Shown here: positions 1 through 55,635 of the stretch, one piece after another
Numbering within the stretch: position 1 is the stretch's first letter
How the letters are laid out: the number at the start of each line of letters is the position of its first letter
DNA from: an uncultured Geobacter sp.
Lineage (GTDB): Bacteria; Desulfobacterota; Desulfuromonadia; Geobacterales; DSM-12255
Reading direction: 5' to 3'
DNA length: 55,635 bases
Assembly (NCBI GenBank): GCA_937860145.1
Contig: CALMBF010000041.1
Coordinates: 1-55,635, forward strand
Notes under the pieces: model-generated
The model's database searches: none
Told to the model about the DNA's origin: nothing
The model's input: the letters and a program-made list of their open reading frames with translations, nothing else
Made by a program: the position numbers and the translations under genes

Positions 1-53
1 ATTTGGACGCCGATTTAGGCTATAGGTGGGTCATTTTTGCATGCCGATTCACA
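1..53. mobile_element. Terminal repeat, probable IS21-family insertion sequence end (left edge)
   Basis: These 53 bases recur perfectly, as the reverse complement, at 55582-55634. Read outward from the inner edge the element starts TGTGAATCGG and then has GCAAAAATGACCC. TGT termini and repeated AAAATGACCC-type blocks are, from memory, typical of IS21-family ends. The identity stops exactly at the TGT/ACA boundary, as expected of an element end. No transposase gene is inside the window. Either two IS copies flank the segment, or the sequence is an assembly contig that broke at IS copies. Confidence 0.6.
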
Positions 54-88
54 CAGGAAGCTGTACCTGAGCGTTCAGCTGGAGTTCT

Positions 89-205
89 GGTTCCGCCATC
101 GGTCCGCTCAAACCGCTCCCGGCTTTCGGCGATCGCACCGATTAACGCCCCTCTCTCATGACCGAAGAGCTCGCTGTCGATCCAGGTTTCCGGTATCGGA
201 AGCCG
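89..205 (-). pseudogene. Fragment of a sigma-54-dependent transcription activator (AAA+ domain)
   Basis: On the minus strand about 39 codons read IPETWIDSELFGHERGA then LIGAIAESRERFERTDGGT. This matches the NtrC-family segment around the ESELFGHEKGAFTGA loop up to the DGGT that normally precedes LFLDE. The GAFTGA loop is altered to GALIGA. Homology is lost on both sides: upstream the frame breaks, and downstream it ends about 35 bases before the IS-like terminal repeat. It is a decayed piece and not a functional gene, probably damaged by the insertion or deletion that produced the edge. The family assignment rests on this short stretch only. Confidence 0.45.
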
Positions 206-598
206 GTTGTGGCTCCAATCGTATCGTCTGCTGCGCCGCCGTACAATTCCTGAATAAGGAAGCGCTTGTCGCTACCCACCCCATTCATCCGCTACACGTT
301 TAACAATCTCCGCAATAAAATCGCCTACTGCCATTACCCGTTCCGACCGTAGCCTGTTATCTGAGACAAAGGTGCTGACAACGGAGAATCTCACGCAGGT
401 TGCGTGAGCTGATGGCTTCGTGATGCCTTGCATAGGCAATCTCTGTCTCCATATCAATGTTTATGTCGGTGTGAATTGTTCCGAAGAACGACGTTTACTC
501 CCTCCGTATTTTTTGAGTGTCAAACATCGCACTCTCATTGCCTATAACTCCCTCCATTAAATATATCAATAAACATTGTTTGGTATTGCCATATAGGG
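206..598. other. Non-coding or degenerate stretch
   Basis: No convincing intact gene is seen. A minus-strand open frame at 272-457 (61 codons) and a following frame at about 208-285 both read as protein-like but match nothing I recognise and are joined only by a frameshift. They may be further remains of the gene damaged at the left edge. The stretch from about 460 becomes AT-rich as it approaches the P1 regulatory region. Confidence 0.35.
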
Positions 599-620
599 GA
601 GTGGCCATATTTGGCCACTC
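599..620. promoter_or_regulatory. Perfect 9-bp inverted repeat upstream of P1 (candidate operator)
   Basis: GAGTGGCCA and TGGCCACTC are separated by four bases (TATT). The dyad lies about 70 bases upstream of the P1 -35 box. It could be an activator or repressor site for the cluster, perhaps for the IclR-type protein encoded at 12398-13114, or the remains of a terminator for the lost upstream gene. The palindrome is seen directly; its role is inferred. Confidence 0.45.
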
Positions 621-648
621 GAAGAAGGCGTCCCTCCCCAGCGAACCG

Positions 649-675
649 ACGACTCGGACAATAAAAATGAGTCGT
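649..675. promoter_or_regulatory. Perfect 7-bp inverted repeat just upstream of P1
   Basis: ACGACTC and GAGTCGT flank a 13-base spacer, ending 16 bases before the P1 -35 hexamer. That is a typical position for an activator bound next to RNA polymerase. No regulator can be assigned from the sequence alone. Confidence 0.4.
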
Positions 676-691
676 AAAACATTTTTTTATC

Positions 692-720
692 TTGACAGTC
701 GATGTCTACTTATTTATTTT
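692..720 (+). promoter_or_regulatory. P1: sigma-70-type promoter for the degradation cluster
   Basis: TTGACA (692-697), a 17-base spacer and TATTTT (715-720) form a near-consensus promoter, giving an untranslated leader of roughly 135 bases before the first gene at 863. An inverted repeat ACTTAT/ATAAGT (708-713 and 725-730) overlaps the -10 box and start site. The sequence from the -10 box onward closely resembles that of the promoter at 32595-32623. Confidence 0.7.
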
Positions 721-862
721 ACTGATAAGTATAAAAAATGAGTTAAAAGCGCGGGTAAATAAAAGTGTTTCCGACTTTATGTAAGGCTGTGTTGATTGGT
801 CGTGGTGTTTTTGTTGGTTAGATTTGCACGAAGTCAAACGAAAAATCGAGGAGGTTTGTCAG

Positions 863-3364
863 ATGGGGAAGACGGAAATAAAAACCAGTACATGTTACGG
901 ATGTGCGCACACGGCCTGTTTCGTGAAGGCGCACATCGAGGACGGGAAATTGGTGAAGGTGACGCCCGATCCGGAAAAGATCTGCATCGACAACTGTCCG
1001 CGCGGATTTCTGGCGCAGGACGGCAAGGCAAGCATCGAGTACCACTACGGAGAGAAACGGATCAACTATCCTTTGAAGCGAGCCGGTAAGCGGGGTGAAA
1101 ACAAGTGGGAGCGGATCTCGTGGGATCAGGCGCTGGACGAGATCGCCGCGAAGCTTCAGGGGCTTAAAGACAATTACGGCCCACATTGCGTCTGTTCGGC
1201 AACCGGTACCGCCCATCACTCCGACAACAACTGGGTGCCCTGGCGTTGGATGGTCGGCTTCGGGACCGTCAACAAGATCGGCAACGAGCAGATCTGCTAT
1301 GGCGCCCAGTTCATCACCTCCGAACATACCTTCGGCTGGACCGCAAGTCCGTTCCCCGATCCCAACACCCCCCCCCAGGCGGCCGTCCTCGTCGGCAATG
1401 CCCATGAGACGGTACCGCAGCTCTACAATGCCCTCAAAGAGGGGTCGAAGTTCGGTCTGAAGCTGATCGTCGTCGATCCGCGTGCGACAGCGCCGGTCAA
1501 TTTTGCCGACCAGTGGCTCCAGATACGTCCCGGCACCGACATCGCCCTCTGGCTCTGCTGGATCAAGCTGATCATCGAGAATCAGTGGTACGACAAGGAA
1601 TTTGTAGAAGAGTGGTCGAACTCCCCATTCCTCGTCCGTAGCGACACCGGCAAGATTTTACGGGCGGAGGAACTTGTCGATAACGTTCCCAATGATGCCT
1701 TTGTAGTCTGGAATACCAAGACCGGCGCTCCGTCAATCTGGAATGCCGAAGAGCGTGTTTATCTTGAGGGCGGGGTAGAGAAGGCCCTTGAAGGCGCCTT
1801 CACGGTAAAGCTCAAGGACGGCAGCGAGGTCGAGTGCAAGACCGTGTGGACCAGGCTCATCGAGCGCGTGGACGAGTGGACGCCGGAAAAGGCGTCGGAA
1901 GTGACCAACATCCCGGCCCACAAGATTGTCAGAGCCTGTGAAACCTATGCCACGAACACCCCGAGCATGTTCATGACGCCTGGCCATACCTATGATGCCT
2001 TTGCCCCCGGCTCGTCGAGCGTGTATCGGTGCCGCGACATCATCCGCGCCATTGTGGGGAATATCGACCGCTGCGAGAACCTTACCGGCTGCTACGACAC
2101 GAACAAGCTGGTCAGCATCTACGACATGGAACTACGCCCTGATGAGGCGTTCCCGGAAGAAGAGAAGAAAAAACAGCCCGGATGGGACCGGTTCCGTGCA
2201 CTCACCTTCCAGGGGTTTGATCTTAAGGCCAAGTACGAAAAGAAACAGTGGGGGGTTGCATCCAACGCCATGTACTCAAACCAGGGACACCACCACATCA
2301 TCTGGGGTGACATCATCGATGAGAAGCCTGACCGCACCAGGGCGATAATCGTCAACGGCAGCAACCCGCTGGTCAAGTACAGCAACTCCAAGCGTGTGTT
2401 CGAGGCATTCAAGAAGCTGGATCTGGCGGTCGCCCTCGAATTCACCATGACTCCGACCGCGGTAATGTGCGACTACGTCCTCCCCATGTCCGACTGGTTC
2501 GAGCGCCCCGAGATCGGTCCTTCTACCCCATGCGACATCTTTAATTTCATCCATCTGACCGACGCGGTGATGCCGCCGGAGTTCGAGCGCCGCTCCGATT
2601 ACGACGTGTTCAAGGGGCTCGCAGAGCGGCTTGGCTTCGGCCACGACTGGCAGTGGAAAGACCTTACCGAATGCTACAACTGGCGCGCCCAGGGGCTGCT
2701 CAAGGAGTACGACTGCAAGGATATCGCCGAGTTCGGCGAAAAGGTCGGCTTCGACTACCCGGCGCCAATCATTGAGCAGTACAAGCTGAGAAACGGGTTC
2801 GCGACCCCTACGGCCAAAGCTGAAATCTGGTCGGTGATGCTTGAAGAACTCCGCTATGATCCGCTCCCGGAGTACTTCGAGCCGGCGCTTGGCCCAATTA
2901 ACGAACCGGAGTTGAACGCCGAGTACCCGCTTACTTTGATCGGGATCGACCGGCACCTCCCGAACTACCACTCCCAGTTCTACGAGGTTCCTTCGCTGCG
3001 CAAAATGTGCCCGGAACCGATCATGGACATCCATCCCGACGTTGCCCGCAGGATGGACCCTCCCATCACCGACGGGGACTGGGTCTGGATCGAGACGCGC
3101 AAGGGGCGTATCAGGCAGCGCGCCAGACTCACCTTTGGCATCGACCAGAGCTGCGTCAAGACTATGCACCACTTCTGGTACCCCGAAATGCCCGGCGAGG
3201 AGCCGTACGTCCACGGCTTGTTTATATCCAACACCAACGTGTTGACCGAGGACGATCCCGATCTCTGCGATCCGGTTTTCGGATCCTGGCCGCACACTGC
3301 CCTTCCGTGCAAGGTCTACAAGGTGGTGGAAGGGGCCAATCTGGCGGATGACCGGTCACGATAG
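863..3364 (+). CDS. Mo/W-bis-pterin oxidoreductase, catalytic subunit (DMSO reductase superfamily), first copy
   Basis: 833 residues. The ATG at 863 is preferred over an in-frame ATG at 824 because GAGGAGG lies just upstream of it. Cys11, Cys14, Cys19 and Cys45 (CYGCAHTAC then CPRG) form the N-terminal [4Fe-4S] site of this superfamily. Cys145 in EQICYGAQ sits where the Cys ligand of the metal is found in acetylene hydratase-like members. The C-terminal third has the pterin-dinucleotide-binding domain. There is no twin-arginine signal, so it is probably cytoplasmic. The best general match is to the acetylene hydratase, transhydroxylase and related hydratase/oxidoreductase group; the substrate cannot be read from the sequence. 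A paralogue lies at 8970-11600, with SDR, M24 and E1/E2 genes between them, which suggests consecutive steps on one substrate. No small subunit is adjacent. Confidence 0.85.
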   Translation: MGKTEIKTSTCYGCAHTACFVKAHIEDGKLVKVTPDPEKICIDNCPRGFLAQDGKASIEYHYGEKRINYPLKRAGKRGENKWERISWDQALDEIAAKLQGLKDNYGPHCVCSATGTAHHSDNNWVPWRWMVGFGTVNKIGNEQICYGAQFITSEHTFGWTASPFPDPNTPPQAAVLVGNAHETVPQLYNALKEGSKFGLKLIVVDPRATAPVNFADQWLQIRPGTDIALWLCWIKLIIENQWYDKEFVEEWSNSPFLVRSDTGKILRAEELVDNVPNDAFVVWNTKTGAPSIWNAEERVYLEGGVEKALEGAFTVKLKDGSEVECKTVWTRLIERVDEWTPEKASEVTNIPAHKIVRACETYATNTPSMFMTPGHTYDAFAPGSSSVYRCRDIIRAIVGNIDRCENLTGCYDTNKLVSIYDMELRPDEAFPEEEKKKQPGWDRFRALTFQGFDLKAKYEKKQWGVASNAMYSNQGHHHIIWGDIIDEKPDRTRAIIVNGSNPLVKYSNSKRVFEAFKKLDLAVALEFTMTPTAVMCDYVLPMSDWFERPEIGPSTPCDIFNFIHLTDAVMPPEFERRSDYDVFKGLAERLGFGHDWQWKDLTECYNWRAQGLLKEYDCKDIAEFGEKVGFDYPAPIIEQYKLRNGFATPTAKAEIWSVMLEELRYDPLPEYFEPALGPINEPELNAEYPLTLIGIDRHLPNYHSQFYEVPSLRKMCPEPIMDIHPDVARRMDPPITDGDWVWIETRKGRIRQRARLTFGIDQSCVKTMHHFWYPEMPGEEPYVHGLFISNTNVLTEDDPDLCDPVFGSWPHTALPCKVYKVVEGANLADDRSR

Positions 3365-3431
3365 GGGGGCCGGCGCAAGCGGCGAGCAAGAAGAGTTTAC
3401 GTAATTTACAGCAACCATAAAGGAGATAGTC

Positions 3432-4313
3432 ATGTCAGAAGATCTGAAGATTACCGACAAGAAACTCGTAGGAAAAACCGCAATCATCACCGGAGCCTCC
3501 CGCGGCATGGGGAGGGCCGCCGCGATCCTCTTCGGGGCTCATGGCGCCGAGGTCGTGGTCAATTACCAGAAGGACAAGGAAGCCGCGGATCATGTGGTGG
3601 AAAAGATCAAGGAACTCGGCGGCAAGGCCATTGCCGTCAAGGCAGACGTCGGCAAGCTCTCCGACCTCCAGGGGCTGATCGACGCGTGCATCAAGGAGTT
3701 CGGGAAGCTGGACATCCTCTATCACAACGCTGCCATCCACTGGGTTGCCGGCGAGTTGGACGACGTGACCGAGGAGGTTTGGGATGTCACCTACAACAGC
3801 ATCATCAAGGGACCGTTCTTCCTGACCAAGCTTGCGATCCCGCATCTGCAAAAGTCGAAGGGTGCGATCATCTTCACTTCCACCAGCTCAGCGGGCACCG
3901 CCACCCCGACGGACCCCCACTACATGACCGCCAAAAATGCGGTCAACGCCCTGTACCGCATCCTGGCGGGCTGGCTCGCCCCTGAGGTCCGTGTCAACTG
4001 CGTCGTTCCCGGTTTCGTCATGACCGACATGTTCCGTCACCATCCGCCGGAGATGTGGGAATTCCTGGCCGGTACTGTGCCGATGCACCGGATGGCGACT
4101 CCGATGGATGTGGCCAATGCCGCACTGTATCTTGCCTCCGACGATGCTTCCTACGTGACCGGCGTCTCCATTGAAGTAGACGGTGGCCGCTCTTCGGCGA
4201 TTCCGAGGCGCAACATCCTTCCGGCCCTCCAGGCGATGAAGCCCGGACTCGACCATTACGACAAGAGCACCTACGGCGATGCTGCAATCAAGACAATGGA
4301 CGTGGGGCTGTAG
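3432..4313 (+). CDS. Short-chain dehydrogenase/reductase (SDR)
   Basis: 293 residues, preceded by AAAGGAG. Classical SDR features are all visible: cofactor motif TGASRGMG (20-27), NAA (99-101), catalytic Ser in STSS (about 150-153), and Tyr164 with Lys168 (YMTAK). The end has a VDGGR-type C-terminal motif plus an extra tail of about 40 residues. It most likely oxidises a secondary alcohol to a ketone (or the reverse) with NAD(P) in the cytoplasm. It sits between the first Mo/W enzyme and the M24-like gene, so a hydroxylated cyclic intermediate is a plausible substrate; this is inference. Family assignment is firm, substrate unknown. Confidence 0.88.
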   Translation: MSEDLKITDKKLVGKTAIITGASRGMGRAAAILFGAHGAEVVVNYQKDKEAADHVVEKIKELGGKAIAVKADVGKLSDLQGLIDACIKEFGKLDILYHNAAIHWVAGELDDVTEEVWDVTYNSIIKGPFFLTKLAIPHLQKSKGAIIFTSTSSAGTATPTDPHYMTAKNAVNALYRILAGWLAPEVRVNCVVPGFVMTDMFRHHPPEMWEFLAGTVPMHRMATPMDVANAALYLASDDASYVTGVSIEVDGGRSSAIPRRNILPALQAMKPGLDHYDKSTYGDAAIKTMDVGL

Positions 4314-4326
4314 GGTGACATAACCT

Positions 4327-4356
4327 CCGGCTCCCGTCGTCAGTGACGGGAGCCGG
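4327..4356 (+). other. Perfect 12-bp intercistronic hairpin
   Basis: CCGGCTCCCGTC and GACGGGAGCCGG pair perfectly around a 6-base loop, between the SDR and the M24-like gene. There is no T-run after it, so it is more likely an RNA-processing or stability hairpin that sets relative expression within the operon than a full terminator. Confidence 0.55.
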
Positions 4357-4387
4357 GAGAATATACGACGGTGAAGGGGGCGTTCCG

Positions 4388-5608
4388 ATGACTCTCGGTA
4401 TTAATGCAACGGATATTGAACTCCGCGTCGATTTCGACGCGATGCGGGCATACAAGCTGGACAGGATCCAAAAACAGCTGGTGGAGAAGAACCTAGGGGC
4501 GATGATCTGCTTCGACCCCGATAACATCCGCTACGCCACCTCCACCGCCCTCGGCGACTGGAGCCGGGACAAGTATGTCCGGTGGACGGTCATTCCCAGG
4601 GGAGGCAAGCCGGTCCTTTTCGAGGTTGGCTCAGCGGCTGAAGTGAAAAAGGAACTTTGTCCCTGGCTCGAACGGGAGAACATACAGCCCGGCGGAGGCT
4701 GGCTGCGCGGCGCCAACCACCCGGTCGGGAACAAGTTCATGCTGGGAGCGACCGTAACCAAGATTCAGCAGGTGCTGGCTGACAACAAGGTGGAGAAGGA
4801 AGCAATCGGTATCGACACCGTGGACCTCTACATCCTGGATGCCCTCAAGGAGAAGGGGCTCAACATCGTCAACGGCTGGGACGTCATGTGGGATGCCAGG
4901 GTCATCAAATCTCCGGACGAGCTGAAGCTGATCGAAATATCCGCCTCGCTGGCCGACGGCTGTTGGGAGTACATCGTCGACTTCATCAGGCCCGGCGTCA
5001 GAGAGTCCGAGATTGTCGCGGAGATCTACGGCTGGATGCTAAGCCACGGTGCCGACCGGATGACCGGGGTGAACTGCGTCTCCGGCCCGAGAAGCAATCC
5101 CCATCCCCACGATTGTTCTGATCGGATGATCCGCCCTGGTGAACTGGTCTATATAGACATCATGAGCCATTATCTCGGCTACGGCACCTGTTATTACCGC
5201 ACCTTCGCCACTACCCGGGCTACCCAGAAGCAGAAGGACCTTTACAAAACGGCCTACGATTGGCTACAGCGCTCCATCGAGGTGGTCAAGCCGGGTATCA
5301 CCACTTCCGACATTGCCAACAAGTGGCCTTCCGCCCAGGAGTTGGGCTTCCCGAACGAGATGGCTGCAGCAGGACTGTGCATCGGTCATGGCATTGGCCT
5401 CAGCATCCACGAGAAGCCGTTCATCACCAGGGCGCTCATCGACTGCCCGTCGCAGATAGAGACCGGGATGCATTTCGCATTGGAGACCTATTGCGGCGAC
5501 GGTGCCGACGGGGCCAGGATCGAATCGCAGATCATCGTTACCGAAACCGGTCACAAGGTGATCACTACCTGGCCCTGCGAAGAATTGATGGTCTGTGCGC
5601 CGAGGTAG
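4388..5608 (+). CDS. M24-fold (creatinase/prolidase-like) protein with an altered metal site
   Basis: 406 residues from the ATG at 4388, which follows GAAGGGGGCG; an in-frame ATG at 4343 lacks such a site. An N-terminal creatinase-like domain (about 1-160) is followed by the pita-bread catalytic domain. Metal ligands expected of M24 peptidases are Asp257 (YIDIM), His334 (GHGIG), Glu366 (ALET) and Glu379 (RIES), with His341 (SIHEKP) also conserved. The second ligand, normally Asp eleven residues after the first, is Cys268 (GTCYYRTF). M24 proteins include non-peptidases such as creatinase and DMSP lyase DddP. Placement inside a degradation operon between an SDR and a thiamine-diphosphate complex suggests a small-molecule C-C or C-N cleaving or hydrolytic role and not proteolysis. 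Confidence 0.8.
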   Translation: MTLGINATDIELRVDFDAMRAYKLDRIQKQLVEKNLGAMICFDPDNIRYATSTALGDWSRDKYVRWTVIPRGGKPVLFEVGSAAEVKKELCPWLERENIQPGGGWLRGANHPVGNKFMLGATVTKIQQVLADNKVEKEAIGIDTVDLYILDALKEKGLNIVNGWDVMWDARVIKSPDELKLIEISASLADGCWEYIVDFIRPGVRESEIVAEIYGWMLSHGADRMTGVNCVSGPRSNPHPHDCSDRMIRPGELVYIDIMSHYLGYGTCYYRTFATTRATQKQKDLYKTAYDWLQRSIEVVKPGITTSDIANKWPSAQELGFPNEMAAAGLCIGHGIGLSIHEKPFITRALIDCPSQIETGMHFALETYCGDGADGARIESQIIVTETGHKVITTWPCEELMVCAPR

Positions 5609-5634
5609 GCACTACTCGACTGAGGGAGAATGGG

Positions 5635-6615
5635 ATGAAAAAACTGAGCAAGCAGGATTTGTTGCATCTATACCGCAGCCTGATACGGACGAGGAAGTTC
5701 GATCAGCTCAACATCAGGCTCGCCGCTGAAGGGAAGCTTTTGACCTTTTACCACAGCGCCCATGGTCATGAGGCGGTCGGCACCGGCGCCGCCGCCGTGG
5801 TACGCGATGATGACTATCTCTTCATCCATCACCGCGGCCACGGACTTCCCTACAGCATCGTTAGGGGAATAGACCCTAAGAGCTGTGTCGCCGAGCATAT
5901 GGGGAAATCAACCGGATGGGGAGGGGGAATTACCGGTTTCCACGCTGTAGATAAGGAGATGGGCATTCTCTCTTCCGCAGGCACCATCGGGTCCGGATTC
6001 GTCCTCAGTGCCGGGTATGGTCTGGCCGCCAAGAAGAATGGAAGGGGCCAGATCGCAATCTGTTTTTCCGGCGATGGCGGGGTCCAGCGCGGGCAGTTCC
6101 ATGAGGCGATCAATCTATGCGCGGCATGGAAGCTTCCGGTGGTTTTCGTGGTCGAGAACAACGGCATGGCCTGGTTCACCCCCAACCGCGACACCACTGC
6201 GGTGGAGAATGTGGCCGACCTGGCCAAGGCGTACAAGGTCCCGGCAGAGATCGTGGATGGCATGGATATCCTGGCGGTCTATCGCGCCACGGAAAAGGCT
6301 GTCGAGCTGGCTAGAAACGGCGGCGGACCCTCGCTCATCGAATGCAAGACCTTCCGCTACCGGTCCCACTCCGAGGGACGACCCGACGTAAGCCATTTTG
6401 AGCCGAGAAGCAAGGAGGAGATCGCGGCCTGGATGGAACGGGATCCGATCAAGCTGTTCGAGGAAAAACTCGTCAAGGACAAGGTGCTGACCGCCACATT
6501 GATCGAAACGATTGCCAGGGAGGCGGACGAAGAGGCGGTTGCCGCAGAGAAGTTCTCCTTCGATAGTCCTTTCCCTGATCCTGCTAGACTGCCGCATATG
6601 GTCTATGCCCCCTGA
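5635..6615 (+). CDS. 2-oxoacid/acetoin dehydrogenase-type E1 component, alpha subunit
   Basis: 326 residues; ATG at 5635 after a GAGGGAG-like site. The thiamine-diphosphate and Mg binding motif starts with GDG at 146-148 and ends with NN at 175-176, the usual spacing. HRGHG (about 66-70) is the conserved alpha-subunit histidine region. Sequence type is closest to acetoin or branched 2-oxoacid dehydrogenase E1-alpha, the size class that works with a separate beta subunit. With the next two genes it forms an oxidative C-C cleaving complex producing an acyl-CoA. Complexes of this kind have been linked to hydroxybenzoquinone cleavage in anaerobic resorcinol degradation (from memory), which fits an operon with Mo enzymes. 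Confidence 0.88.
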   Translation: MKKLSKQDLLHLYRSLIRTRKFDQLNIRLAAEGKLLTFYHSAHGHEAVGTGAAAVVRDDDYLFIHHRGHGLPYSIVRGIDPKSCVAEHMGKSTGWGGGITGFHAVDKEMGILSSAGTIGSGFVLSAGYGLAAKKNGRGQIAICFSGDGGVQRGQFHEAINLCAAWKLPVVFVVENNGMAWFTPNRDTTAVENVADLAKAYKVPAEIVDGMDILAVYRATEKAVELARNGGGPSLIECKTFRYRSHSEGRPDVSHFEPRSKEEIAAWMERDPIKLFEEKLVKDKVLTATLIETIAREADEEAVAAEKFSFDSPFPDPARLPHMVYAP

Positions 6616-6627
6616 ATGGAGCGCTAA

Positions 6628-7593
6628 ATGAAAGAACTAATGTATTGGAACGCCATATCCGAGGCTATTGCCGAGGAGATGGCCAGGGACGATAAGGTCT
6701 TTGTCATCGGTGAGAATGTCCAGGAGAGCCCTTTTCTCGCTACCAAGGGGCTGGTTCAAAAGTTCGGCAGCGACCGGGTGATGGACGCGCCGCTCAGCGA
6801 GCTTGCCATAGCCGGTGCCACTGTTGGTGCTGCCATGGCAGGGTACCGCCCGGTGTGTGACCTGACCTTTGCCGACTTCATCTATTGCGCAGCTGACGAA
6901 GTGCTTATGAAAGCGGCACAGCAATACTTCATCCACAACGGGGAAGTGGGCGTGCCGTGCGTCTTCATGGGGGTAGCCGGCGGCGGATTTGGCAACGGTC
7001 CGGAACACTCACGGATTCCGGCCGCCATGGTCATGCACAACCCGGGGTTGAAGCTCGTACTTCCTAGCAACCCCTACGATGCCAAGGGTCTCATGAAGGC
7101 CGCGATCAGGGACAACAATCCGGTATGTTTTTTCTTCCACAAGAAGTGCATGCCGATGAAACAGGAAATTCCTGACGAGGAGTACATCATCCCGCTCGGG
7201 AAGGCGGAGATAAAAAGAGCAGGCACGGATGTGACGGTGGTGGCAACCTCGTACATGGTCAACCTGGCACTGGAGGCTGCCAAACAGCTGGAAGGGAAGG
7301 TCAGCTCGGAGATCATCGACCCGAGGACGCTGGTGCCGTTGGATATCGACACCATCATCGAGTCGGTCAAGAAGACCAACCGGGTGGTAATCATCGATGA
7401 GGATACGGAGTGCTGCGGCGTGGCGGCGGAGATCGCCCAGCAGATCATTGAGCGGGCTTTCGACTATCTCGATGCCCCGGTCAGTCGGCTTTGCGCAGCC
7501 AACTCACCGATAGCGGGAGCCGCCATGGAGAAATACGTAATTCCCCAGTTGCCGCAGGTGATCAAGGCGATCGAGACGGCTGCGGGGCTGTAG
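6628..7593 (+). CDS. 2-oxoacid/acetoin dehydrogenase-type E1 component, beta subunit
   Basis: 321 residues, starting 12 bases after the alpha gene with GGAG upstream. It shows the transketolase pyrimidine-binding domain with the conserved Glu region (VIGENVQES) and the C-terminal transketolase domain (DPRTLVPLDIDTI). Length and layout match E1-beta of acetoin/pyruvate-type complexes, which supply the second half of the thiamine-diphosphate site. It is translated with the alpha subunit and should form an alpha2-beta2 heterotetramer docking onto the E2 encoded next. Confidence 0.9.
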   Translation: MKELMYWNAISEAIAEEMARDDKVFVIGENVQESPFLATKGLVQKFGSDRVMDAPLSELAIAGATVGAAMAGYRPVCDLTFADFIYCAADEVLMKAAQQYFIHNGEVGVPCVFMGVAGGGFGNGPEHSRIPAAMVMHNPGLKLVLPSNPYDAKGLMKAAIRDNNPVCFFFHKKCMPMKQEIPDEEYIIPLGKAEIKRAGTDVTVVATSYMVNLALEAAKQLEGKVSSEIIDPRTLVPLDIDTIIESVKKTNRVVIIDEDTECCGVAAEIAQQIIERAFDYLDAPVSRLCAANSPIAGAAMEKYVIPQLPQVIKAIETAAGL

Positions 7594-7627
7594 TTATTCC
7601 TGATTTACGATTGTTGCGAGGGAAACA

Positions 7628-8923
7628 ATGATAACCAAACTTTTCATCCCCAAATTGGGAATGACCATGGAGAAAGCAACCATTGCCGAGTGGCGCTACC
7701 GGCATGGCGACCGGGTTGAGAAGGACGCACCGGTGCTGGTGATCGACACCGAAAAGGTTGCCAATGAAATCGAAGCCCCTACGGCGGGGAGACTTGTGAT
7801 TGTTGCTTCGGTGGGAGAGGAACTCCCCTGTGGCGCTGTAGTCGGCTACATCGCGGAAACCGAGGAAGCATTCGCCCAGGCCGAAAAAGGGGGAGTACCG
7901 GCGACACAGTCAGCTGATGCAGTAACGACTGCCATTGAAACTGGTGAGCCGACCCCTCCGCTGGTCGCGCGGGAAGAATTGCCGGAATGCGCGTTAGGGG
8001 AACGGTTGAAGATATCCCCACTGGCGCGCCGGTTGGCGAAAGAGCAGGGGATCGATCCCAAGGGCATTACCGGCAGCGGTCCGGGGGGGCGCATCGTCAG
8101 GAAGGACATCGAGGCCGCCGGGAAAGATGCCACCGCTAACACGGTGACAGCCGCGGCAGCGCCGATGGTTCCGGTAGCCAGCAGCGGACATGCGGCGGTA
8201 GGTGGCAAGCGAACCAAGGAAGTTGTCCCGCTGAAGGGTATACGAAAGGTCATCTCGGACCACATGCAGCTCAGTCACAGCGTCTCCGCCCCGGTCTCGG
8301 TAATCTCCGAAATCGACATGACCGAGGTGATCGCCCTGCGCGAGCGGATCAACTCCAAGGTGGCACCGCTGGGTGGGCCGAGCATTACCTTCACCGACAT
8401 CTTCGTCATGGCGGCAGCCAAGTCCCTAAAAAGGACCCCCATCCTGAACTCCAGTCTTATCGGGAATGAGATACTTATATGGGAGGAGGTTAACATCGGG
8501 TTCGCCGTGTCGATCCAGATGGAGGACGGCAAGAACGCGCTGGTGGTGCCGGTAATCCACAACGCCGACCGGCTCTCGCTTCTGGAGATCAGCACGCGAC
8601 GCAAGGATCTGACGGACCGGGCCCGTACCGGGCGGCTCGCCATCGACGAAACCGCCGGGGGGACTTTCACCATCACCAATACCGGTACCTTCGGACCCTG
8701 GTGGCACGTTCAGACTCCGATCATCAACCAGCCGGAGGCAGCAATACTCGGAACCGCCAGCATCGTGGACCGGCCGGCGGTGGTTGACGGTTCCATCGTC
8801 ATCAGGCCGATCATGCCGGTTTCGCTCACCTTCGATCACCGGATCATGGACGGCGCGCCGCCGGCCCAATTTCTGAACTATTTGAACGAGATGCTGGCCG
8901 ATCCGCAGATGATGCTGGTTTGA
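7628..8923 (+). CDS. Dihydrolipoamide acyltransferase E2 component
   Basis: 431 residues, with one N-terminal lipoyl domain (lipoylated Lys43 in DTEKVANE), an Ala/Pro/Gly-rich linker, a peripheral subunit-binding domain (about 127-163, ISPLARRLAKEQG) and the catalytic acyltransferase domain ending in HRIMDG (His404, Asp408). It transfers the acyl group made by E1 to CoA. No dihydrolipoamide dehydrogenase (E3) is in the window, so E3 must come from elsewhere. Lipoate could be supplied by the fused LipB-LipA at 47460-48974. What acyl group it carries is unknown. Confidence 0.9.
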   Translation: MITKLFIPKLGMTMEKATIAEWRYRHGDRVEKDAPVLVIDTEKVANEIEAPTAGRLVIVASVGEELPCGAVVGYIAETEEAFAQAEKGGVPATQSADAVTTAIETGEPTPPLVAREELPECALGERLKISPLARRLAKEQGIDPKGITGSGPGGRIVRKDIEAAGKDATANTVTAAAAPMVPVASSGHAAVGGKRTKEVVPLKGIRKVISDHMQLSHSVSAPVSVISEIDMTEVIALRERINSKVAPLGGPSITFTDIFVMAAAKSLKRTPILNSSLIGNEILIWEEVNIGFAVSIQMEDGKNALVVPVIHNADRLSLLEISTRRKDLTDRARTGRLAIDETAGGTFTITNTGTFGPWWHVQTPIINQPEAAILGTASIVDRPAVVDGSIVIRPIMPVSLTFDHRIMDGAPPAQFLNYLNEMLADPQMMLV

Positions 8924-8969
8924 GTTACCTGGCCGACTGGAAGAAATTACATTCAAAGGAGCTGCTCAT

Positions 8970-11600
8970 ATGGAAGAAAATCAGATGATGGAAGATGAGT
9001 TCATATTTAACGGGCATGTCGATGATGACGGAGTCAAATGGGTCAAGTCCCGCTGCTTCTTCTGTCACTCGCATTGCAGCATGCTGATAGGGTCGAAAGA
9101 TGGCGTGATCGTCAAGATGAAGCCGAATGCAGCCGACTTCTCTTCCAGCATGTGTGAGCGGATCGGAGAGAACGGCGAACGGGCCATCAAGTTCCATTAC
9201 CATCCGAAAAGGATCAACCACGCTCTGAAGAGGGTCGGCGAGCGGGGTGAGGACAAGTGGGAGCAGATCCCCTACGAACAGGCTCTGGACGAGATCGCAG
9301 CCAAACTATCCCAGCTCAAGGAAAAGTACGGTCCCGAGACCCTTACTGCGATCGAGGGGACTTACCGTTCCGACCACCTCTGGGCCCGCAGCCGCTTTAC
9401 CAATCTGTGGGGGAATCCGGGCAATATCGCCGATCCGGGAACCATCTGCTGGTGTGCTCTGTACGCAATCAACATGGCAATGTGCGGTTTTACCACGGAA
9501 ACGGCCTTCAACCACACGATTTCACAGTCAAAAACCATAGTCATCTGGGGGACACGGCTTACCGAGCGTTACAGTCCCAAAAGCTGGGTGACCAAGATCC
9601 TGAGGGATGCCTATGAACATCCGTACGAGGAGCGCCCCAACCTGATCGTCATTGACCCGGTGATGATCGATCCGGTTCGCCATGCCGACATGTACCTGCA
9701 GATCCGCCCCGGAACCGACCTGGCGTTGATGCTGGGGTGGTGCAACGTCATCCTCAACGAAGGTGTTTACGACAGGGATTTCCTCACAAACTGGTCAAAT
9801 GGCCCGTTCCTCATTCGCATGGATAAGGGGGTTCTGCTTAGGGAAACAGATCTGATTTCGACTGGCAACAGGGAGAACTTCGTCGGGTGGGATGAATCGT
9901 CTCAAAAACCTGCCATCTGGCTTTCCAGCCAGAACCGCTACCGTGACGACGGGGTGAAAAATGCTCTAGAAGGGGAGTACGAAGTTACCCTTGCCGACGG
10001 TTCCAAGGTCACCTGCCGGACCTCCTTCGCTCTCATCAAGGAAAAGATTGACGAATACCCGCCGGAATACGTTTCGGACATCACCGGCATTCCGGTTGAC
10101 AAGATTCGCAAGTCGGCGCTGATGTATGCGACCCAGGGGCCGAGCACCATCGGCTGGGGCGTCGCGGTCGATCAGCAGGGGTGGAACGCTACCTATGCCG
10201 GAATGGCCAAGATGCTGCTCCGCTCGTTTACCAACAATCTTGACATCAACGGTGGCGACTACATTCCCGAACCGGGACCGGTCATCAACGGAAACTTCCC
10301 CGTCCGCGACTGCGAGCTGGAACTGGCTGAAAAAGTTTCTCCCGAGGCACGCAAGAAGCTGGTCGGTGGCGACGTCCACAGGTTCATGGGATGGGAAGGT
10401 TTCGAACTCCTCGACAAACCGTACCGGGAGATGTGGGACATCCCCAGACCTCAGGTGCACCAGCTTCTGTCGTCCGCACCGATGATCTGGCGGGCCATGC
10501 TTCACAGCGATCCGTACCCGGTCAAAGCAGCAATCTGCTGGTCGGGTAATCCGATGATGTGGTCCCCCAACTCCAAGCTGGTGAACAAGGCACTCAGGAG
10601 CCTGGATCTTCTTGTAGTCCTGGAATATTTCAAAACGCCTACTGCAGCTTTGGCGGATTACATTTTGCCGGCTGCCGACTGGATGGAACGGCCTCTCTGC
10701 TCAACCGTGGAAGATTCGGCAGATATCTATCTTGGCGGCGACAGGGCGGTTCAGCCCCATGCTGACCGGCGGATGGACTATGACTTCTTCCGCGCGCTCG
10801 GCCTGCGTCTCGGACAGGAGAATGACTGGCCTTGGGAAACCTATGAAGAGGTCATTGCCCACAGGCTGGAGAGGGTCGGCATCAGTTATGAGGAGTTCTG
10901 CGAGACCGGTTTCCTCCCTCCCAACGTGCAGGAGAAAAAGCATGAAATGATCCGGGAGAAGGATGGCCAGATACGCGGCTTCGCGACAGCCTCGCGCAGA
11001 CTCGAAATCTATCCCAGTGCTTTTGAAGAGCTTGGTTACAATCCGATCCCTTATTATCGCGAGCCGGCAGAGTCTCCATTCAGTACGCCGGAACTTGCGA
11101 AAGAGTATCCCATCATCCTGACAACGGGTGGTCGCTGGTCGCCGATGTTCCACTCGGAGCATCGGGTGCCGGGGACCGGCACCAGGGAGATGTTCCCCTG
11201 GCCGATCTTCCAGATCCACCTGGAAACCGCCCGTGAGTTGGGAATAGCCGATGGTGACTGGTGCTGGCTCGAATCTCCGCGCGGGAGGGTCAAGCAGAGA
11301 GCACGAATCGGCTTCGACGTCGCCCCGGGAACGATTATCGCCCAACCGAGCTGGTGGTTCCCTGAGCAGCCTGCAGAGGACCCCTGGCAGTGCGGCGCCT
11401 GGGAATCCAACATCAATGTCCTTACCAACGATGACCCGGCTACTCTCGATGAGATGTGCGGCAACTGGACCAATCGCGGGCTCCTTTGCAAGGTGTATCG
11501 CTGCGAGGAGATAGAGCGAATTTCGGACAGAGTCTCCCAGGATCTGTTCATTGAAGGAAGGTCAGGATATCCAGGAGTATCTGGCATCACTAACCGGTAA
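8970..11600 (+). CDS. Mo/W-bis-pterin oxidoreductase, catalytic subunit, second copy
   Basis: 876 residues; AAAGGAG is followed after eight bases by the ATG. The [4Fe-4S] cysteines are Cys29, Cys32, Cys36 and Cys62 (CFFCHSHC then MCERIG). Cys160 in GTICWCALYA is the likely metal ligand, with a further Cys two residues on. It shares domain order and many blocks with the 863-3364 product (for example RING-free stretches DEIAAKL and QIRPGTD), so the two are paralogues, but it has a longer N-terminus and different active-site surroundings. A small 2x[4Fe-4S] ferredoxin gene follows within 70 bases and may be its electron partner. Superfamily is certain; reaction is unknown. Confidence 0.85.
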   Translation: MEENQMMEDEFIFNGHVDDDGVKWVKSRCFFCHSHCSMLIGSKDGVIVKMKPNAADFSSSMCERIGENGERAIKFHYHPKRINHALKRVGERGEDKWEQIPYEQALDEIAAKLSQLKEKYGPETLTAIEGTYRSDHLWARSRFTNLWGNPGNIADPGTICWCALYAINMAMCGFTTETAFNHTISQSKTIVIWGTRLTERYSPKSWVTKILRDAYEHPYEERPNLIVIDPVMIDPVRHADMYLQIRPGTDLALMLGWCNVILNEGVYDRDFLTNWSNGPFLIRMDKGVLLRETDLISTGNRENFVGWDESSQKPAIWLSSQNRYRDDGVKNALEGEYEVTLADGSKVTCRTSFALIKEKIDEYPPEYVSDITGIPVDKIRKSALMYATQGPSTIGWGVAVDQQGWNATYAGMAKMLLRSFTNNLDINGGDYIPEPGPVINGNFPVRDCELELAEKVSPEARKKLVGGDVHRFMGWEGFELLDKPYREMWDIPRPQVHQLLSSAPMIWRAMLHSDPYPVKAAICWSGNPMMWSPNSKLVNKALRSLDLLVVLEYFKTPTAALADYILPAADWMERPLCSTVEDSADIYLGGDRAVQPHADRRMDYDFFRALGLRLGQENDWPWETYEEVIAHRLERVGISYEEFCETGFLPPNVQEKKHEMIREKDGQIRGFATASRRLEIYPSAFEELGYNPIPYYREPAESPFSTPELAKEYPIILTTGGRWSPMFHSEHRVPGTGTREMFPWPIFQIHLETARELGIADGDWCWLESPRGRVKQRARIGFDVAPGTIIAQPSWWFPEQPAEDPWQCGAWESNINVLTNDDPATLDEMCGNWTNRGLLCKVYRCEEIERISDRVSQDLFIEGRSGYPGVSGITNR

Positions 11601-11666
11601 TTAGACTGGCAGAGGGCAGGCATGTCCTGTCCTCTGCAACCAGTTCGCTGGAGCAGCAGAGGCAAT

Positions 11667-11963
11667 ATGAGCCACGGAATCAGGCCAACTGGTCATAAGG
11701 TACGTATCAAGCAGGCAAAGTGCGTGCACTGCGGCAAATGTTTGCATGTTTGCCCGAGAAAAAATTTTAAGAAGTCGACTGATGCGAAAGTCGAGGTAGT
11801 GGATAACAGCAACTGTAATGGATGCACTAAATGCCGGGATGCCTGTCTGACAAAAGCTATCGTTATAGCTGCGGAGCCATTGCAAAGATACGAATATGCG
11901 CGAAGTTTCCGTGATGGTAACAATTGCACGGTTAAATCTAAAATTAACGAAAAAGGAGATTAA
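11667..11963 (+). CDS. Ferredoxin-like protein with two [4Fe-4S] sites
   Basis: 98 residues if translation begins at the ATG at 11667, which has AGAGG six bases upstream; an in-frame ATG at 11622 would add 15 residues with no iron-sulfur content. Two complete CxxCxxCxxxC motifs are visible (CVHCGKCLHVCP and CNGCTKCRDAC). It most likely carries electrons to or from the preceding Mo/W enzyme. It is more AT-rich than its neighbours and ends only two bases before the SCP-2 gene. Confidence 0.8.
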   Translation: MSHGIRPTGHKVRIKQAKCVHCGKCLHVCPRKNFKKSTDAKVEVVDNSNCNGCTKCRDACLTKAIVIAAEPLQRYEYARSFRDGNNCTVKSKINEKGD

Positions 11964-11965
11964 CA

Positions 11966-12292
11966 ATGGCCTACACCTCAGTGAAGGAAACAATCGAAAA
12001 AATGCCGGTCGTCTTCGATGCCAATGCAGCCAAAGATTTAAATGCCGTATTCCAGTTCAACCTCACTGGAGATGATGGCGGTCAGTGGAACCTGACCGTA
12101 AAGGACGGTACTTGTGATCTTCAGGAGGGTACACACGCCGCTCCCACGGTAACCCTTACCTTGGCCGGTACGACATGGCTTTCCATTGTCAACAAGAAGA
12201 TGAATGCAATGCAGGCGAGCATGAGCGGCAGGTTGAAAACCGTCGGCAGTATGCTGGTTGCGCAGAAAATACCGACCGTCTTCCCGTTGTAG
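11966..12292 (+). CDS. SCP-2 sterol-carrier-like protein
   Basis: 108 residues with a strong AAAGGAG site. The pattern FQFNLTGDDGGQWNLTVKDG then TVTLTLAGTTWLSIV and SGRLKTVGSM is typical of stand-alone SCP-2 domains, which bind acyl-CoAs or hydrophobic molecules in a tunnel. In this cluster it may hold a hydrophobic substrate or CoA thioester for the enzymes encoded around it. It is probably co-translated with the ferredoxin. Confidence 0.8.
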   Translation: MAYTSVKETIEKMPVVFDANAAKDLNAVFQFNLTGDDGGQWNLTVKDGTCDLQEGTHAAPTVTLTLAGTTWLSIVNKKMNAMQASMSGRLKTVGSMLVAQKIPTVFPL

Positions 12293-12397
12293 GAATTCGG
12301 CACTTAAAGCGTTCGCCTTACAAACCGGTGTAACCGGCGATGTGCCTCAAAGTCTCCGTGCGAATGGATTTGTCGAATCAATTGGAGTGCTGAAAGA

Positions 12398-13114
12398 ATG
12401 ACTACCGACAAAGAGATGCGGTATCGACTGAACATCATAGATGAAGCCATGTCCTTGGTCACGCTGTTGTTCGAGTCTGACAGGAAAATGAACCTTACCG
12501 AGCTGACACTTGCGAGCGGCATGACGAAAAACAAAACGTTCCGTTTGCTTGCAACGATGGAACAGCAAGGAATGCTCGATAAGGACAAGCAGGGAAGATA
12601 CTACTTAGGCATGAACACATTTATCGCTGCGCGGAATGCCTTGTCCCGCATCGATATTCCAGACGTCTTCCCGGTTCTCGAAAACGTTGCGTTGCAGTTG
12701 AATGAAGATGTGTATTTTGCACGTAAAACGACGGGGCTGCCACTGTTAGTGTCGGTCGCCAATTCCCGTCAGCAGGTCACAGTACGATCGTGTATCGGTT
12801 GTGTACTGCGTGACCAGGGAAGCGAAAATACTTGGGAACTTGTTAGGGTATCGGTGGGAGCGTTGGATCCTGAAATTACCACCGTTGCAATTGATGTTCC
12901 CGCATTCGGTGAGAACGAGCACTGCGCACTAGTTGTTGTGGCGCCGACCTTCAGAATGTCGCAGGAGCGTATCAGGTCGGATGTTATTCCCGTTTTACAT
13001 GAAACAGTACGCAAGATGGGGCACTTGCATGCCGAGTCAGGGCGATGGGTGCACCCTCCGGCAGTACAAGTTGCGCCAAGAGGGATCAGCGAAGGACTAT
13101 TCAGGGTGGCCTAA
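12398..13114 (+). CDS. IclR-family transcriptional regulator
   Basis: 238 residues. An N-terminal winged helix-turn-helix (about 30-65, LTELTLASGMTKNKTFRLLATMEQ region) is followed by an IclR effector-binding domain, here somewhat divergent. IclR proteins commonly regulate aromatic or fatty-acid catabolic operons in response to a pathway intermediate. Located mid-cluster and co-directional, it is the only regulator inside the degradation block and a candidate for binding the inverted repeats upstream of P1. A CCGGT/ACCGG dyad lies at 12325-12337 in its own upstream gap. Confidence 0.82.
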   Translation: MTTDKEMRYRLNIIDEAMSLVTLLFESDRKMNLTELTLASGMTKNKTFRLLATMEQQGMLDKDKQGRYYLGMNTFIAARNALSRIDIPDVFPVLENVALQLNEDVYFARKTTGLPLLVSVANSRQQVTVRSCIGCVLRDQGSENTWELVRVSVGALDPEITTVAIDVPAFGENEHCALVVVAPTFRMSQERIRSDVIPVLHETVRKMGHLHAESGRWVHPPAVQVAPRGISEGLFRVA

Positions 13115-13197
13115 CCGTCTAGTGTTCGTTCTGGCCTTGGCTGTCAAGCCATCCGGTTAGCAATAGACACAACTACTTATACTTACGAGGTTTTGTA

Positions 13198-14366
<1,169 letters not shown>

Positions 14367-14370
<4 letters not shown>

Positions 14371-15236
14371 GCATACTCATCGACAAGAACACGAAAGTCA
14401 TCACCCAGGGGCTCGGGGCCACCGGCCTCTTCCATGCCCAGGGAGCGAGGGAATACGGCACGCAAATGGTCGGCGGGGTCACCCCCGGCAAAGGTGGGAC
14501 CACTATCGACGGCTTCACCGTCTACAACACCGTAAGCGAAGCCGTCCATCACACCGGCGCGCAGGCAAGCGTCATCTACGTCCCCCCCCCATTTGCCGCC
14601 GACTCCATCATGGAAGCAGTCGACGCCGGCCTCGACCTCGTCATCTGCATCACCGAAGGGATTCCCGTCCTCGACATGGTCAAGGTCAAGCAGTACATGA
14701 CGGGTAAAAAGACCCGGCTCGTCGGCCCCAACTGCCCTGGGGTCATCACACCCGGTCAGTGCAAGATCGGCATCATGCCGGGGTACATCCACAAACCGGG
14801 CAAGGTCGGGGTCGTCTCCCGAAGCGGTACCCTCACCTACGAAGCGGTCTGGCAGCTCACCAATGTGGGAATGGGGCAGTCCACCTGCGTCGGCATCGGG
14901 GGCGACCCGGTCAACGGCACCAGCCACCTGGACTGTCTGCAGATGTTCGAAGAAGACCCTGACACCGAGGCGGTCATCATGATCGGCGAGATCGGCGGCA
15001 ACGCCGAAGAAGAAGCCGCCCGGTTCGTCAAAGAGAACATGACCAAGCCCGTTGCCGCCTACATCGCCGGGGTCACTGCCCCCCCGGGGAAAAGGATGGG
15101 GCATGCGGGAGCGATCATCTCCGGCGGCAAAGGGACCGCGGCGGAGAAGGTTGCCGTGCTGGAGGAATGCGGCATTGCCGTTGCCCAGAGCCCGGCCGAC
15201 ATGGCCCAGGCGCTGATGCGGGTGTACCGGCCGTAG
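14367..15236 (+). CDS. sucD: Succinyl-CoA synthetase, alpha subunit
   Basis: 289 residues from a GTG start that overlaps the sucC stop by four bases (GTGA), a sign of coupled translation. The CoA-binding Rossmann domain begins with TQGLGATG, the phosphorylated histidine is His246 in [12 protein letters not shown] (same number as in the E. coli enzyme), and SRSGTLTYE is present. Full-length and intact. Confidence 0.93.
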
Positions 15237-15261
15237 CAGTTGCAGGAATGGGTAAAGATTC

Positions 15262-15438
15262 ATGGGAAAATACAAGGAAGAGCCCAAATACAATGTGGTC
15301 TCCATCAGGGTGAGCGATGAGGAGAAAGCGTATCTGGACGAATTGACCAGGCGTGATCGAACCACCATTACCAAACTGATGCGTGAGGCAATGCGCAGCT
15401 ATATCCCCCAACTCCTTAATCTGCAGGAGCAGCGCTGA
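15262..15438 (+). CDS. Small ribbon-helix-helix (CopG/Arc-like) protein
   Basis: 58 residues, from the ATG at 15262 to the TGA at 15436-15438. The N-terminal beta strand (YNVVSIRVSDEE) followed by two predicted helices (EKAYLDELTRRD and ITKLMREAMRSYI) is the ribbon-helix-helix DNA-binding pattern. It starts 25 bases after sucD and ends 129 bases before the Etf operon, so it could regulate either. It is short enough to be missed by standard length cut-offs. No toxin partner is next to it. Confidence 0.65.
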   Translation: MGKYKEEPKYNVVSIRVSDEEKAYLDELTRRDRTTITKLMREAMRSYIPQLLNLQEQR

Positions 15439-15506
15439 AGCACGGTGCCGACGGGCAAATGCCGGCAGAGTAAGGGGCGCATTCTGCCATGTGTGCACCT
15501 TTCATC

Positions 15507-15528
15507 GTCGGGGGAGACGTCCCCCGAC
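15507..15528 (+). other. Perfect 8-bp GC-rich hairpin before etfB
   Basis: GTCGGGGG and CCCCCGAC pair around AGACGT in the gap between the ribbon-helix-helix gene and the first etfB. It has no T-run, so it is likely a processing or partial attenuation hairpin separating two parts of the long cluster. Confidence 0.5.
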
Positions 15529-15567
15529 TACCTAGAGACGATACCAGCAGATTAGGGAGCAACGTAC

Positions 15568-16380
15568 ATGCTTGTCATATCATGTATCAAACAGGTCCCA
15601 GATACGACCCAGGTCAAGATCGACCCGGTCACCAATACCCTGATCCGGGACGGGATTCCGTTCATCATCAACCCATATGACGCCCATGCCTTAGAAGAGA
15701 GCCTGCGTTTGAAGGACCGCTACAGGGTGCGTACCGTAGCCCTCTCCATGGGGCCGCCAAACACCGTGTCGACCCTGCGCAAGGCCTGTGCTCTCGGCGT
15801 CGACGAGGCGATCTTACTCTCCGACCGATGCTTCGGGGGAGCAGATACCTTGGCTACCAGCAAGGTTCTTTCTGCTGCCATCGAGCGCCTGGCACAGAAG
15901 GAAGAGGTCGGTATCGTCTTCTGCGGCAAACAGACCATTGATGGCGATACCGCCCAGGTCGGCCCCGGTATCGCGTCGCGGCTCGGCTTCAGCCAGTTAA
16001 CCCTGGTGGATCGGATCGAATCAGTCGACCTGGTACGCAAAAGGATAAAAGTACGACGGAAGCTTGAGGGGCGTCATGAGATCGTAGAAGCGCCCCTGCC
16101 GGTTATGATCACCGTGGTGCGGGAGCTGAACCGACCCCGGTATCCGGTGGTTGCAATGCGTCTTGCCGCAGAAGATAAGGAGATCAAGGTCTGGGATAAC
16201 TCGATCCTCAAACTAGACGTGGAAACCGTTGGTCTGAAGGGATCGCCAACCTGGGTCAGTAAGATATTCTCCCCCCAGCGCGATCAGGGGGAGATTATCG
16301 GCGATGGTTTGGGTGATCCGGATGGAACCGCAGGGTTGCTTCTGGAGAAACTATTGGCAAAGGAACTGTTGGCCCTGTGA
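15568..16380 (+). CDS. etfB: Electron-transfer flavoprotein, beta subunit (first pair)
   Basis: 270 residues; RBS AGGGAGC about ten bases upstream. ETF-beta features include CIKQVPDT at the start, NPYDAHALEESL, and the FCGKQTIDGDTAQVGP nucleotide-binding region. It pairs with the iron-sulfur-extended EtfA at 16436-17782 and accepts electrons from acyl-CoA dehydrogenase-type enzymes, passing them to the membrane oxidoreductase encoded next. A second etfBA pair lies at 28029-29779. Confidence 0.92.
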   Translation: MLVISCIKQVPDTTQVKIDPVTNTLIRDGIPFIINPYDAHALEESLRLKDRYRVRTVALSMGPPNTVSTLRKACALGVDEAILLSDRCFGGADTLATSKVLSAAIERLAQKEEVGIVFCGKQTIDGDTAQVGPGIASRLGFSQLTLVDRIESVDLVRKRIKVRRKLEGRHEIVEAPLPVMITVVRELNRPRYPVVAMRLAAEDKEIKVWDNSILKLDVETVGLKGSPTWVSKIFSPQRDQGEIIGDGLGDPDGTAGLLLEKLLAKELLAL

Positions 16381-16394
16381 GTAAGGCAAGGGTT

Positions 16395-16424
16395 TTGTTA
16401 GTCACGTGCACTTTTCACTAACAA
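16395..16424 (+). promoter_or_regulatory. Inverted repeat next to the etfA ribosome-binding site
   Basis: TTGTTAGT and ACTAACAA (8-bp perfect arms, 14-base loop) end immediately before the AGAGG site of the ferredoxin-ETF alpha gene. A hairpin here could modulate translation or mark an RNA cleavage point. Confidence 0.35.
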
Positions 16425-16435
16425 GAGGTTAACAA

Positions 16436-17782
16436 ATGGCAGGAATGAAGAATCCAATCAAAAAACCTCGCGGCAAAGCAAAGCTTCTCGAGGGTAAATG
16501 CATCGCCTGCGGCGCCCGTTGCCAGAGCTCCTGCCCGGTCAACTGCATCGACATGACTGACAGCGGTGAGCCGGTGGTCGAAGCCGCCAAATGCATCGGC
16601 TGCCTGAAGTGCATCAAGGTCTGCCCGGCGCAGGCGCTTGAGATCTTCTTTACCCCCGAGGAGCAGCAGATACTTGACGAACTGGCCCGCCAGTCGGGGG
16701 GGGCTGTCGAAGAAGAGCCGGACGAAGAGACGCAAAAGCTGCAGCAGCTGCTGGCAAGCTACCAAGGCGTCTGGGTCGTCATCGAACAGTTCGAAGGTAT
16801 TGTCGCCAAGGTCTCCTGGGAACTTCTCGGGGCCGGAGCCGGACTGGCCAGAAGCCTCGGCGCAGAGTTGAGCGCAGTCATCCTCGGCCAGGGGATCGAG
16901 CACATCTGCAACGAAGCATTCGAGCATGGCGCCGATCAAGCGATCATCCTCGATGCGCCAGTTTACCGGCACTACCGGACCCAGTCCTACACCGAAGCCA
17001 TTTGTCACCTGATAGAAAAGTACAGGCCGGAAATTATCCTTATGGGAGCCACCGCCCAGGGTCGTGACCTGGCCGGAGCAGTGGCAACCGTCGTCGGGAC
17101 TGGCCTAACCGCTGACTGTACCGGCCTGGGGATTGACGACAAGCGAAACCTCATGCAGACCCGCCCCGCATTCGGCGGCAACATAATGGCCACCATCATG
17201 TGCGACAAGTTCCGCCCGCAGATGGCAACTGTAAGGCCCCACGTCATGCAGATGCCGGAATTCCAGCCTGGCCGTAAAGGCGAGATCATCCGCGACAGCT
17301 TCGCTCCGCTGGAAGAGAATATCCTCGTCAAAGTGCTGGAGGTCTTGAGTGATCGCGATGGCAAGGACCAGGTTGATGTGGCTGCCGCCGAAGTCATCGT
17401 TTCCGGCGGACGGGGCCTGATGAACAAGGAAAACTTCTCACTGTTGCAGGAGTTGGCCGACGAACTGGGCGGAGTGGTAGGGGCCTCGAGAAGTGCCGTG
17501 GATGCCGGCTGGATATCTCACAGCCGCCAGGTGGGCCAGACCGGCAAGACTGTCCGCCCCAAGATCTATATCGCCTGTGGCATCTCCGGAGCGATCCAGC
17601 ACATGGTGGGGATGCAGGACTCGGATGTCATCATCGCCATCAACCGCGATCCGGAAGCACCGATATTTCAGGTTGCCACCTACGGTATCGTCGGAGACCT
17701 TTTCCAGGTCGTACCGTCGCTTATTCGCCGGGTACGTAATCTAAAGGGGCTCGACATCGACCGGCAGAGAAATGTCGCTTGA
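16436..17782 (+). CDS. etfA: Electron-transfer flavoprotein, alpha subunit with N-terminal ferredoxin domain
   Basis: 448 residues, longer than the usual 310-340 because of an N-terminal domain (about 20-75) with two four-cysteine motifs: CIACGARCQSSCP, which has one extra residue in the first spacing, and the canonical CIGCLKCIKVCP. The C-terminal part has the FAD-binding segment (RQVGQTGKTVRPKIYIACG, ISGAIQHMVGM). Such extended EtfA proteins occur in anaerobes including Geobacter relatives, where the clusters probably carry electrons to the membrane EMO-type oxidoreductase or a ferredoxin. The neighbouring EMO gene starts only 34 bases downstream. Confidence 0.92.
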   Translation: MAGMKNPIKKPRGKAKLLEGKCIACGARCQSSCPVNCIDMTDSGEPVVEAAKCIGCLKCIKVCPAQALEIFFTPEEQQILDELARQSGGAVEEEPDEETQKLQQLLASYQGVWVVIEQFEGIVAKVSWELLGAGAGLARSLGAELSAVILGQGIEHICNEAFEHGADQAIILDAPVYRHYRTQSYTEAICHLIEKYRPEIILMGATAQGRDLAGAVATVVGTGLTADCTGLGIDDKRNLMQTRPAFGGNIMATIMCDKFRPQMATVRPHVMQMPEFQPGRKGEIIRDSFAPLEENILVKVLEVLSDRDGKDQVDVAAAEVIVSGGRGLMNKENFSLLQELADELGGVVGASRSAVDAGWISHSRQVGQTGKTVRPKIYIACGISGAIQHMVGMQDSDVIIAINRDPEAPIFQVATYGIVGDLFQVVPSLIRRVRNLKGLDIDRQRNVA

Positions 17783-17816
17783 TCTATACATACTTGCAAT
17801 TCGCAACGAGGTAGTC

Positions 17817-19802
17817 ATGGTGTTCCAGCAAACAGCGTTCATCGTCATATTCGCCGTATCCGCGATTTCGTTTATCTTCAGCTGCTATCAGCGCCTGCAG
17901 CTGATAGCCATCGGCGCCCCTGAGAACCGCTTCGACAGCCCATGGACGCGCCTGCTCGGCATGTTCATCTACGCCTTTGCCCAGAAACGGGTGCTGAAAA
18001 GGCCTTACGGTGTTAACCATTTAGTCCTCTTCTGGGCATTCCTTGTCCTGCTCCTTGCCAATGGCGAGTTCCTGCTGGAAGGACTGATTCCCGGTGCCAC
18101 CCTTGCGGCCGTATTGCCTGCTACGCCGTACCATGTCCTGACAGCACTGTTTGATATCGTGTCGCTGGTCGCCCTCATATCGGTAGTGTTCGCCTTCGCT
18201 CGCCGGATCTTCTTCCCTCCCGAATATCTGAAGAATGACTATGCAAAGCCAGCCAGCGGAGAGGCACTGCTCATCCTCGGGATGATCGCCACCCTGATGA
18301 TCGCCTTTTTCCTGCTGAATGGTGCCCACATGGCCTTGGGACAGACAGATCAGTGGCGACCGGTTTCAGCGGCAATTGCCGGTCTGATATATGGGCTCCC
18401 GGTAGACACTCTTCAGGGGTTGGCCAAAGTCGCCTGGTGGGTTCATGCCCTGGTGTTGCTGGCCTTCATGAATTTCCTTCCCCGCAGCAAGCATATGCAC
18501 ATTCTCACCGCCATCCCCAACTGCTATTTCCGGAGTCTGGAGAAGCCCAATACCCAGCCGAAGGAAGCATTCACCAAGGGCGCCCGCTATGGTGTCAGCA
18601 GCGTTGATCAATTCAGCTGGAAGGATTTGCTTGATTCGCTGACCTGCACCGAATGCGGCCGCTGCCAGGATCTCTGCCCGGCCCACAATACCGGCAAGCC
18701 GCTGAATCCCCGCCGCATAGTCCACGATATCAAACTCAATCTGCTCAGGAATGGTCCCATCCTGAGTGTCAGTTACAAGGGGGATATGCCGTTGATCGGG
18801 CGAGCGACAGACGGAACTATCTCCGAGGAGGCGATCTGGTCATGCACAACCTGTGGCGCCTGTACCTCGGTCTGCCCGGTGCTGATCGAGCAGATGCCGA
18901 AGATCGTCAAGCTGCGCCGTCACCTGGTTCAAGAAAAGGTGCAGTTTCCGGAAGAATTGCTAAGCCTGTTTGAGAACATGGAGCAGCGCTCGAACCCCTG
19001 GGGTATTGCACCGTCGGAGAGGACCAAATGGAGCACTCTTCTCGGCGACCGCACTTTCAAGCCCGGAGAGACGGAGTACCTTTTCTTCGTCGGCTGCGCC
19101 GGCGCCTTTGACAGCCGCAACAAGCAGGTGACGGTCGCCCTGGCTACGATTTTGGACTGTGCTGGCGTCTCCTGGGGAATTCTAGGCAAGGATGAACTCT
19201 GCTGCGGTGACAGTGTCCGGCGCCTGGGGAACGAGTACGTATTTGACCGGATGGCCAGGGAGAACGTTGCACTGCTTAAGGAGAGACAAGTGACCAGGAT
19301 CGTCACCCAGTGTCCCCACTGTTTCAGTACCCTGAAGAACGACTACCGACAGTACGGGCTGGAGATCGAGGTGATCCACCATTCCGAACTGATTGCCGAG
19401 TTGCTGAAGAGCGGCAGGCTGAAACCTTCCAAAAATTTGAATCAGGGGAGGGTCGTCTTTCACGACTCCTGCTATCTCGGCCGCCACAACGACACCTATG
19501 ATGCTCCCCGTGCAGTTCTGACCATGGTAAGCGGCGGTCAGCCGGGCGAGTTAGGCCGCAATCGTGAAAACGGTTTCTGCTGCGGTGCCGGCGGCGGCCG
19601 TATGTGGATGGAGGAGCAGACCGGCTCCAGGATCAATCTGGAACGGGTGAAGGAGGCGATCCGGCAGGAGCCGGACACGCTCTGTGTGAGCTGCCCCTAC
19701 TGCATGACCATGATGGATGACGGCCTTAAGGACCTGGGGATGGCAGACCGGGTAAGGGTGAAGGATATTGCCGAGGTGACAGCGGAGGCATTAGGACATT
19801 AG
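17817..19802 (+). CDS. DUF224/EMO-type membrane iron-sulfur oxidoreductase (ETF:menaquinone oxidoreductase), first copy
   Basis: 661 residues from the ATG at 17817 (GAGG five bases before); an upstream in-frame ATG at 17772 would overlap etfA. The N-terminal third has several membrane segments of the NarI-like type with histidines that could hold heme b. Two CxxCxxCxxxCP ferredoxin motifs follow (CTECGRCQDLCP and CTTCGACTSVCP). The C-terminal half has two full CCG domains (ELCCGD with QCPHCF, then CYLGRHND with FCCGAGGG and CPYC). This architecture matches the ETF:(methyl)menaquinone oxidoreductase of syntrophs and Geobacter, which passes electrons from Etf into the quinone pool. Confidence 0.87.
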   Translation: MVFQQTAFIVIFAVSAISFIFSCYQRLQLIAIGAPENRFDSPWTRLLGMFIYAFAQKRVLKRPYGVNHLVLFWAFLVLLLANGEFLLEGLIPGATLAAVLPATPYHVLTALFDIVSLVALISVVFAFARRIFFPPEYLKNDYAKPASGEALLILGMIATLMIAFFLLNGAHMALGQTDQWRPVSAAIAGLIYGLPVDTLQGLAKVAWWVHALVLLAFMNFLPRSKHMHILTAIPNCYFRSLEKPNTQPKEAFTKGARYGVSSVDQFSWKDLLDSLTCTECGRCQDLCPAHNTGKPLNPRRIVHDIKLNLLRNGPILSVSYKGDMPLIGRATDGTISEEAIWSCTTCGACTSVCPVLIEQMPKIVKLRRHLVQEKVQFPEELLSLFENMEQRSNPWGIAPSERTKWSTLLGDRTFKPGETEYLFFVGCAGAFDSRNKQVTVALATILDCAGVSWGILGKDELCCGDSVRRLGNEYVFDRMARENVALLKERQVTRIVTQCPHCFSTLKNDYRQYGLEIEVIHHSELIAELLKSGRLKPSKNLNQGRVVFHDSCYLGRHNDTYDAPRAVLTMVSGGQPGELGRNRENGFCCGAGGGRMWMEEQTGSRINLERVKEAIRQEPDTLCVSCPYCMTMMDDGLKDLGMADRVRVKDIAEVTAEALGH

Positions 19803-19881
19803 CTGCTACCGTAATACAGAAGATATATGCCTTAGAAGAAAAATGCAGCCACCGAAAAAGAGTCTGCTTTAAGGAGTATCG

Positions 19882-20280
19882 ATGGCTCAAACCTTTCGCA
19901 CAGAAATTGAAGTTAGATTTTCCGATTTCGATCTCTATGGGCATGTGAACAGTGTGCTTTATTTCAATTATTGTGAAACCGCACGCATCAAGCTTCTAAA
20001 GGATGTGCTGAAGGAGCTGGCCGACAGCCAAATTCATATAGTGGTAGCCCATGCCGAATGCGATTACGCAGTACCTATACTGTTCGGTGAGAAACTGATG
20101 ATCGAGACCCATGCTTCCAGAATAGGGAATGCCAGTTTCGATCTTGAATACCGCCTGAGCGATGGCGACCGGAAAACTTATGCAGTTGCCCGCACCACCA
20201 TGGTTTGTTGCGACAATATCTGGAAGACAGTGGTTCCGGTGCCGGAGATAGTGAGAAATATCCTAGATTGGGCTGAATGA
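19882..20280 (+). CDS. Hot-dog fold acyl-CoA thioesterase (4-hydroxybenzoyl-CoA thioesterase type)
   Basis: 132 residues with AAGGAG upstream. VRFSDFDLYGHVNSVLYFNYCE is the diagnostic 4HBT signature with the catalytic Asp and the GHVN turn (split here: FSDFDLYGHV, then NSVLYF). It hydrolyses an acyl-CoA or aryl-CoA and probably relieves CoA sequestration or releases a product of the pathway. It sits between the EMO gene and the beta-oxidation genes. Confidence 0.85.
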   Translation: MAQTFRTEIEVRFSDFDLYGHVNSVLYFNYCETARIKLLKDVLKELADSQIHIVVAHAECDYAVPILFGEKLMIETHASRIGNASFDLEYRLSDGDRKTYAVARTTMVCCDNIWKTVVPVPEIVRNILDWAE

Positions 20281-20338
20281 AAAAGCGGCTTACTGTAGGT
20301 GAAACGTTGAAGAAGGAAATACAGGACACGGAGGAGTT

Positions 20339-22705
20339 ATGAGACAGATCAAGAAGGTTGCTGTTCTGGGAGCGGGGGTAATGGGGGCGACGATAGCCGG
20401 GCATCTGGCTAATGCCGGCCTCGAAGTCGTGCTGCTTGATATGGTACCCCGGGAGCCTGACCAGGAAGAGAAGGGAAAGGGACTTTCTCTTCAAGACAAG
20501 GCGGTCAGGAACCGCTTTGCCGCCAAGGGCTTGCAGGGTGCGATCAAAGGCCGGGGTTTTTATCACAAGGACTATAGCGGCCAGATCAGGGTCGGCAACT
20601 TCGAGGACGATATCGCGCTGCTGAAGGAGTGTGACTGGGTGATCGAGGTGGTGGTGGAAAACATGGACATCAAGAAGAGCCTGCTCACGGAAAAGGTGGT
20701 GCCGAATCTTGCCGAGGACGCGATCCTGTCCACCAACACCAGCGGACTGTCGGTGAATGCGATGGCGGAACTGCTGCCGGCAGCGGTGCGCAGGAACTTC
20801 CTGGTAACCCATTTCTTCAATCCGCCGCGCTACATGCGCCTGCTTGAACTGGTTCCCTGTGCCGCGACCGATCCCGCGGTCTTGACCTACATGGCTGAAT
20901 TCTGCCGCCGTCGGCTCGGCAAAGGGATCGTTTTCGGGAAGGATACACCGAATTTCATCGGCAACCGGATCGGCGTTTTCGCCATGTTCAACGCCATGCG
21001 ACACATGACCGACTTGGGAATGACGGTGGAGGAGGTTGATGCCGTAGGCGGTCCGGCGACCGCCCGGGCGAGCAGCGCCATCTTCCGCACCTGCGATCTC
21101 GTTGGAAACGATACGCTGGTTCATGTCGGCAAGAACACCTATGAACTGCTGCCGGACGACGAACAGCGGGAGACCTTTCGTATTCCGGAATTCCTCCAGG
21201 AGATGGTTGCCAAGGGACTGCTGGGTAACAAGGTAAAGAAGGGCTTCTTCAAAAAGGAGAAGAGTGGGATTTCCTATTTCGACTTCGTGAGCGGCGAGTA
21301 CAAACCAGCCGCCAATCCCAAGTTCGCCTCGATAGCCTCCGCCAAGAGCGGGGACCCGGCGAAGCGGCTGCAAGGTGTCATCAACGGTGATGACACCGCA
21401 GCCGCTTTCGCCTGGCGCAACCTGCGCGACATCCTGATCTACACCGTGAGAAGAATGTCGGAAATCGCCGACGACATCGTCAACGTCGACAACGCCCTGA
21501 AGTGGGGTTTCAGCTGGGAGCTCGGCCCCTTCGAGATGCTCGACGCAATTGGGGTGAAAAGCTTTATCGCCCGGGCCGAGGCCGACGGGGTGGCCGTTCC
21601 CGACGCGCTGCGGAAGATAGAGTCTTTCTATAAATATGAAGGGGACCGGAAATACGTCTGGAATCTGGGAAAAGGGGCATACGCCGAGCTTACCGTGCCG
21701 CCGACACAGATCAGCCTCGATATCCTGAAGAGGGGTGGGAAGATCGTGGAAAGTAACAACGACGCCTCCCTCTACGATCTTGGGGACGGCGTCTTCGGGC
21801 TGGAATTCCACTCCAAGATGAACGCCATTGACGACGGCACCCTTGCCATGATCGGCACGGCGGTTTCGCGGGCCGAACAGGAAGGGGTCGGACTCGTTAT
21901 CGGCAATCAGGGGAAGGTTTTCTCCGCTGGCGCGAATCTTTCCATGATCGCTGCTGCCATAAAGGCAGGTGATTTCGACAGCATCGAAAGGCTCATCCGC
22001 ACCTTCCATTCAGCCCTCATGGGGGTCAAATACTCCCATATCCCGGTCGTCGCCGCTCCTTTCAATATGACGCTGGGCGGCGGGTGTGAAGTGGCCTTGC
22101 AGGCGGACGCCATCAATGCCCATGCCGAGACATACATGGGCCTGGTCGAGATAGGAGTCGGCCTATTACCCGCAGGCGGCGGCACCAAGGAGATGGCGCT
22201 GCGGGCGATTGCCATGGCCGAGCCGTATCGCGGGGATGTCACACCTGCCATCGGAAAATTGTATCAGAACATCGTCACCGCAAAGGTTTCCGGTTCGGCA
22301 GCCGAGCTTGCCGATATGGGGATGCTTCGTCAGGGCGATTCCATAACGATGGATATAGACAGCCTCATTGCCGATGCCAAACGGAAGGTGCTGGCCCTTG
22401 CGCCCACTTACCGTCCCGGGCGTTCCCTGGAGAACCTGAAGGCGCCGGGGCGCAGCGTCGCCTCCGCCCTCAAGAGCCAGGTCTGGAACATGATGGCCGG
22501 TGGATTTGCCACCGAATACGAGGCGGAGATGGGGAACGTAATTGCTGACGTCATTACCGGCGGCGATGTGCCGACCGGCACCCTCATCAGCGAGCATTAC
22601 CTGCTGGAACTTGAGCGTGAGGCGTTCCTGAGCCTGTGTGGCAGGCCGAAAACCCTGGAGCGGATCGAACATATGCTTGCGACCGGCAAGCCGCTGAGGA
22701 ACTAA
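20339..22705 (+). CDS. Fused 3-hydroxyacyl-CoA dehydrogenase / enoyl-CoA hydratase
   Basis: 788 residues, GGAGGAG six bases upstream. The N-terminal part is the NAD-binding 3-hydroxyacyl-CoA dehydrogenase (GAGVMGATIAG at 11-21, HFFNPPRYMRLLELV), then two helical dehydrogenase C-domains. The C-terminal part is a crotonase-fold hydratase (GKVFSAGANLSMI oxyanion region, FNMTLGGGCEVAL). The order dehydrogenase first, hydratase second is that of FadN-type proteins, opposite to FadB/FadJ. It carries out the hydration and second oxidation of beta-oxidation. Confidence 0.92.
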   Translation: MRQIKKVAVLGAGVMGATIAGHLANAGLEVVLLDMVPREPDQEEKGKGLSLQDKAVRNRFAAKGLQGAIKGRGFYHKDYSGQIRVGNFEDDIALLKECDWVIEVVVENMDIKKSLLTEKVVPNLAEDAILSTNTSGLSVNAMAELLPAAVRRNFLVTHFFNPPRYMRLLELVPCAATDPAVLTYMAEFCRRRLGKGIVFGKDTPNFIGNRIGVFAMFNAMRHMTDLGMTVEEVDAVGGPATARASSAIFRTCDLVGNDTLVHVGKNTYELLPDDEQRETFRIPEFLQEMVAKGLLGNKVKKGFFKKEKSGISYFDFVSGEYKPAANPKFASIASAKSGDPAKRLQGVINGDDTAAAFAWRNLRDILIYTVRRMSEIADDIVNVDNALKWGFSWELGPFEMLDAIGVKSFIARAEADGVAVPDALRKIESFYKYEGDRKYVWNLGKGAYAELTVPPTQISLDILKRGGKIVESNNDASLYDLGDGVFGLEFHSKMNAIDDGTLAMIGTAVSRAEQEGVGLVIGNQGKVFSAGANLSMIAAAIKAGDFDSIERLIRTFHSALMGVKYSHIPVVAAPFNMTLGGGCEVALQADAINAHAETYMGLVEIGVGLLPAGGGTKEMALRAIAMAEPYRGDVTPAIGKLYQNIVTAKVSGSAAELADMGMLRQGDSITMDIDSLIADAKRKVLALAPTYRPGRSLENLKAPGRSVASALKSQVWNMMAGGFATEYEAEMGNVIADVITGGDVPTGTLISEHYLLELEREAFLSLCGRPKTLERIEHMLATGKPLRN

Positions 22706-22721
22706 AAGGTTGGAACAGTTA

Positions 22722-22801
22722 AAACCAATCCCCCTCGATCCCCCCTTGTCAGGGGGGAAGCCTTTGAGCCTCCCCTGACAAGGGGAGGTTTAGAGGGGTT
22801 T
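22722..22801. repeat. Intergenic inverted-repeat element
   Basis: Two arms, each containing CCCCTTGTCAGGGG or its complement, lie between the hydroxyacyl-CoA dehydrogenase and thiolase genes, with AAACC and GGTTT-type ends. The layout (CCCCCTCGATCCCCCC on one side, GGGGAGGTTTAGAGGGG on the other) is typical of short dispersed palindromic elements found in many copies in large genomes. It probably folds into a strong hairpin in the mRNA. Confidence 0.65.
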
Positions 22802-22859
22802 GATGCTAAGGACGACTGACCCCAATCGGATAATCAAATTGGAACTGGAGGATATCATA

Positions 22860-24032
22860 ATGAACACCGCATACATAGTAGCCGCATACAGAACGGCGGG
22901 ATGCCGGGCAGGAAAGGGCAAATTCAGCGGGATGCGTCCCGACGATCTTGCCGCTGCTGCCATAGCGGGTCTCGTTGAAAGAACCGGCATCGACCCGGTG
23001 CTGGTAGAAGATGTCATTCTCGGCTGCGCGTTTCCCGAGGCAGAGCAGGGGTGGGACGTGGCCCGCGTGGCGGCAATGAGGGCCGGCCTGCCGGTCACCG
23101 TTCCCGGTATGACCGTAAACCGCCTCTGTTCGTCAGGCTTGCAGGCAATTGCTTTGGCTGCCGAGCGGGTTCAGGCGGGACTGGCCGATTGCATCATCGC
23201 CGGCGGTACGGAATCGATGACCTACGTGCCGCTGGGCGGCAACAAGGTGACACCTAACCCTCACCTGGTGAACACCTGGCCGGAATCGTTCATGGGAATG
23301 GGGATGACGGCGGAAGTGGTGGCGGAGAAATACGGGATCACCCGCGAGGAGATGGATATCTTCGCTGCCGACAGCCACCAGAAGGCAGCGGCGGCGATTG
23401 CCGCAGGCCGGTTTGTCGATGAAATCATCCCGGTGGAGGTGGAGCTTGCAAAGCTCACCGGTAGCAAGCTGAAGAAAACGAAAGAAATGGTGTCAATTGA
23501 CGATGGCGTGCGCGGAGAGACGACCGCCGCTTCGCTCGGTACATTGCGTCCCGTCTTCAAGTTGAATGGGACGGTCACGGCCGGCAACACATCGCAGATG
23601 ACAGACGGTGCCGCCGCGGTCCTGGTGGCCTCCGAGGCATTCGTCAAGAAGCTCGGAAAAGATCCTGCCGCCCGTTTCGTGGCATTCGCGGTTCGCGGGG
23701 TCGCACCGGAAGTCATGGGAATCGGACCCATCGAGGCGATACCGGCCGCTCTCGCCCGGGCCGGGTTGAAACAGGGAGATATCGGCCTGATCGAGCTGAA
23801 CGAAGCATTTGCCGCCCAGTCGCTGGCGATCGTCAAGGAGTTGCGGTTGAATCATGAAATCATCAATGTCAACGGCGGCGGCATCGCCCTTGGGCATCCT
23901 CTCGGCTGTACTGGAGCCAAGCTGACCGCCACTCTGCTCTCCGAGATGGGGAAACGCGGCACCAAATACGGCATGGTTTCCATGTGTATCGGTCTCGGCA
24001 TGGGCGCTGCGGGTATTTTTGAAAGAATATAA
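22860..24032 (+). CDS. Acetyl-CoA acyltransferase (thiolase)
   Basis: 390 residues from the ATG at 22860, which has GGAGG nine bases upstream; an in-frame ATG at 22800 would run through the repeat. Nucleophile Cys90 lies in NRLCSSGLQA, with the GGGIALGHPLGCTGA and SMCIGLGMGAAG motifs holding the His and second Cys. It cleaves a 3-oxoacyl-CoA to acetyl-CoA and a shorter acyl-CoA, completing the beta-oxidation set with its neighbours. Confidence 0.92.
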   Translation: MNTAYIVAAYRTAGCRAGKGKFSGMRPDDLAAAAIAGLVERTGIDPVLVEDVILGCAFPEAEQGWDVARVAAMRAGLPVTVPGMTVNRLCSSGLQAIALAAERVQAGLADCIIAGGTESMTYVPLGGNKVTPNPHLVNTWPESFMGMGMTAEVVAEKYGITREEMDIFAADSHQKAAAAIAAGRFVDEIIPVEVELAKLTGSKLKKTKEMVSIDDGVRGETTAASLGTLRPVFKLNGTVTAGNTSQMTDGAAAVLVASEAFVKKLGKDPAARFVAFAVRGVAPEVMGIGPIEAIPAALARAGLKQGDIGLIELNEAFAAQSLAIVKELRLNHEIINVNGGGIALGHPLGCTGAKLTATLLSEMGKRGTKYGMVSMCIGLGMGAAGIFERI

Positions 24033-24098
24033 CTGGCGCAAGTCCCAATCAGGAACAGTGATCACCTGGAAGGCTACTCAGACAAGGAGAGTGAAAAA

Positions 24099-25901
24099 AT
24101 GGCACAGCTCATCGCAGACAGAAGAGATATCGATTTTGTTCTTCATGAAGTGTTAAACGTCGAAGAATTGAGTCGGCATGAAAGGTTTTCGGAATTCAAC
24201 AGGAAAACAGTCGATATGGTCGTATCCGAAGCCAGGAATTTCGCCGTCAAAGAAATGATACCGACCTGGAAAGAAGGCGATGATCAGGGATGCAAATTCG
24301 AAGCGGGGAAGGTAATTATTCCGGAATCGTTTCATAAGCTGTATCAGCTGTTCAATGATGGCGAATGGCTTGGCATGAACGAAGATCCGGAATGGGGCGG
24401 ACAAGGTATGCCAAAGTCGGTTTCCTCCGCTGCCAGCGAATATTTCAACGGAGCCAACTTCCCCTTTATGATGTATCCCGCCCTGACCCATGGAGCGGGT
24501 AAGCTGGTGGAAGAATTCGGGACCCCTGAACAGAAAAATACCTATCTTAAAAACCTCTACACCGGAAAATGGACCGGCACCATGCTCCTCACGGAAGCAG
24601 GCGCAGGATCTGACGTCGGTGCCTTGGAGACAACGGCCAGGAAGAACGCTGACGGGACATATTCCATCACCGGATCAAAAATATTCATCTCCGGCGGTGA
24701 CCACGAACTCGTCGAGAACATTATCCATCCGGTTCTTGCCCGCATTGAAGGCGCGCCGGCCGGCACCAAGGGCATCTCCTTGTTTCTTGTTCCCAAATAC
24801 AGGGTTAATGCTGATGGAAGCATAGGTGCTTTCAACGATGTGATCTGTACCGGCATCGAACATAAAATGGGCATCCACGGCAACGCGACCTGCTCGTTGA
24901 CTCTGGGTGGAAGCGGCCAGTGCATCGGAACTCTTCTTGGCGAAGAAAACAAAGGCATGAAGGCAATGTTCGTCATGATGAACGAGGCCAGACTTCTGGT
25001 GGGGATGCAGGGTTATGCCTGTGCCACAACGGCCTACCAGTACGCCGTGAATTACGCCAAGGAACGGATTCAGGGCGCCAACCTCCTGAAACCCAACGAG
25101 GGCGGAGTCCCCATTATCCAGCATCCGGATGTGCGCCGCCAGCTTCTTACCATGAAAAGTTATGTGGAAGCAATGCGGACACTCCTCTATTTCATTGGTT
25201 ACTGCAACGACATGATTGCAACATCCGAGGATCAGGCCGTACGTGACAAATACCAGGGGCTGATCGAGATCCTGACGCCGGTTGCCAAGGGTTATGTGAC
25301 CGACAAGGCTTTCGAGGTATGCAACCATGCCATCCAGGTCTACGGTGGATACGGGTTCATCGAGGAATATCCGGTTGCCCAATTGATGCGAGACTGCCGT
25401 ATTACCATGATCTATGAAGGCACCAACGGTATCCAGGCGATGGATCTGCTCGGTCGGAAGCTTGGAATGAACAAAGGCGCAGTGGTCATGGACCTTATGG
25501 GAGAAATGAAAAAAACCATCAGGGCGGCAAAGGAACATGACGTCCTTGCCCCATATACGGAAAAGGTGGGAGTTGCTTTGGAAAAGCTGGGCGAAACTGC
25601 TCAGCACCTTGGTAAGACAGCTTCAAGCGACAAGGTGCTCACCGCCTTTGCCCATGCCTATCCGTTTCTCGAAGTGACCGGCGATGCCATCATGGCGTGG
25701 CTGCTTCTCTGGCGGGCGACTGTTGCAGCAGCAAAGCAGGGCAGCGCCAAGAGTAAGGACATTCCCTTCTATGACGGCATTATCAAGAGCCTCGAATTTT
25801 TCACATCCTCGGTTCTCCCGGTGACCATGGGGAAAATGGAAGCCATTAAGGCGACAAATGGTGCGTGCGTGGAGATTTCCGAGGATTCCTTTAACGGATA
25901 A
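24099..25901 (+). CDS. Acyl-CoA dehydrogenase, long (about 600-residue) type
   Basis: 600 residues, against about 380 for classical acyl-CoA dehydrogenases, with an extra C-terminal domain as in DmdC-like proteins. Flavin and substrate motifs include GTMLLTEAGAGSDVGAL (about 165-181) and ITGSKIFISGGDHE. The catalytic base is the Glu in IYEGTNGIQAMDLLG, near residue 446. RBS AAGGAG. It introduces the 2,3 double bond into an acyl-CoA and gives electrons to Etf, and is followed at once by an EMO gene and an etfBA pair, so donor, carrier and quinone reductase form one unit. Confidence 0.9.
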   Translation: MAQLIADRRDIDFVLHEVLNVEELSRHERFSEFNRKTVDMVVSEARNFAVKEMIPTWKEGDDQGCKFEAGKVIIPESFHKLYQLFNDGEWLGMNEDPEWGGQGMPKSVSSAASEYFNGANFPFMMYPALTHGAGKLVEEFGTPEQKNTYLKNLYTGKWTGTMLLTEAGAGSDVGALETTARKNADGTYSITGSKIFISGGDHELVENIIHPVLARIEGAPAGTKGISLFLVPKYRVNADGSIGAFNDVICTGIEHKMGIHGNATCSLTLGGSGQCIGTLLGEENKGMKAMFVMMNEARLLVGMQGYACATTAYQYAVNYAKERIQGANLLKPNEGGVPIIQHPDVRRQLLTMKSYVEAMRTLLYFIGYCNDMIATSEDQAVRDKYQGLIEILTPVAKGYVTDKAFEVCNHAIQVYGGYGFIEEYPVAQLMRDCRITMIYEGTNGIQAMDLLGRKLGMNKGAVVMDLMGEMKKTIRAAKEHDVLAPYTEKVGVALEKLGETAQHLGKTASSDKVLTAFAHAYPFLEVTGDAIMAWLLLWRATVAAAKQGSAKSKDIPFYDGIIKSLEFFTSSVLPVTMGKMEAIKATNGACVEISEDSFNG

Positions 25902-25924
25902 AACGCTGACAGGGAGTCAGGCAT

Positions 25925-27997
25925 ATGGAAAACATCGAACTTCTTGTTTCACCGGCTCATTACCAATTTTTCGGACTCGTTCCGGGAGCACTCCTCTCGC
26001 TATTGTACATGGTCGTGGGTCTGGGAATCTTTGCCTATGTCATGTGGAAAAGGGTTGCTCCTCTGCTCAAGGCCAAACCGGACAACAGTCGTTTCAGCGA
26101 CATGCCTGCCCGGGTCAAGAACATCGCAGCCATCTGGCTTGGACAGGTCCGGCAGCCCCGCTACATGGTCGCGGGTCTTTTGCACATCGTCATCTTCTTC
26201 GGCTTTCTGATACTGGCCATTCGGACCTGCTCCCTGACGGTTGTCGGCATATTCCCGGATTTCGCTCTTCCCGGATTTGCCCCGGACCAGCCGATCGGAG
26301 CGATCTACAATGTGCTCAAGGACTACACGGCTACCGCCGTTTTTATCGCCTGCGCCATTGCCGCCATACGTCGCGGCATCGTCAAGCCTGCGCGTTACGC
26401 TGTTCCCGAGAAATACGGTCACGATCATACGGCGGAGGCGGTCTTCGTCCTTGCCATCATCATGGGGCTCATGCTCACCGAGAGTCTTTTCGAAGGGGTT
26501 CTGGTCTCTGCCGGCCATAAGGGTTTCCTGGCACCCCTCACCCTTGCCTGGATTTTTTCAAAAGCATTTGCGTCGACTCCTAGCGGGACACTCCAGTTTC
26601 TACACATAGCCTCATATTACGCCCATGAGACCCTGTTCTTCTTTTTTCTTAACTTCCTACCCATGGGCAAGCATTTCCATGTGATCACCTCGTTCTTCAA
26701 CGTTCTCTTCATGAGGGTGACACGTGGCAACATCAAGCCGGTTGAATATGGCATTACCCCAGAAGGTCTCGATCAGCTCGAATCGCTGGGGGTCAAGAAA
26801 GTCGAAGACTTCACCTGGAAGCACATGCTGGATTTCTATTCCTGTGCCGATTGCGGCAGATGCTCCGACCAGTGCCCTGCAAACCTCGTCGGCCGTCCCC
26901 TCTCGCCCCGCTTCATCACCATCAAGGCCAGGGATCTGATGTTCAAGAACTACCCGATTTGCAAACCTTCACCGGACAACCAGGAACCTCTGGTCGGAAC
27001 CATCTATGAAGCCGATGAGATCTGGTCCTGCACCACTTGCGGCGCCTGCGAACAGGAGTGTCCCATCGGCATCGAATATATCGACAAGATTGTCGACCTG
27101 AGACGGGGGCTCGTCGATGACGGCGAGGTGCCGCAGACCCTGCAGAAACCTCTCCAGGCCATAGGCAAACGCGGCAACCCCTGGGGCAAGGTAGAAAAGA
27201 AACGTGCTGATTGGGCGCGTGACGAGGAGTTCTTCGGAGACCGTGAAGTCAAAATGATGGAAAACGGTGATTCGGGGGAGGTCCTCTACTTTGTCGACAG
27301 TATCACCTCATACGATGATCGAATGGTGAATATCGCAAAATGCAGCGCAAAGATTCTGGATGCCTGCGGCGAAGATTTCTTTGTCATAGGCAAGGATGAG
27401 AAGGACAGCGGTAACGAAGTCCTCCGTTTCGGTGAGGAGATGTTGTACCAGGATCTGAAGCAGCATAACGTCGAGATAATCAGGGAGTCAGGAGCGAAAC
27501 GGATCGTTACCTCGGACCCCCATGCCTACAATGCCCTGAAGAACGATTACTGCGAGCTTGATCTGCCTGTTGAACACATTAGCCAGGTCATCGCAAAAAA
27601 TATCAGGTCCGGGCAAATCAGGCTTAAACCGGCTGAAGACTCATCCAAGGTCTATACCTACCACGATCCGTGCTATCTCGGGCGGCACAATGACGTATAT
27701 GAAGACCCACGTGACGCGATCAAGGCAATTCCCGGAATAAAGACCGTGGAAATGCCGAAAAACCTTGATCGTTCATTGTGCTGCAGTGGCGGCGGCCTCA
27801 TGTTGTTCTACGAACCCCACGAAAAGGAGAGGATGGCGGTTATCCGGGTGAAAATGGCCGCCGAAGCCGGCGCCAACGTCATCGTCTGTGCCTGTCCTTT
27901 CTGCATGGTGAACATGGAAGATGCCATCAAGGTTGCCGGCCTTGACGGTCAGCTTGAGGCTATCGAACTGACCGAACTTATCAGCCGGCATCTTTGA
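25925..27997 (+). CDS. DUF224/EMO-type membrane iron-sulfur oxidoreductase, second copy with a degenerate first CCG domain
   Basis: 690 residues. Membrane segments fill about 20-260, then come two ferredoxin motifs (CADCGRCSDQCP, CTTCGACEQECP) and two CCG-type domains. In the first CCG domain the usual ELCCGD is EKDSGNE and the usual QCPHCF is SDPHAY, so its cluster ligands are gone; the 17817-19802 protein keeps them. The second CCG domain is intact (CYLGRHND, LCCSGGG, CPFC). It should still pass electrons from Etf to menaquinone. It is grouped with an acyl-CoA dehydrogenase and the plain (no ferredoxin domain) EtfBA, so the two EMO copies appear dedicated to different Etf types. Confidence 0.85.
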   Translation: MENIELLVSPAHYQFFGLVPGALLSLLYMVVGLGIFAYVMWKRVAPLLKAKPDNSRFSDMPARVKNIAAIWLGQVRQPRYMVAGLLHIVIFFGFLILAIRTCSLTVVGIFPDFALPGFAPDQPIGAIYNVLKDYTATAVFIACAIAAIRRGIVKPARYAVPEKYGHDHTAEAVFVLAIIMGLMLTESLFEGVLVSAGHKGFLAPLTLAWIFSKAFASTPSGTLQFLHIASYYAHETLFFFFLNFLPMGKHFHVITSFFNVLFMRVTRGNIKPVEYGITPEGLDQLESLGVKKVEDFTWKHMLDFYSCADCGRCSDQCPANLVGRPLSPRFITIKARDLMFKNYPICKPSPDNQEPLVGTIYEADEIWSCTTCGACEQECPIGIEYIDKIVDLRRGLVDDGEVPQTLQKPLQAIGKRGNPWGKVEKKRADWARDEEFFGDREVKMMENGDSGEVLYFVDSITSYDDRMVNIAKCSAKILDACGEDFFVIGKDEKDSGNEVLRFGEEMLYQDLKQHNVEIIRESGAKRIVTSDPHAYNALKNDYCELDLPVEHISQVIAKNIRSGQIRLKPAEDSSKVYTYHDPCYLGRHNDVYEDPRDAIKAIPGIKTVEMPKNLDRSLCCSGGGLMLFYEPHEKERMAVIRVKMAAEAGANVIVCACPFCMVNMEDAIKVAGLDGQLEAIELTELISRHL

Positions 27998-28028
27998 TCG
28001 AAAAAAACAATCTCATTGGGAGGATATT

Positions 28029-28817
28029 ATGGAAATTCTAGTGTGCGTTAAAAGGGTTCCCGACACTGCTGAAAACGAATTCGTGATGAACAGCGCTGGG
28101 AACGATATCGAACGGGATGATCTGGTTTATTCGGTAAACGAGTGGGACAACTATGCAGTGGAAGAAGCCCTCCAGATTGTGGAAAAGGTCGGAGGTTCCG
28201 TGACTGTTGTTACGGCTGATGATTCCGCTGCTGATGAGATCCTTCGCCGTGAAATGGCGATGGGTGCGGAAAATGGTCTTCTGTTGAATGATGATGCCTT
28301 TGTCGGGTCCGACTGCAAAGGGATTGCCACGATTCTTAAAGGTGCCGTGGAAAGAGGCAAGTACGACCTTATTCTCACAGGTGCTCAGGCCGATGAAGGT
28401 GCTGGAGCCGTAGGAGGCATGCTTGCCGCGCTGCTCGATCTTCCCTATGCATCACTGGTCAATAAGCTCGAGCTGGGTGACGGCAAACTTACCATCGGCC
28501 GTGAAATCGAGGGGGGTAAGAGAGAAATAAATGAAATCTTTCTCCCATGCGTTCTTTCGATCCAGACCGGCATTAATGAACCTCGATACGTCGGCGTTCG
28601 CGGTATCCGTAAGGTAGCCAGTGTGGAAATTCCGGAACTAGGTGCCGCTGATCTCGGTATCGATGTCTCTTCTGTCGGTGCTCCTGGCGCAGCGGTAAAG
28701 AAAGTGGATTATTTCGTTCCCGTCAAAGGTGAAGGCGCAGAAATGCTTGCAGGAAGCGCTGAAGAAATCGCCGACAAACTAATCGAAATCCTTAAGACAA
28801 ACGGAGGGCTATCATAA
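28029..28817 (+). CDS. etfB: Electron-transfer flavoprotein, beta subunit (second pair)
   Basis: 262 residues with GGGAGGA upstream. It shows CVKRVPDTAEN at the start, NEWDNYAVEEAL, and TGAQADEGAGAVG in the nucleotide-binding region. It pairs with the next gene, whose ATG shares the last base of its stop codon (TAATG). It is clearly divergent from the beta subunit at 15568-16380. Codon use is a little more AT-rich than in the first pair. Confidence 0.92.
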   Translation: MEILVCVKRVPDTAENEFVMNSAGNDIERDDLVYSVNEWDNYAVEEALQIVEKVGGSVTVVTADDSAADEILRREMAMGAENGLLLNDDAFVGSDCKGIATILKGAVERGKYDLILTGAQADEGAGAVGGMLAALLDLPYASLVNKLELGDGKLTIGREIEGGKREINEIFLPCVLSIQTGINEPRYVGVRGIRKVASVEIPELGAADLGIDVSSVGAPGAAVKKVDYFVPVKGEGAEMLAGSAEEIADKLIEILKTNGGLS

Positions 28818-29779
28818 TGGCACAGGTATTTGTTTATTTGACCCATAGCAACGGAGTCCTGGACGATGCAGCCATGGAACTGGCAAATGCAGCAAAAGCT
28901 ATCTCAAGCTCTCCTGCAACCGCTATCGTAGCTGGTTCCGGCGTCGATGCCGTCGCAGCTTCCGCCGCAGCGATTTTCGGCAACGTCATCAAAGTCGATA
29001 ATGCAGCACTTGGCTATCCGAACGCGGAGGTTGTGCGAAAAGCTCTTGTCAATATCATCCCTAAAGGGTCCGTAGTTCTTTTCGCCCACTCCACATTCTC
29101 GATGGATTGCGCTCCCGGCCTTTCAATCAAGCTGGGCGGCTCTTTTGTGGCTGACATAGTTGGTATCGATGGCGTCGATGGGAGTTGTCTGAAAGTGATC
29201 CGTCAGGAACTGGGGGGGGAAGTATCCACTCATGTCAACGTGGATATCTCTGCTGGTTCCGTGATTGCAGTGCGGCCCGGAACCTTTGCTCCCGATGAAA
29301 CCAGAAGTGCCAATGGCGTGGTTACCGACAGATCAGCCGATATCGGCGATCTCTCAGTCAAACGAAAATTCATCGAAGTTCAGACCCCTGAAGCGGGTGA
29401 AGTGGATATTACCAAAGCCGACATCCTCATTTCCATTGGCAGAGGGATAGAAGACCAGGACAACATCCAGCTTGCAATGGATCTGAAAGAAGCTATCGGC
29501 AAAGGAGCCGAAGTGTCGTGCTCACGTCCTATTGTTGACGCAAAATGGCTTGATGCTTCCCGTCAGGTTGGGACTTCCGGTTGCACGGTCAAACCCAAAG
29601 TATACATGGCATGCGGTATCAGTGGTTCTTTTCAGCACGTGGGAGGCATCAAAGGCGGCTATATTGTTGCCATAAACAAGAACCCGAATGCTCCGATTTT
29701 TCAAGTGGCCAACGTTGGTATCGTAGCCAATATCGTCGAATTCCTGCCGGTATTGACAGAAAAGATTCAAGCTTTGTAA
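28817..29779 (+). CDS. etfA: Electron-transfer flavoprotein, alpha subunit (second pair)
   Basis: 320 residues, normal EtfA length without a ferredoxin domain. The FAD-binding C-terminal region is complete (RQVGTSGCTVKPKVYMACG, ISGSFQHVGGIKG, INKNPNAPIFQVANVG). It carries electrons from the acyl-CoA dehydrogenase at 24099-25901 to the second EMO. It is the last gene before a strong terminator, so it closes the 29-kb co-directional cluster. Confidence 0.92.
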   Translation: MAQVFVYLTHSNGVLDDAAMELANAAKAISSSPATAIVAGSGVDAVAASAAAIFGNVIKVDNAALGYPNAEVVRKALVNIIPKGSVVLFAHSTFSMDCAPGLSIKLGGSFVADIVGIDGVDGSCLKVIRQELGGEVSTHVNVDISAGSVIAVRPGTFAPDETRSANGVVTDRSADIGDLSVKRKFIEVQTPEAGEVDITKADILISIGRGIEDQDNIQLAMDLKEAIGKGAEVSCSRPIVDAKWLDASRQVGTSGCTVKPKVYMACGISGSFQHVGGIKGGYIVAINKNPNAPIFQVANVGIVANIVEFLPVLTEKIQAL

Positions 29780-29854
29780 TTGTCGGTTATTTTAATTGGC
29801 TCTTATATCACTGAGACCGTTGAAGTGACACATACGAGAGAAGCCAGAACCGAA

Positions 29855-29882
29855 AAAGCCCCGGTAAATGCCGGGGCTTTTT
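29855..29882 (+). terminator. Rho-independent terminator after etfA
   Basis: AAAGCCCCGG and CCGGGGCTTT pair perfectly around TAAATG, followed by further T residues. It lies 75 bases after the second etfA stop and should end the degradation cluster transcript. Its sequence resembles the terminator at 31492-31529. Confidence 0.85.
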
Positions 29883-30100
29883 CGAAGTTTATCATGGGCG
29901 GAATTGTGACAACCAATAGAAAAAATGAAGGCATTCACTCTCCACGCAATGACTGCCGGCGGACATCCATCTCCTTGTCACCAGTTTAAAACCCCTCATA
30001 AATCAACTAACTAGCAGAAATTCAATGCCTTTTGCCGTTTATTCGGGAAATTTCCGCTACCGGACTGCTCTCGGAGAGCAATCGATTGAATAGTGCAATG
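29881..30100 (-). pseudogene. Decayed second copy of the TetR regulator gene (C-terminal part)
   Basis: This intergenic stretch aligns clearly with part of the TetR gene at about 31720-31950. Shared blocks include TCATGGG(C/T)GGAATTGT, TGCCGGCGG and ACATCCATCTCCTTGTCACC, and later CGGAGAGC(A/C)ATCGA. Single-base deletions in two shared blocks and a larger deletion break the frame, and only the ligand-binding half is represented. It sits directly after a terminator that also resembles the one beside the intact gene. The similarity is seen directly; a past duplication of terminator plus regulator is inferred. The last bases before 30127 must also hold the fadL ribosome-binding site. Confidence 0.75.
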
Positions 30101-30126
30101 CTGCTATCAAATTAGGAAGGTGCTCA

Positions 30127-31434
30127 ATGAAAATAAACTTGATCGGTGCATTGGTCGGGATAGCAATGGTTGCAATGACTAGCAGTGTTTCGCATGCTTC
30201 TGGCAACAAGATTACTGAGCAGGGCGCCAAGGCACAGGCCATGGGTAATGCTTTTGCAGCGCAGGCCGACGATCCATCTGCTCTGGCCTATAATCCGGCT
30301 GGTATCGCATATTTGAAAGGGAAGCAGGTTCAGATAGGTTATGCAACAGTGTTACTGCCGCAGACTCAGTTCAACGGCGTGACCAATGTCAGTAGCCCGG
30401 ATGTTGCGAGTGAAAGAGCAAACGGCGACCTGGTTGCAGTGCCGACTGTTTATCTGACCCACTATCTGGAATCGATTCCTCTTTCCTTCGGCTTAGGCAT
30501 CAACTCTTTTTTCCCATTGGTAAAGCGTTGGGACGAAGGCGGCGCCCTTCGTGAAACTGCATCAATATCCATTAAACCCGTCAACTTTCAGCCAACGTTA
30601 GCGTATCGGTTTGATGACCTCAATCTGGCAGTTGCAGCGGGTGCAGATATTACCTATGCCCGGTTTTCCACGGAATGTTTTCTTTACAATGGTGCGCTTG
30701 GTGGCAATCTCGGGATGCTTGGTCTGGACGCTACTGCGGTAGGGTATGGGTACAACGCCGGCGTTTTGTGGAAGCCGCTATCCTTTCTTTCGTTCGGCGC
30801 TTCATACCGGAGCGAGATCAAGCTCAACTTTGAAGGTGATGCAAATTTTATGGGCCTTGCTAATTCATCTTCGTTCCCGCCCCCCTATAATGCCATCTTT
30901 CCTGCAAACGGAACTACTGTACGTTCGAAACTTTCGGCAGATTACACCCTGCCGTATAATTTCATGGCAGGCGTAGCCTGGAAGCCTGTTGATAAACTGA
31001 CTCTCGAATTCGATGCTGAGCGAACGGGTTGGAGTTCCTACAAGGAACTTAATGTAAAATACCAGAGCAGCGCTCCTATCTATGCAAATGTACTTAGCCA
31101 GCCTGTAATCAAAAATTGGAAGGATGTGTGGTCCTATCATTTTGGAGGTCAGTATTCAGTTAACGACAAAATCGATCTTCGTGCCGGGTATACCTACGAA
31201 GAAAATCCTGTTCCGGATTCAACATTAGGCAGTGATCTCCCGGATTCTAACCGTCATTACTTCAGTGTCGGATCCGGGGTACATAACTCGATCGCTGCAG
31301 TTGATGTTGCCTATACATATGTAGACTTCGAAAAGCGCACCATCGACAGTAGTGCCAATAACTCACAGATAAAATACGGCTCATTCAAGCAGGATGCGCA
31401 CATGTTAGGGATTAGTCTAACCTGCAAATTTTAG
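30127..31434 (+). CDS. FadL/TodX-type outer-membrane channel (OmpP1 family)
   Basis: 435 residues with AGGAAGG upstream. A Sec signal peptide (about 1-25, MKINLIGALVGIAMVAMTSS) is followed by the family's hallmark start with GNAFAAQADDPSALAYNPAG and an alternating-residue beta-barrel pattern ending in ISLTCKF with a terminal aromatic. FadL proteins admit long-chain fatty acids, and TodX/XylN relatives admit aromatic hydrocarbons. Its place between the degradation and transporter blocks suggests uptake of the hydrophobic growth substrate. It is followed by its own terminator. Confidence 0.9.
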   Translation: MKINLIGALVGIAMVAMTSSVSHASGNKITEQGAKAQAMGNAFAAQADDPSALAYNPAGIAYLKGKQVQIGYATVLLPQTQFNGVTNVSSPDVASERANGDLVAVPTVYLTHYLESIPLSFGLGINSFFPLVKRWDEGGALRETASISIKPVNFQPTLAYRFDDLNLAVAAGADITYARFSTECFLYNGALGGNLGMLGLDATAVGYGYNAGVLWKPLSFLSFGASYRSEIKLNFEGDANFMGLANSSSFPPPYNAIFPANGTTVRSKLSADYTLPYNFMAGVAWKPVDKLTLEFDAERTGWSSYKELNVKYQSSAPIYANVLSQPVIKNWKDVWSYHFGGQYSVNDKIDLRAGYTYEENPVPDSTLGSDLPDSNRHYFSVGSGVHNSIAAVDVAYTYVDFEKRTIDSSANNSQIKYGSFKQDAHMLGISLTCKF

Positions 31435-31491
31435 CAACTGGAGTGGTATTTGTCTGAGGATATCCTGACGGTGGGCAGGTAATAATGTTCT

Positions 31492-31529
31492 AACTAAGAA
31501 GCCCAGGCAAATGCCGGGGCTTCTTAGTT
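31492..31529. terminator. Terminator between convergent fadL and tetR-type genes
   Basis: AACTAAGAAGCCCAGGC and GCCGGGGCTTCTTAGTT pair with one mismatch over 17 bases around a 4-base loop. The symmetrical A/T-rich outer arm lets it serve both the + strand channel gene and the - strand regulator gene that converge here. Confidence 0.75.
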
Positions 31530-31608
31530 GTGCGCTAGGGCGTTTTGTAAGCGCCATCAGGTGCAAGTCTTCTTCGTGCACTGATGTTGGGGACGGCAAG
31601 ACAGGGCA

Positions 31609-32250
31609 TTAGTCTTGTGTCGAGCAATTGAGCATTCTGAGCACAAGCTTTTTCATCATCTGAATGATATTTTCATTTGTGCCCATTCCAATGTTTCTCA
31701 GGACATCGATCTGGGAGCCTTCGTACTTCATCATGGGTGGAATTGTAACAACCCAATAGACGAGAAAGGAATACACCATCCATGCAATGATTGCCGGCGG
31801 AACATCCATCTCCTTGTCACCCTTAAGCTCCTTGCAAATCAACGAAAAACGATCGAAGTAAATTTCAATATCTCTCACCAGATTTTCCGGGTAATTCTCG
31901 CCTCCCGCGAACAGCTCCCGGAGAGCCATCGAGTGAACGGGAATATTCTCTGCTATTTCCGCTACCCCACGAATCATCCTTTCAAGATTTTCTTCTGCAG
32001 ATTCACCTTTGTTGAAAGCAAAAAATAATGCAGGGGAAAACTGTTCTTCCAACCTTTTCCACACGGCTTTGTACAACGCTTCCTTGTCTCCAACATAGTA
32101 ATAGAGACTTAACTTTCGGACTCCGGCTCGTTCGGCAATCTCATCTGTGAGGGCTCCGTGAAACCCCTTTTCACTGAAGACCTCGGTGGCAACCGAAAGG
32201 ATCTGTTCAACTTTATCGGCTCGTTTTTTCAGCATTTTCTCAGTAGCCAT
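31609..32250 (-). CDS. TetR-family transcriptional repressor
   Basis: 213 residues from the ATG at 32250, which has GGGGAG upstream; a longer frame to 32361 would run through the promoter. The N-terminal helix-turn-helix is clear (about 15-60: ILSVATEVFSEKGFHG, TDEIAERAGVRKLSLYYYVG, DKEALY). The C-terminal ligand-binding half is typical of regulators of lipid or aromatic catabolism. It lies between the channel and transporter genes and is divergent from the latter. Inverted repeats overlap its own promoter, so autoregulation is likely. A decayed paralogue is at 29881-30100. Confidence 0.88.
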   Translation of the reverse strand: MATEKMLKKRADKVEQILSVATEVFSEKGFHGALTDEIAERAGVRKLSLYYYVGDKEALYKAVWKRLEEQFSPALFFAFNKGESAEENLERMIRGVAEIAENIPVHSMALRELFAGGENYPENLVRDIEIYFDRFSLICKELKGDKEMDVPPAIIAWMVYSFLVYWVVTIPPMMKYEGSQIDVLRNIGMGTNENIIQMMKKLVLRMLNCSTQD

Positions 32251-32280
32251 TTCAGCTCCCCGTGACTCAAATTTTGCCTC

Positions 32281-32309
32281 AGTATAAGTAAATGCAAGGG
32301 CTTGTTCAA
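32281..32309 (-). promoter_or_regulatory. Promoter of the TetR gene
   Basis: On the minus strand TTGAAC (32309-32304), a 17-base spacer and TATACT (32286-32281) form a good sigma-70 promoter about 30 bases before the ATG. Confidence 0.65.
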
Positions 32310-32353
32310 GTTTTATTACTAGAAAGTTTGAACGTATATTTAAATACTTATAC
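32282..32353. promoter_or_regulatory. Two nested inverted repeats at the TetR promoter (candidate operators)
   Basis: The outer pair, GTATAAGTA (32282-32290) and TACTTATAC (32345-32353), is a perfect 9-bp repeat. The inner pair, GTTCAA (32304-32309) and TTGAAC (32328-32333), overlaps the -35 box. TetR repressors bind such dyads. The ATAAGT/ACTTAT core of the outer pair also appears as an inverted repeat over the P1 -10 region (708-730). Confidence 0.55.
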
Positions 32354-32594
32354 GGAAACACAAAACCTTACTTCACGCATTCAAAATCCTCGCCCGGAGA
32401 CCCAATCAGGTCGTTCAGCCAATGAAAGCGCTTACTTCCCAGAACACATGATGACCCTGTCCGCACTATAGAAAAACAGTTTTACGAACATATAGAGACA
32501 TGTTCACCCGTTCCGGTATACCTCTACGGCGTATTCAATAAAATCAACTAGATATAGACTTGCAAAAAAACGTTTTATTGCTGAGAAAAATCAC
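32354..32594. other. Divergent intergenic region upstream of P2
   Basis: No gene is seen. A 20-base dyad with GAACAT (32486-32491) and ATGTTC (32500-32505) lies about 90 bases upstream of the P2 -35 box and is a candidate activator or repressor site. The rest is AT-rich. Confidence 0.4.
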
Positions 32595-32623
32595 TTGACA
32601 CTTTTTTGTTGCTCAGTTATTTT
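32595..32623 (+). promoter_or_regulatory. P2: sigma-70-type promoter for the transport and hydroxylase operon
   Basis: TTGACA (32595-32600), a 17-base spacer and TATTTT (32618-32623) are identical in both hexamers and spacing to P1. The bases after the -10 box also match P1: TATTTTACT, then A, then AAGT, then AAAAAAT and AGTT at the same offsets. The leader to the first start codon is about 250 bases and shows no gene. Confidence 0.7.
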
Positions 32624-32878
32624 ACTTAAAAGTTGAAAAAATAAGTTTGATAAAAAAGTAAATTATTTCTGTTTTTTGGACTCGTGGAACTTCTTCTTTA
32701 GAACTGGGTTTGGGTGTTACGGGGGCGCGGCGGATGGCGTTCTCATGTGGACCATTTCTTCAATTCCCTCCTGGAATTGGCTGGGCGATCCGATTTGAAC
32801 CTATCCGGTTGTGGGATTTCGGAGCATTAAAGCATTCTGTGGCGGGGAAGTTTTACATTACGCAGGTAAAGGGGGGAG

Positions 32879-34603
32879 ATGATGAGCAATAAAATGGCTT
32901 TACTCAATTCTGCACCTAAGGTGCTGCCGTTGGCCTACTTGTCGGTATTTGTGGCTGTGCTTCCGCTGATTTTTTTTCCCGCTCTGGTCTGCGGCTTTGA
33001 GATACCTACCGAAAGCGACGATTTTAAGCTTCGATGGGATAACACCCTCAGGTACACACTTTCGCAACGGGTAAAGGGTCAAAATGACGCAATTCTCAAA
33101 AGCCCGAATAATGATGATGGAGACAGGAATTTTGATGTCGGAATAGCATCGAACCGCCTGGACATTTTGTCCGAGGTAGACGCTGTGTACAAGGATAAGT
33201 ATGGCATCCGTCTAAGTGGGGCAGGATGGTATGACCAGCGGTACCACGATCATCTCGACAACAATTCGCCTTCCACATCGAACCATCTTTCAAACGGGCA
33301 ACCTTCAGTCGGACTGAGCAATCGTGCCGACCGGTATTACGCCGGTCCCAGTGGTGAACTTCTCGATGCGTTTGCATTTGGAAGGTTCGAGATTGGCGAT
33401 ATTCCGGTGAATATGAGGGTCGGAAGGCACACCGTGTATTGGGGGGAAAGCATGCTGCCCTTCGGCGGAGCTCATGGCATATCCTATGGTCAATCCCCGA
33501 TAGACCTTGGGAAAGCTCTGGCTCAGCCAGGGGTCGAGCTCAAGGAGATCTTCCGTCCACTGAATCAGGTCAGCGTTCAGGTGCAACCGCTCTCGACGTT
33601 ATCGATCGCCGGTCAGTACTTCATGCAGTGGGAGGAAAGCCGTTTCCCTGAAGCGGGCACTTATTTCGGATTTGCCGACCCGTATCTGCGGGGAGGCGAA
33701 TCGCTTATTTCCCAGCTTCCATTGGGGCCGGGGGGTAGCCTGGTGCCGGTGTGGTTCGGGCATGCAGGGGATATAGAGCCTCATCAGGCCCGCGACTGGG
33801 GCGTGTCTGCACGGTGGAGCCCGGAATGGCTGGGTGGCACCCTGGGCGTATACTACCGGAATTTTTCCGACAAGCTCCCACAGCTCCTTATTGATGCGTC
33901 GGCAGGTCCGGCAAGTCTGCCAAGCTACCGGTTTGCTTATGCGGACAACATCGACTTGTACGGGATCAGTTTTGCCAAGCAGATTCTTGGCGTCAGTGTC
34001 GGCTCCGAAGTCTCGCTTCGCCACAACATGCCTCTCCTCAGCAATCCGGCACTGGTTGGGATCCCGGGTTCACCCGTTCCCGGCAGAGGGGATACCGCGG
34101 GTGCCAAAGGAGACACTTTCCATGCCCTTGTAAATTTCCTCTATACCATAAACAGAACGCCACTGTTCGACAAAGCCGACTGTCTAACCGAGTTTACCTA
34201 CAGTCAGTGGCTGCATGTCTCTCAAGGAGCTGATGTTTTTAAGGGAAATGCTGCATATTCCGGCCTCGATAACGTTACCAAGGATGCCATGTCCGGCGCG
34301 TTGAATTTCACGCCCACGTGGTACCAGGTCTTTCCTGGTGTTGACATCTCCATGCCGCTCAGTATTGCATCGGGACTTTTCGGTGTCTCTGCCGTTCAAA
34401 CGGGAGGCTCGAAGGGAAACGGATCGTACAGCGCCGGATTTTCCTTCGATATTCTGGCCAGGTACACTGCAACCCTCAACTATTCAGGGTTCTTCGGGAA
34501 TTACAGGACTGATCCCACCGGCGGGATCTCTTCGTCCGGCGACATCTTTGCGCTACTCAAAGACCGTGACATGGTTACTTTAACGCTGAAAGCCACTTTT
34601 TAA
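32879..34603 (+). CDS. DUF1302 outer-membrane protein
   Basis: 574 residues (or 573 from the second ATG), after AAAGGGGGGAG. A signal peptide with a long hydrophobic core (about 15-38) ends near VCGFEI. The mature part begins with FKLRWDNTLRYTLSQRV, typical of DUF1302, and has a repetitive beta-barrel pattern ending in LTLKATF with a terminal Phe. DUF1302 genes commonly stand next to DUF1329, YCF48-like and RND genes, exactly as here, in bacteria that handle steroids, terpenes or other hydrophobic compounds. It is probably an outer-membrane channel or assembly factor. Confidence 0.88.
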   Translation: MMSNKMALLNSAPKVLPLAYLSVFVAVLPLIFFPALVCGFEIPTESDDFKLRWDNTLRYTLSQRVKGQNDAILKSPNNDDGDRNFDVGIASNRLDILSEVDAVYKDKYGIRLSGAGWYDQRYHDHLDNNSPSTSNHLSNGQPSVGLSNRADRYYAGPSGELLDAFAFGRFEIGDIPVNMRVGRHTVYWGESMLPFGGAHGISYGQSPIDLGKALAQPGVELKEIFRPLNQVSVQVQPLSTLSIAGQYFMQWEESRFPEAGTYFGFADPYLRGGESLISQLPLGPGGSLVPVWFGHAGDIEPHQARDWGVSARWSPEWLGGTLGVYYRNFSDKLPQLLIDASAGPASLPSYRFAYADNIDLYGISFAKQILGVSVGSEVSLRHNMPLLSNPALVGIPGSPVPGRGDTAGAKGDTFHALVNFLYTINRTPLFDKADCLTEFTYSQWLHVSQGADVFKGNAAYSGLDNVTKDAMSGALNFTPTWYQVFPGVDISMPLSIASGLFGVSAVQTGGSKGNGSYSAGFSFDILARYTATLNYSGFFGNYRTDPTGGISSSGDIFALLKDRDMVTLTLKATF

Positions 34604-34623
34604 GGGATAGGAGGTTACCAATT

Positions 34624-35979
34624 ATGTCTAACATGTTTCGTAGAACACTTATAACCACCAGCATGGTTGTTGCACTTGCCGGCAACTCTTTTGCGGCATT
34701 AACTCCCGCAGAGGCCCAAAAACTGGGAACGACACTGACTGAGATCGGCGCAGAGAAGGCCGGAAACGCCGACGGATCCATTCCAGCATACACTGGGGGG
34801 CTGACAACTCCGCCGCCCAGTTACAAAAAAGGGAGTGCAATCCGTCCCGACCCGTTTTCGGCCGAAAAACCCATCTACACCATCGATGCCCAGAGTGTCG
34901 GGAAGTATGGCGACAAGCTGACCGAAGGGACTAAGGCGCTCATCAGGAAACATCCCGGCTACCGTCTCAATGTGTACAAAGCTCACCGCTCGGCAGCCTT
35001 ACCGAAAACCATCCTGGAAAACACCAAGAGGGCAGCTCTTTCCGCCAAAACCACAAATAACGGGCTCTCCCTCGTCGGAGTTCATGATGCGTATCCTTTT
35101 CCCATACCGAAAAACGGGAATGAGGCCATGTGGAATCATCTGGTGAGCTACCACGGCAAGGCAATTAAATTGACGATGGAAGGGATCTATACTAACTCCG
35201 CAGGCAGAACCACTATGGTGAACCTTTCCGACAACTGGTTCGAGTATCCGTACTGGTTTCAAGGCGACAATAGCGGCGTCTACTACTGGCTCAAAACCAT
35301 GATGACGGGGCCGCCCCGCCGTGCAGGAGAAGGGCTGCTCGCCATCGATCCGCTCGACATCGCCAACAAGGGACGCAGTGCCTGGCAGTACCTGCCCGGC
35401 CAGCGGCGCGTGAAGCTTGCGCCTGATATCTCATACGACACTCCCGATTTCAATATGTCCGGCGTAAATACCTTCGACGACGTATTTCTTTTCAACGGTG
35501 CGATGGATCGGTATGACTTCAAGCTTGTTGGGAAAAAAGAGATAATTGTCCCCTATAACTGCTACAAGCTCGTCTACGAGTCCACCAAGGACAAGGCATT
35601 CGGACCCAAATTCATAAATCCCGATTATGTTCGGTGGGAACAGCATCGGGTCTGGGTAGTCGAGGCGACACTGAAGTCAGGCAAGCGCCACATCTACAAG
35701 AAGCGGGTCTTCTATCTGGACGAAGATTCATGGCATGCTCTTGCATCAGATCAGTATGACGGCAACAGCAATCTCTACCGCATCGGCTTTGCCTATTTGA
35801 CACCCAGCTACGATGAGCTGGCTCCGTATGCGCTGACCCATGGTTTCTACGACCTTATTGCCAACTCGTACACACTTAACTTTTATGCCGCCGAAAAAGG
35901 AGGAGTAAAGTTCTTTACAAAGCCTTTCTCTTCAAAAGAGAGAACGCCTGATTCTCTTGCCGGAAGCGGGATTCGCTGA
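34624..35979 (+). CDS. DUF1329 (LolB-like) periplasmic/outer-membrane protein
   Basis: 451 residues, with AGGAGG upstream and a Sec signal peptide (about 1-25, ending near SFAAL). The N-terminal LTPAEAQKLGTTLTEIGAEK and the GSIPAYTGGL segment are hallmarks of DUF1329, a LolB-like fold thought to bind lipids. It is always seen with DUF1302-type partners and probably shuttles a hydrophobic molecule across the periplasm. The gene starts 20 bases after the previous stop. Confidence 0.88.
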   Translation: MSNMFRRTLITTSMVVALAGNSFAALTPAEAQKLGTTLTEIGAEKAGNADGSIPAYTGGLTTPPPSYKKGSAIRPDPFSAEKPIYTIDAQSVGKYGDKLTEGTKALIRKHPGYRLNVYKAHRSAALPKTILENTKRAALSAKTTNNGLSLVGVHDAYPFPIPKNGNEAMWNHLVSYHGKAIKLTMEGIYTNSAGRTTMVNLSDNWFEYPYWFQGDNSGVYYWLKTMMTGPPRRAGEGLLAIDPLDIANKGRSAWQYLPGQRRVKLAPDISYDTPDFNMSGVNTFDDVFLFNGAMDRYDFKLVGKKEIIVPYNCYKLVYESTKDKAFGPKFINPDYVRWEQHRVWVVEATLKSGKRHIYKKRVFYLDEDSWHALASDQYDGNSNLYRIGFAYLTPSYDELAPYALTHGFYDLIANSYTLNFYAAEKGGVKFFTKPFSSKERTPDSLAGSGIR

Positions 35980-35988
35980 AACAGCACA

Positions 35989-36023
35989 CTCGCCCCTGGA
36001 TCTGTCGGAAGGTCAGGGGCGAG
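35989..36023 (+). other. Perfect 10-bp hairpin within the transport operon
   Basis: CTCGCCCCTG and CAGGGGCGAG flank a 15-base loop just after the DUF1329 stop. There is no T-run, so it is likely a stability or attenuation hairpin that lowers expression of the downstream genes. Confidence 0.5.
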
Positions 36024-36070
36024 TTGTAGGCATCCCGAGCTAACTTCGAGCGTCACAAGGAGATTAGATA

Positions 36071-37171
36071 ATGTTTCAGCAAGGTAGGAGATTAGTGGTT
36101 GGAATGGTAGCGGTAATGTCCGCATCCCTTGTCTTTGCGGATGGCTCGATGGGCACGAATCTCGATGTGACGTCAGCGAAAGAGGCTAAATCCAATGCTC
36201 TTTTCATAGACGTGCTTGACACTCCCTCGACGATGACTCCACTTGCCTCCCGTTCGCTGCTTAACGGTATAACTCGCGCCGGGAAGCGTCTGGTCGCGGT
36301 TGGTGCACGGGGGCATATCCTTTGCTCGGACGATGAAGGGAAGTCGTGGAAGCAGGCGAGCGTTCCGGTGTCATCGGATCTCACGGCCGTGAACTTCCCA
36401 ACGCCGCAGCAGGGCTGGGCTGTGGGGCACGACGGAGTGATTCTGCACAGTTCCAACGGCGGGTTGAATTGGATCAAGCAGTTGGACGGTCGCGCCGCTC
36501 TTCAGGTAGTGTCCACCAGATACAAGGACGTCGGCGCCGGCCAGTTTGCTCAAGAGATTGCCAATCTAGCACAACAAGGACCCGACAAGCCCTTTCTCGA
36601 CGTCTGGTTTGACAACGACCGCACCGGATACGCCGTGGGGGCCTTCAACTTCATCTTTCGCACCGACGATGGCGGAGTGACATGGGAGCCGTGGCTGGAG
36701 CGTACCGATAACCCGAAACGTCTCCATCTTTATGCCATACGCCGGATCGGGGACGGGCTCTTCATTGCCGGTGAGCAGGGCCTGCTGCTTAAACTCGATC
36801 CCAAGCAGAAGAAATTCGTCTCGCTCAAGTGTAATTACAACGGCACCTTTTTCGGGATCACCGGAAAGCCGGGTGTCCTCGTTGCATTCGGCCTCCGCGG
36901 CAACGCCTATCGGAGCTTGAACGGCGGCACAAGCTGGCTGAAGATCGAAACGGGTGTCCCGACTACCCTCACCGGCGGAACGGTAACCAAAGACGGCCGT
37001 ATCGTTCTGGTCACCCTGCTGGGAACTTTGCTGGTGAGCCAAGACAATGGCGCGACCTTCTCGCAGGAGACTCCCAAACAGGGATTGCCCTCATCGGCGA
37101 TTACTGAAACCGATACGGGAACCCTTGCGCTCGTAGGCATGAGGGGCGTCTGGATGCAGGCAGCAAAGTAA
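36071..37171 (+). CDS. YCF48/BNR-repeat periplasmic protein
   Basis: 366 residues with AAGGAG upstream and a signal peptide (about 1-23, ending SLVFA). It is a beta-propeller built of BNR/Asp-box repeats, seen as SDDEGKSW, SSNGGLNW, TDDGGVTW, SLNGGTSW and SQDNGATF. Relatives of the photosystem II assembly factor YCF48 are found in non-photosynthetic bacteria beside RND and DUF1302/DUF1329 genes. It probably acts as a periplasmic scaffold for the transporter encoded next. Confidence 0.85.
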   Translation: MFQQGRRLVVGMVAVMSASLVFADGSMGTNLDVTSAKEAKSNALFIDVLDTPSTMTPLASRSLLNGITRAGKRLVAVGARGHILCSDDEGKSWKQASVPVSSDLTAVNFPTPQQGWAVGHDGVILHSSNGGLNWIKQLDGRAALQVVSTRYKDVGAGQFAQEIANLAQQGPDKPFLDVWFDNDRTGYAVGAFNFIFRTDDGGVTWEPWLERTDNPKRLHLYAIRRIGDGLFIAGEQGLLLKLDPKQKKFVSLKCNYNGTFFGITGKPGVLVAFGLRGNAYRSLNGGTSWLKIETGVPTTLTGGTVTKDGRIVLVTLLGTLLVSQDNGATFSQETPKQGLPSSAITETDTGTLALVGMRGVWMQAAK

Positions 37172-37199
37172 ATCAAGAAATACAGATTGGAGAACTGCG

Positions 37200-39698
37200 A
37201 TGAGTGCAGCAATGGATAAGATCGATCAAATGCCTGTGGTAAAAAGGATCGAAGACTTCGATCAGAAGACCGGGAATTTCCTGGAGCGGTTGGTGTTCAA
37301 CAACCGGTTTATCGTTCTTGTGATCTCGATACTGATCACTCTGGTCCTCGGTTATCAGGCCCTGAAACTTCAATTCAACGCAAGCTTCGAGAAGATGCTG
37401 CCTCAAAGCCATCCCTATATAAAGAACTACCTTGAGAACAAGAATGAGCTGAAAGGTCTGGGAAACTCCGTAAGGGCCGTTGTTGAAAATACCAACGGTG
37501 ACATCTTCGACCCACTATACATAGAGGCATTGCGGCAGATAAACGATGACCTGCTCTTGACACACGGCGTGGATCGAGCCTGGGTCAAATCCCTGTGGTC
37601 CCCGGCTGTGCGCTGGACCGAGGTTACAGAAGAAGGCTTCGTCGGTGGGCCGGTGATGCCGGACAATTACGACGGATCGGAAAAGACCACGCTTCAGCTA
37701 AGACAGCACATCGCCAGTGCCGGAATCGTGGGAAGTATTGTCGCCAATAACTTCAAATCAACCATGATCTCCCTGCCGCTCTTAGACACCGACCCCGACA
37801 CTGGCCAGCGGCTCAGCTACGGCAAGCTCTCCGCCAATCTGGAGAATATCCGGGCCAAGTATCAAAAAGGCAACATCAAGATTCACTATATCGGCTTTGC
37901 CAAACTGGTAGGCGACCTCCTTGACGGCCTCAAGCAGGTTATGGCCTATTTCGCCATTGCGGCAGCCATCGCTGCTTTGATTATCTATCTCTATACCAGA
38001 TGTATTCGAAGTACGCTGCTGGTCATTGCCTGCTCACTGATTGCCGTAAACTGGTTGCTCGGCATCATAGCAACCCTTGGCTACGAACTCGATCCCTATT
38101 CCATCCTGGTACCTTTCCTGGTTTTCGCCATTGGCGTCTCACATGGTGTTCAGAAGATGAATGGCATCATGCAGGACGTCGGGAGGGGGACGCACAAGCT
38201 CGTTGCCGCACGCTATACCTTCAGGCGTCTTTTCCTGGCCGGACTGACAGCCCTGCTGGCCGATGCAGTCGGTTTCGCCGTTCTCATGATTATTGACATT
38301 CCGGTCATCAAAGACCTGGCACTCACCGCGAGTATAGGAGTTGCCATTCTCATCGTAACGAACCTGCTCCTGCTGCCTGTCCTTTTGTCCTATACAAGTG
38401 TCAGCTCGGCAGCTGCAAAGCGCAGCATCGCCGAAGATGAAGAAGAAAGTAAGGGAAAAGGCGTAGGCAGGCTGTGGGGCTTTCTGGACCGGTTCACCGA
38501 AAGAAAGTGGGCTATTGGAGTCATCATATTTGCCATTGTTCTTACTGGCGCCGGATTCGTGATAAGCCTTAATCTGAAAGTTGGGGATCTCGATCCCGGA
38601 GCGCCTGAACTGCGCCCCAATTCACGTTACAACAAGGACAACAAATTCATCACCGATAACTACTCCCTCTCCAGCGATCAGTTTGCGGTGATTACCAAGA
38701 CCCCGCCCGAAGGGGGGATGCAGTACCAATCCCTGATCGAAATGGATCGTCTCGGCTGGGCATTGCAGCAGGTGCCGGGGGTACAGACGGCCATCTCCCT
38801 TCCGGACTCCGTGAAAAGGGTCACTTCTGGCACCTATGAAGGGAGCCCCAAGTGGATCACTCTGAACCGAAACCAGGACGTTTTGAATCATAGTGCCCAT
38901 GAGTCCTATCAGAACAACCCCGATCTCTACAATCCTGAGTGCACCGTCCTGCCTGTCGTCGCATATCTCTCCGACCACAAGGCGGAAACGTTGCAGCGAG
39001 TCGTGGCGGCAGTTGAAGATTTCTCAGCCAAACATAATACCAGTGACCGAAAGTTTTTGTTGGCAGCCGGATCCGCCGGCATCGAGGCAGCAACCAATAT
39101 CGTCGTCAAGAGTGCCAACCGGACCATGATGCTCTATGTCTATGCTGCCGTCATCGTCCTTTGCTTCGTGACCTTTCGAAGCTGGCGGGCGGTGGTTGTT
39201 GCCGTGGTACCGCTTATAGGCACCTCGATCCTCTGCGAGGCACTCATGGTGCTTCTCGGTATCGGCGTCAAGGTGGCCACTCTTCCGGTAATTGCCTTGG
39301 GAGTAGGCATCGGGGTCGACTATGCCTTGTATCTTCTCAGCGTACAGTTGAACAAACAAAAAGAAGGAGAATCTCTTAAGGATGCCTACAAGCATGCGGT
39401 ACAGTTCACGGGCAAGGTAGTCGGCCTGGTTGGTATCACCTTGGCTGGCGGCGTGGTTACCTGGGCATTTTCTCCCATCAAGTTCCAGGCCGACATGGGG
39501 GTACTGCTCACCTTCATGTTTATCTGGAACATGTTCGGCGCCTTGGTACTCATACCGGCTTTGTCCCACTTCCTGATCAACGACGGTGCGGTTACCGTGC
39601 ATGAAAATGCCGAATCGACTGCCTTCGTGGAAGGTGTCCAACAGGAGTTGGTCAGTGAAAATAAAACGGCGCCGCTGGTGAGTGCCGACCGAGGGTGA
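37200..39698 (+). CDS. RND/MMPL-type membrane transporter
   Basis: 832 residues; GGAGAA about eight bases upstream. One N-terminal membrane segment (about 40-58) is followed by a large periplasmic loop, a block of five membrane segments with the sterol-sensing-like pattern (about 240-400), a second loop, and a second block of membrane segments (about 640-800) including GVGIGVDYALYLLSV. This is the MMPL/HpnN-like subfamily that moves lipids, hopanoids or other hydrophobic molecules. With DUF1302, DUF1329 and YCF48 it forms a trans-envelope system. Direction of transport cannot be told. Confidence 0.88.
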   Translation: MSAAMDKIDQMPVVKRIEDFDQKTGNFLERLVFNNRFIVLVISILITLVLGYQALKLQFNASFEKMLPQSHPYIKNYLENKNELKGLGNSVRAVVENTNGDIFDPLYIEALRQINDDLLLTHGVDRAWVKSLWSPAVRWTEVTEEGFVGGPVMPDNYDGSEKTTLQLRQHIASAGIVGSIVANNFKSTMISLPLLDTDPDTGQRLSYGKLSANLENIRAKYQKGNIKIHYIGFAKLVGDLLDGLKQVMAYFAIAAAIAALIIYLYTRCIRSTLLVIACSLIAVNWLLGIIATLGYELDPYSILVPFLVFAIGVSHGVQKMNGIMQDVGRGTHKLVAARYTFRRLFLAGLTALLADAVGFAVLMIIDIPVIKDLALTASIGVAILIVTNLLLLPVLLSYTSVSSAAAKRSIAEDEEESKGKGVGRLWGFLDRFTERKWAIGVIIFAIVLTGAGFVISLNLKVGDLDPGAPELRPNSRYNKDNKFITDNYSLSSDQFAVITKTPPEGGMQYQSLIEMDRLGWALQQVPGVQTAISLPDSVKRVTSGTYEGSPKWITLNRNQDVLNHSAHESYQNNPDLYNPECTVLPVVAYLSDHKAETLQRVVAAVEDFSAKHNTSDRKFLLAAGSAGIEAATNIVVKSANRTMMLYVYAAVIVLCFVTFRSWRAVVVAVVPLIGTSILCEALMVLLGIGVKVATLPVIALGVGIGVDYALYLLSVQLNKQKEGESLKDAYKHAVQFTGKVVGLVGITLAGGVVTWAFSPIKFQADMGVLLTFMFIWNMFGALVLIPALSHFLINDGAVTVHENAESTAFVEGVQQELVSENKTAPLVSADRG

Positions 39699-40234
39699 AA
39701 ATGACAGTAACAAGGAAACGCAAATCATTGAAACGTGCCGGTGAAAACCGCGTCCGTTTTCTCGTGAACGGGAACAGGGTGGACTTAGGCATCGGTGAAG
39801 AGGAACACCAGGTCGGGTATTCCGAAACACTGGCCGAGACGCTACGGGAGAGACTGGGACTGACGGGAACCAAGGTGACCTGCGACAACGGCGCCTGCGG
39901 CACCTGCACCGTGCTCATGGACGGCAAGGCCGTCCTCTCCTGCATGACACTTACCGTCGAATGCGGTGGAAAGAACATAACCACCATCGAAGGACTGCGG
40001 CATCCGGAAACGGGAGCGCTGGATCCGATTCAGCAGGCCTTCATCGACGAGGGCGCCTTCCAGTGCGGGTTCTGCACACCGGGGATCATCATGAGCGCCA
40101 AGGCGCTCCTGCTCGAAAACGGCGCGCCGACGGAGCATGAGGTGAAGGAAGCCCTCTCCGGGAATTTCTGCCGCTGCATTACCCATTACCAGGTGGTGCG
40201 CGCAGTGCTGGCCGCGGCGCCGGGAGGGAAGTGA
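39695..40234 (+). CDS. Molybdenum hydroxylase, small [2Fe-2S] subunit
   Basis: 179 residues from the GTG at 39695, which overlaps the RND stop (GTGA); an ATG two codons on is an alternative. The plant-type [2Fe-2S] site is Cys63, Cys68, Cys71 and Cys83 (CDNGACGTC). The second is Cys124, Cys127, Cys159 and Cys161 (CGFC and CRC). This is the electron-transfer subunit of xanthine-dehydrogenase-family hydroxylases. Genes for the large and FAD subunits follow with overlaps, in S-L-M order. Confidence 0.92.
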   Translation: MKMTVTRKRKSLKRAGENRVRFLVNGNRVDLGIGEEEHQVGYSETLAETLRERLGLTGTKVTCDNGACGTCTVLMDGKAVLSCMTLTVECGGKNITTIEGLRHPETGALDPIQQAFIDEGAFQCGFCTPGIIMSAKALLLENGAPTEHEVKEALSGNFCRCITHYQVVRAVLAAAPGGK

Positions 40235-42525
40235 CCGTGGCGCAAGAATACAGGCACATCGGCAAAAGCACGCCGCGCAGGGACGCGGTTGATATCGTCA
40301 CCGGCGGCGTCAACTATCTGGGCGACCTCAGGTTCCAGAACCTCCTGCACGGCAAGGTACTCCGCAGCCCCCATCCCCATGCGCTGATCCGGAAGATCGA
40401 CACGTCACGCGCCAAAAAGCTCGCCGGGGTCAAGGCGGTGCTCACCTGGGAAGATGTCCCCGACTGGAGGGGAGGGATGCCGCCGGTCACCAGGATCCTG
40501 GACCAGAAGGTGAGATTTGTTGGGGACGCCGTGGCTCTGGTGGCGGCCACCACCGAGGAGATTGCCAAGGCAGCGCTTCGGCTTATCGAGGTGGAGTACG
40601 AGATACTACCCGCCGTCTTCGATATCGAGGAGGCCATCAAGCCCGGAGCGCCCCAGCTCTATGACGAGTTTCCCGGCAACGTCGTTTCCCCCGAATGCCC
40701 CTTGTTAGGGCCCAATCCTCTTACCGGGGTTGTCACCGGCGACGTCTCGGCAGGGTTTGCGGAGGCGGATGTCGTCGTGGAGGGAACCTTCGGCTACCAG
40801 AACATCCCCAATCCAATCCCGCCCGAGCCGCCAGGGGTGATCGCCCTCTGGGAGGAGCCGCAACGGGTCACACTCTGGGGGTCTTCCCAATCCCCGGCGC
40901 TGGACAAGATGATCCTCTCCAGCGTCATCGGGTATGACATCGATATCCGGGTGCACGGCAACCCGATCGGTGGCAGCTTTGGCACCAAGATCGTCCTCTG
41001 GCAGGTGGAAACCTACGCCATCCTTCTGAGCCGGGCCGCGAGGCTTCCGGTAAAGCTGATCTACACCAAGGAGGAGCATCTGGCTACCTTCGTGCTGCGG
41101 CCGGAATCGCGGATAGAGGCCAGGGTCGGCATGAAAAGGGACGGCACCGTGACTGCGGTTTCGGGCACCTGGCTGGTCGGCACCGGGAACCACTCCACCA
41201 CAACCCAGGCGCAGGTGGCGGTTGGATGCGGCGAGGTCCAGATTATGACCCGCTGCAAAAACTGGGACCTGAAGAGCGCCATTGTCTGCACCAACCGTAA
41301 TGCCTCCGGGAGTGTGCGTGGCTTCGGCGGGCAAGAGCTGAAGTGTGCCTTCATCCCGGTGCTCTGTCTGGCCATGGAAAAACTCGGCATCGACCCGCTG
41401 GAGTTCATCAAAAAGAACTACATCAAGCCGGGGCAGGGCTATTTCTGGCGCGACGGCAACTGGTACGACTACCGGGGAATCGATTATTCAGCGGCGATGG
41501 AGGAGGGGGCCCGGCGCTTCGGATGGCGCGAGAAGTGGCAGGGGTGGCTTAAGCCGACCTCGGTGAACGGTTCCCTTCGTCGCGGGGTGGGTATAGGGGT
41601 CCATGGCAACGCCGACATAGGCGAGGACGTCTCCGAGGCCTATATCCGACTGGGGATCGACGGGACGGCGACCCTGATCAGTTGCGTCACCGAGCACGGC
41701 ACCGGGCAGAGGAGCAACTACCTGAAGATGGTCGCCGAGGTGCTCGGGCTCCCCCTGGAGAAGGTCTTTATCAGCCCCTCAGATTCCATTATCACCCCCT
41801 TCGATTTCGGCCCGGTCGGATCGAGGGGAACCTACGCCATCGGGAGCGCGGCCATCGCAGCGGCGGAGGACGCCAGGCGCAAGCTTCTGGAGCTGGCGGC
41901 GCACATTTTCGAGGTGCCGGCGGAGGATCTGGATACCGAGGACGGCATGATCTTCGTCAAGGGGGATCCCGACGGCGGGGTTCCCTGGATCGCCGTAGGG
42001 CACGAGCGGACCGTACTCGGGTACGGCAGGTTCGAGCCGGACTTCACCCTGGCCAACTGCATGACCACCTTCGTGGAGGTGGAGGTTGACACGGAAACGG
42101 GGAAGGTGACCTTGCTCAATGTGGTGAACGCCACCGACGTCGGCCAAGTGATCGATCCTCAAGGTCTTGAGGGGCAACTCAACGGTTGCCTGGGGTCATC
42201 CGGCATTGACAGCGCTCTCATGGAGGAGACCATCATCGATCACGCCACCGGCAGGATGCTGAACCCGAACCTTCTCGACTACAAATGGCGCACCTTCGCC
42301 GAACTACCGGTGATCGAAAACGTGGTCCTGGAGACCGCCGTTTCCAGCCACCGCTTCCGGGCTGTCGGCGTCGGCGAGGTCTCGACCTCTCCCGGCCCGA
42401 CGGCGATCCTCATGGCAGTCTCCAATGCCATCGGTGTTTGGCTCCACGAATACCCGGTCACCCCGGAAAGAGTGCTCGCCGCTCTTGCAGGCGTTGTCGG
42501 CGGCGTCAAAGGAGGTGCCCGATGA
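40231..42525 (+). CDS. Molybdenum hydroxylase, large (molybdopterin-binding) subunit
   Basis: 764 residues from a GTG at 40231 (GGGAGGG upstream) that overlaps the previous stop; a second GTG two codons on is possible. It has the a/b hammerhead domain (about 15-125) and two Mo-cofactor domains. Motifs include GGSFGTK, SVRGFGG and the catalytic Glu716 in GVGEV near the C-terminus. The family hydroxylates N-heterocycles, aldehydes or aromatic CoA esters using water. The active-site loops do not let me name the substrate. Associated yqeB/yqeC genes suggest the selenium-labile subgroup. Confidence 0.9.
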   Translation: MTVAQEYRHIGKSTPRRDAVDIVTGGVNYLGDLRFQNLLHGKVLRSPHPHALIRKIDTSRAKKLAGVKAVLTWEDVPDWRGGMPPVTRILDQKVRFVGDAVALVAATTEEIAKAALRLIEVEYEILPAVFDIEEAIKPGAPQLYDEFPGNVVSPECPLLGPNPLTGVVTGDVSAGFAEADVVVEGTFGYQNIPNPIPPEPPGVIALWEEPQRVTLWGSSQSPALDKMILSSVIGYDIDIRVHGNPIGGSFGTKIVLWQVETYAILLSRAARLPVKLIYTKEEHLATFVLRPESRIEARVGMKRDGTVTAVSGTWLVGTGNHSTTTQAQVAVGCGEVQIMTRCKNWDLKSAIVCTNRNASGSVRGFGGQELKCAFIPVLCLAMEKLGIDPLEFIKKNYIKPGQGYFWRDGNWYDYRGIDYSAAMEEGARRFGWREKWQGWLKPTSVNGSLRRGVGIGVHGNADIGEDVSEAYIRLGIDGTATLISCVTEHGTGQRSNYLKMVAEVLGLPLEKVFISPSDSIITPFDFGPVGSRGTYAIGSAAIAAAEDARRKLLELAAHIFEVPAEDLDTEDGMIFVKGDPDGGVPWIAVGHERTVLGYGRFEPDFTLANCMTTFVEVEVDTETGKVTLLNVVNATDVGQVIDPQGLEGQLNGCLGSSGIDSALMEETIIDHATGRMLNPNLLDYKWRTFAELPVIENVVLETAVSSHRFRAVGVGEVSTSPGPTAILMAVSNAIGVWLHEYPVTPERVLAALAGVVGGVKGGAR

Positions 42526-43514
42526 GAAGCTTCAGTTATGTTGATGCGTATTCGGTGGAAGAGGCGGTCTCCGCCTTGGGGCGCTTCGGCGCCAAGGCTC
42601 GTATCAACGCCGGTGGGACCGACCTCATGGGCCTGCTCAAGGACGAATACCTGCCCACGTATCCCGAGGTGCTGGTCAACGTGAAAAACATCCCGGGTCT
42701 GGACTCCGTCTCGGAGGAGGGGGAGTTACTGAGGATCGGGGCACTGGCTCGGCTCTCGGAACTGGGGCGCTCCCCGCTGCTCCTTGAGCGTTACCCGGCG
42801 CTGGCCGAGGCCGCCTACGCCGTGGCGAGCCCGCAGATACGCAATGTCGCTACCCTGGCCGGAAATCTCTGCCAGGATGTCCGCTGCGCCTACTACCGCT
42901 ATCCGGCCCAGGTCGGCGGGGCGATCGGCTGCGCCCGCAAGCATAACGGGCCCTGCCTGGCAGTGAAGGGAGACAACCGCTACCATGCCATCATGGGGGG
43001 AAGGAAGTGCTTCGCGGTCTGCCCTTCCGATACGGCAGTGGCTCTGGCGGCTTTCGATGCCTCACTGACAGTGATAGGACCGCATGGGGAGCACAGTATC
43101 CCGATTGCCGATTTCTACACTCCTCTGGCCCACCGGCTGAAACATGGGGAGCTGGTGATCCGGATCGAGGTCCCGGCAGTATCCCTGCCGCATCAACGCT
43201 TTTTCAAGTTCGCACTCCGGCGTCCCATCGACTTTGCCATCGTCAGCGTGGCGGTTGTGGCCTCGGTTGAGGATGGAGTATGCAGCGATGTGCGGATCGC
43301 TCTCGGCGCGATTGCCCCTGGACCGGTCCGGGCGACGGAGGCGGAAGAGTTCCTGCGCGGAAAGCCGATCAATGACGAGACGGCGTCCGCTGCCTCTGAG
43401 CTGGCGTTGGGGGGGGTAAAGCCCCTCGGCAGGAACGGTTATAAAGTTGCCATAGCCAAGAGTCTGGTGAAAAGGGGACTCCTTGGGGAAGGTGGCAATC
43501 TGCTCAAGGAGTAA
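42522..43514 (+). CDS. Molybdenum hydroxylase, FAD-binding subunit with extra cysteines
   Basis: 330 residues, ATG overlapping the large-subunit stop. FAD motifs NAGGTDL (29-35) and ATLAGN (110-115) are present. Residues 117-167 hold six cysteines (Cys117, 122, 137, 145, 163, 167) in an insert-like loop. In 4-hydroxybenzoyl-CoA reductase the equivalent subunit has a loop with an additional [4Fe-4S] cluster, so this enzyme may belong to that reductase-like branch. The cysteines are seen; the cluster is inference. Confidence 0.88.
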   Translation: MRSFSYVDAYSVEEAVSALGRFGAKARINAGGTDLMGLLKDEYLPTYPEVLVNVKNIPGLDSVSEEGELLRIGALARLSELGRSPLLLERYPALAEAAYAVASPQIRNVATLAGNLCQDVRCAYYRYPAQVGGAIGCARKHNGPCLAVKGDNRYHAIMGGRKCFAVCPSDTAVALAAFDASLTVIGPHGEHSIPIADFYTPLAHRLKHGELVIRIEVPAVSLPHQRFFKFALRRPIDFAIVSVAVVASVEDGVCSDVRIALGAIAPGPVRATEAEEFLRGKPINDETASAASELALGGVKPLGRNGYKVAIAKSLVKRGLLGEGGNLLKE

Positions 43515-43519
43515 GAGTG

Positions 43520-44287
43520 ATGTGGGAATGGATCGGTAAGCTCGACGAGCTGAGTCGCCTGGGCCGGGAGGCAGTCCTGGTGACGGTGACCAAATACAGC
43601 GGATCCACTCCACGGAAGACCGGGGCGAAGATGATCGTCCTGGGGGACGGGATTTTTTTTGGAACGGTTGGAGGGGGAGTAGTCGAGCATCGTGCGCTCG
43701 AGGAGGCTACGAGGCGACTTCAGAGCGGGGAGTCGGGAACGACGGAGATATCTCTGAAACAGTCGGGAGATTCTGATTTTCCTGCATGCGGCGGGACAGT
43801 GGAGTTGTACATGGAGGTGCTGAACTCAGAGCCGTGCGTCTATATCTTCGGCGCCGGTCATGTCGGCCAGGCGCTCTGCCGGGTGCTTCAAGGGACACCT
43901 TTCAGGATTCACCTGATTGACGAGCGACCTGAGTGGATCGGGTCTCCGGAGATTCCCGACGGTGTCGTCCGGCACTCCTGCCGATGGTCCGAATTCATCT
44001 CCGGTGCCGACTGGTGCGAAAAGCGCTCTTTCGTCGTTATCGTCTCCTTTAGCGGCGCCATCGATCAGGAGATTCTTCGGGAGGTTCTTCCCAATCCGGC
44101 GCACTACGTCGGGATGATCGGGAGCAGGGCCAAATGGGGAAAGGTTAAGGAAAATCTGGAGGGAGCAGGGCTTGACCTGAGCCGGGTCCGCTGCCCCATC
44201 GGCCATGACAACGGCGGCGGAGCCCCTCAGGAGATAGCCATAGCCATCGCTTCCGAACTCCTTTCAGTGTACTACGGGCGGGGGTAG
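43520..44287 (+). CDS. xdhC: XdhC/CoxI-type Mo-cofactor insertion protein
   Basis: 255 residues from the ATG at 43520, eight bases after AAGGAG. N-terminal XdhC domain (VTKYSGSTPRKTGAKM, GTVGGGVVEH) and a C-terminal Rossmann domain (IFGAGHVGQAL, MIGSRAKW, PIGHDNGGGAPQEIA). XdhC binds the mature Mo cofactor, helps sulfurate it, and inserts it into the large subunit of hydroxylases such as that encoded just upstream. Confidence 0.9.
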   Translation: MWEWIGKLDELSRLGREAVLVTVTKYSGSTPRKTGAKMIVLGDGIFFGTVGGGVVEHRALEEATRRLQSGESGTTEISLKQSGDSDFPACGGTVELYMEVLNSEPCVYIFGAGHVGQALCRVLQGTPFRIHLIDERPEWIGSPEIPDGVVRHSCRWSEFISGADWCEKRSFVVIVSFSGAIDQEILREVLPNPAHYVGMIGSRAKWGKVKENLEGAGLDLSRVRCPIGHDNGGGAPQEIAIAIASELLSVYYGRG

Positions 44288-44291
44288 CGGC

Positions 44292-45098
44292 ATGATTGGA
44301 CTGCACGAGCTGAAGATCGTAATCCGCGGAGCCGGAGAGATGGCTACAGGAGTTGCCTGGAGGCTCCACCGTGCCGGCTTCCGCAGAATCTTGATGCTGG
44401 AGAGACCTGCTCCCCTGGCCGTCAGGAGAACGTTAAGTTTTTGCGAGGCGCTGAGACACACGAAAATGACAGTGGAAGGGGTGGAGGCCGTCTCGGCCTC
44501 CGTCAAATGGGACATCGGTCAGGCCTGGCATCGTGAGAAGATCCCCGTCATGGTAGATCCGGCGGCGAGATCTCTTTGCCGTTTCCGCTGGGATATCTTC
44601 ATCGATGCAGCCTTGGCGAAGATAAATCTCGGGACAACTTTGGGTGACGCTCCGCTGGTGATTGGTCTCGGTCCTGGTTTTACCGCCGGCACGGATTGCC
44701 ACGCCGTTATCGAGACCAACCGGGGCCCAGACCTGGGCCGTGTCATTCTGTCAGGGGCTGCCCAGGCAGATACCGGCGTGCCTGCGGAGATTGGCGGATA
44801 CACCAATGAAAGAGTGCTCCGTGCCCCCGACACGGGGCGTTTCAAGAGCGCTAGGCGGATCGGCGACAGGATCGCCGCAGGAGATCTGGTGGGGCGGGTG
44901 GGAGATGCTGAAGTGGTTGCCCTTATCTCCGGTGTTCTGCGGGGGCTGATCATGCCGGGGACGCAGGTTACTCAAGGGATGAAAGTCGGAGATATCGACC
45001 CCAGGGGGGATGCCGCGGCTTGTCACATCATTTCTGATAAGGCCAGTGCTATCGGTGGAGGAGTCGTAGAGGCGATCCTCTCGGTCTACAACCGTTGA
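44292..45098 (+). CDS. yqeB: YqeB-type selenium-dependent molybdenum hydroxylase accessory protein
   Basis: 268 residues. The start IVIRGAGEMATGVAWRL and the motif GLGPGFTAGTDCHAVIET are hallmarks of the EF2563/YqeB family. These genes co-occur with selenium-dependent (non-selenocysteine) molybdenum hydroxylases and YqeC. It likely acts in making the Se-labile form of the cofactor. It lies between xdhC and yqeC with almost no gaps. Confidence 0.88.
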   Translation: MIGLHELKIVIRGAGEMATGVAWRLHRAGFRRILMLERPAPLAVRRTLSFCEALRHTKMTVEGVEAVSASVKWDIGQAWHREKIPVMVDPAARSLCRFRWDIFIDAALAKINLGTTLGDAPLVIGLGPGFTAGTDCHAVIETNRGPDLGRVILSGAAQADTGVPAEIGGYTNERVLRAPDTGRFKSARRIGDRIAAGDLVGRVGDAEVVALISGVLRGLIMPGTQVTQGMKVGDIDPRGDAAACHIISDKASAIGGGVVEAILSVYNR

Positions 45099-45877
45099 AG
45101 GAACTCCTCTCCGACATCATCTGCCCCGGCTCGGGCGGGGTGGTGAGCCTGATCGGGGCAGGCGGCAAGACGAGCCTGATGTTTCGTCTCGCAAGGGAGC
45201 TTCGCTCCGCAGGCCGCACGGTACTGACCACGACAACGACCCGCATCTTCCTTCCCGCTGACGACGAAACCGATGCCCTGATAATGACTTCCGACCCTGA
45301 AGACCTGCTTCGGCAGGTTCGTTGCGGCAGGGGGGATCGATCACACATTACGGCTGGTGTGGCAATCACCGGTTCGGGAAAGCTTACCGGTTTCCCGCCG
45401 GAGGCGATAGGGATGTTTGCCGCTTCCGGCCTTTTCGATTGGATTGTGGTAGAGGCCGACGGTTCGGCCCGGCGCCCGCTGAAGGCCCCGGCGGATCACG
45501 AGCCGGTTATTCCGTCCGCCTCCACGGCGGTTGTGGCGGTGGTGGGACTGGATGCGGTGGGTAAGCCTTTTTCAGACGAGGTTGTTTTCCGAGCCGAGAC
45601 AGCCTCCGCCGCGATGGGGCTTCGACCGGGCGAGAAGATTTCGGAGGAGGCCGTGGCGAGGCTTATTGCCCATCCCAGCGGTGGATTCAAGGGGGCCACG
45701 CCCGATGCCAGACGGATCGTCTTTCTCAATAAGGCAGACGACCCGGAGAGAGAGGCTTCCGGCGCCCGGATCACCGGTCTGCTCCAGGAACATTCCTCCG
45801 TCGTTGCGGATACGGTTGTCGTAGGCGCTCTCGGGGCGGGCCGGATCACTGCCGTTTTCCGGCTGGAGGGAAAATGA
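45095..45877 (+). CDS. yqeC: YqeC-type selenium-dependent hydroxylase accessory protein
   Basis: 260 residues from a TTG start that overlaps the yqeB stop (TTGA). A P-loop-like motif GAGGKTSL lies near residue 25, followed by TTTTTRIF and VEADGSARRPLKAPADHEPV, all typical of YqeC. It probably uses a nucleotide in selenium incorporation or cofactor maturation. The rare TTG start together with the overlap implies translation coupled to yqeB. Confidence 0.88.
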   Translation: MKELLSDIICPGSGGVVSLIGAGGKTSLMFRLARELRSAGRTVLTTTTTRIFLPADDETDALIMTSDPEDLLRQVRCGRGDRSHITAGVAITGSGKLTGFPPEAIGMFAASGLFDWIVVEADGSARRPLKAPADHEPVIPSASTAVVAVVGLDAVGKPFSDEVVFRAETASAAMGLRPGEKISEEAVARLIAHPSGGFKGATPDARRIVFLNKADDPEREASGARITGLLQEHSSVVADTVVVGALGAGRITAVFRLEGK

Positions 45878-46500
45878 GGAAGCGCGTCGCCGGAATTGTC
45901 CTCGCTGCCGGGGAGGGACGGCGGATGGGGAAGCTGAAGCAGTCGCTCCCTGTTCGCGGGAAGAGCATGCTGGAGACGGTTGTGGATAAGGCGCTGGCTT
46001 CTTCTCTCCACCGTGTGGTGGTGGTTCTCGGATACCACGCCGACCGGCTTGCTCCACTCCTCAGTAATAGGCCGGTGACCGTGGTTATCAACCGGGACTA
46101 TCGGGAAGGACAGGCCTCTTCGCTGAAGGCGGGATTGAGGGAGCTCACCCCGGAGTCGGACGCAGCCCTTTTCCTCCTTGGGGATCAACCGCTGGTCTCT
46201 TCGGAGACCCTTGACGGTATTTTGGTGGCCTACCAGCGAATGAATGCTCCGATCATTGCTCCCATTTACGGGGGGAAGCGGGGGAATCCGGTCCTGTTAG
46301 GTCGGGAGCTGTTCCCTCTGGTCGAGGATCTGAAGGGTGATACCGGGGCACGAGGGATACTGGCCGGTCATCGCGATATGTTGTTTTCACTGCCGGTGGC
46401 GGATCCGAAGATTCTTTTCGACGTTGATACCGAGGAGGACTATCGCTGCCTCCTGGAGATAGAGCAAGATGAAGACAGATTACGCGAAACAAATTACTGA
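45874..46500 (+). CDS. mocA: MocA-like molybdopterin nucleotidyltransferase
   Basis: 208 residues, ATGA overlap with yqeC. The nucleotide-binding start is IVLAAGEGRRMGKLKQSLP, and GDQPLVS and a HR-containing C-terminal region follow. MocA makes molybdopterin cytosine dinucleotide, the cofactor form used by xanthine-dehydrogenase-family hydroxylases in bacteria, which fits the neighbours. A MobA-type specificity (guanosine, for the bis-pterin enzymes) cannot be wholly excluded. Confidence 0.82.
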   Translation: MRKRVAGIVLAAGEGRRMGKLKQSLPVRGKSMLETVVDKALASSLHRVVVVLGYHADRLAPLLSNRPVTVVINRDYREGQASSLKAGLRELTPESDAALFLLGDQPLVSSETLDGILVAYQRMNAPIIAPIYGGKRGNPVLLGRELFPLVEDLKGDTGARGILAGHRDMLFSLPVADPKILFDVDTEEDYRCLLEIEQDEDRLRETNY

Positions 46501-46957
46501 CCTGACCAGGACTGCCTTCGCGGCAGACTGCGATTGTGGGATCAATCCGACCAAAGCTGAGATTATCGAAGAATGCATCCGGGAGACGGAGGCGCTATTC
46601 ATGTCCGGGAGCCATCACTGCGCCGAAGCGGTGGTATCGGTTATCCGGAAGCATTTCAGCCCCGAGACACCTGAAGTGGTCGTGCGCCTGGTAAGCGGCC
46701 TCGGAGGCGGTTGCTGTTCCGGGTGCATCTGCGGCGCCCTTTCTGCGGCTACAATTGCCTTTGGTATGGTGCTGCCGGATGATAAAGAGAGCGTAGAACG
46801 GCTGACTCGAAGCATGCACACCTGGTTCAAGGAAACATACGGAGCGGCATGTTGCAGAGTTCTTCAGGACAAGCAGCATGATGGATGCCGGGTCAGTCCC
46901 GGTGCCGTTGCCGGAAAGCTTGCGGAGCTGCTGTTGGCTTTAGGAATAGTTCGGTAA
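46469..46957 (+). CDS. C_GCAxxG_C_C family redox-active cysteine protein
   Basis: 162 residues, starting 32 bases inside the previous gene in another frame. The family motif appears as GGGCCSGCICGALSAATIAFG, preceded by HHCAEAV and followed by CCRVLQ and GCR. These small cysteine-rich proteins occur in anaerobes and are thought to be redox-active, but their reaction is unknown. Here it may serve the hydroxylase maturation group, for instance in selenium or sulfur handling; that is inference from position. Confidence 0.8.
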   Translation: MKTDYAKQITDLTRTAFAADCDCGINPTKAEIIEECIRETEALFMSGSHHCAEAVVSVIRKHFSPETPEVVVRLVSGLGGGCCSGCICGALSAATIAFGMVLPDDKESVERLTRSMHTWFKETYGAACCRVLQDKQHDGCRVSPGAVAGKLAELLLALGIVR

Positions 46958-47025
46958 TGAGTTTAACAGCTTCATTAATCAGGTTGCTGTTACGCACCTG
47001 ACAAACGGAGAAAGAAGGAGGGATT

Positions 47026-47418
47026 ATGAACAAGATGAAACAATTGGTTATGGGGATCGTGCTGGTGTCACTACCCGGACTGATGTCGGCCTGCGCTACG
47101 CTTCAGCCCGATGACCGGATCCGTGCCACGGTAAGAGATGCCGTTTTTGCCAAGCAGGGTGACACGGTCCACCTCTTCTACGGCATGAGCAAGCAGGCCA
47201 AGGAGGAATTCTGTCTTCATGCAGTTGTCCCGGTATATCGTATGGGAGAAGGTTATTACATCAGCAAGAGTGAAGTAGGAAAGATCAAGGTTACCAAGGA
47301 TCTGGGTGATCATTACATAGAAGCAGTCGTGGTCGAAGGAGAGATACGGTCCGGTGATATTGCCATGCAAGCCAATAGTGAATGTTTGATAAGATTGCCG
47401 GGACGTGAAGTGAAATAA
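47026..47418 (+). CDS. Small predicted lipoprotein, function unknown
   Basis: 130 residues with AAGGAGG upstream. The signal peptide ends in a lipobox-like MSAC with Cys23 as the lipid-bearing residue. The rest has no family I recognise; it looks like a soluble mostly beta domain (GDTVHLFYGMSKQAKEEF, GEIRSGDIAMQANSE). It is probably anchored in the outer membrane and co-transcribed with its neighbours. Confidence 0.65.
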   Translation: MNKMKQLVMGIVLVSLPGLMSACATLQPDDRIRATVRDAVFAKQGDTVHLFYGMSKQAKEEFCLHAVVPVYRMGEGYYISKSEVGKIKVTKDLGDHYIEAVVVEGEIRSGDIAMQANSECLIRLPGREVK

Positions 47419-47459
47419 TGTTCACCCGTGCGTTCCTTTAATGAGATGGCTGGTGGCTT

Positions 47460-48974
47460 ATGACAAAAGATCATTCCGATTTAGAGGTAGTCGATCTGGG
47501 GCTGCTGGACTACGACAACTGTCTGAACCTGCAGCAGGATATGGTTCTGGAGCGTATCGCCGACAAGATCCCGGATCGATTGCTGCTTGTCTCTCATCCT
47601 TCCGTGATCTCCATCGGCAAGAGTGGTGGCGCGAACGACCTTCTGGTCTCGTCGGAAGAACTTCATAAACGTGACATCCGTGTAGTTGAAACCGATCGAG
47701 GGGGGAAAACAACCTTTCACGGTCCGGGGCAGCTTGTTGTCTATCCGGTGCTGAAGCTGAAGGACCGGGATATCCATTCGTATGTCCGTGATCTCCTGCA
47801 GGTCGTCCTTTCAGTGCTCGAAGAGTACGGTGTGAAAGGAGAGCTCCGTCCTGGAACTCCCGGGGTCTGGGTCGGTGAGAGAAAGATTGCCAGCATCGGT
47901 ATCTCGGTAAGGAAGTGGGTCGCCTACCACGGAATCGCCCTCAACGTTTCCCCGGAACTGTCAAACTTTGACCTCTTCGTCCCGTGTGGAACTCCGGGGC
48001 AACCGGTTACCTCAATGGAACGGGAACTGGGGAGACCGCTGAACCTGCACGAGGTGGGGGAGCGGTTTACGAAGCATTTCAAGGCCGCATTCGGATATCG
48101 GACCAAAGAGGCCAGCCGGTACCCCGATTGGCTCAGAGTTCGGGACCCGGGTGGCAAGGCTGCCTCGGCGCAGGTCGAAAAACTTATGGGAGACCTGAAG
48201 CTTGAAACCGTCTGCCAGAGTGCCCGGTGTCCCAACATCGGTGAGTGTTTCAGCAGGGGGACGGCAACTTTTCTGATTCTCGGCCGCTACTGTACCCGGA
48301 ATTGCAGGTTCTGCGCCGTCGAGCATGGCAATCCCGATCTCCCCGATCCCCTCGAGCCGGAGAGGGTAGCCTCGGCGGTGAGAAGCCTGTCGCTCACCCA
48401 TGCAGTGATAACGTCGGTCACGCGCGATGATCTCGCTGACGGCGGTGCCCGGCACTATGCCGAGACGATCGTTGCCATACGACATGCTTCGGATCGCACG
48501 GCAATCGAGGTGCTGGTGCCGGATTTCCAGGGGGATCAACGGGCCATCGCGGAAGTTTGCGCGATGAATCCGGAGGTTTTCAATCACAACATGGAGACGG
48601 TCCGCCGGTTGTCTCCCCTGGTTCGTCCCGAAGCTGACTATCATCGATCGTTGAGAGTGCTCACGCAGGCGAGTCAGTCTGGGTTGGCGGTCAAGTCGGG
48701 ATTGATGCTCGGTCTTGGCGAAACCGAGGACGAAATGAAAGAGACGCTCACTGACCTCCTCGAGGCCGGTTGCAGGCAGCTGACGTTAGGACAGTACCTT
48801 CCGCCGTCCAGGAATCATTTTCCCGTCTCCCGCTATCTTCACCCCGAAGAGTTCGAGAGATGGGCGGCAGCGGCAGGCAGCATGGGTTTCCACAACGTCG
48901 CGGCCGCTCCCCTCGTGCGGAGCTCATACCATGCGGAACATTTCTTCCGCGAAAAAAAGGAGAATTGCCGATGA
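47460..48974 (+). CDS. lipB-lipA: Fused octanoyltransferase LipB and lipoyl synthase LipA
   Basis: 504 residues in one uninterrupted frame. Residues 1-215 are LipB with DRGGKTTFHGPGQ (79-91), KIASIGI and nucleophile Cys176 in VPCGTPGQ. Residues 225-504 are LipA with the auxiliary cluster cysteines Cys252, Cys257 and Cys263, the radical-SAM CxxxCxxC at Cys278, Cys282 and Cys285, and the C-terminal RSSY (487-490). Both activities look intact, so one polypeptide would move octanoate onto the apo-domain and insert the sulfurs. It could serve the E2 of 7628-8923. Separate lipB and lipA genes are the rule. Confidence 0.9.
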   Translation: MTKDHSDLEVVDLGLLDYDNCLNLQQDMVLERIADKIPDRLLLVSHPSVISIGKSGGANDLLVSSEELHKRDIRVVETDRGGKTTFHGPGQLVVYPVLKLKDRDIHSYVRDLLQVVLSVLEEYGVKGELRPGTPGVWVGERKIASIGISVRKWVAYHGIALNVSPELSNFDLFVPCGTPGQPVTSMERELGRPLNLHEVGERFTKHFKAAFGYRTKEASRYPDWLRVRDPGGKAASAQVEKLMGDLKLETVCQSARCPNIGECFSRGTATFLILGRYCTRNCRFCAVEHGNPDLPDPLEPERVASAVRSLSLTHAVITSVTRDDLADGGARHYAETIVAIRHASDRTAIEVLVPDFQGDQRAIAEVCAMNPEVFNHNMETVRRLSPLVRPEADYHRSLRVLTQASQSGLAVKSGLMLGLGETEDEMKETLTDLLEAGCRQLTLGQYLPPSRNHFPVSRYLHPEEFERWAAAAGSMGFHNVAAAPLVRSSYHAEHFFREKKENCR

Positions 48975-49639
48975 ACAATACTGTTAGCCCGCCGGAAGCG
49001 TCAACCCAGTATCGTTTGCCCAGGCTTGGGGAACCTGCTCCTCAGTTCGAGGCAGTGACGACACAAGGCGCCATCAGGTTGGAGGATTACACGGGTCGAT
49101 GGGTGATTCTCTTTTCACACCCTGCCGATTTCACCCCGGTCTGCACGACCGAATTCATTGCTTTTGCGCATGCCCAGCCGGCGTTCAAGGAGATGAATTG
49201 CGAGCTGATAGGGCTGAGCATTGACAGCTACTTTTCGCACATCGCCTGGATCATGAGCATTGAAAAGAACTTCAATACGAAGATAACTTTCCCGGTTATT
49301 GCCGATATCAACAGGGACGTGGCAATCAAATACGGGATGATAATGCCCGATGATGCCGTGACTGCCGCATCGCGCTGTGTCTTTGTCATCGACGATAAGC
49401 AGATCGTCAGGGCGATGATCTATTATCCTTTCACCACCGGTCGCAACATCGATGAGTTGTTGCGACTGGTCAAGGCCCTGCAGACAGCTGATGACCGTGC
49501 GGTCGGAACCGGGGCCAACTGGAAGCCGGGAGACAATCTCATTCTCTTCCCGCCACTCACTCAGGATGAAGTCGAAGAGAGGATGCGGAGCGGTTCGCCC
49601 GACTGCAAGGATTGGTTCTTCGCCGAGTGTAAACCTTGA
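48971..49639 (+). CDS. Peroxiredoxin, Prx6/1-Cys-like type
   Basis: 222 residues; the ATG overlaps the stop of the fused lipoate gene (ATGA) and has AAAGGAG upstream. Peroxidatic Cys58 lies in HPADFTPVCTTE. The long C-terminal domain (to residue 222) matches the Prx6/AhpE-like group. A late Cys (near 214, DCKDWFFAEC) might act as a resolving residue. It reduces peroxides in the cytoplasm and may protect oxygen-sensitive iron-sulfur enzymes such as LipA. Confidence 0.9.
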   Translation: MNNTVSPPEASTQYRLPRLGEPAPQFEAVTTQGAIRLEDYTGRWVILFSHPADFTPVCTTEFIAFAHAQPAFKEMNCELIGLSIDSYFSHIAWIMSIEKNFNTKITFPVIADINRDVAIKYGMIMPDDAVTAASRCVFVIDDKQIVRAMIYYPFTTGRNIDELLRLVKALQTADDRAVGTGANWKPGDNLILFPPLTQDEVEERMRSGSPDCKDWFFAECKP

Positions 49640-49660
49640 TGCTCTTGCAAATTATCTATC

Positions 49661-49685
49661 ATCCCCGAATGTTTCTATCGGGGAT
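49661..49685 (+). terminator. Hairpin after the peroxiredoxin gene (possible terminator)
   Basis: ATCCCCGA and TCGGGGAT form a perfect 8-bp stem with a 9-base loop, 22 bases after the stop. The T-run is missing, so termination would be weak or factor-dependent. Confidence 0.45.
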
Positions 49686-49715
49686 CCATAATCCTATAAA
49701 AGCATTTGGAACTGG

Positions 49716-49831
49716 GATGAATAGGATAAACACAGATAAATCAGATAATTAAATACAAAAGATTGTAAACCAAAAAGGTGAAGGACTATTTGTTAGTATC
49801 TTTAGTTTTTATCCGTGTTCATCCTATGTAT
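49716..49831. repeat. AT-rich intergenic inverted repeat
   Basis: ATGAATAGGATAAACACAG with GATAAA on the left (from about 49716) is an imperfect inverted copy of TTTATCCGTGTTCATCCTAT on the right (to about 49831). The middle is AT-rich and has no gene. It looks like a short dispersed element (miniature or REP-like). It marks the boundary between the catabolic block and the AT-rich island. Confidence 0.55.
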
Positions 49832-49880
49832 CCATGGTTAACTGCCGTTTTTGGATAATTTCAGTAGGTTAAAAGCTGGA

Positions 49881-49905
49881 TTTCCGCTCAGAATCACTGC
49901 GGGAA
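49881..49905. repeat. Short REP-like palindrome
   Basis: TTTCCGC and GCGGGAA flank TCAGAATCACT, followed by TGACA. Motifs like 'CCGCTCAGAATCACTGCGGGAATGAC' in short form are common dispersed intergenic repeats in large bacterial genomes. No gene is seen here. Confidence 0.4.
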
Positions 49906-49974
49906 TGACATTTTGCGAGAGCATCATTTTGGGGTCAGTTGAAATGTGGTTGCGGAGCGGTTTTTTGCAGAGTC

Positions 49975-50005
49975 ATTTGTCGTTTAGTATATATCGACGA
50001 CAAAT
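49975..50005. promoter_or_regulatory. Perfect 9-bp inverted repeat at the end of the toxin-antitoxin operon
   Basis: ATTTGTCGT and ACGACAAAT flank a 13-base AT-rich spacer, directly after the stop codon of the minus-strand 61-residue gene. It may be an RNA hairpin ending that operon or a protein-binding dyad. Confidence 0.4.
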
Positions 50006-50191
50006 TTATGGTTTGGGGGCATGTGCCTGTTTACGGATACTCTTCACTGCTTGATCGATATCCCCTGCTTTAAGTCCGGTTTTTTTTAAAGCCTGCCTGG
50101 CGACACAAAAGGCAGCCTCAAGACGCTCTTCCGGAGAAAGCGCCGCCAGAATGAATTCCTCGGGTTTGATTTTTTTAGCTGACGTTCCCAT
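50006..50191 (-). CDS. Small protein, possible orphan antitoxin
   Basis: 61 residues, minus strand, starting 26 bases after the antitoxin gene. It is charged and helical (KKIKPEEFILAALSPEERLEAAFCVARQALKK in part). It resembles short antitoxin-like proteins that accompany toxin genes, but I cannot name a family and no toxin follows it. It is probably co-transcribed with the two genes upstream. Confidence 0.5.
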   Translation of the reverse strand: MGTSAKKIKPEEFILAALSPEERLEAAFCVARQALKKTGLKAGDIDQAVKSIRKQAHAPKP

Positions 50192-50217
50192 TTAGTACCG
50201 CGCTTTTTCCATACCAA

Positions 50218-50583
50218 CTAAAGGTAACTTACCCTCATTTGCCCTACACCATCGCTCTTTCGGTTCTTGATGACAATATCCACATCCCGACCGAGGAGGT
50301 TGACGAGGTGACAGAGCTTTTCTAGTGAGAATCCTCTGAGTTTACCATGTTGAATCATGGAAACTTTCGGCTGCGGAATCCCGAGGATTGCCGCAGCCTG
50401 AGTCTGCGAGAGATGACGTTTCTCAATTATATTATTTATTTTCATTGCAATGCTGCTTTTTACCAATAATTCTTCAGCATCAGGCAGACCGAAATCTGCA
50501 AATACATTTCCCGTTGAAGGAGTTGCACCGATGTTTTCCAGATGTTGTTCCTCTCTGGTCTCTTTTAGTTCTAAAGTTCTCAT
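50218..50583 (-). CDS. XRE-family HTH antitoxin (HigA-like)
   Basis: 121 residues. The HTH lies at about 60-85 (LSQTQAAAILGIPQPKVSMIQHG). The body (NNIIEKRHLSQTQ, FSLEKLCHLVNLLGRDVDIVI) matches the HTH_37-type antitoxins that pair with RelE/HigB toxins. The toxin gene lies upstream on the same strand with a 109-base gap, larger than usual, that contains imperfect direct repeats with GCTCT and TAGTTTT. It should neutralise the toxin and repress the operon at the dyad at 51081-51098. Confidence 0.82.
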   Translation of the reverse strand: MRTLELKETREEQHLENIGATPSTGNVFADFGLPDAEELLVKSSIAMKINNIIEKRHLSQTQAAAILGIPQPKVSMIQHGKLRGFSLEKLCHLVNLLGRDVDIVIKNRKSDGVGQMRVSYL

Positions 50584-50692
50584 TCGTTCCCTCTATGGGT
50601 TGGGTTTCTTAATATTAGCTCTTTAGCTTTAAATAGTTTTTTGTTAAGTGGGCTAATTGCCTGAAGCCTCTTTGGCTCTATGTAGTTTTAGT

Positions 50693-51040
50693 TCAAGTGC
50701 CTGCCAGCGCTTTAGCTCTTGCGAGCCGAGCTTTAATGATCTCTATCTCTGTCCTTGGGGTTTCTATCCCTCTTTTGGACTTTTTCTGAAATGCATGCAG
50801 GACATATATTTTACTGCCAATCTTGACGGTATACATTACCCGGTATGTATTTCCGTCATGGTCATCGCAAATTTCTATGACCGATGCCCCACCGCCTATG
50901 CCTTTGAGCGGCTTGGCGTAATGAACTTTCCCTCCTTCCTGGGCTACGTGGAGTGCGTGCCCCATGCTGCTCTTTGTATCGCTTGGAAAGTCTCTTATGA
51001 CTTCCAGCGAATCGCCTAAAAACTCAATATCTTTTGCCAT
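50693..51040 (-). CDS. RelE/HigB-type toxin (phage Gp49-like family)
   Basis: 115 residues from the ATG at 51040, which has AGGGGGTGGA upstream; an ATG at 51058 is less well placed. The start KDIEFLGDSLEVIRDFP, then GHALHVAQEGGKVHYAKPL, YRVMYTVKIGSKIYVLHAFQKKSKRG and the C-terminal helix match the Gp49-like mRNA interferases. Toxin-first order is typical of higBA modules. It probably cleaves mRNA on the ribosome. Confidence 0.82.
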   Translation of the reverse strand: MAKDIEFLGDSLEVIRDFPSDTKSSMGHALHVAQEGGKVHYAKPLKGIGGGASVIEICDDHDGNTYRVMYTVKIGSKIYVLHAFQKKSKRGIETPRTEIEIIKARLARAKALAGT

Positions 51041-51078
51041 TCCACCCCCTGATGTCATCTCTCGCAGGGCCTGACTGA

Positions 51079-51107
51079 TTTATACCAAAACAGGTATAGA
51101 TTGTCAA
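51079..51107 (-). promoter_or_regulatory. Promoter and operator of the toxin-antitoxin operon
   Basis: On the minus strand TTGACA (51107-51102), a 17-base spacer and TATAAA (51084-51079) form a consensus promoter. A perfect dyad TATACC (51081-51086) and GGTATA (51093-51098) overlaps the -10 box, as expected for autorepression by the antitoxin. Confidence 0.7.
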
Positions 51108-51490
51108 TTGAAATTCAAGCAGCCTTTGACAGCTCGAAAGCTTTGATCTGGAATTGGAATAAGAAGAGGCTGGAAGGGTTGCCCCTGACAAAGACGGAAG
51201 GAGTATTATTCCCGTTCGGTAAAAAAAAGGTGGTCGCGCCGGCAAACGCGGAACTGCATCTGGTCTTGCGAGGAAGTTTTTGGAGAAATAAGCGGTGAAG
51301 TCAAGCACCTGTTATCCGTAACTTAACAACTTGGAAGCCTGACCCAACACTTCCCCAAAGGTCGCCCACGTCGCTCCCCTGGGCGGTCATGGTGCTGGCC
51401 AGGCCAAAGTCCGGAAAGATCTACCTTCCGGTTGAAATTTATGGACTGGATAAGGAACTTGTATGTGCAATAGGAGTATACCATCCCCTG
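51108..51490. other. Intergenic stretch without a convincing gene
   Basis: Short open frames on both strands lack ribosome-binding sites and resemble no family. Part of it (about 51350-51475) reads like a decayed protein-coding fragment but cannot be assigned. It separates the toxin-antitoxin operon from the end of the ubiquitin-like operon. Confidence 0.4.
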
Positions 51491-51907
51491 TCAGGGCCAT
51501 AGCCACTTCAAAAAAGCCATAAAGGATGCTATGATTCCGCCAGGTTTTGATTTTGACTCATTCACCTTGGCTATATACATCTTCTTGTCAGCAACATCTC
51601 GTGCCTTCACCAGCTTGATCTGCTCATCAGTTAGCCCTCCCGCCCAGACGACCTGATTATTACGAATCCAGTAGTGTGAGCGGCATTCAAAGCTCCAGTT
51701 TCCGATTGAAGGATGCAATGAAATCTTCCCTCTCGACATATGAACCGACCACTCAACAGGCGACAATGGAGTAACCACTTCCTCTCCACATCCACAACAG
51801 CACAAGTGGAGTGCGGTACGATAGCGTACACATATATACAGCGTTCCCTTCTCTAAACGATCAGGTATAACATCAACAAACGAAGGGGCTATGGTGGCAA
51901 TTTTCAT
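51491..51907 (-). CDS. DUF6527 (BubE-like) protein of the ubiquitin-like operon
   Basis: 138 residues from the ATG at 51907, which overlaps the E2-E1 stop (ATGA). The core HLCCCGCGEEVVTPLSP, SLHPSIGNWSF and CRSHYWI is, from memory, that of DUF6527, later linked to bacterial ubiquitination-like (Bub) operons. Cys36-38, Cys40, Cys75 and His78 are candidates for metal binding or catalysis. The C-terminus has a hydrophobic tail (GGIIASFMAFLKWLWP) that may contact a membrane. Deconjugation of the modifier is one possibility; I cannot decide this from sequence. Confidence 0.75.
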   Translation of the reverse strand: MKIATIAPSFVDVIPDRLEKGTLYICVRYRTALHLCCCGCGEEVVTPLSPVEWSVHMSRGKISLHPSIGNWSFECRSHYWIRNNQVVWAGGLTDEQIKLVKARDVADKKMYIAKVNESKSKPGGIIASFMAFLKWLWP

Positions 51908-53109
51908 TCGCTGCAAACGCTATCTCCCATAGGTGTGGCATCTCTCGTAAGAGAATGGGAATCCACAGAATACGTAGTGTGGTGGACCTTGAATCGATCG
52001 CTGTAGAACCGGCAAAACTGCTTCCACTTGATAACCGCAAGAGTTGCGTTCAATGCGTTCATATCAGCGACTTGTATGTTGCTGCGGTATAAGTCGCCAT
52101 CTGTATCATCTCCTTGAGGGGCAACCTGGTCGAAATGATCATGTTTATCAGCTGTCGCCAATGTGGCCCTGCAAGTACCTATCAGAGAGCAATCTTCCGG
52201 TATCATCTGTATGTCCATACCAACATCAACAAAGGGAATCCTTTTGTCTCGGAGGTATATACTGATGAGTTTTCGAGACAAGCCGGTATCCACGCAAAGG
52301 AATACAAAATCGAACATCGACAATTCTTCGAGATTCATTTCCATGATGTACACATAATGGGGGATGACACCTCTACGCATGGCACTATACATCTGGGAAT
52401 AATAGTCAACTTTTGCGATACGTTGATTCAGGACCTCAACGGTAGCCGCCCCCGGAGAGCGAAATGCATTATGTTGACTGAAAATATCGCCATCAAAAAG
52501 ATGAATCTCTTTGACTCGTGTCTTGGAAATGAGATCAAGGACATACGATCCAGTCCCACCAAGACCGATAATAGCGACCTTGTCCATCTCCAGTTTTTCA
52601 GATACCGGAATAATGTTTGCCCTGCTTGATGCTGAATCGAAATACTTAAACACTGAGTTGTCATCTTCACGCGGCACTATCACCCTCCAAGTGCAGGGGG
52701 TGACCGTGGGATCAAGGCCCTTAGCCTCATTCGCGATGATGGAGATATAGCTCTTCATTTTCGTGTAGTAGTCCTTGAACCCACCTTCTGGTTTATTTGA
52801 GAAGCGGTGCTGGACATCAAACCCATCCCACATCGGCTGCCCGCCGGAATGCCTCAATGCTTCGAGGGGCCGCCCCGTCTGGTGGCAGGGATATTCACCC
52901 GCAAACCAGACTTGATGATCCCTTGGCGGACCCAGCGCTTCCAGTGTTCCGTTAAGATCGCTGACAACAATACCATGGGCTATTGTCAGGTTGGAGGTTA
53001 CATAAGGGACGGAGTGAACGAGGAGGTACCCGTTGTGTACCTCCACCTCATACCCCTCGTCTTGAAGTCTCCTGATATCGCTGTTAGGAACGGTTGGTCT
53101 TGGACACAT
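51904..53109 (-). CDS. E2-E1 fusion: ubiquitin-like protein-activating enzyme (ThiF/E1 fold) with an N-terminal E2-like domain
   Basis: 401 residues. The N-terminal 150 or so look like the DUF6791/prokaryotic E2-like domain (YLLVHSVPYV, HQVWFAGEYPCHQTG), with Cys75 as a possible thioester cysteine. From 170 on is a ThiF/MoeB/UBA fold: GLGGTG (182-187) binds ATP, LFDGD (204-208) and the following N214 and R217 fit the adenylation site, and CVDT (272-275) is the conserved acidic position. Cys307, 313, 366 and 399 are candidate E1 cysteines. Its ATG lies 26 bases inside the ubiquitin-like gene. It would adenylate the modifier C-terminus and pass it on within one polypeptide. Confidence 0.82.
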   Translation of the reverse strand: MCPRPTVPNSDIRRLQDEGYEVEVHNGYLLVHSVPYVTSNLTIAHGIVVSDLNGTLEALGPPRDHQVWFAGEYPCHQTGRPLEALRHSGGQPMWDGFDVQHRFSNKPEGGFKDYYTKMKSYISIIANEAKGLDPTVTPCTWRVIVPREDDNSVFKYFDSASSRANIIPVSEKLEMDKVAIIGLGGTGSYVLDLISKTRVKEIHLFDGDIFSQHNAFRSPGAATVEVLNQRIAKVDYYSQMYSAMRRGVIPHYVYIMEMNLEELSMFDFVFLCVDTGLSRKLISIYLRDKRIPFVDVGMDIQMIPEDCSLIGTCRATLATADKHDHFDQVAPQGDDTDGDLYRSNIQVADMNALNATLAVIKWKQFCRFYSDRFKVHHTTYSVDSHSLTRDATPMGDSVCSE

Positions 53110-53356
53110 TGAACACCATCCCTTCGTGGACAGTTACATCCTGCCCAGCAACTAGAGTTCCGTCATTACCATGCAGTTTCGCATAAGCTACGGTATAGAC
53201 GAGTGTATCGCCCCCAGTTCCTTCTCCTAGGAAGGCTAGACCAACGACTTCCTCGTATGTGATCTTATGCCCGATGAACTCGCGCTCGCGGCCATTCACC
53301 ACAATCGAGGTGGATTTTTGCTGCCCTGGTGCCTGATCTGCATGACTATTGCTCAT
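53084..53356 (-). CDS. Single-domain bacterial ubiquitin-like modifier (Multi_ubiq/DUF2604-like)
   Basis: 90 residues from the ATG at 53356, which has AAAGGAGA eight bases upstream; a more distal ATG at 53377 lacks one. A flexible tail of about 15 residues is followed by one beta-grasp-like domain (VVNGREREFIGHKITYEEVV, YTVAYAKL, VTVHEGMVFNVSKTNRS). The ITYEEVV and GMVFNVSKT patterns are those of bacterial multiubiquitin-type proteins. It ends in NRS with no di-glycine, so it must be used with a non-glycine end, or trimmed. It is first in the operon with E2-E1 and DUF6527 genes. Confidence 0.78.
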   Translation of the reverse strand: MSNSHADQAPGQQKSTSIVVNGREREFIGHKITYEEVVGLAFLGEGTGGDTLVYTVAYAKLHGNDGTLVAGQDVTVHEGMVFNVSKTNRS

Positions 53357-53408
53357 AATCTCTTTCTCCTTTGGCAAGTTTTTTCGGCCAGATGACCGTA
53401 TCTACTAT

Positions 53409-53440
53409 GTAATGCTCCACTCGATCCTGGGTACGGACAT
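53409..53440 (-). promoter_or_regulatory. Bipartite promoter-like motif reading toward the ubiquitin-like operon
   Basis: Read on the minus strand: ATGTCCG (53440-53434), a 14-base gap, then TGGAGCATTAC (53419-53409). The same two blocks with the same gap occur at 53470-53501 on the plus strand. TGTCCG and GCATTA would be 18 bases apart, a normal -35/-10 distance. It could be the promoter recognised by the adjacent sigma factor. Confidence 0.65.
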
Positions 53441-53469
53441 GAAAATATTTTTTCCATGCACTTTTTTTT

Positions 53470-53501
53470 ATGTCCGGGAAATGGTAGTTTTGGAGCATTA
53501 C
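53470..53501 (+). promoter_or_regulatory. Bipartite promoter-like motif reading toward the sigma factor operon
   Basis: ATGTCCG (53470-53476), 14 bases, TGGAGCATTAC (53491-53501). It mirrors the motif at 53409-53440 while the spacers differ in sequence, so the blocks are what is conserved. The 29 bases between the two copies are AT-rich. Confidence 0.65.
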
Positions 53502-53533
53502 TTAGATAGATAGAATCTGCTCGGGAGATGCGG

Positions 53534-54109
53534 ATGCAGACACCCTCCACAACGAAAACCGTATTTTCTGCAGACGAGATCAGTGAAAAGCTGAATAACT
53601 TGTCCACGGCCGACTTTGTCAGGATAAGGAAAATAGCTGCTTTTTACGGCAAGGGTTACATTGAACCTGATGAACTCATATCTAAAGCCTTTATCGCGAT
53701 TCTTTCCGGTGCTAGAAATTGTCCTACAGATGTCAACGTGATCGCGTTTCTTGCGAATACCATGCGTAGTCTTGCATCCAGCAATTTCAAGTCGCTAGAT
53801 CGCTCACCCGAGTTTCTTGAGGTTATCCCGAGCATCGAAGGAGAATTTGATGGGCTACCGAGTAGAGATTACCCATCTCAGTCGCCCTCTGCAGAGGAAA
53901 CCCTCCTATTAACCGAGGAAATTGGCTTCGTCCTATCTTTGTTTGCTGACGACGAAATTACGCACTTGATCGTAGAGGGGTTGCTGGAAGGGATGAGCTC
54001 GTCTGAGTTGCAAGAGTTGGCTTGTCTCGACAAAACTTCTTATGAATCAAAGCGAAAGTTGATTCGGCGGCGACTGGATAAAGCGAAGTCGAAAGGAATG
54101 TTTCAATGA
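53534..54109 (+). CDS. RNA polymerase sigma-70-like (ECF-type) factor
   Basis: 191 residues from the ATG at 53534 (CGGGAG upstream; an ATG at 53528 is too close to it). A region-2-like part (FVRIRKIAAFYGKGYIEPDE, then LISKAFIAIL and VNVIAFLANTMRSLASSNFKS) is followed by an acidic linker and a region-4-like helix-turn-helix (THLIVEGLLEGMSSSELQEL, SYESKRKLIRRRLDKAKSKG). Size and layout fit an ECF-type sigma factor, though divergent. It likely drives the mirrored motifs around it, including its own operon. The next gene overlaps its stop (ATGA). Confidence 0.75.
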   Translation: MQTPSTTKTVFSADEISEKLNNLSTADFVRIRKIAAFYGKGYIEPDELISKAFIAILSGARNCPTDVNVIAFLANTMRSLASSNFKSLDRSPEFLEVIPSIEGEFDGLPSRDYPSQSPSAEETLLLTEEIGFVLSLFADDEITHLIVEGLLEGMSSSELQELACLDKTSYESKRKLIRRRLDKAKSKGMFQ

Positions 54110-54546
54110 AAAAGCATATTCATCGTGAGATGTTGAATCGTCTGGCCGATGAACTTGTGAGTGACGTCATAAGCACGTCGGACGCCGACATTCTTTCTGA
54201 AGCATCTGAAGATTATGGTTCTCCGGAAGTGGCGGCTGATCATGTACGCAGTATCCTAAAGAATGCCCAGCAACAGGTGGCGAAGCAACGACTGGTGGCT
54301 GCTCGTGAAGCCGTCAACCAGTTCAAAGATAACGAGAAGTGCGCAAAGGTTATATCTCTCGACCCCGTGCGTGCTCGCCGTGCCCTCGAAAAAACGCTTC
54401 TTGCTCACCCCGAGTCAACACGGGAGCTAACTATTGCGGCCCGAAAGGGTTCAGACCTTTCTGATTCAGACGTGTTGAGTATGCTCGAAGATCTTCGTGA
54501 CCTTGGTCTATACGACCCAGACTCTGATTGTGAGGGTGACGAGTGA
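54106..54546 (+). CDS. Unknown 146-residue protein between sigma factor and IrrE-type protease
   Basis: 146 residues, largely helical and acidic (its last 30 residues contain many Asp and Glu). No family is recognised and no membrane segment is present. ATGA and GTGA overlaps on both sides tie its translation to the sigma factor and the protease, so it may be an anti-sigma factor, an adaptor, or the protease target. The function is unknown. Confidence 0.7.
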   Translation: MKKHIHREMLNRLADELVSDVISTSDADILSEASEDYGSPEVAADHVRSILKNAQQQVAKQRLVAAREAVNQFKDNEKCAKVISLDPVRARRALEKTLLAHPESTRELTIAARKGSDLSDSDVLSMLEDLRDLGLYDPDSDCEGDE

Positions 54547-55328
54547 GTACTCCCACACCGGCCGAAGAGCTGCTGTTGTCATTGGGGGTCACTGAGCCAA
54601 GCGAAATCGATCTTGAAGCGATAGCATGGACATTACGGGTTAAGGTCAGGTACCGACCTCTTGATGGTTGTGAAGCAAGAATTGTTGGGTCTATGGATAC
54701 CGCGATTGTCACGGTCAATAGCCGATGTTCCCTTGGTAGGCAGCGATATTCTATCGGCCATGAACTCGGGCATTGGAAATTTCACCGTGGGAAATCCTTG
54801 GCATGTAGAAGCTCAGATATTGAAGATTTCGGTGGTAAAGGATCACCAGCTGAAAAACACGCTGACAGATTCGCGGCAAGCCTGCTCATGCCACGTTATC
54901 TATATCTGCCTGCTCTGAGAGCTGCACGCCGGCTAAATTTCGATGTCATTAGAAGCATGGCTGAACAATTCAAAGTCAGTATCACAGCTGCTGCGATCCG
55001 TTGCATCGAAATTGGCGATACGCCCGCTATGGTTGTATTTCACACTCCTACGGGACGAAGTTGGTTCCTTCGATCTAGCCTGATCCCAGATAGTTGGTTC
55101 CCAAGAAAGGAACTTCAACCTGAAAGTCCATCCATGACTCTCTTGTTCAACAAGAGTGCGACTCTATTGGCTCCTACACGGCTGAGTAGCGTTTCCGCTG
55201 AAGCTTGGTTTGATTGTTATAATGCTCGGAAGTATGAAGTTACGGAACAGGCAATAAAAATCAGCCCTACTGAGATTCTTTCTCTAGTGATTCTTGAAGA
55301 TGAAGAAATGTTAGAGGCCGATAGCTAA
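54543..55328 (+). CDS. ImmA/IrrE-family zinc metalloprotease
   Basis: 261 residues from a GTG start overlapping the previous stop (GTGA). The zinc motif HELGH is at 73-77 in YSIGHELGHWKFH, and the downstream glutamate is Glu104 in AEKHADRFAASLLMP, the standard IrrE/ImmA arrangement. These proteases cleave repressors or antitoxins (for example ImmR, DdrO) upon stress or phage signals. The C-terminal 120 residues are probably a sensor domain. Here it most likely controls the sigma factor or the 146-residue protein. Confidence 0.88.
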   Translation: MSTPTPAEELLLSLGVTEPSEIDLEAIAWTLRVKVRYRPLDGCEARIVGSMDTAIVTVNSRCSLGRQRYSIGHELGHWKFHRGKSLACRSSDIEDFGGKGSPAEKHADRFAASLLMPRYLYLPALRAARRLNFDVIRSMAEQFKVSITAAAIRCIEIGDTPAMVVFHTPTGRSWFLRSSLIPDSWFPRKELQPESPSMTLLFNKSATLLAPTRLSSVSAEAWFDCYNARKYEVTEQAIKISPTEILSLVILEDEEMLEADS

Positions 55329-55581
55329 GATTCAATGCGTATCGCCTGGCGGGACTTTGTTATCTACGTTTATATTGAATCAGCCAGACCTATTTTTCGG
55401 CAATTTCACCAACCCTTGAATTAATTCCCAATCCTGAAAAACCTATCCCCCTGCGATAACTTCACCACAAAATACTTTTCCCGATTCAACCCTTCCGGCA
55501 ATTTATCCTGAGAATCTACACTGCAAACTGAATACCCATTTCAATTCCCAAACGGGTTTTCCATTTCCTCACCCCCTGCCC
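55329..55581. other. Non-coding stretch before the right-hand IS-like end
   Basis: No intact gene. On the minus strand codons 55564 to 55421 read MENPFGN, an in-frame TGA (55543-55541), then NGYSVCSVDSQDKLPEG and LNREKYFVVKLSQGDRFF with a final stop. It is protein-like but interrupted and is probably a remnant cut by the mobile element. Confidence 0.3.
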
Positions 55582-55634
55582 TGTGAATCGGCATGCAAAA
55601 ATGACCCACCTATAGCCTAAATCGGCGTCCAAAT
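55582..55634. mobile_element. Terminal repeat, probable IS21-family insertion sequence end (right edge)
   Basis: Exact reverse complement of bases 1-53. It begins TGTGAATCGGCATGC and continues with AAAAATGACCCACC. The flanking bases on the two sides (CAGGAAGC after the left copy, CCCTGCCC before this one) show no target duplication, so this need not be a composite transposon. Confidence 0.6.
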
Positions 55635-55635
55635 T

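Follow-up and report, generated by a model that had tools for sequence, protein, structure and literature searches.

A rare gene cluster joining two Mo/W proteins to a divergent TPP/lipoate complex: a candidate for breaking down an apolar compound without oxygen

Introduction

Few ways to attack greasy compounds without oxygen are known. In the hydroxyhydroquinone route, ring opening is achieved without oxygen by Mo enzymes acting with E1α, E1β and E2 proteins. A 2007 study by Darley et al. reportedly places two Mo enzymes with E1α/E1β/E2 in a pathway of this type. The hydroxyhydroquinone route itself uses two Mo large subunits. Hence, contrary to its initial annotation, two such subunits do not distinguish the locus described here from that route.

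Resorcinol hydroxylase (RhL) and transhydroxylase (PgtL) have a Ser metal ligand (PMC10100899). Among characterised enzymes, acetylene hydratase has its closest relatives in the gut catechol dehydroxylases (PMC7028382). The AmeABCD proteins of Castellaniella defragrans are tied to apolar monoterpenes and act as an exporter (PMC6394551). A similar ‘Nanopod’ cluster was highly detected in a methanogenic benzene degrader (PMC13101534).

Here, we describe a gene cluster that appears to combine two Mo/W enzymes of uncharacterised function, its own lipoate-dependent complex for C–C cleavage and a repurposed peptidase fold. The cluster is a testable candidate for another oxygen-free attack on greasy compounds. 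Its carriers include two cultured organisms, Geomonas azotofigens Red51 and Desulfosarcina cetonica.

Results

The window is the whole stretch of 55,635 nucleotides that we analysed. Positions 863–11963 hold eight co-directional genes on the plus strand, with gaps of 12–74 bp from MoA to MoB. MoA (863..3364) is an acetylene hydratase-like MopB protein of 833 aa; ATG 863 was taken as the best start, and the mechanical ORF begins at TTG 824. Genes for an SDR-family dehydrogenase (3432..4313, 293 aa) and a protein of the M24 pita-bread fold (4388..5608, 406 aa, with an open frame reaching back to GTG 4343) follow. An atypical complex of the 2-oxoacid/acetoin dehydrogenase type is encoded by the genes for E1α (5632..6615), E1β (6628..7593) and the E2 acyltransferase (7628..8923), which has one lipoyl domain, an E3-binding domain and a catalytic domain. 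The second acetylene hydratase-like MopB protein, MoB (8970..11600, 876 aa), precedes a 2[4Fe-4S] (8Fe-type) ferredoxin-like protein (11622..11963, 113 aa). Thus, the gene set named in the initial annotation (two Mo/W proteins, SDR, M24 and E1/E2) is all present, co-directional and closely spaced. On reading, catalytic motifs are intact: YxxxK in the SDR, GDG...N in E1, and the lipoyl-Lys and DHRxxDG in E2. Promoter and terminator scans gave a signal no higher than in shuffled sequence.

The order MoA-SDR-M24-E1α-E1β-E2 is kept in six genomes from at least two orders of Desulfobacterota. Besides the present genome (G000), these are G. azotofigens Red51 (L029/G029), a Desulfuromonadaceae MAG (L031/G096), a groundwater MAG (L030/G479), D. 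cetonica (L032/G478) and a further MAG (L070/G215). Recurrence of this order in five other genomes, with protein identities of 43–97%, excludes a chance grouping. MoB is adjacent in 6/6 genomes. In D. cetonica it is divergent, lies beside MoA and is split into two ORFs; in G215 the contig ends within it. Relatives of the ferredoxin are found in G. azotofigens, the Desulfuromonadaceae MAG and the groundwater MAG.

A MoB search, with its MoA matches, located the cluster in 3 of 141 Geobacterales genomes. A MoA search located it in 2 of 389 genomes of the D. cetonica order. The present genome and G. azotofigens belong to different families, and their MoA proteins are 97% identical compared with 85% for RpoB. 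For the groundwater MAG, the values are 79% for MoA and 63% for RpoB. Since MoA identity exceeds that of RpoB, horizontal transfer of the block is indicated. These comparisons point to a cluster that is rare, patchy and horizontally spreading. It appears to pass between soil and sediment anaerobes. A plasmid search returned relatives of only 27–34%.

MoA and MoB are homologous, with about 36% identity. MoA contains the [4Fe-4S] motif CYGCAHTAC and a Cys metal ligand in ‘EQICYG’. The equivalent features of MoB are CFFCHSHC and a Cys in ‘TICWC’. For both proteins the best solved-structure match is acetylene hydratase (PDB 2e7z), and both Cys ligands align with the acetylene hydratase Cys. An AlphaFold model of MoA had a pLDDT of 31.6 and was left out of the evidence. 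The structural match would suit hydration of acetylene, or of a simple alkyne or alkene, into an acetaldehyde- or acetoin-type route. However, Asp13 is replaced by Ala in MoA and His in MoB, and no sequence of the alignment retains Asp other than the three true acetylene hydratases. Furthermore, two trees placed MoA and MoB in separate clades (100/100 support) outside the true acetylene hydratases, and a single clade of MoA and MoB was not rejected by the data (p-AU 0.55). We consider such a route very unlikely and, with Asp13 absent, rejected membership of the acetylene hydratases. The initial annotation had held that placement of both Mo/W proteins in a characterised clade with a different, fully known pathway would refute a new route. 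As far as compared, neither groups with the acetylene hydratases, in trees that took in no RhL, BtdhL, BqdLMS or catechol dehydroxylase sequences.

A hydroxyhydroquinone-type pathway for a phenolic, such as a lipophilic alkylresorcinol, would share two Mo enzymes and E1α/E1β/E2 with the cluster, as we understand the pathways of Azoarcus anaerobius and Thauera aromatica AR-1. One Mo enzyme would hydroxylate the ring; the other would convert the trihydroxybenzene oxidatively into a hydroxyquinone, which E1/E2 would open. The atypical E1/E2 is consistent with this. Conversely, we know of no role for SDR or M24 genes in the hydroxyhydroquinone pathway, the cluster has no DmsB-type small subunits, and the AmeABCD-like set described below points to apolar compounds. 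In addition, MoA and MoB have no Ser ligand; both have Cys, whereas Ser is listed for resorcinol hydroxylase and transhydroxylase (PMC10100899). We rejected membership of the Ser-ligated hydroxylases for this reason, and on this point too the refuting outcome named in the initial annotation did not occur. Taken together, a hydroxyhydroquinone-type pathway is unlikely.

No dedicated FeS small subunit of the DmsB/NrfC type is encoded in the operon; there is only the two-cluster ferredoxin. The earlier claim of no dedicated small subunit thus stands for the DmsB/NrfC type and needs qualifying for the 8Fe-type ferredoxin ORF that follows MoB. This ferredoxin is a possible electron partner of MoB/MoA. 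Its position directly after MoB would also suit reductive use, with MoA and MoB as catechol dehydroxylase-like reductases that remove hydroxyls. E1/E2 would then be a side-chain or 2-oxoacid dehydrogenase, and the operon would open no ring. The nearest characterised enzymes to acetylene hydratase, in the group to which MoA and MoB belong, are indeed gut catechol dehydroxylases (PMC7028382). However, that placement rests on trees without catechol dehydroxylase sequences, and hydroxyl removal leaves the adjoining SDR and lipoate complex unexplained. We regard reductive use as improbable.

The SDR is paired with M24 in 6/6 cluster genomes. G215 has a further SDR-M24 pair that no Mo genes accompany, and another genome (G334) has an E1α-E1β-M24-E2 group with no Mo genes beside it. 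Hence, the SDR, M24 and E1/E2 proteins seem to be working partners. The M24 protein matches the pita-bread fold. Its metallopeptidase ligand set (D, D, H, E, E) is incomplete; only the second Asp is changed, to Cys (TCYYRT), in the six clusters and in several more distant relatives. The best curated model was DddP, which scored 118 bits where its cut-off is 600.

The TPP-binding E1, and the lipoyl E2 with an acyltransferase domain, identify a complex of the 2-oxoacid/acetoin dehydrogenase class. Scores were below curated cut-offs for E1α (252.6 bits against 393.9), E1β (312 against 321 and 301 against 454) and E2 (283 against 449). None of the three thus qualifies as pyruvate, branched-chain or 2-oxoglutarate dehydrogenase proper. 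The E1 catalytic residues are kept. The E1α signatures ‘RGHGxPY’ and ‘HSEGRPD’ are kept in the six clusters and, among the sequences compared, are confined to them. Placement of E1/E2 within the pyruvate/branched-chain dehydrogenase superfamily would be compatible with a housekeeping 2-oxoacid dehydrogenase operon and unrelated neighbours. However, the genome has two other E1β genes, each with an adjoining E2 gene, to which the cluster E1β is 41% and 36% identical. On this basis we rejected a housekeeping dehydrogenase. The six-gene order, kept across orders, and the rare, patchy distribution also make that explanation extremely improbable. The initial proposal of a catabolic operon is supported in this respect; its Mo/W enzymes are linked to a TPP/lipoate complex that is divergent and the third in this genome.

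All neighbouring genes described here are on the plus strand. Next to the operon are genes for an SCP2 sterol-carrier-like protein (11966..12292), found only here and in G. azotofigens, an IclR-type regulator (12398..13114) and a SucC/SucD-type ADP-forming CoA ligase (succinate-CoA ligase) pair (13198..15236). A route with no CoA ligase had been proposed; the SucCD-type pair, downstream in this genome and in G. azotofigens, contradicts this. Beta-oxidation and electron-transfer genes (15568..29779) encode two EtfBA pairs, two FeS oxidoreductases, a thioesterase, an HAD/ECH fusion, a thiolase and an acyl-CoA dehydrogenase. G. azotofigens is the only relative that shares synteny of the SCP2, IclR, SucCD and beta-oxidation genes, and the downstream route may therefore differ between hosts.

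Further along are a FadL/TodX outer-membrane channel (30127..31434) and an AmeABCD-like set of DUF1302, DUF1329, YCF48/BNR and MMPL (RND) proteins (32879..39698). Genes for a hydrophobic compound thus lie nearby, in line with the hydrophobic substrate first suggested. Conversely, the ‘uptake’ genes of that suggestion resemble AmeABCD, described as an exporter (PMC6394551). A xanthine oxidase-family Mo hydroxylase (FeS, Mo and FAD subunits) with XdhC/YqeB-type maturation genes (39695..46500) and a LipB-LipA fusion for lipoate attachment and synthesis (47460..48974), which presumably serves E2, complete the neighbourhood. LipB-LipA is near the cluster in 5/6 genomes. The DUF1302-to-MMPL set is on the cluster contig in 4/6 (this genome, G. 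azotofigens, and the Desulfuromonadaceae and groundwater MAGs) and xanthine oxidase-type catalytic subunits in 3/6 (the first three of these); contigs are finite, so absences from these counts are weak. At an E value of 1e-60, the MMPL protein is the sole copy in this genome and in G. azotofigens. Some hosts have many AmeABCD-like genes, with ten MMPL matches in the Desulfuromonadaceae MAG, and their link to the cluster is therefore weaker there. A second Mo module (G000:C133), near the cluster in several genomes, is not treated as core, since its Mo relatives also occur in cluster-free Geobacterales.

Discussion

Breakdown of an apolar compound is best supported because AmeABCD-like genes accompany both an operon for beta-oxidation and a complete lipoate complex. 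The reading is also favoured by the gene order kept in six genomes, MoA identity above that of RpoB, the lack of Asp13 in MoA and MoB, the complete E2, the nearby LipB-LipA, the E1 signatures confined to the clusters among the sequences compared and the other E1β copies in the genome. We give a little under an even chance to an undescribed, oxygen-independent breakdown in which the TPP/lipoate complex cleaves a C–C bond to yield an acyl-CoA. MoA and/or MoB would alter the oxygen content of the substrate by water addition, hydroxylation or dehydroxylation, and the small ferredoxin would carry electrons if this step is redox. The SDR would convert an alcohol to a ketone. Together, the Mo/W enzymes and SDR may make an α-hydroxyketone or diketone from the apolar compound. 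The M24-fold protein, with its Cys-altered metal site, may catalyse a hydrolytic or eliminating step. With lipoylation by LipBA and a housekeeping E3 as third component, E1/E2 would cut the α-hydroxyketone or diketone between its two oxygenated carbons, and the acyl-CoA would enter beta-oxidation. With a cyclic substrate, this cut would open the ring. Phenol, toluene, benzaldehyde and benzyl alcohol are low-ranking substrate candidates, as G. azotofigens uses none of them according to its species description (PMC8516083).

Several points count against this reading. The substrate of E1/E2 could be an ordinary 2-oxoacid, MoA and MoB could be working as reductases, and the M24 step is without chemical precedent here. 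Synteny of the downstream genes in G. azotofigens alone and the abundance of AmeABCD-like genes in some hosts also weigh against it.

A stronger version, which we find doubtful, is a new oxygen-free pathway whose apolar substrate would be alicyclic or terpenoid. Here, Cys-ligated Mo/W enzymes, neither acetylene hydratases nor transhydroxylases, would add oxygen, the TPP/lipoate complex would open the ring directly to an acyl-CoA, and the metal-altered M24 protein would be a new kind of catabolic enzyme.

No description of the gene set or pathway was found in the open-access literature searched, which is no proof that none exists. Ketone degradation by D. cetonica was rejected as a match, there being no molybdopterin, acetoin or M24 term in the text of PMC7888143. 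The benzene ‘Magic’ cluster (PMC13101534) and a limonene enrichment (PMC12583861) were rejected because their enzymes differ. Overall, the initial proposal of an undescribed catabolic route is partly supported. It keeps its operon, its TPP/lipoate complex, the nearby genes for a hydrophobic compound and the absence of a matching pathway from the papers searched; it loses the absent CoA ligase, the uptake function and the distinction based on two Mo subunits.

Acetylene hydratase of Pelobacter/Syntrophotalea acetylenica (2e7z) resembles MoA and MoB in being a MopB protein by sequence, with a Cys ligand, a [4Fe-4S] motif and no dedicated small subunit. It differs in having Asp13, in its separate clade and in its length (730 aa compared with 833–876 aa). 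We know of no lipoate complex that accompanies the gut catechol dehydroxylases. These enzymes, from Eggerthella and Gordonibacter, are the nearest characterised kin of acetylene hydratase (PMC7028382). DMSP lyase DddP and the prolidases share the pita-bread fold with the M24 protein, which retains the metal Asp, His, Glu and Glu and has Cys instead of their second metal Asp. To our knowledge, the resorcinol/hydroxyhydroquinone pathway of A. anaerobius (RhLS, BtdhLS, BqdLMS) resembles the cluster in its Mo enzymes and E1α/E1β/E2. Conversely, RhL is Ser-ligated (PMC10100899), and the cluster has no small subunits and adds SDR, M24 and apolar-compound genes. The AmeABCD and ‘Nanopod’ clusters differ in the kinds of catabolic enzyme alongside; they share with this locus the DUF1302 (mentioned just for Ame), DUF1329, YCF48/BNR-type and RND/MMPL proteins.

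Genes surrounding the island and variants of the cluster

Beyond the island, the minus strand of the window carries DUF6527, ThiF-domain and Multi_ubiq genes (51491-53377), which are a bacterial ubiquitin-like set. A Gp49-like toxin-type gene adjoins an HTH_37 gene (window 50218-51058); these are a possible toxin-antitoxin pair.

Parts of the cluster were also observed in other settings. In G334, the genes for E1alpha, E1beta, M24 and E2 occur together, in that order, with no adjoining Mo gene (contig C197; L073 10066-14925). Contig C230 of G215, a MAG carrying the cluster, has another SDR-M24 pair (74% and 70%), which no Mo genes accompany. The same contig encodes a HyuA/HyuB-type pair (ketone carboxylase/oxoprolinase family) and a MaoC-like protein; the regions concerned are L071 4570-6741 and 14426-18953. 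In Desulfosarcina cetonica, MoB is broken into two overlapping ORFs (L032 6801-9412), reflecting either a frameshift or a draft-assembly error.

A second Mo module

The window's genome has a second Mo module on contig G000:C133 (L040 608-8998), encoding MBL, MopB (697 aa), DmsB-like, membrane, radical SAM and MopB (882 aa) proteins. Modules of this type lie close to the cluster in Geomonas azotofigens Red51 (G029), a Desulfuromonadaceae MAG (G096), D. cetonica (G478) and a groundwater MAG (G479). Hence, C133 may be a continuation of the window.

Some other Desulfuromonadia have paired acetylene-hydratase-like genes, spaced 6-23 kb apart; these are at L041, L043, L045 and L047 and in genomes G525, G506, G515 and G552. 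At the four Geobacterales loci read, a 436-444 aa gene precedes the second acetylene-hydratase-like gene, occupying the position of the L040 radical SAM gene.
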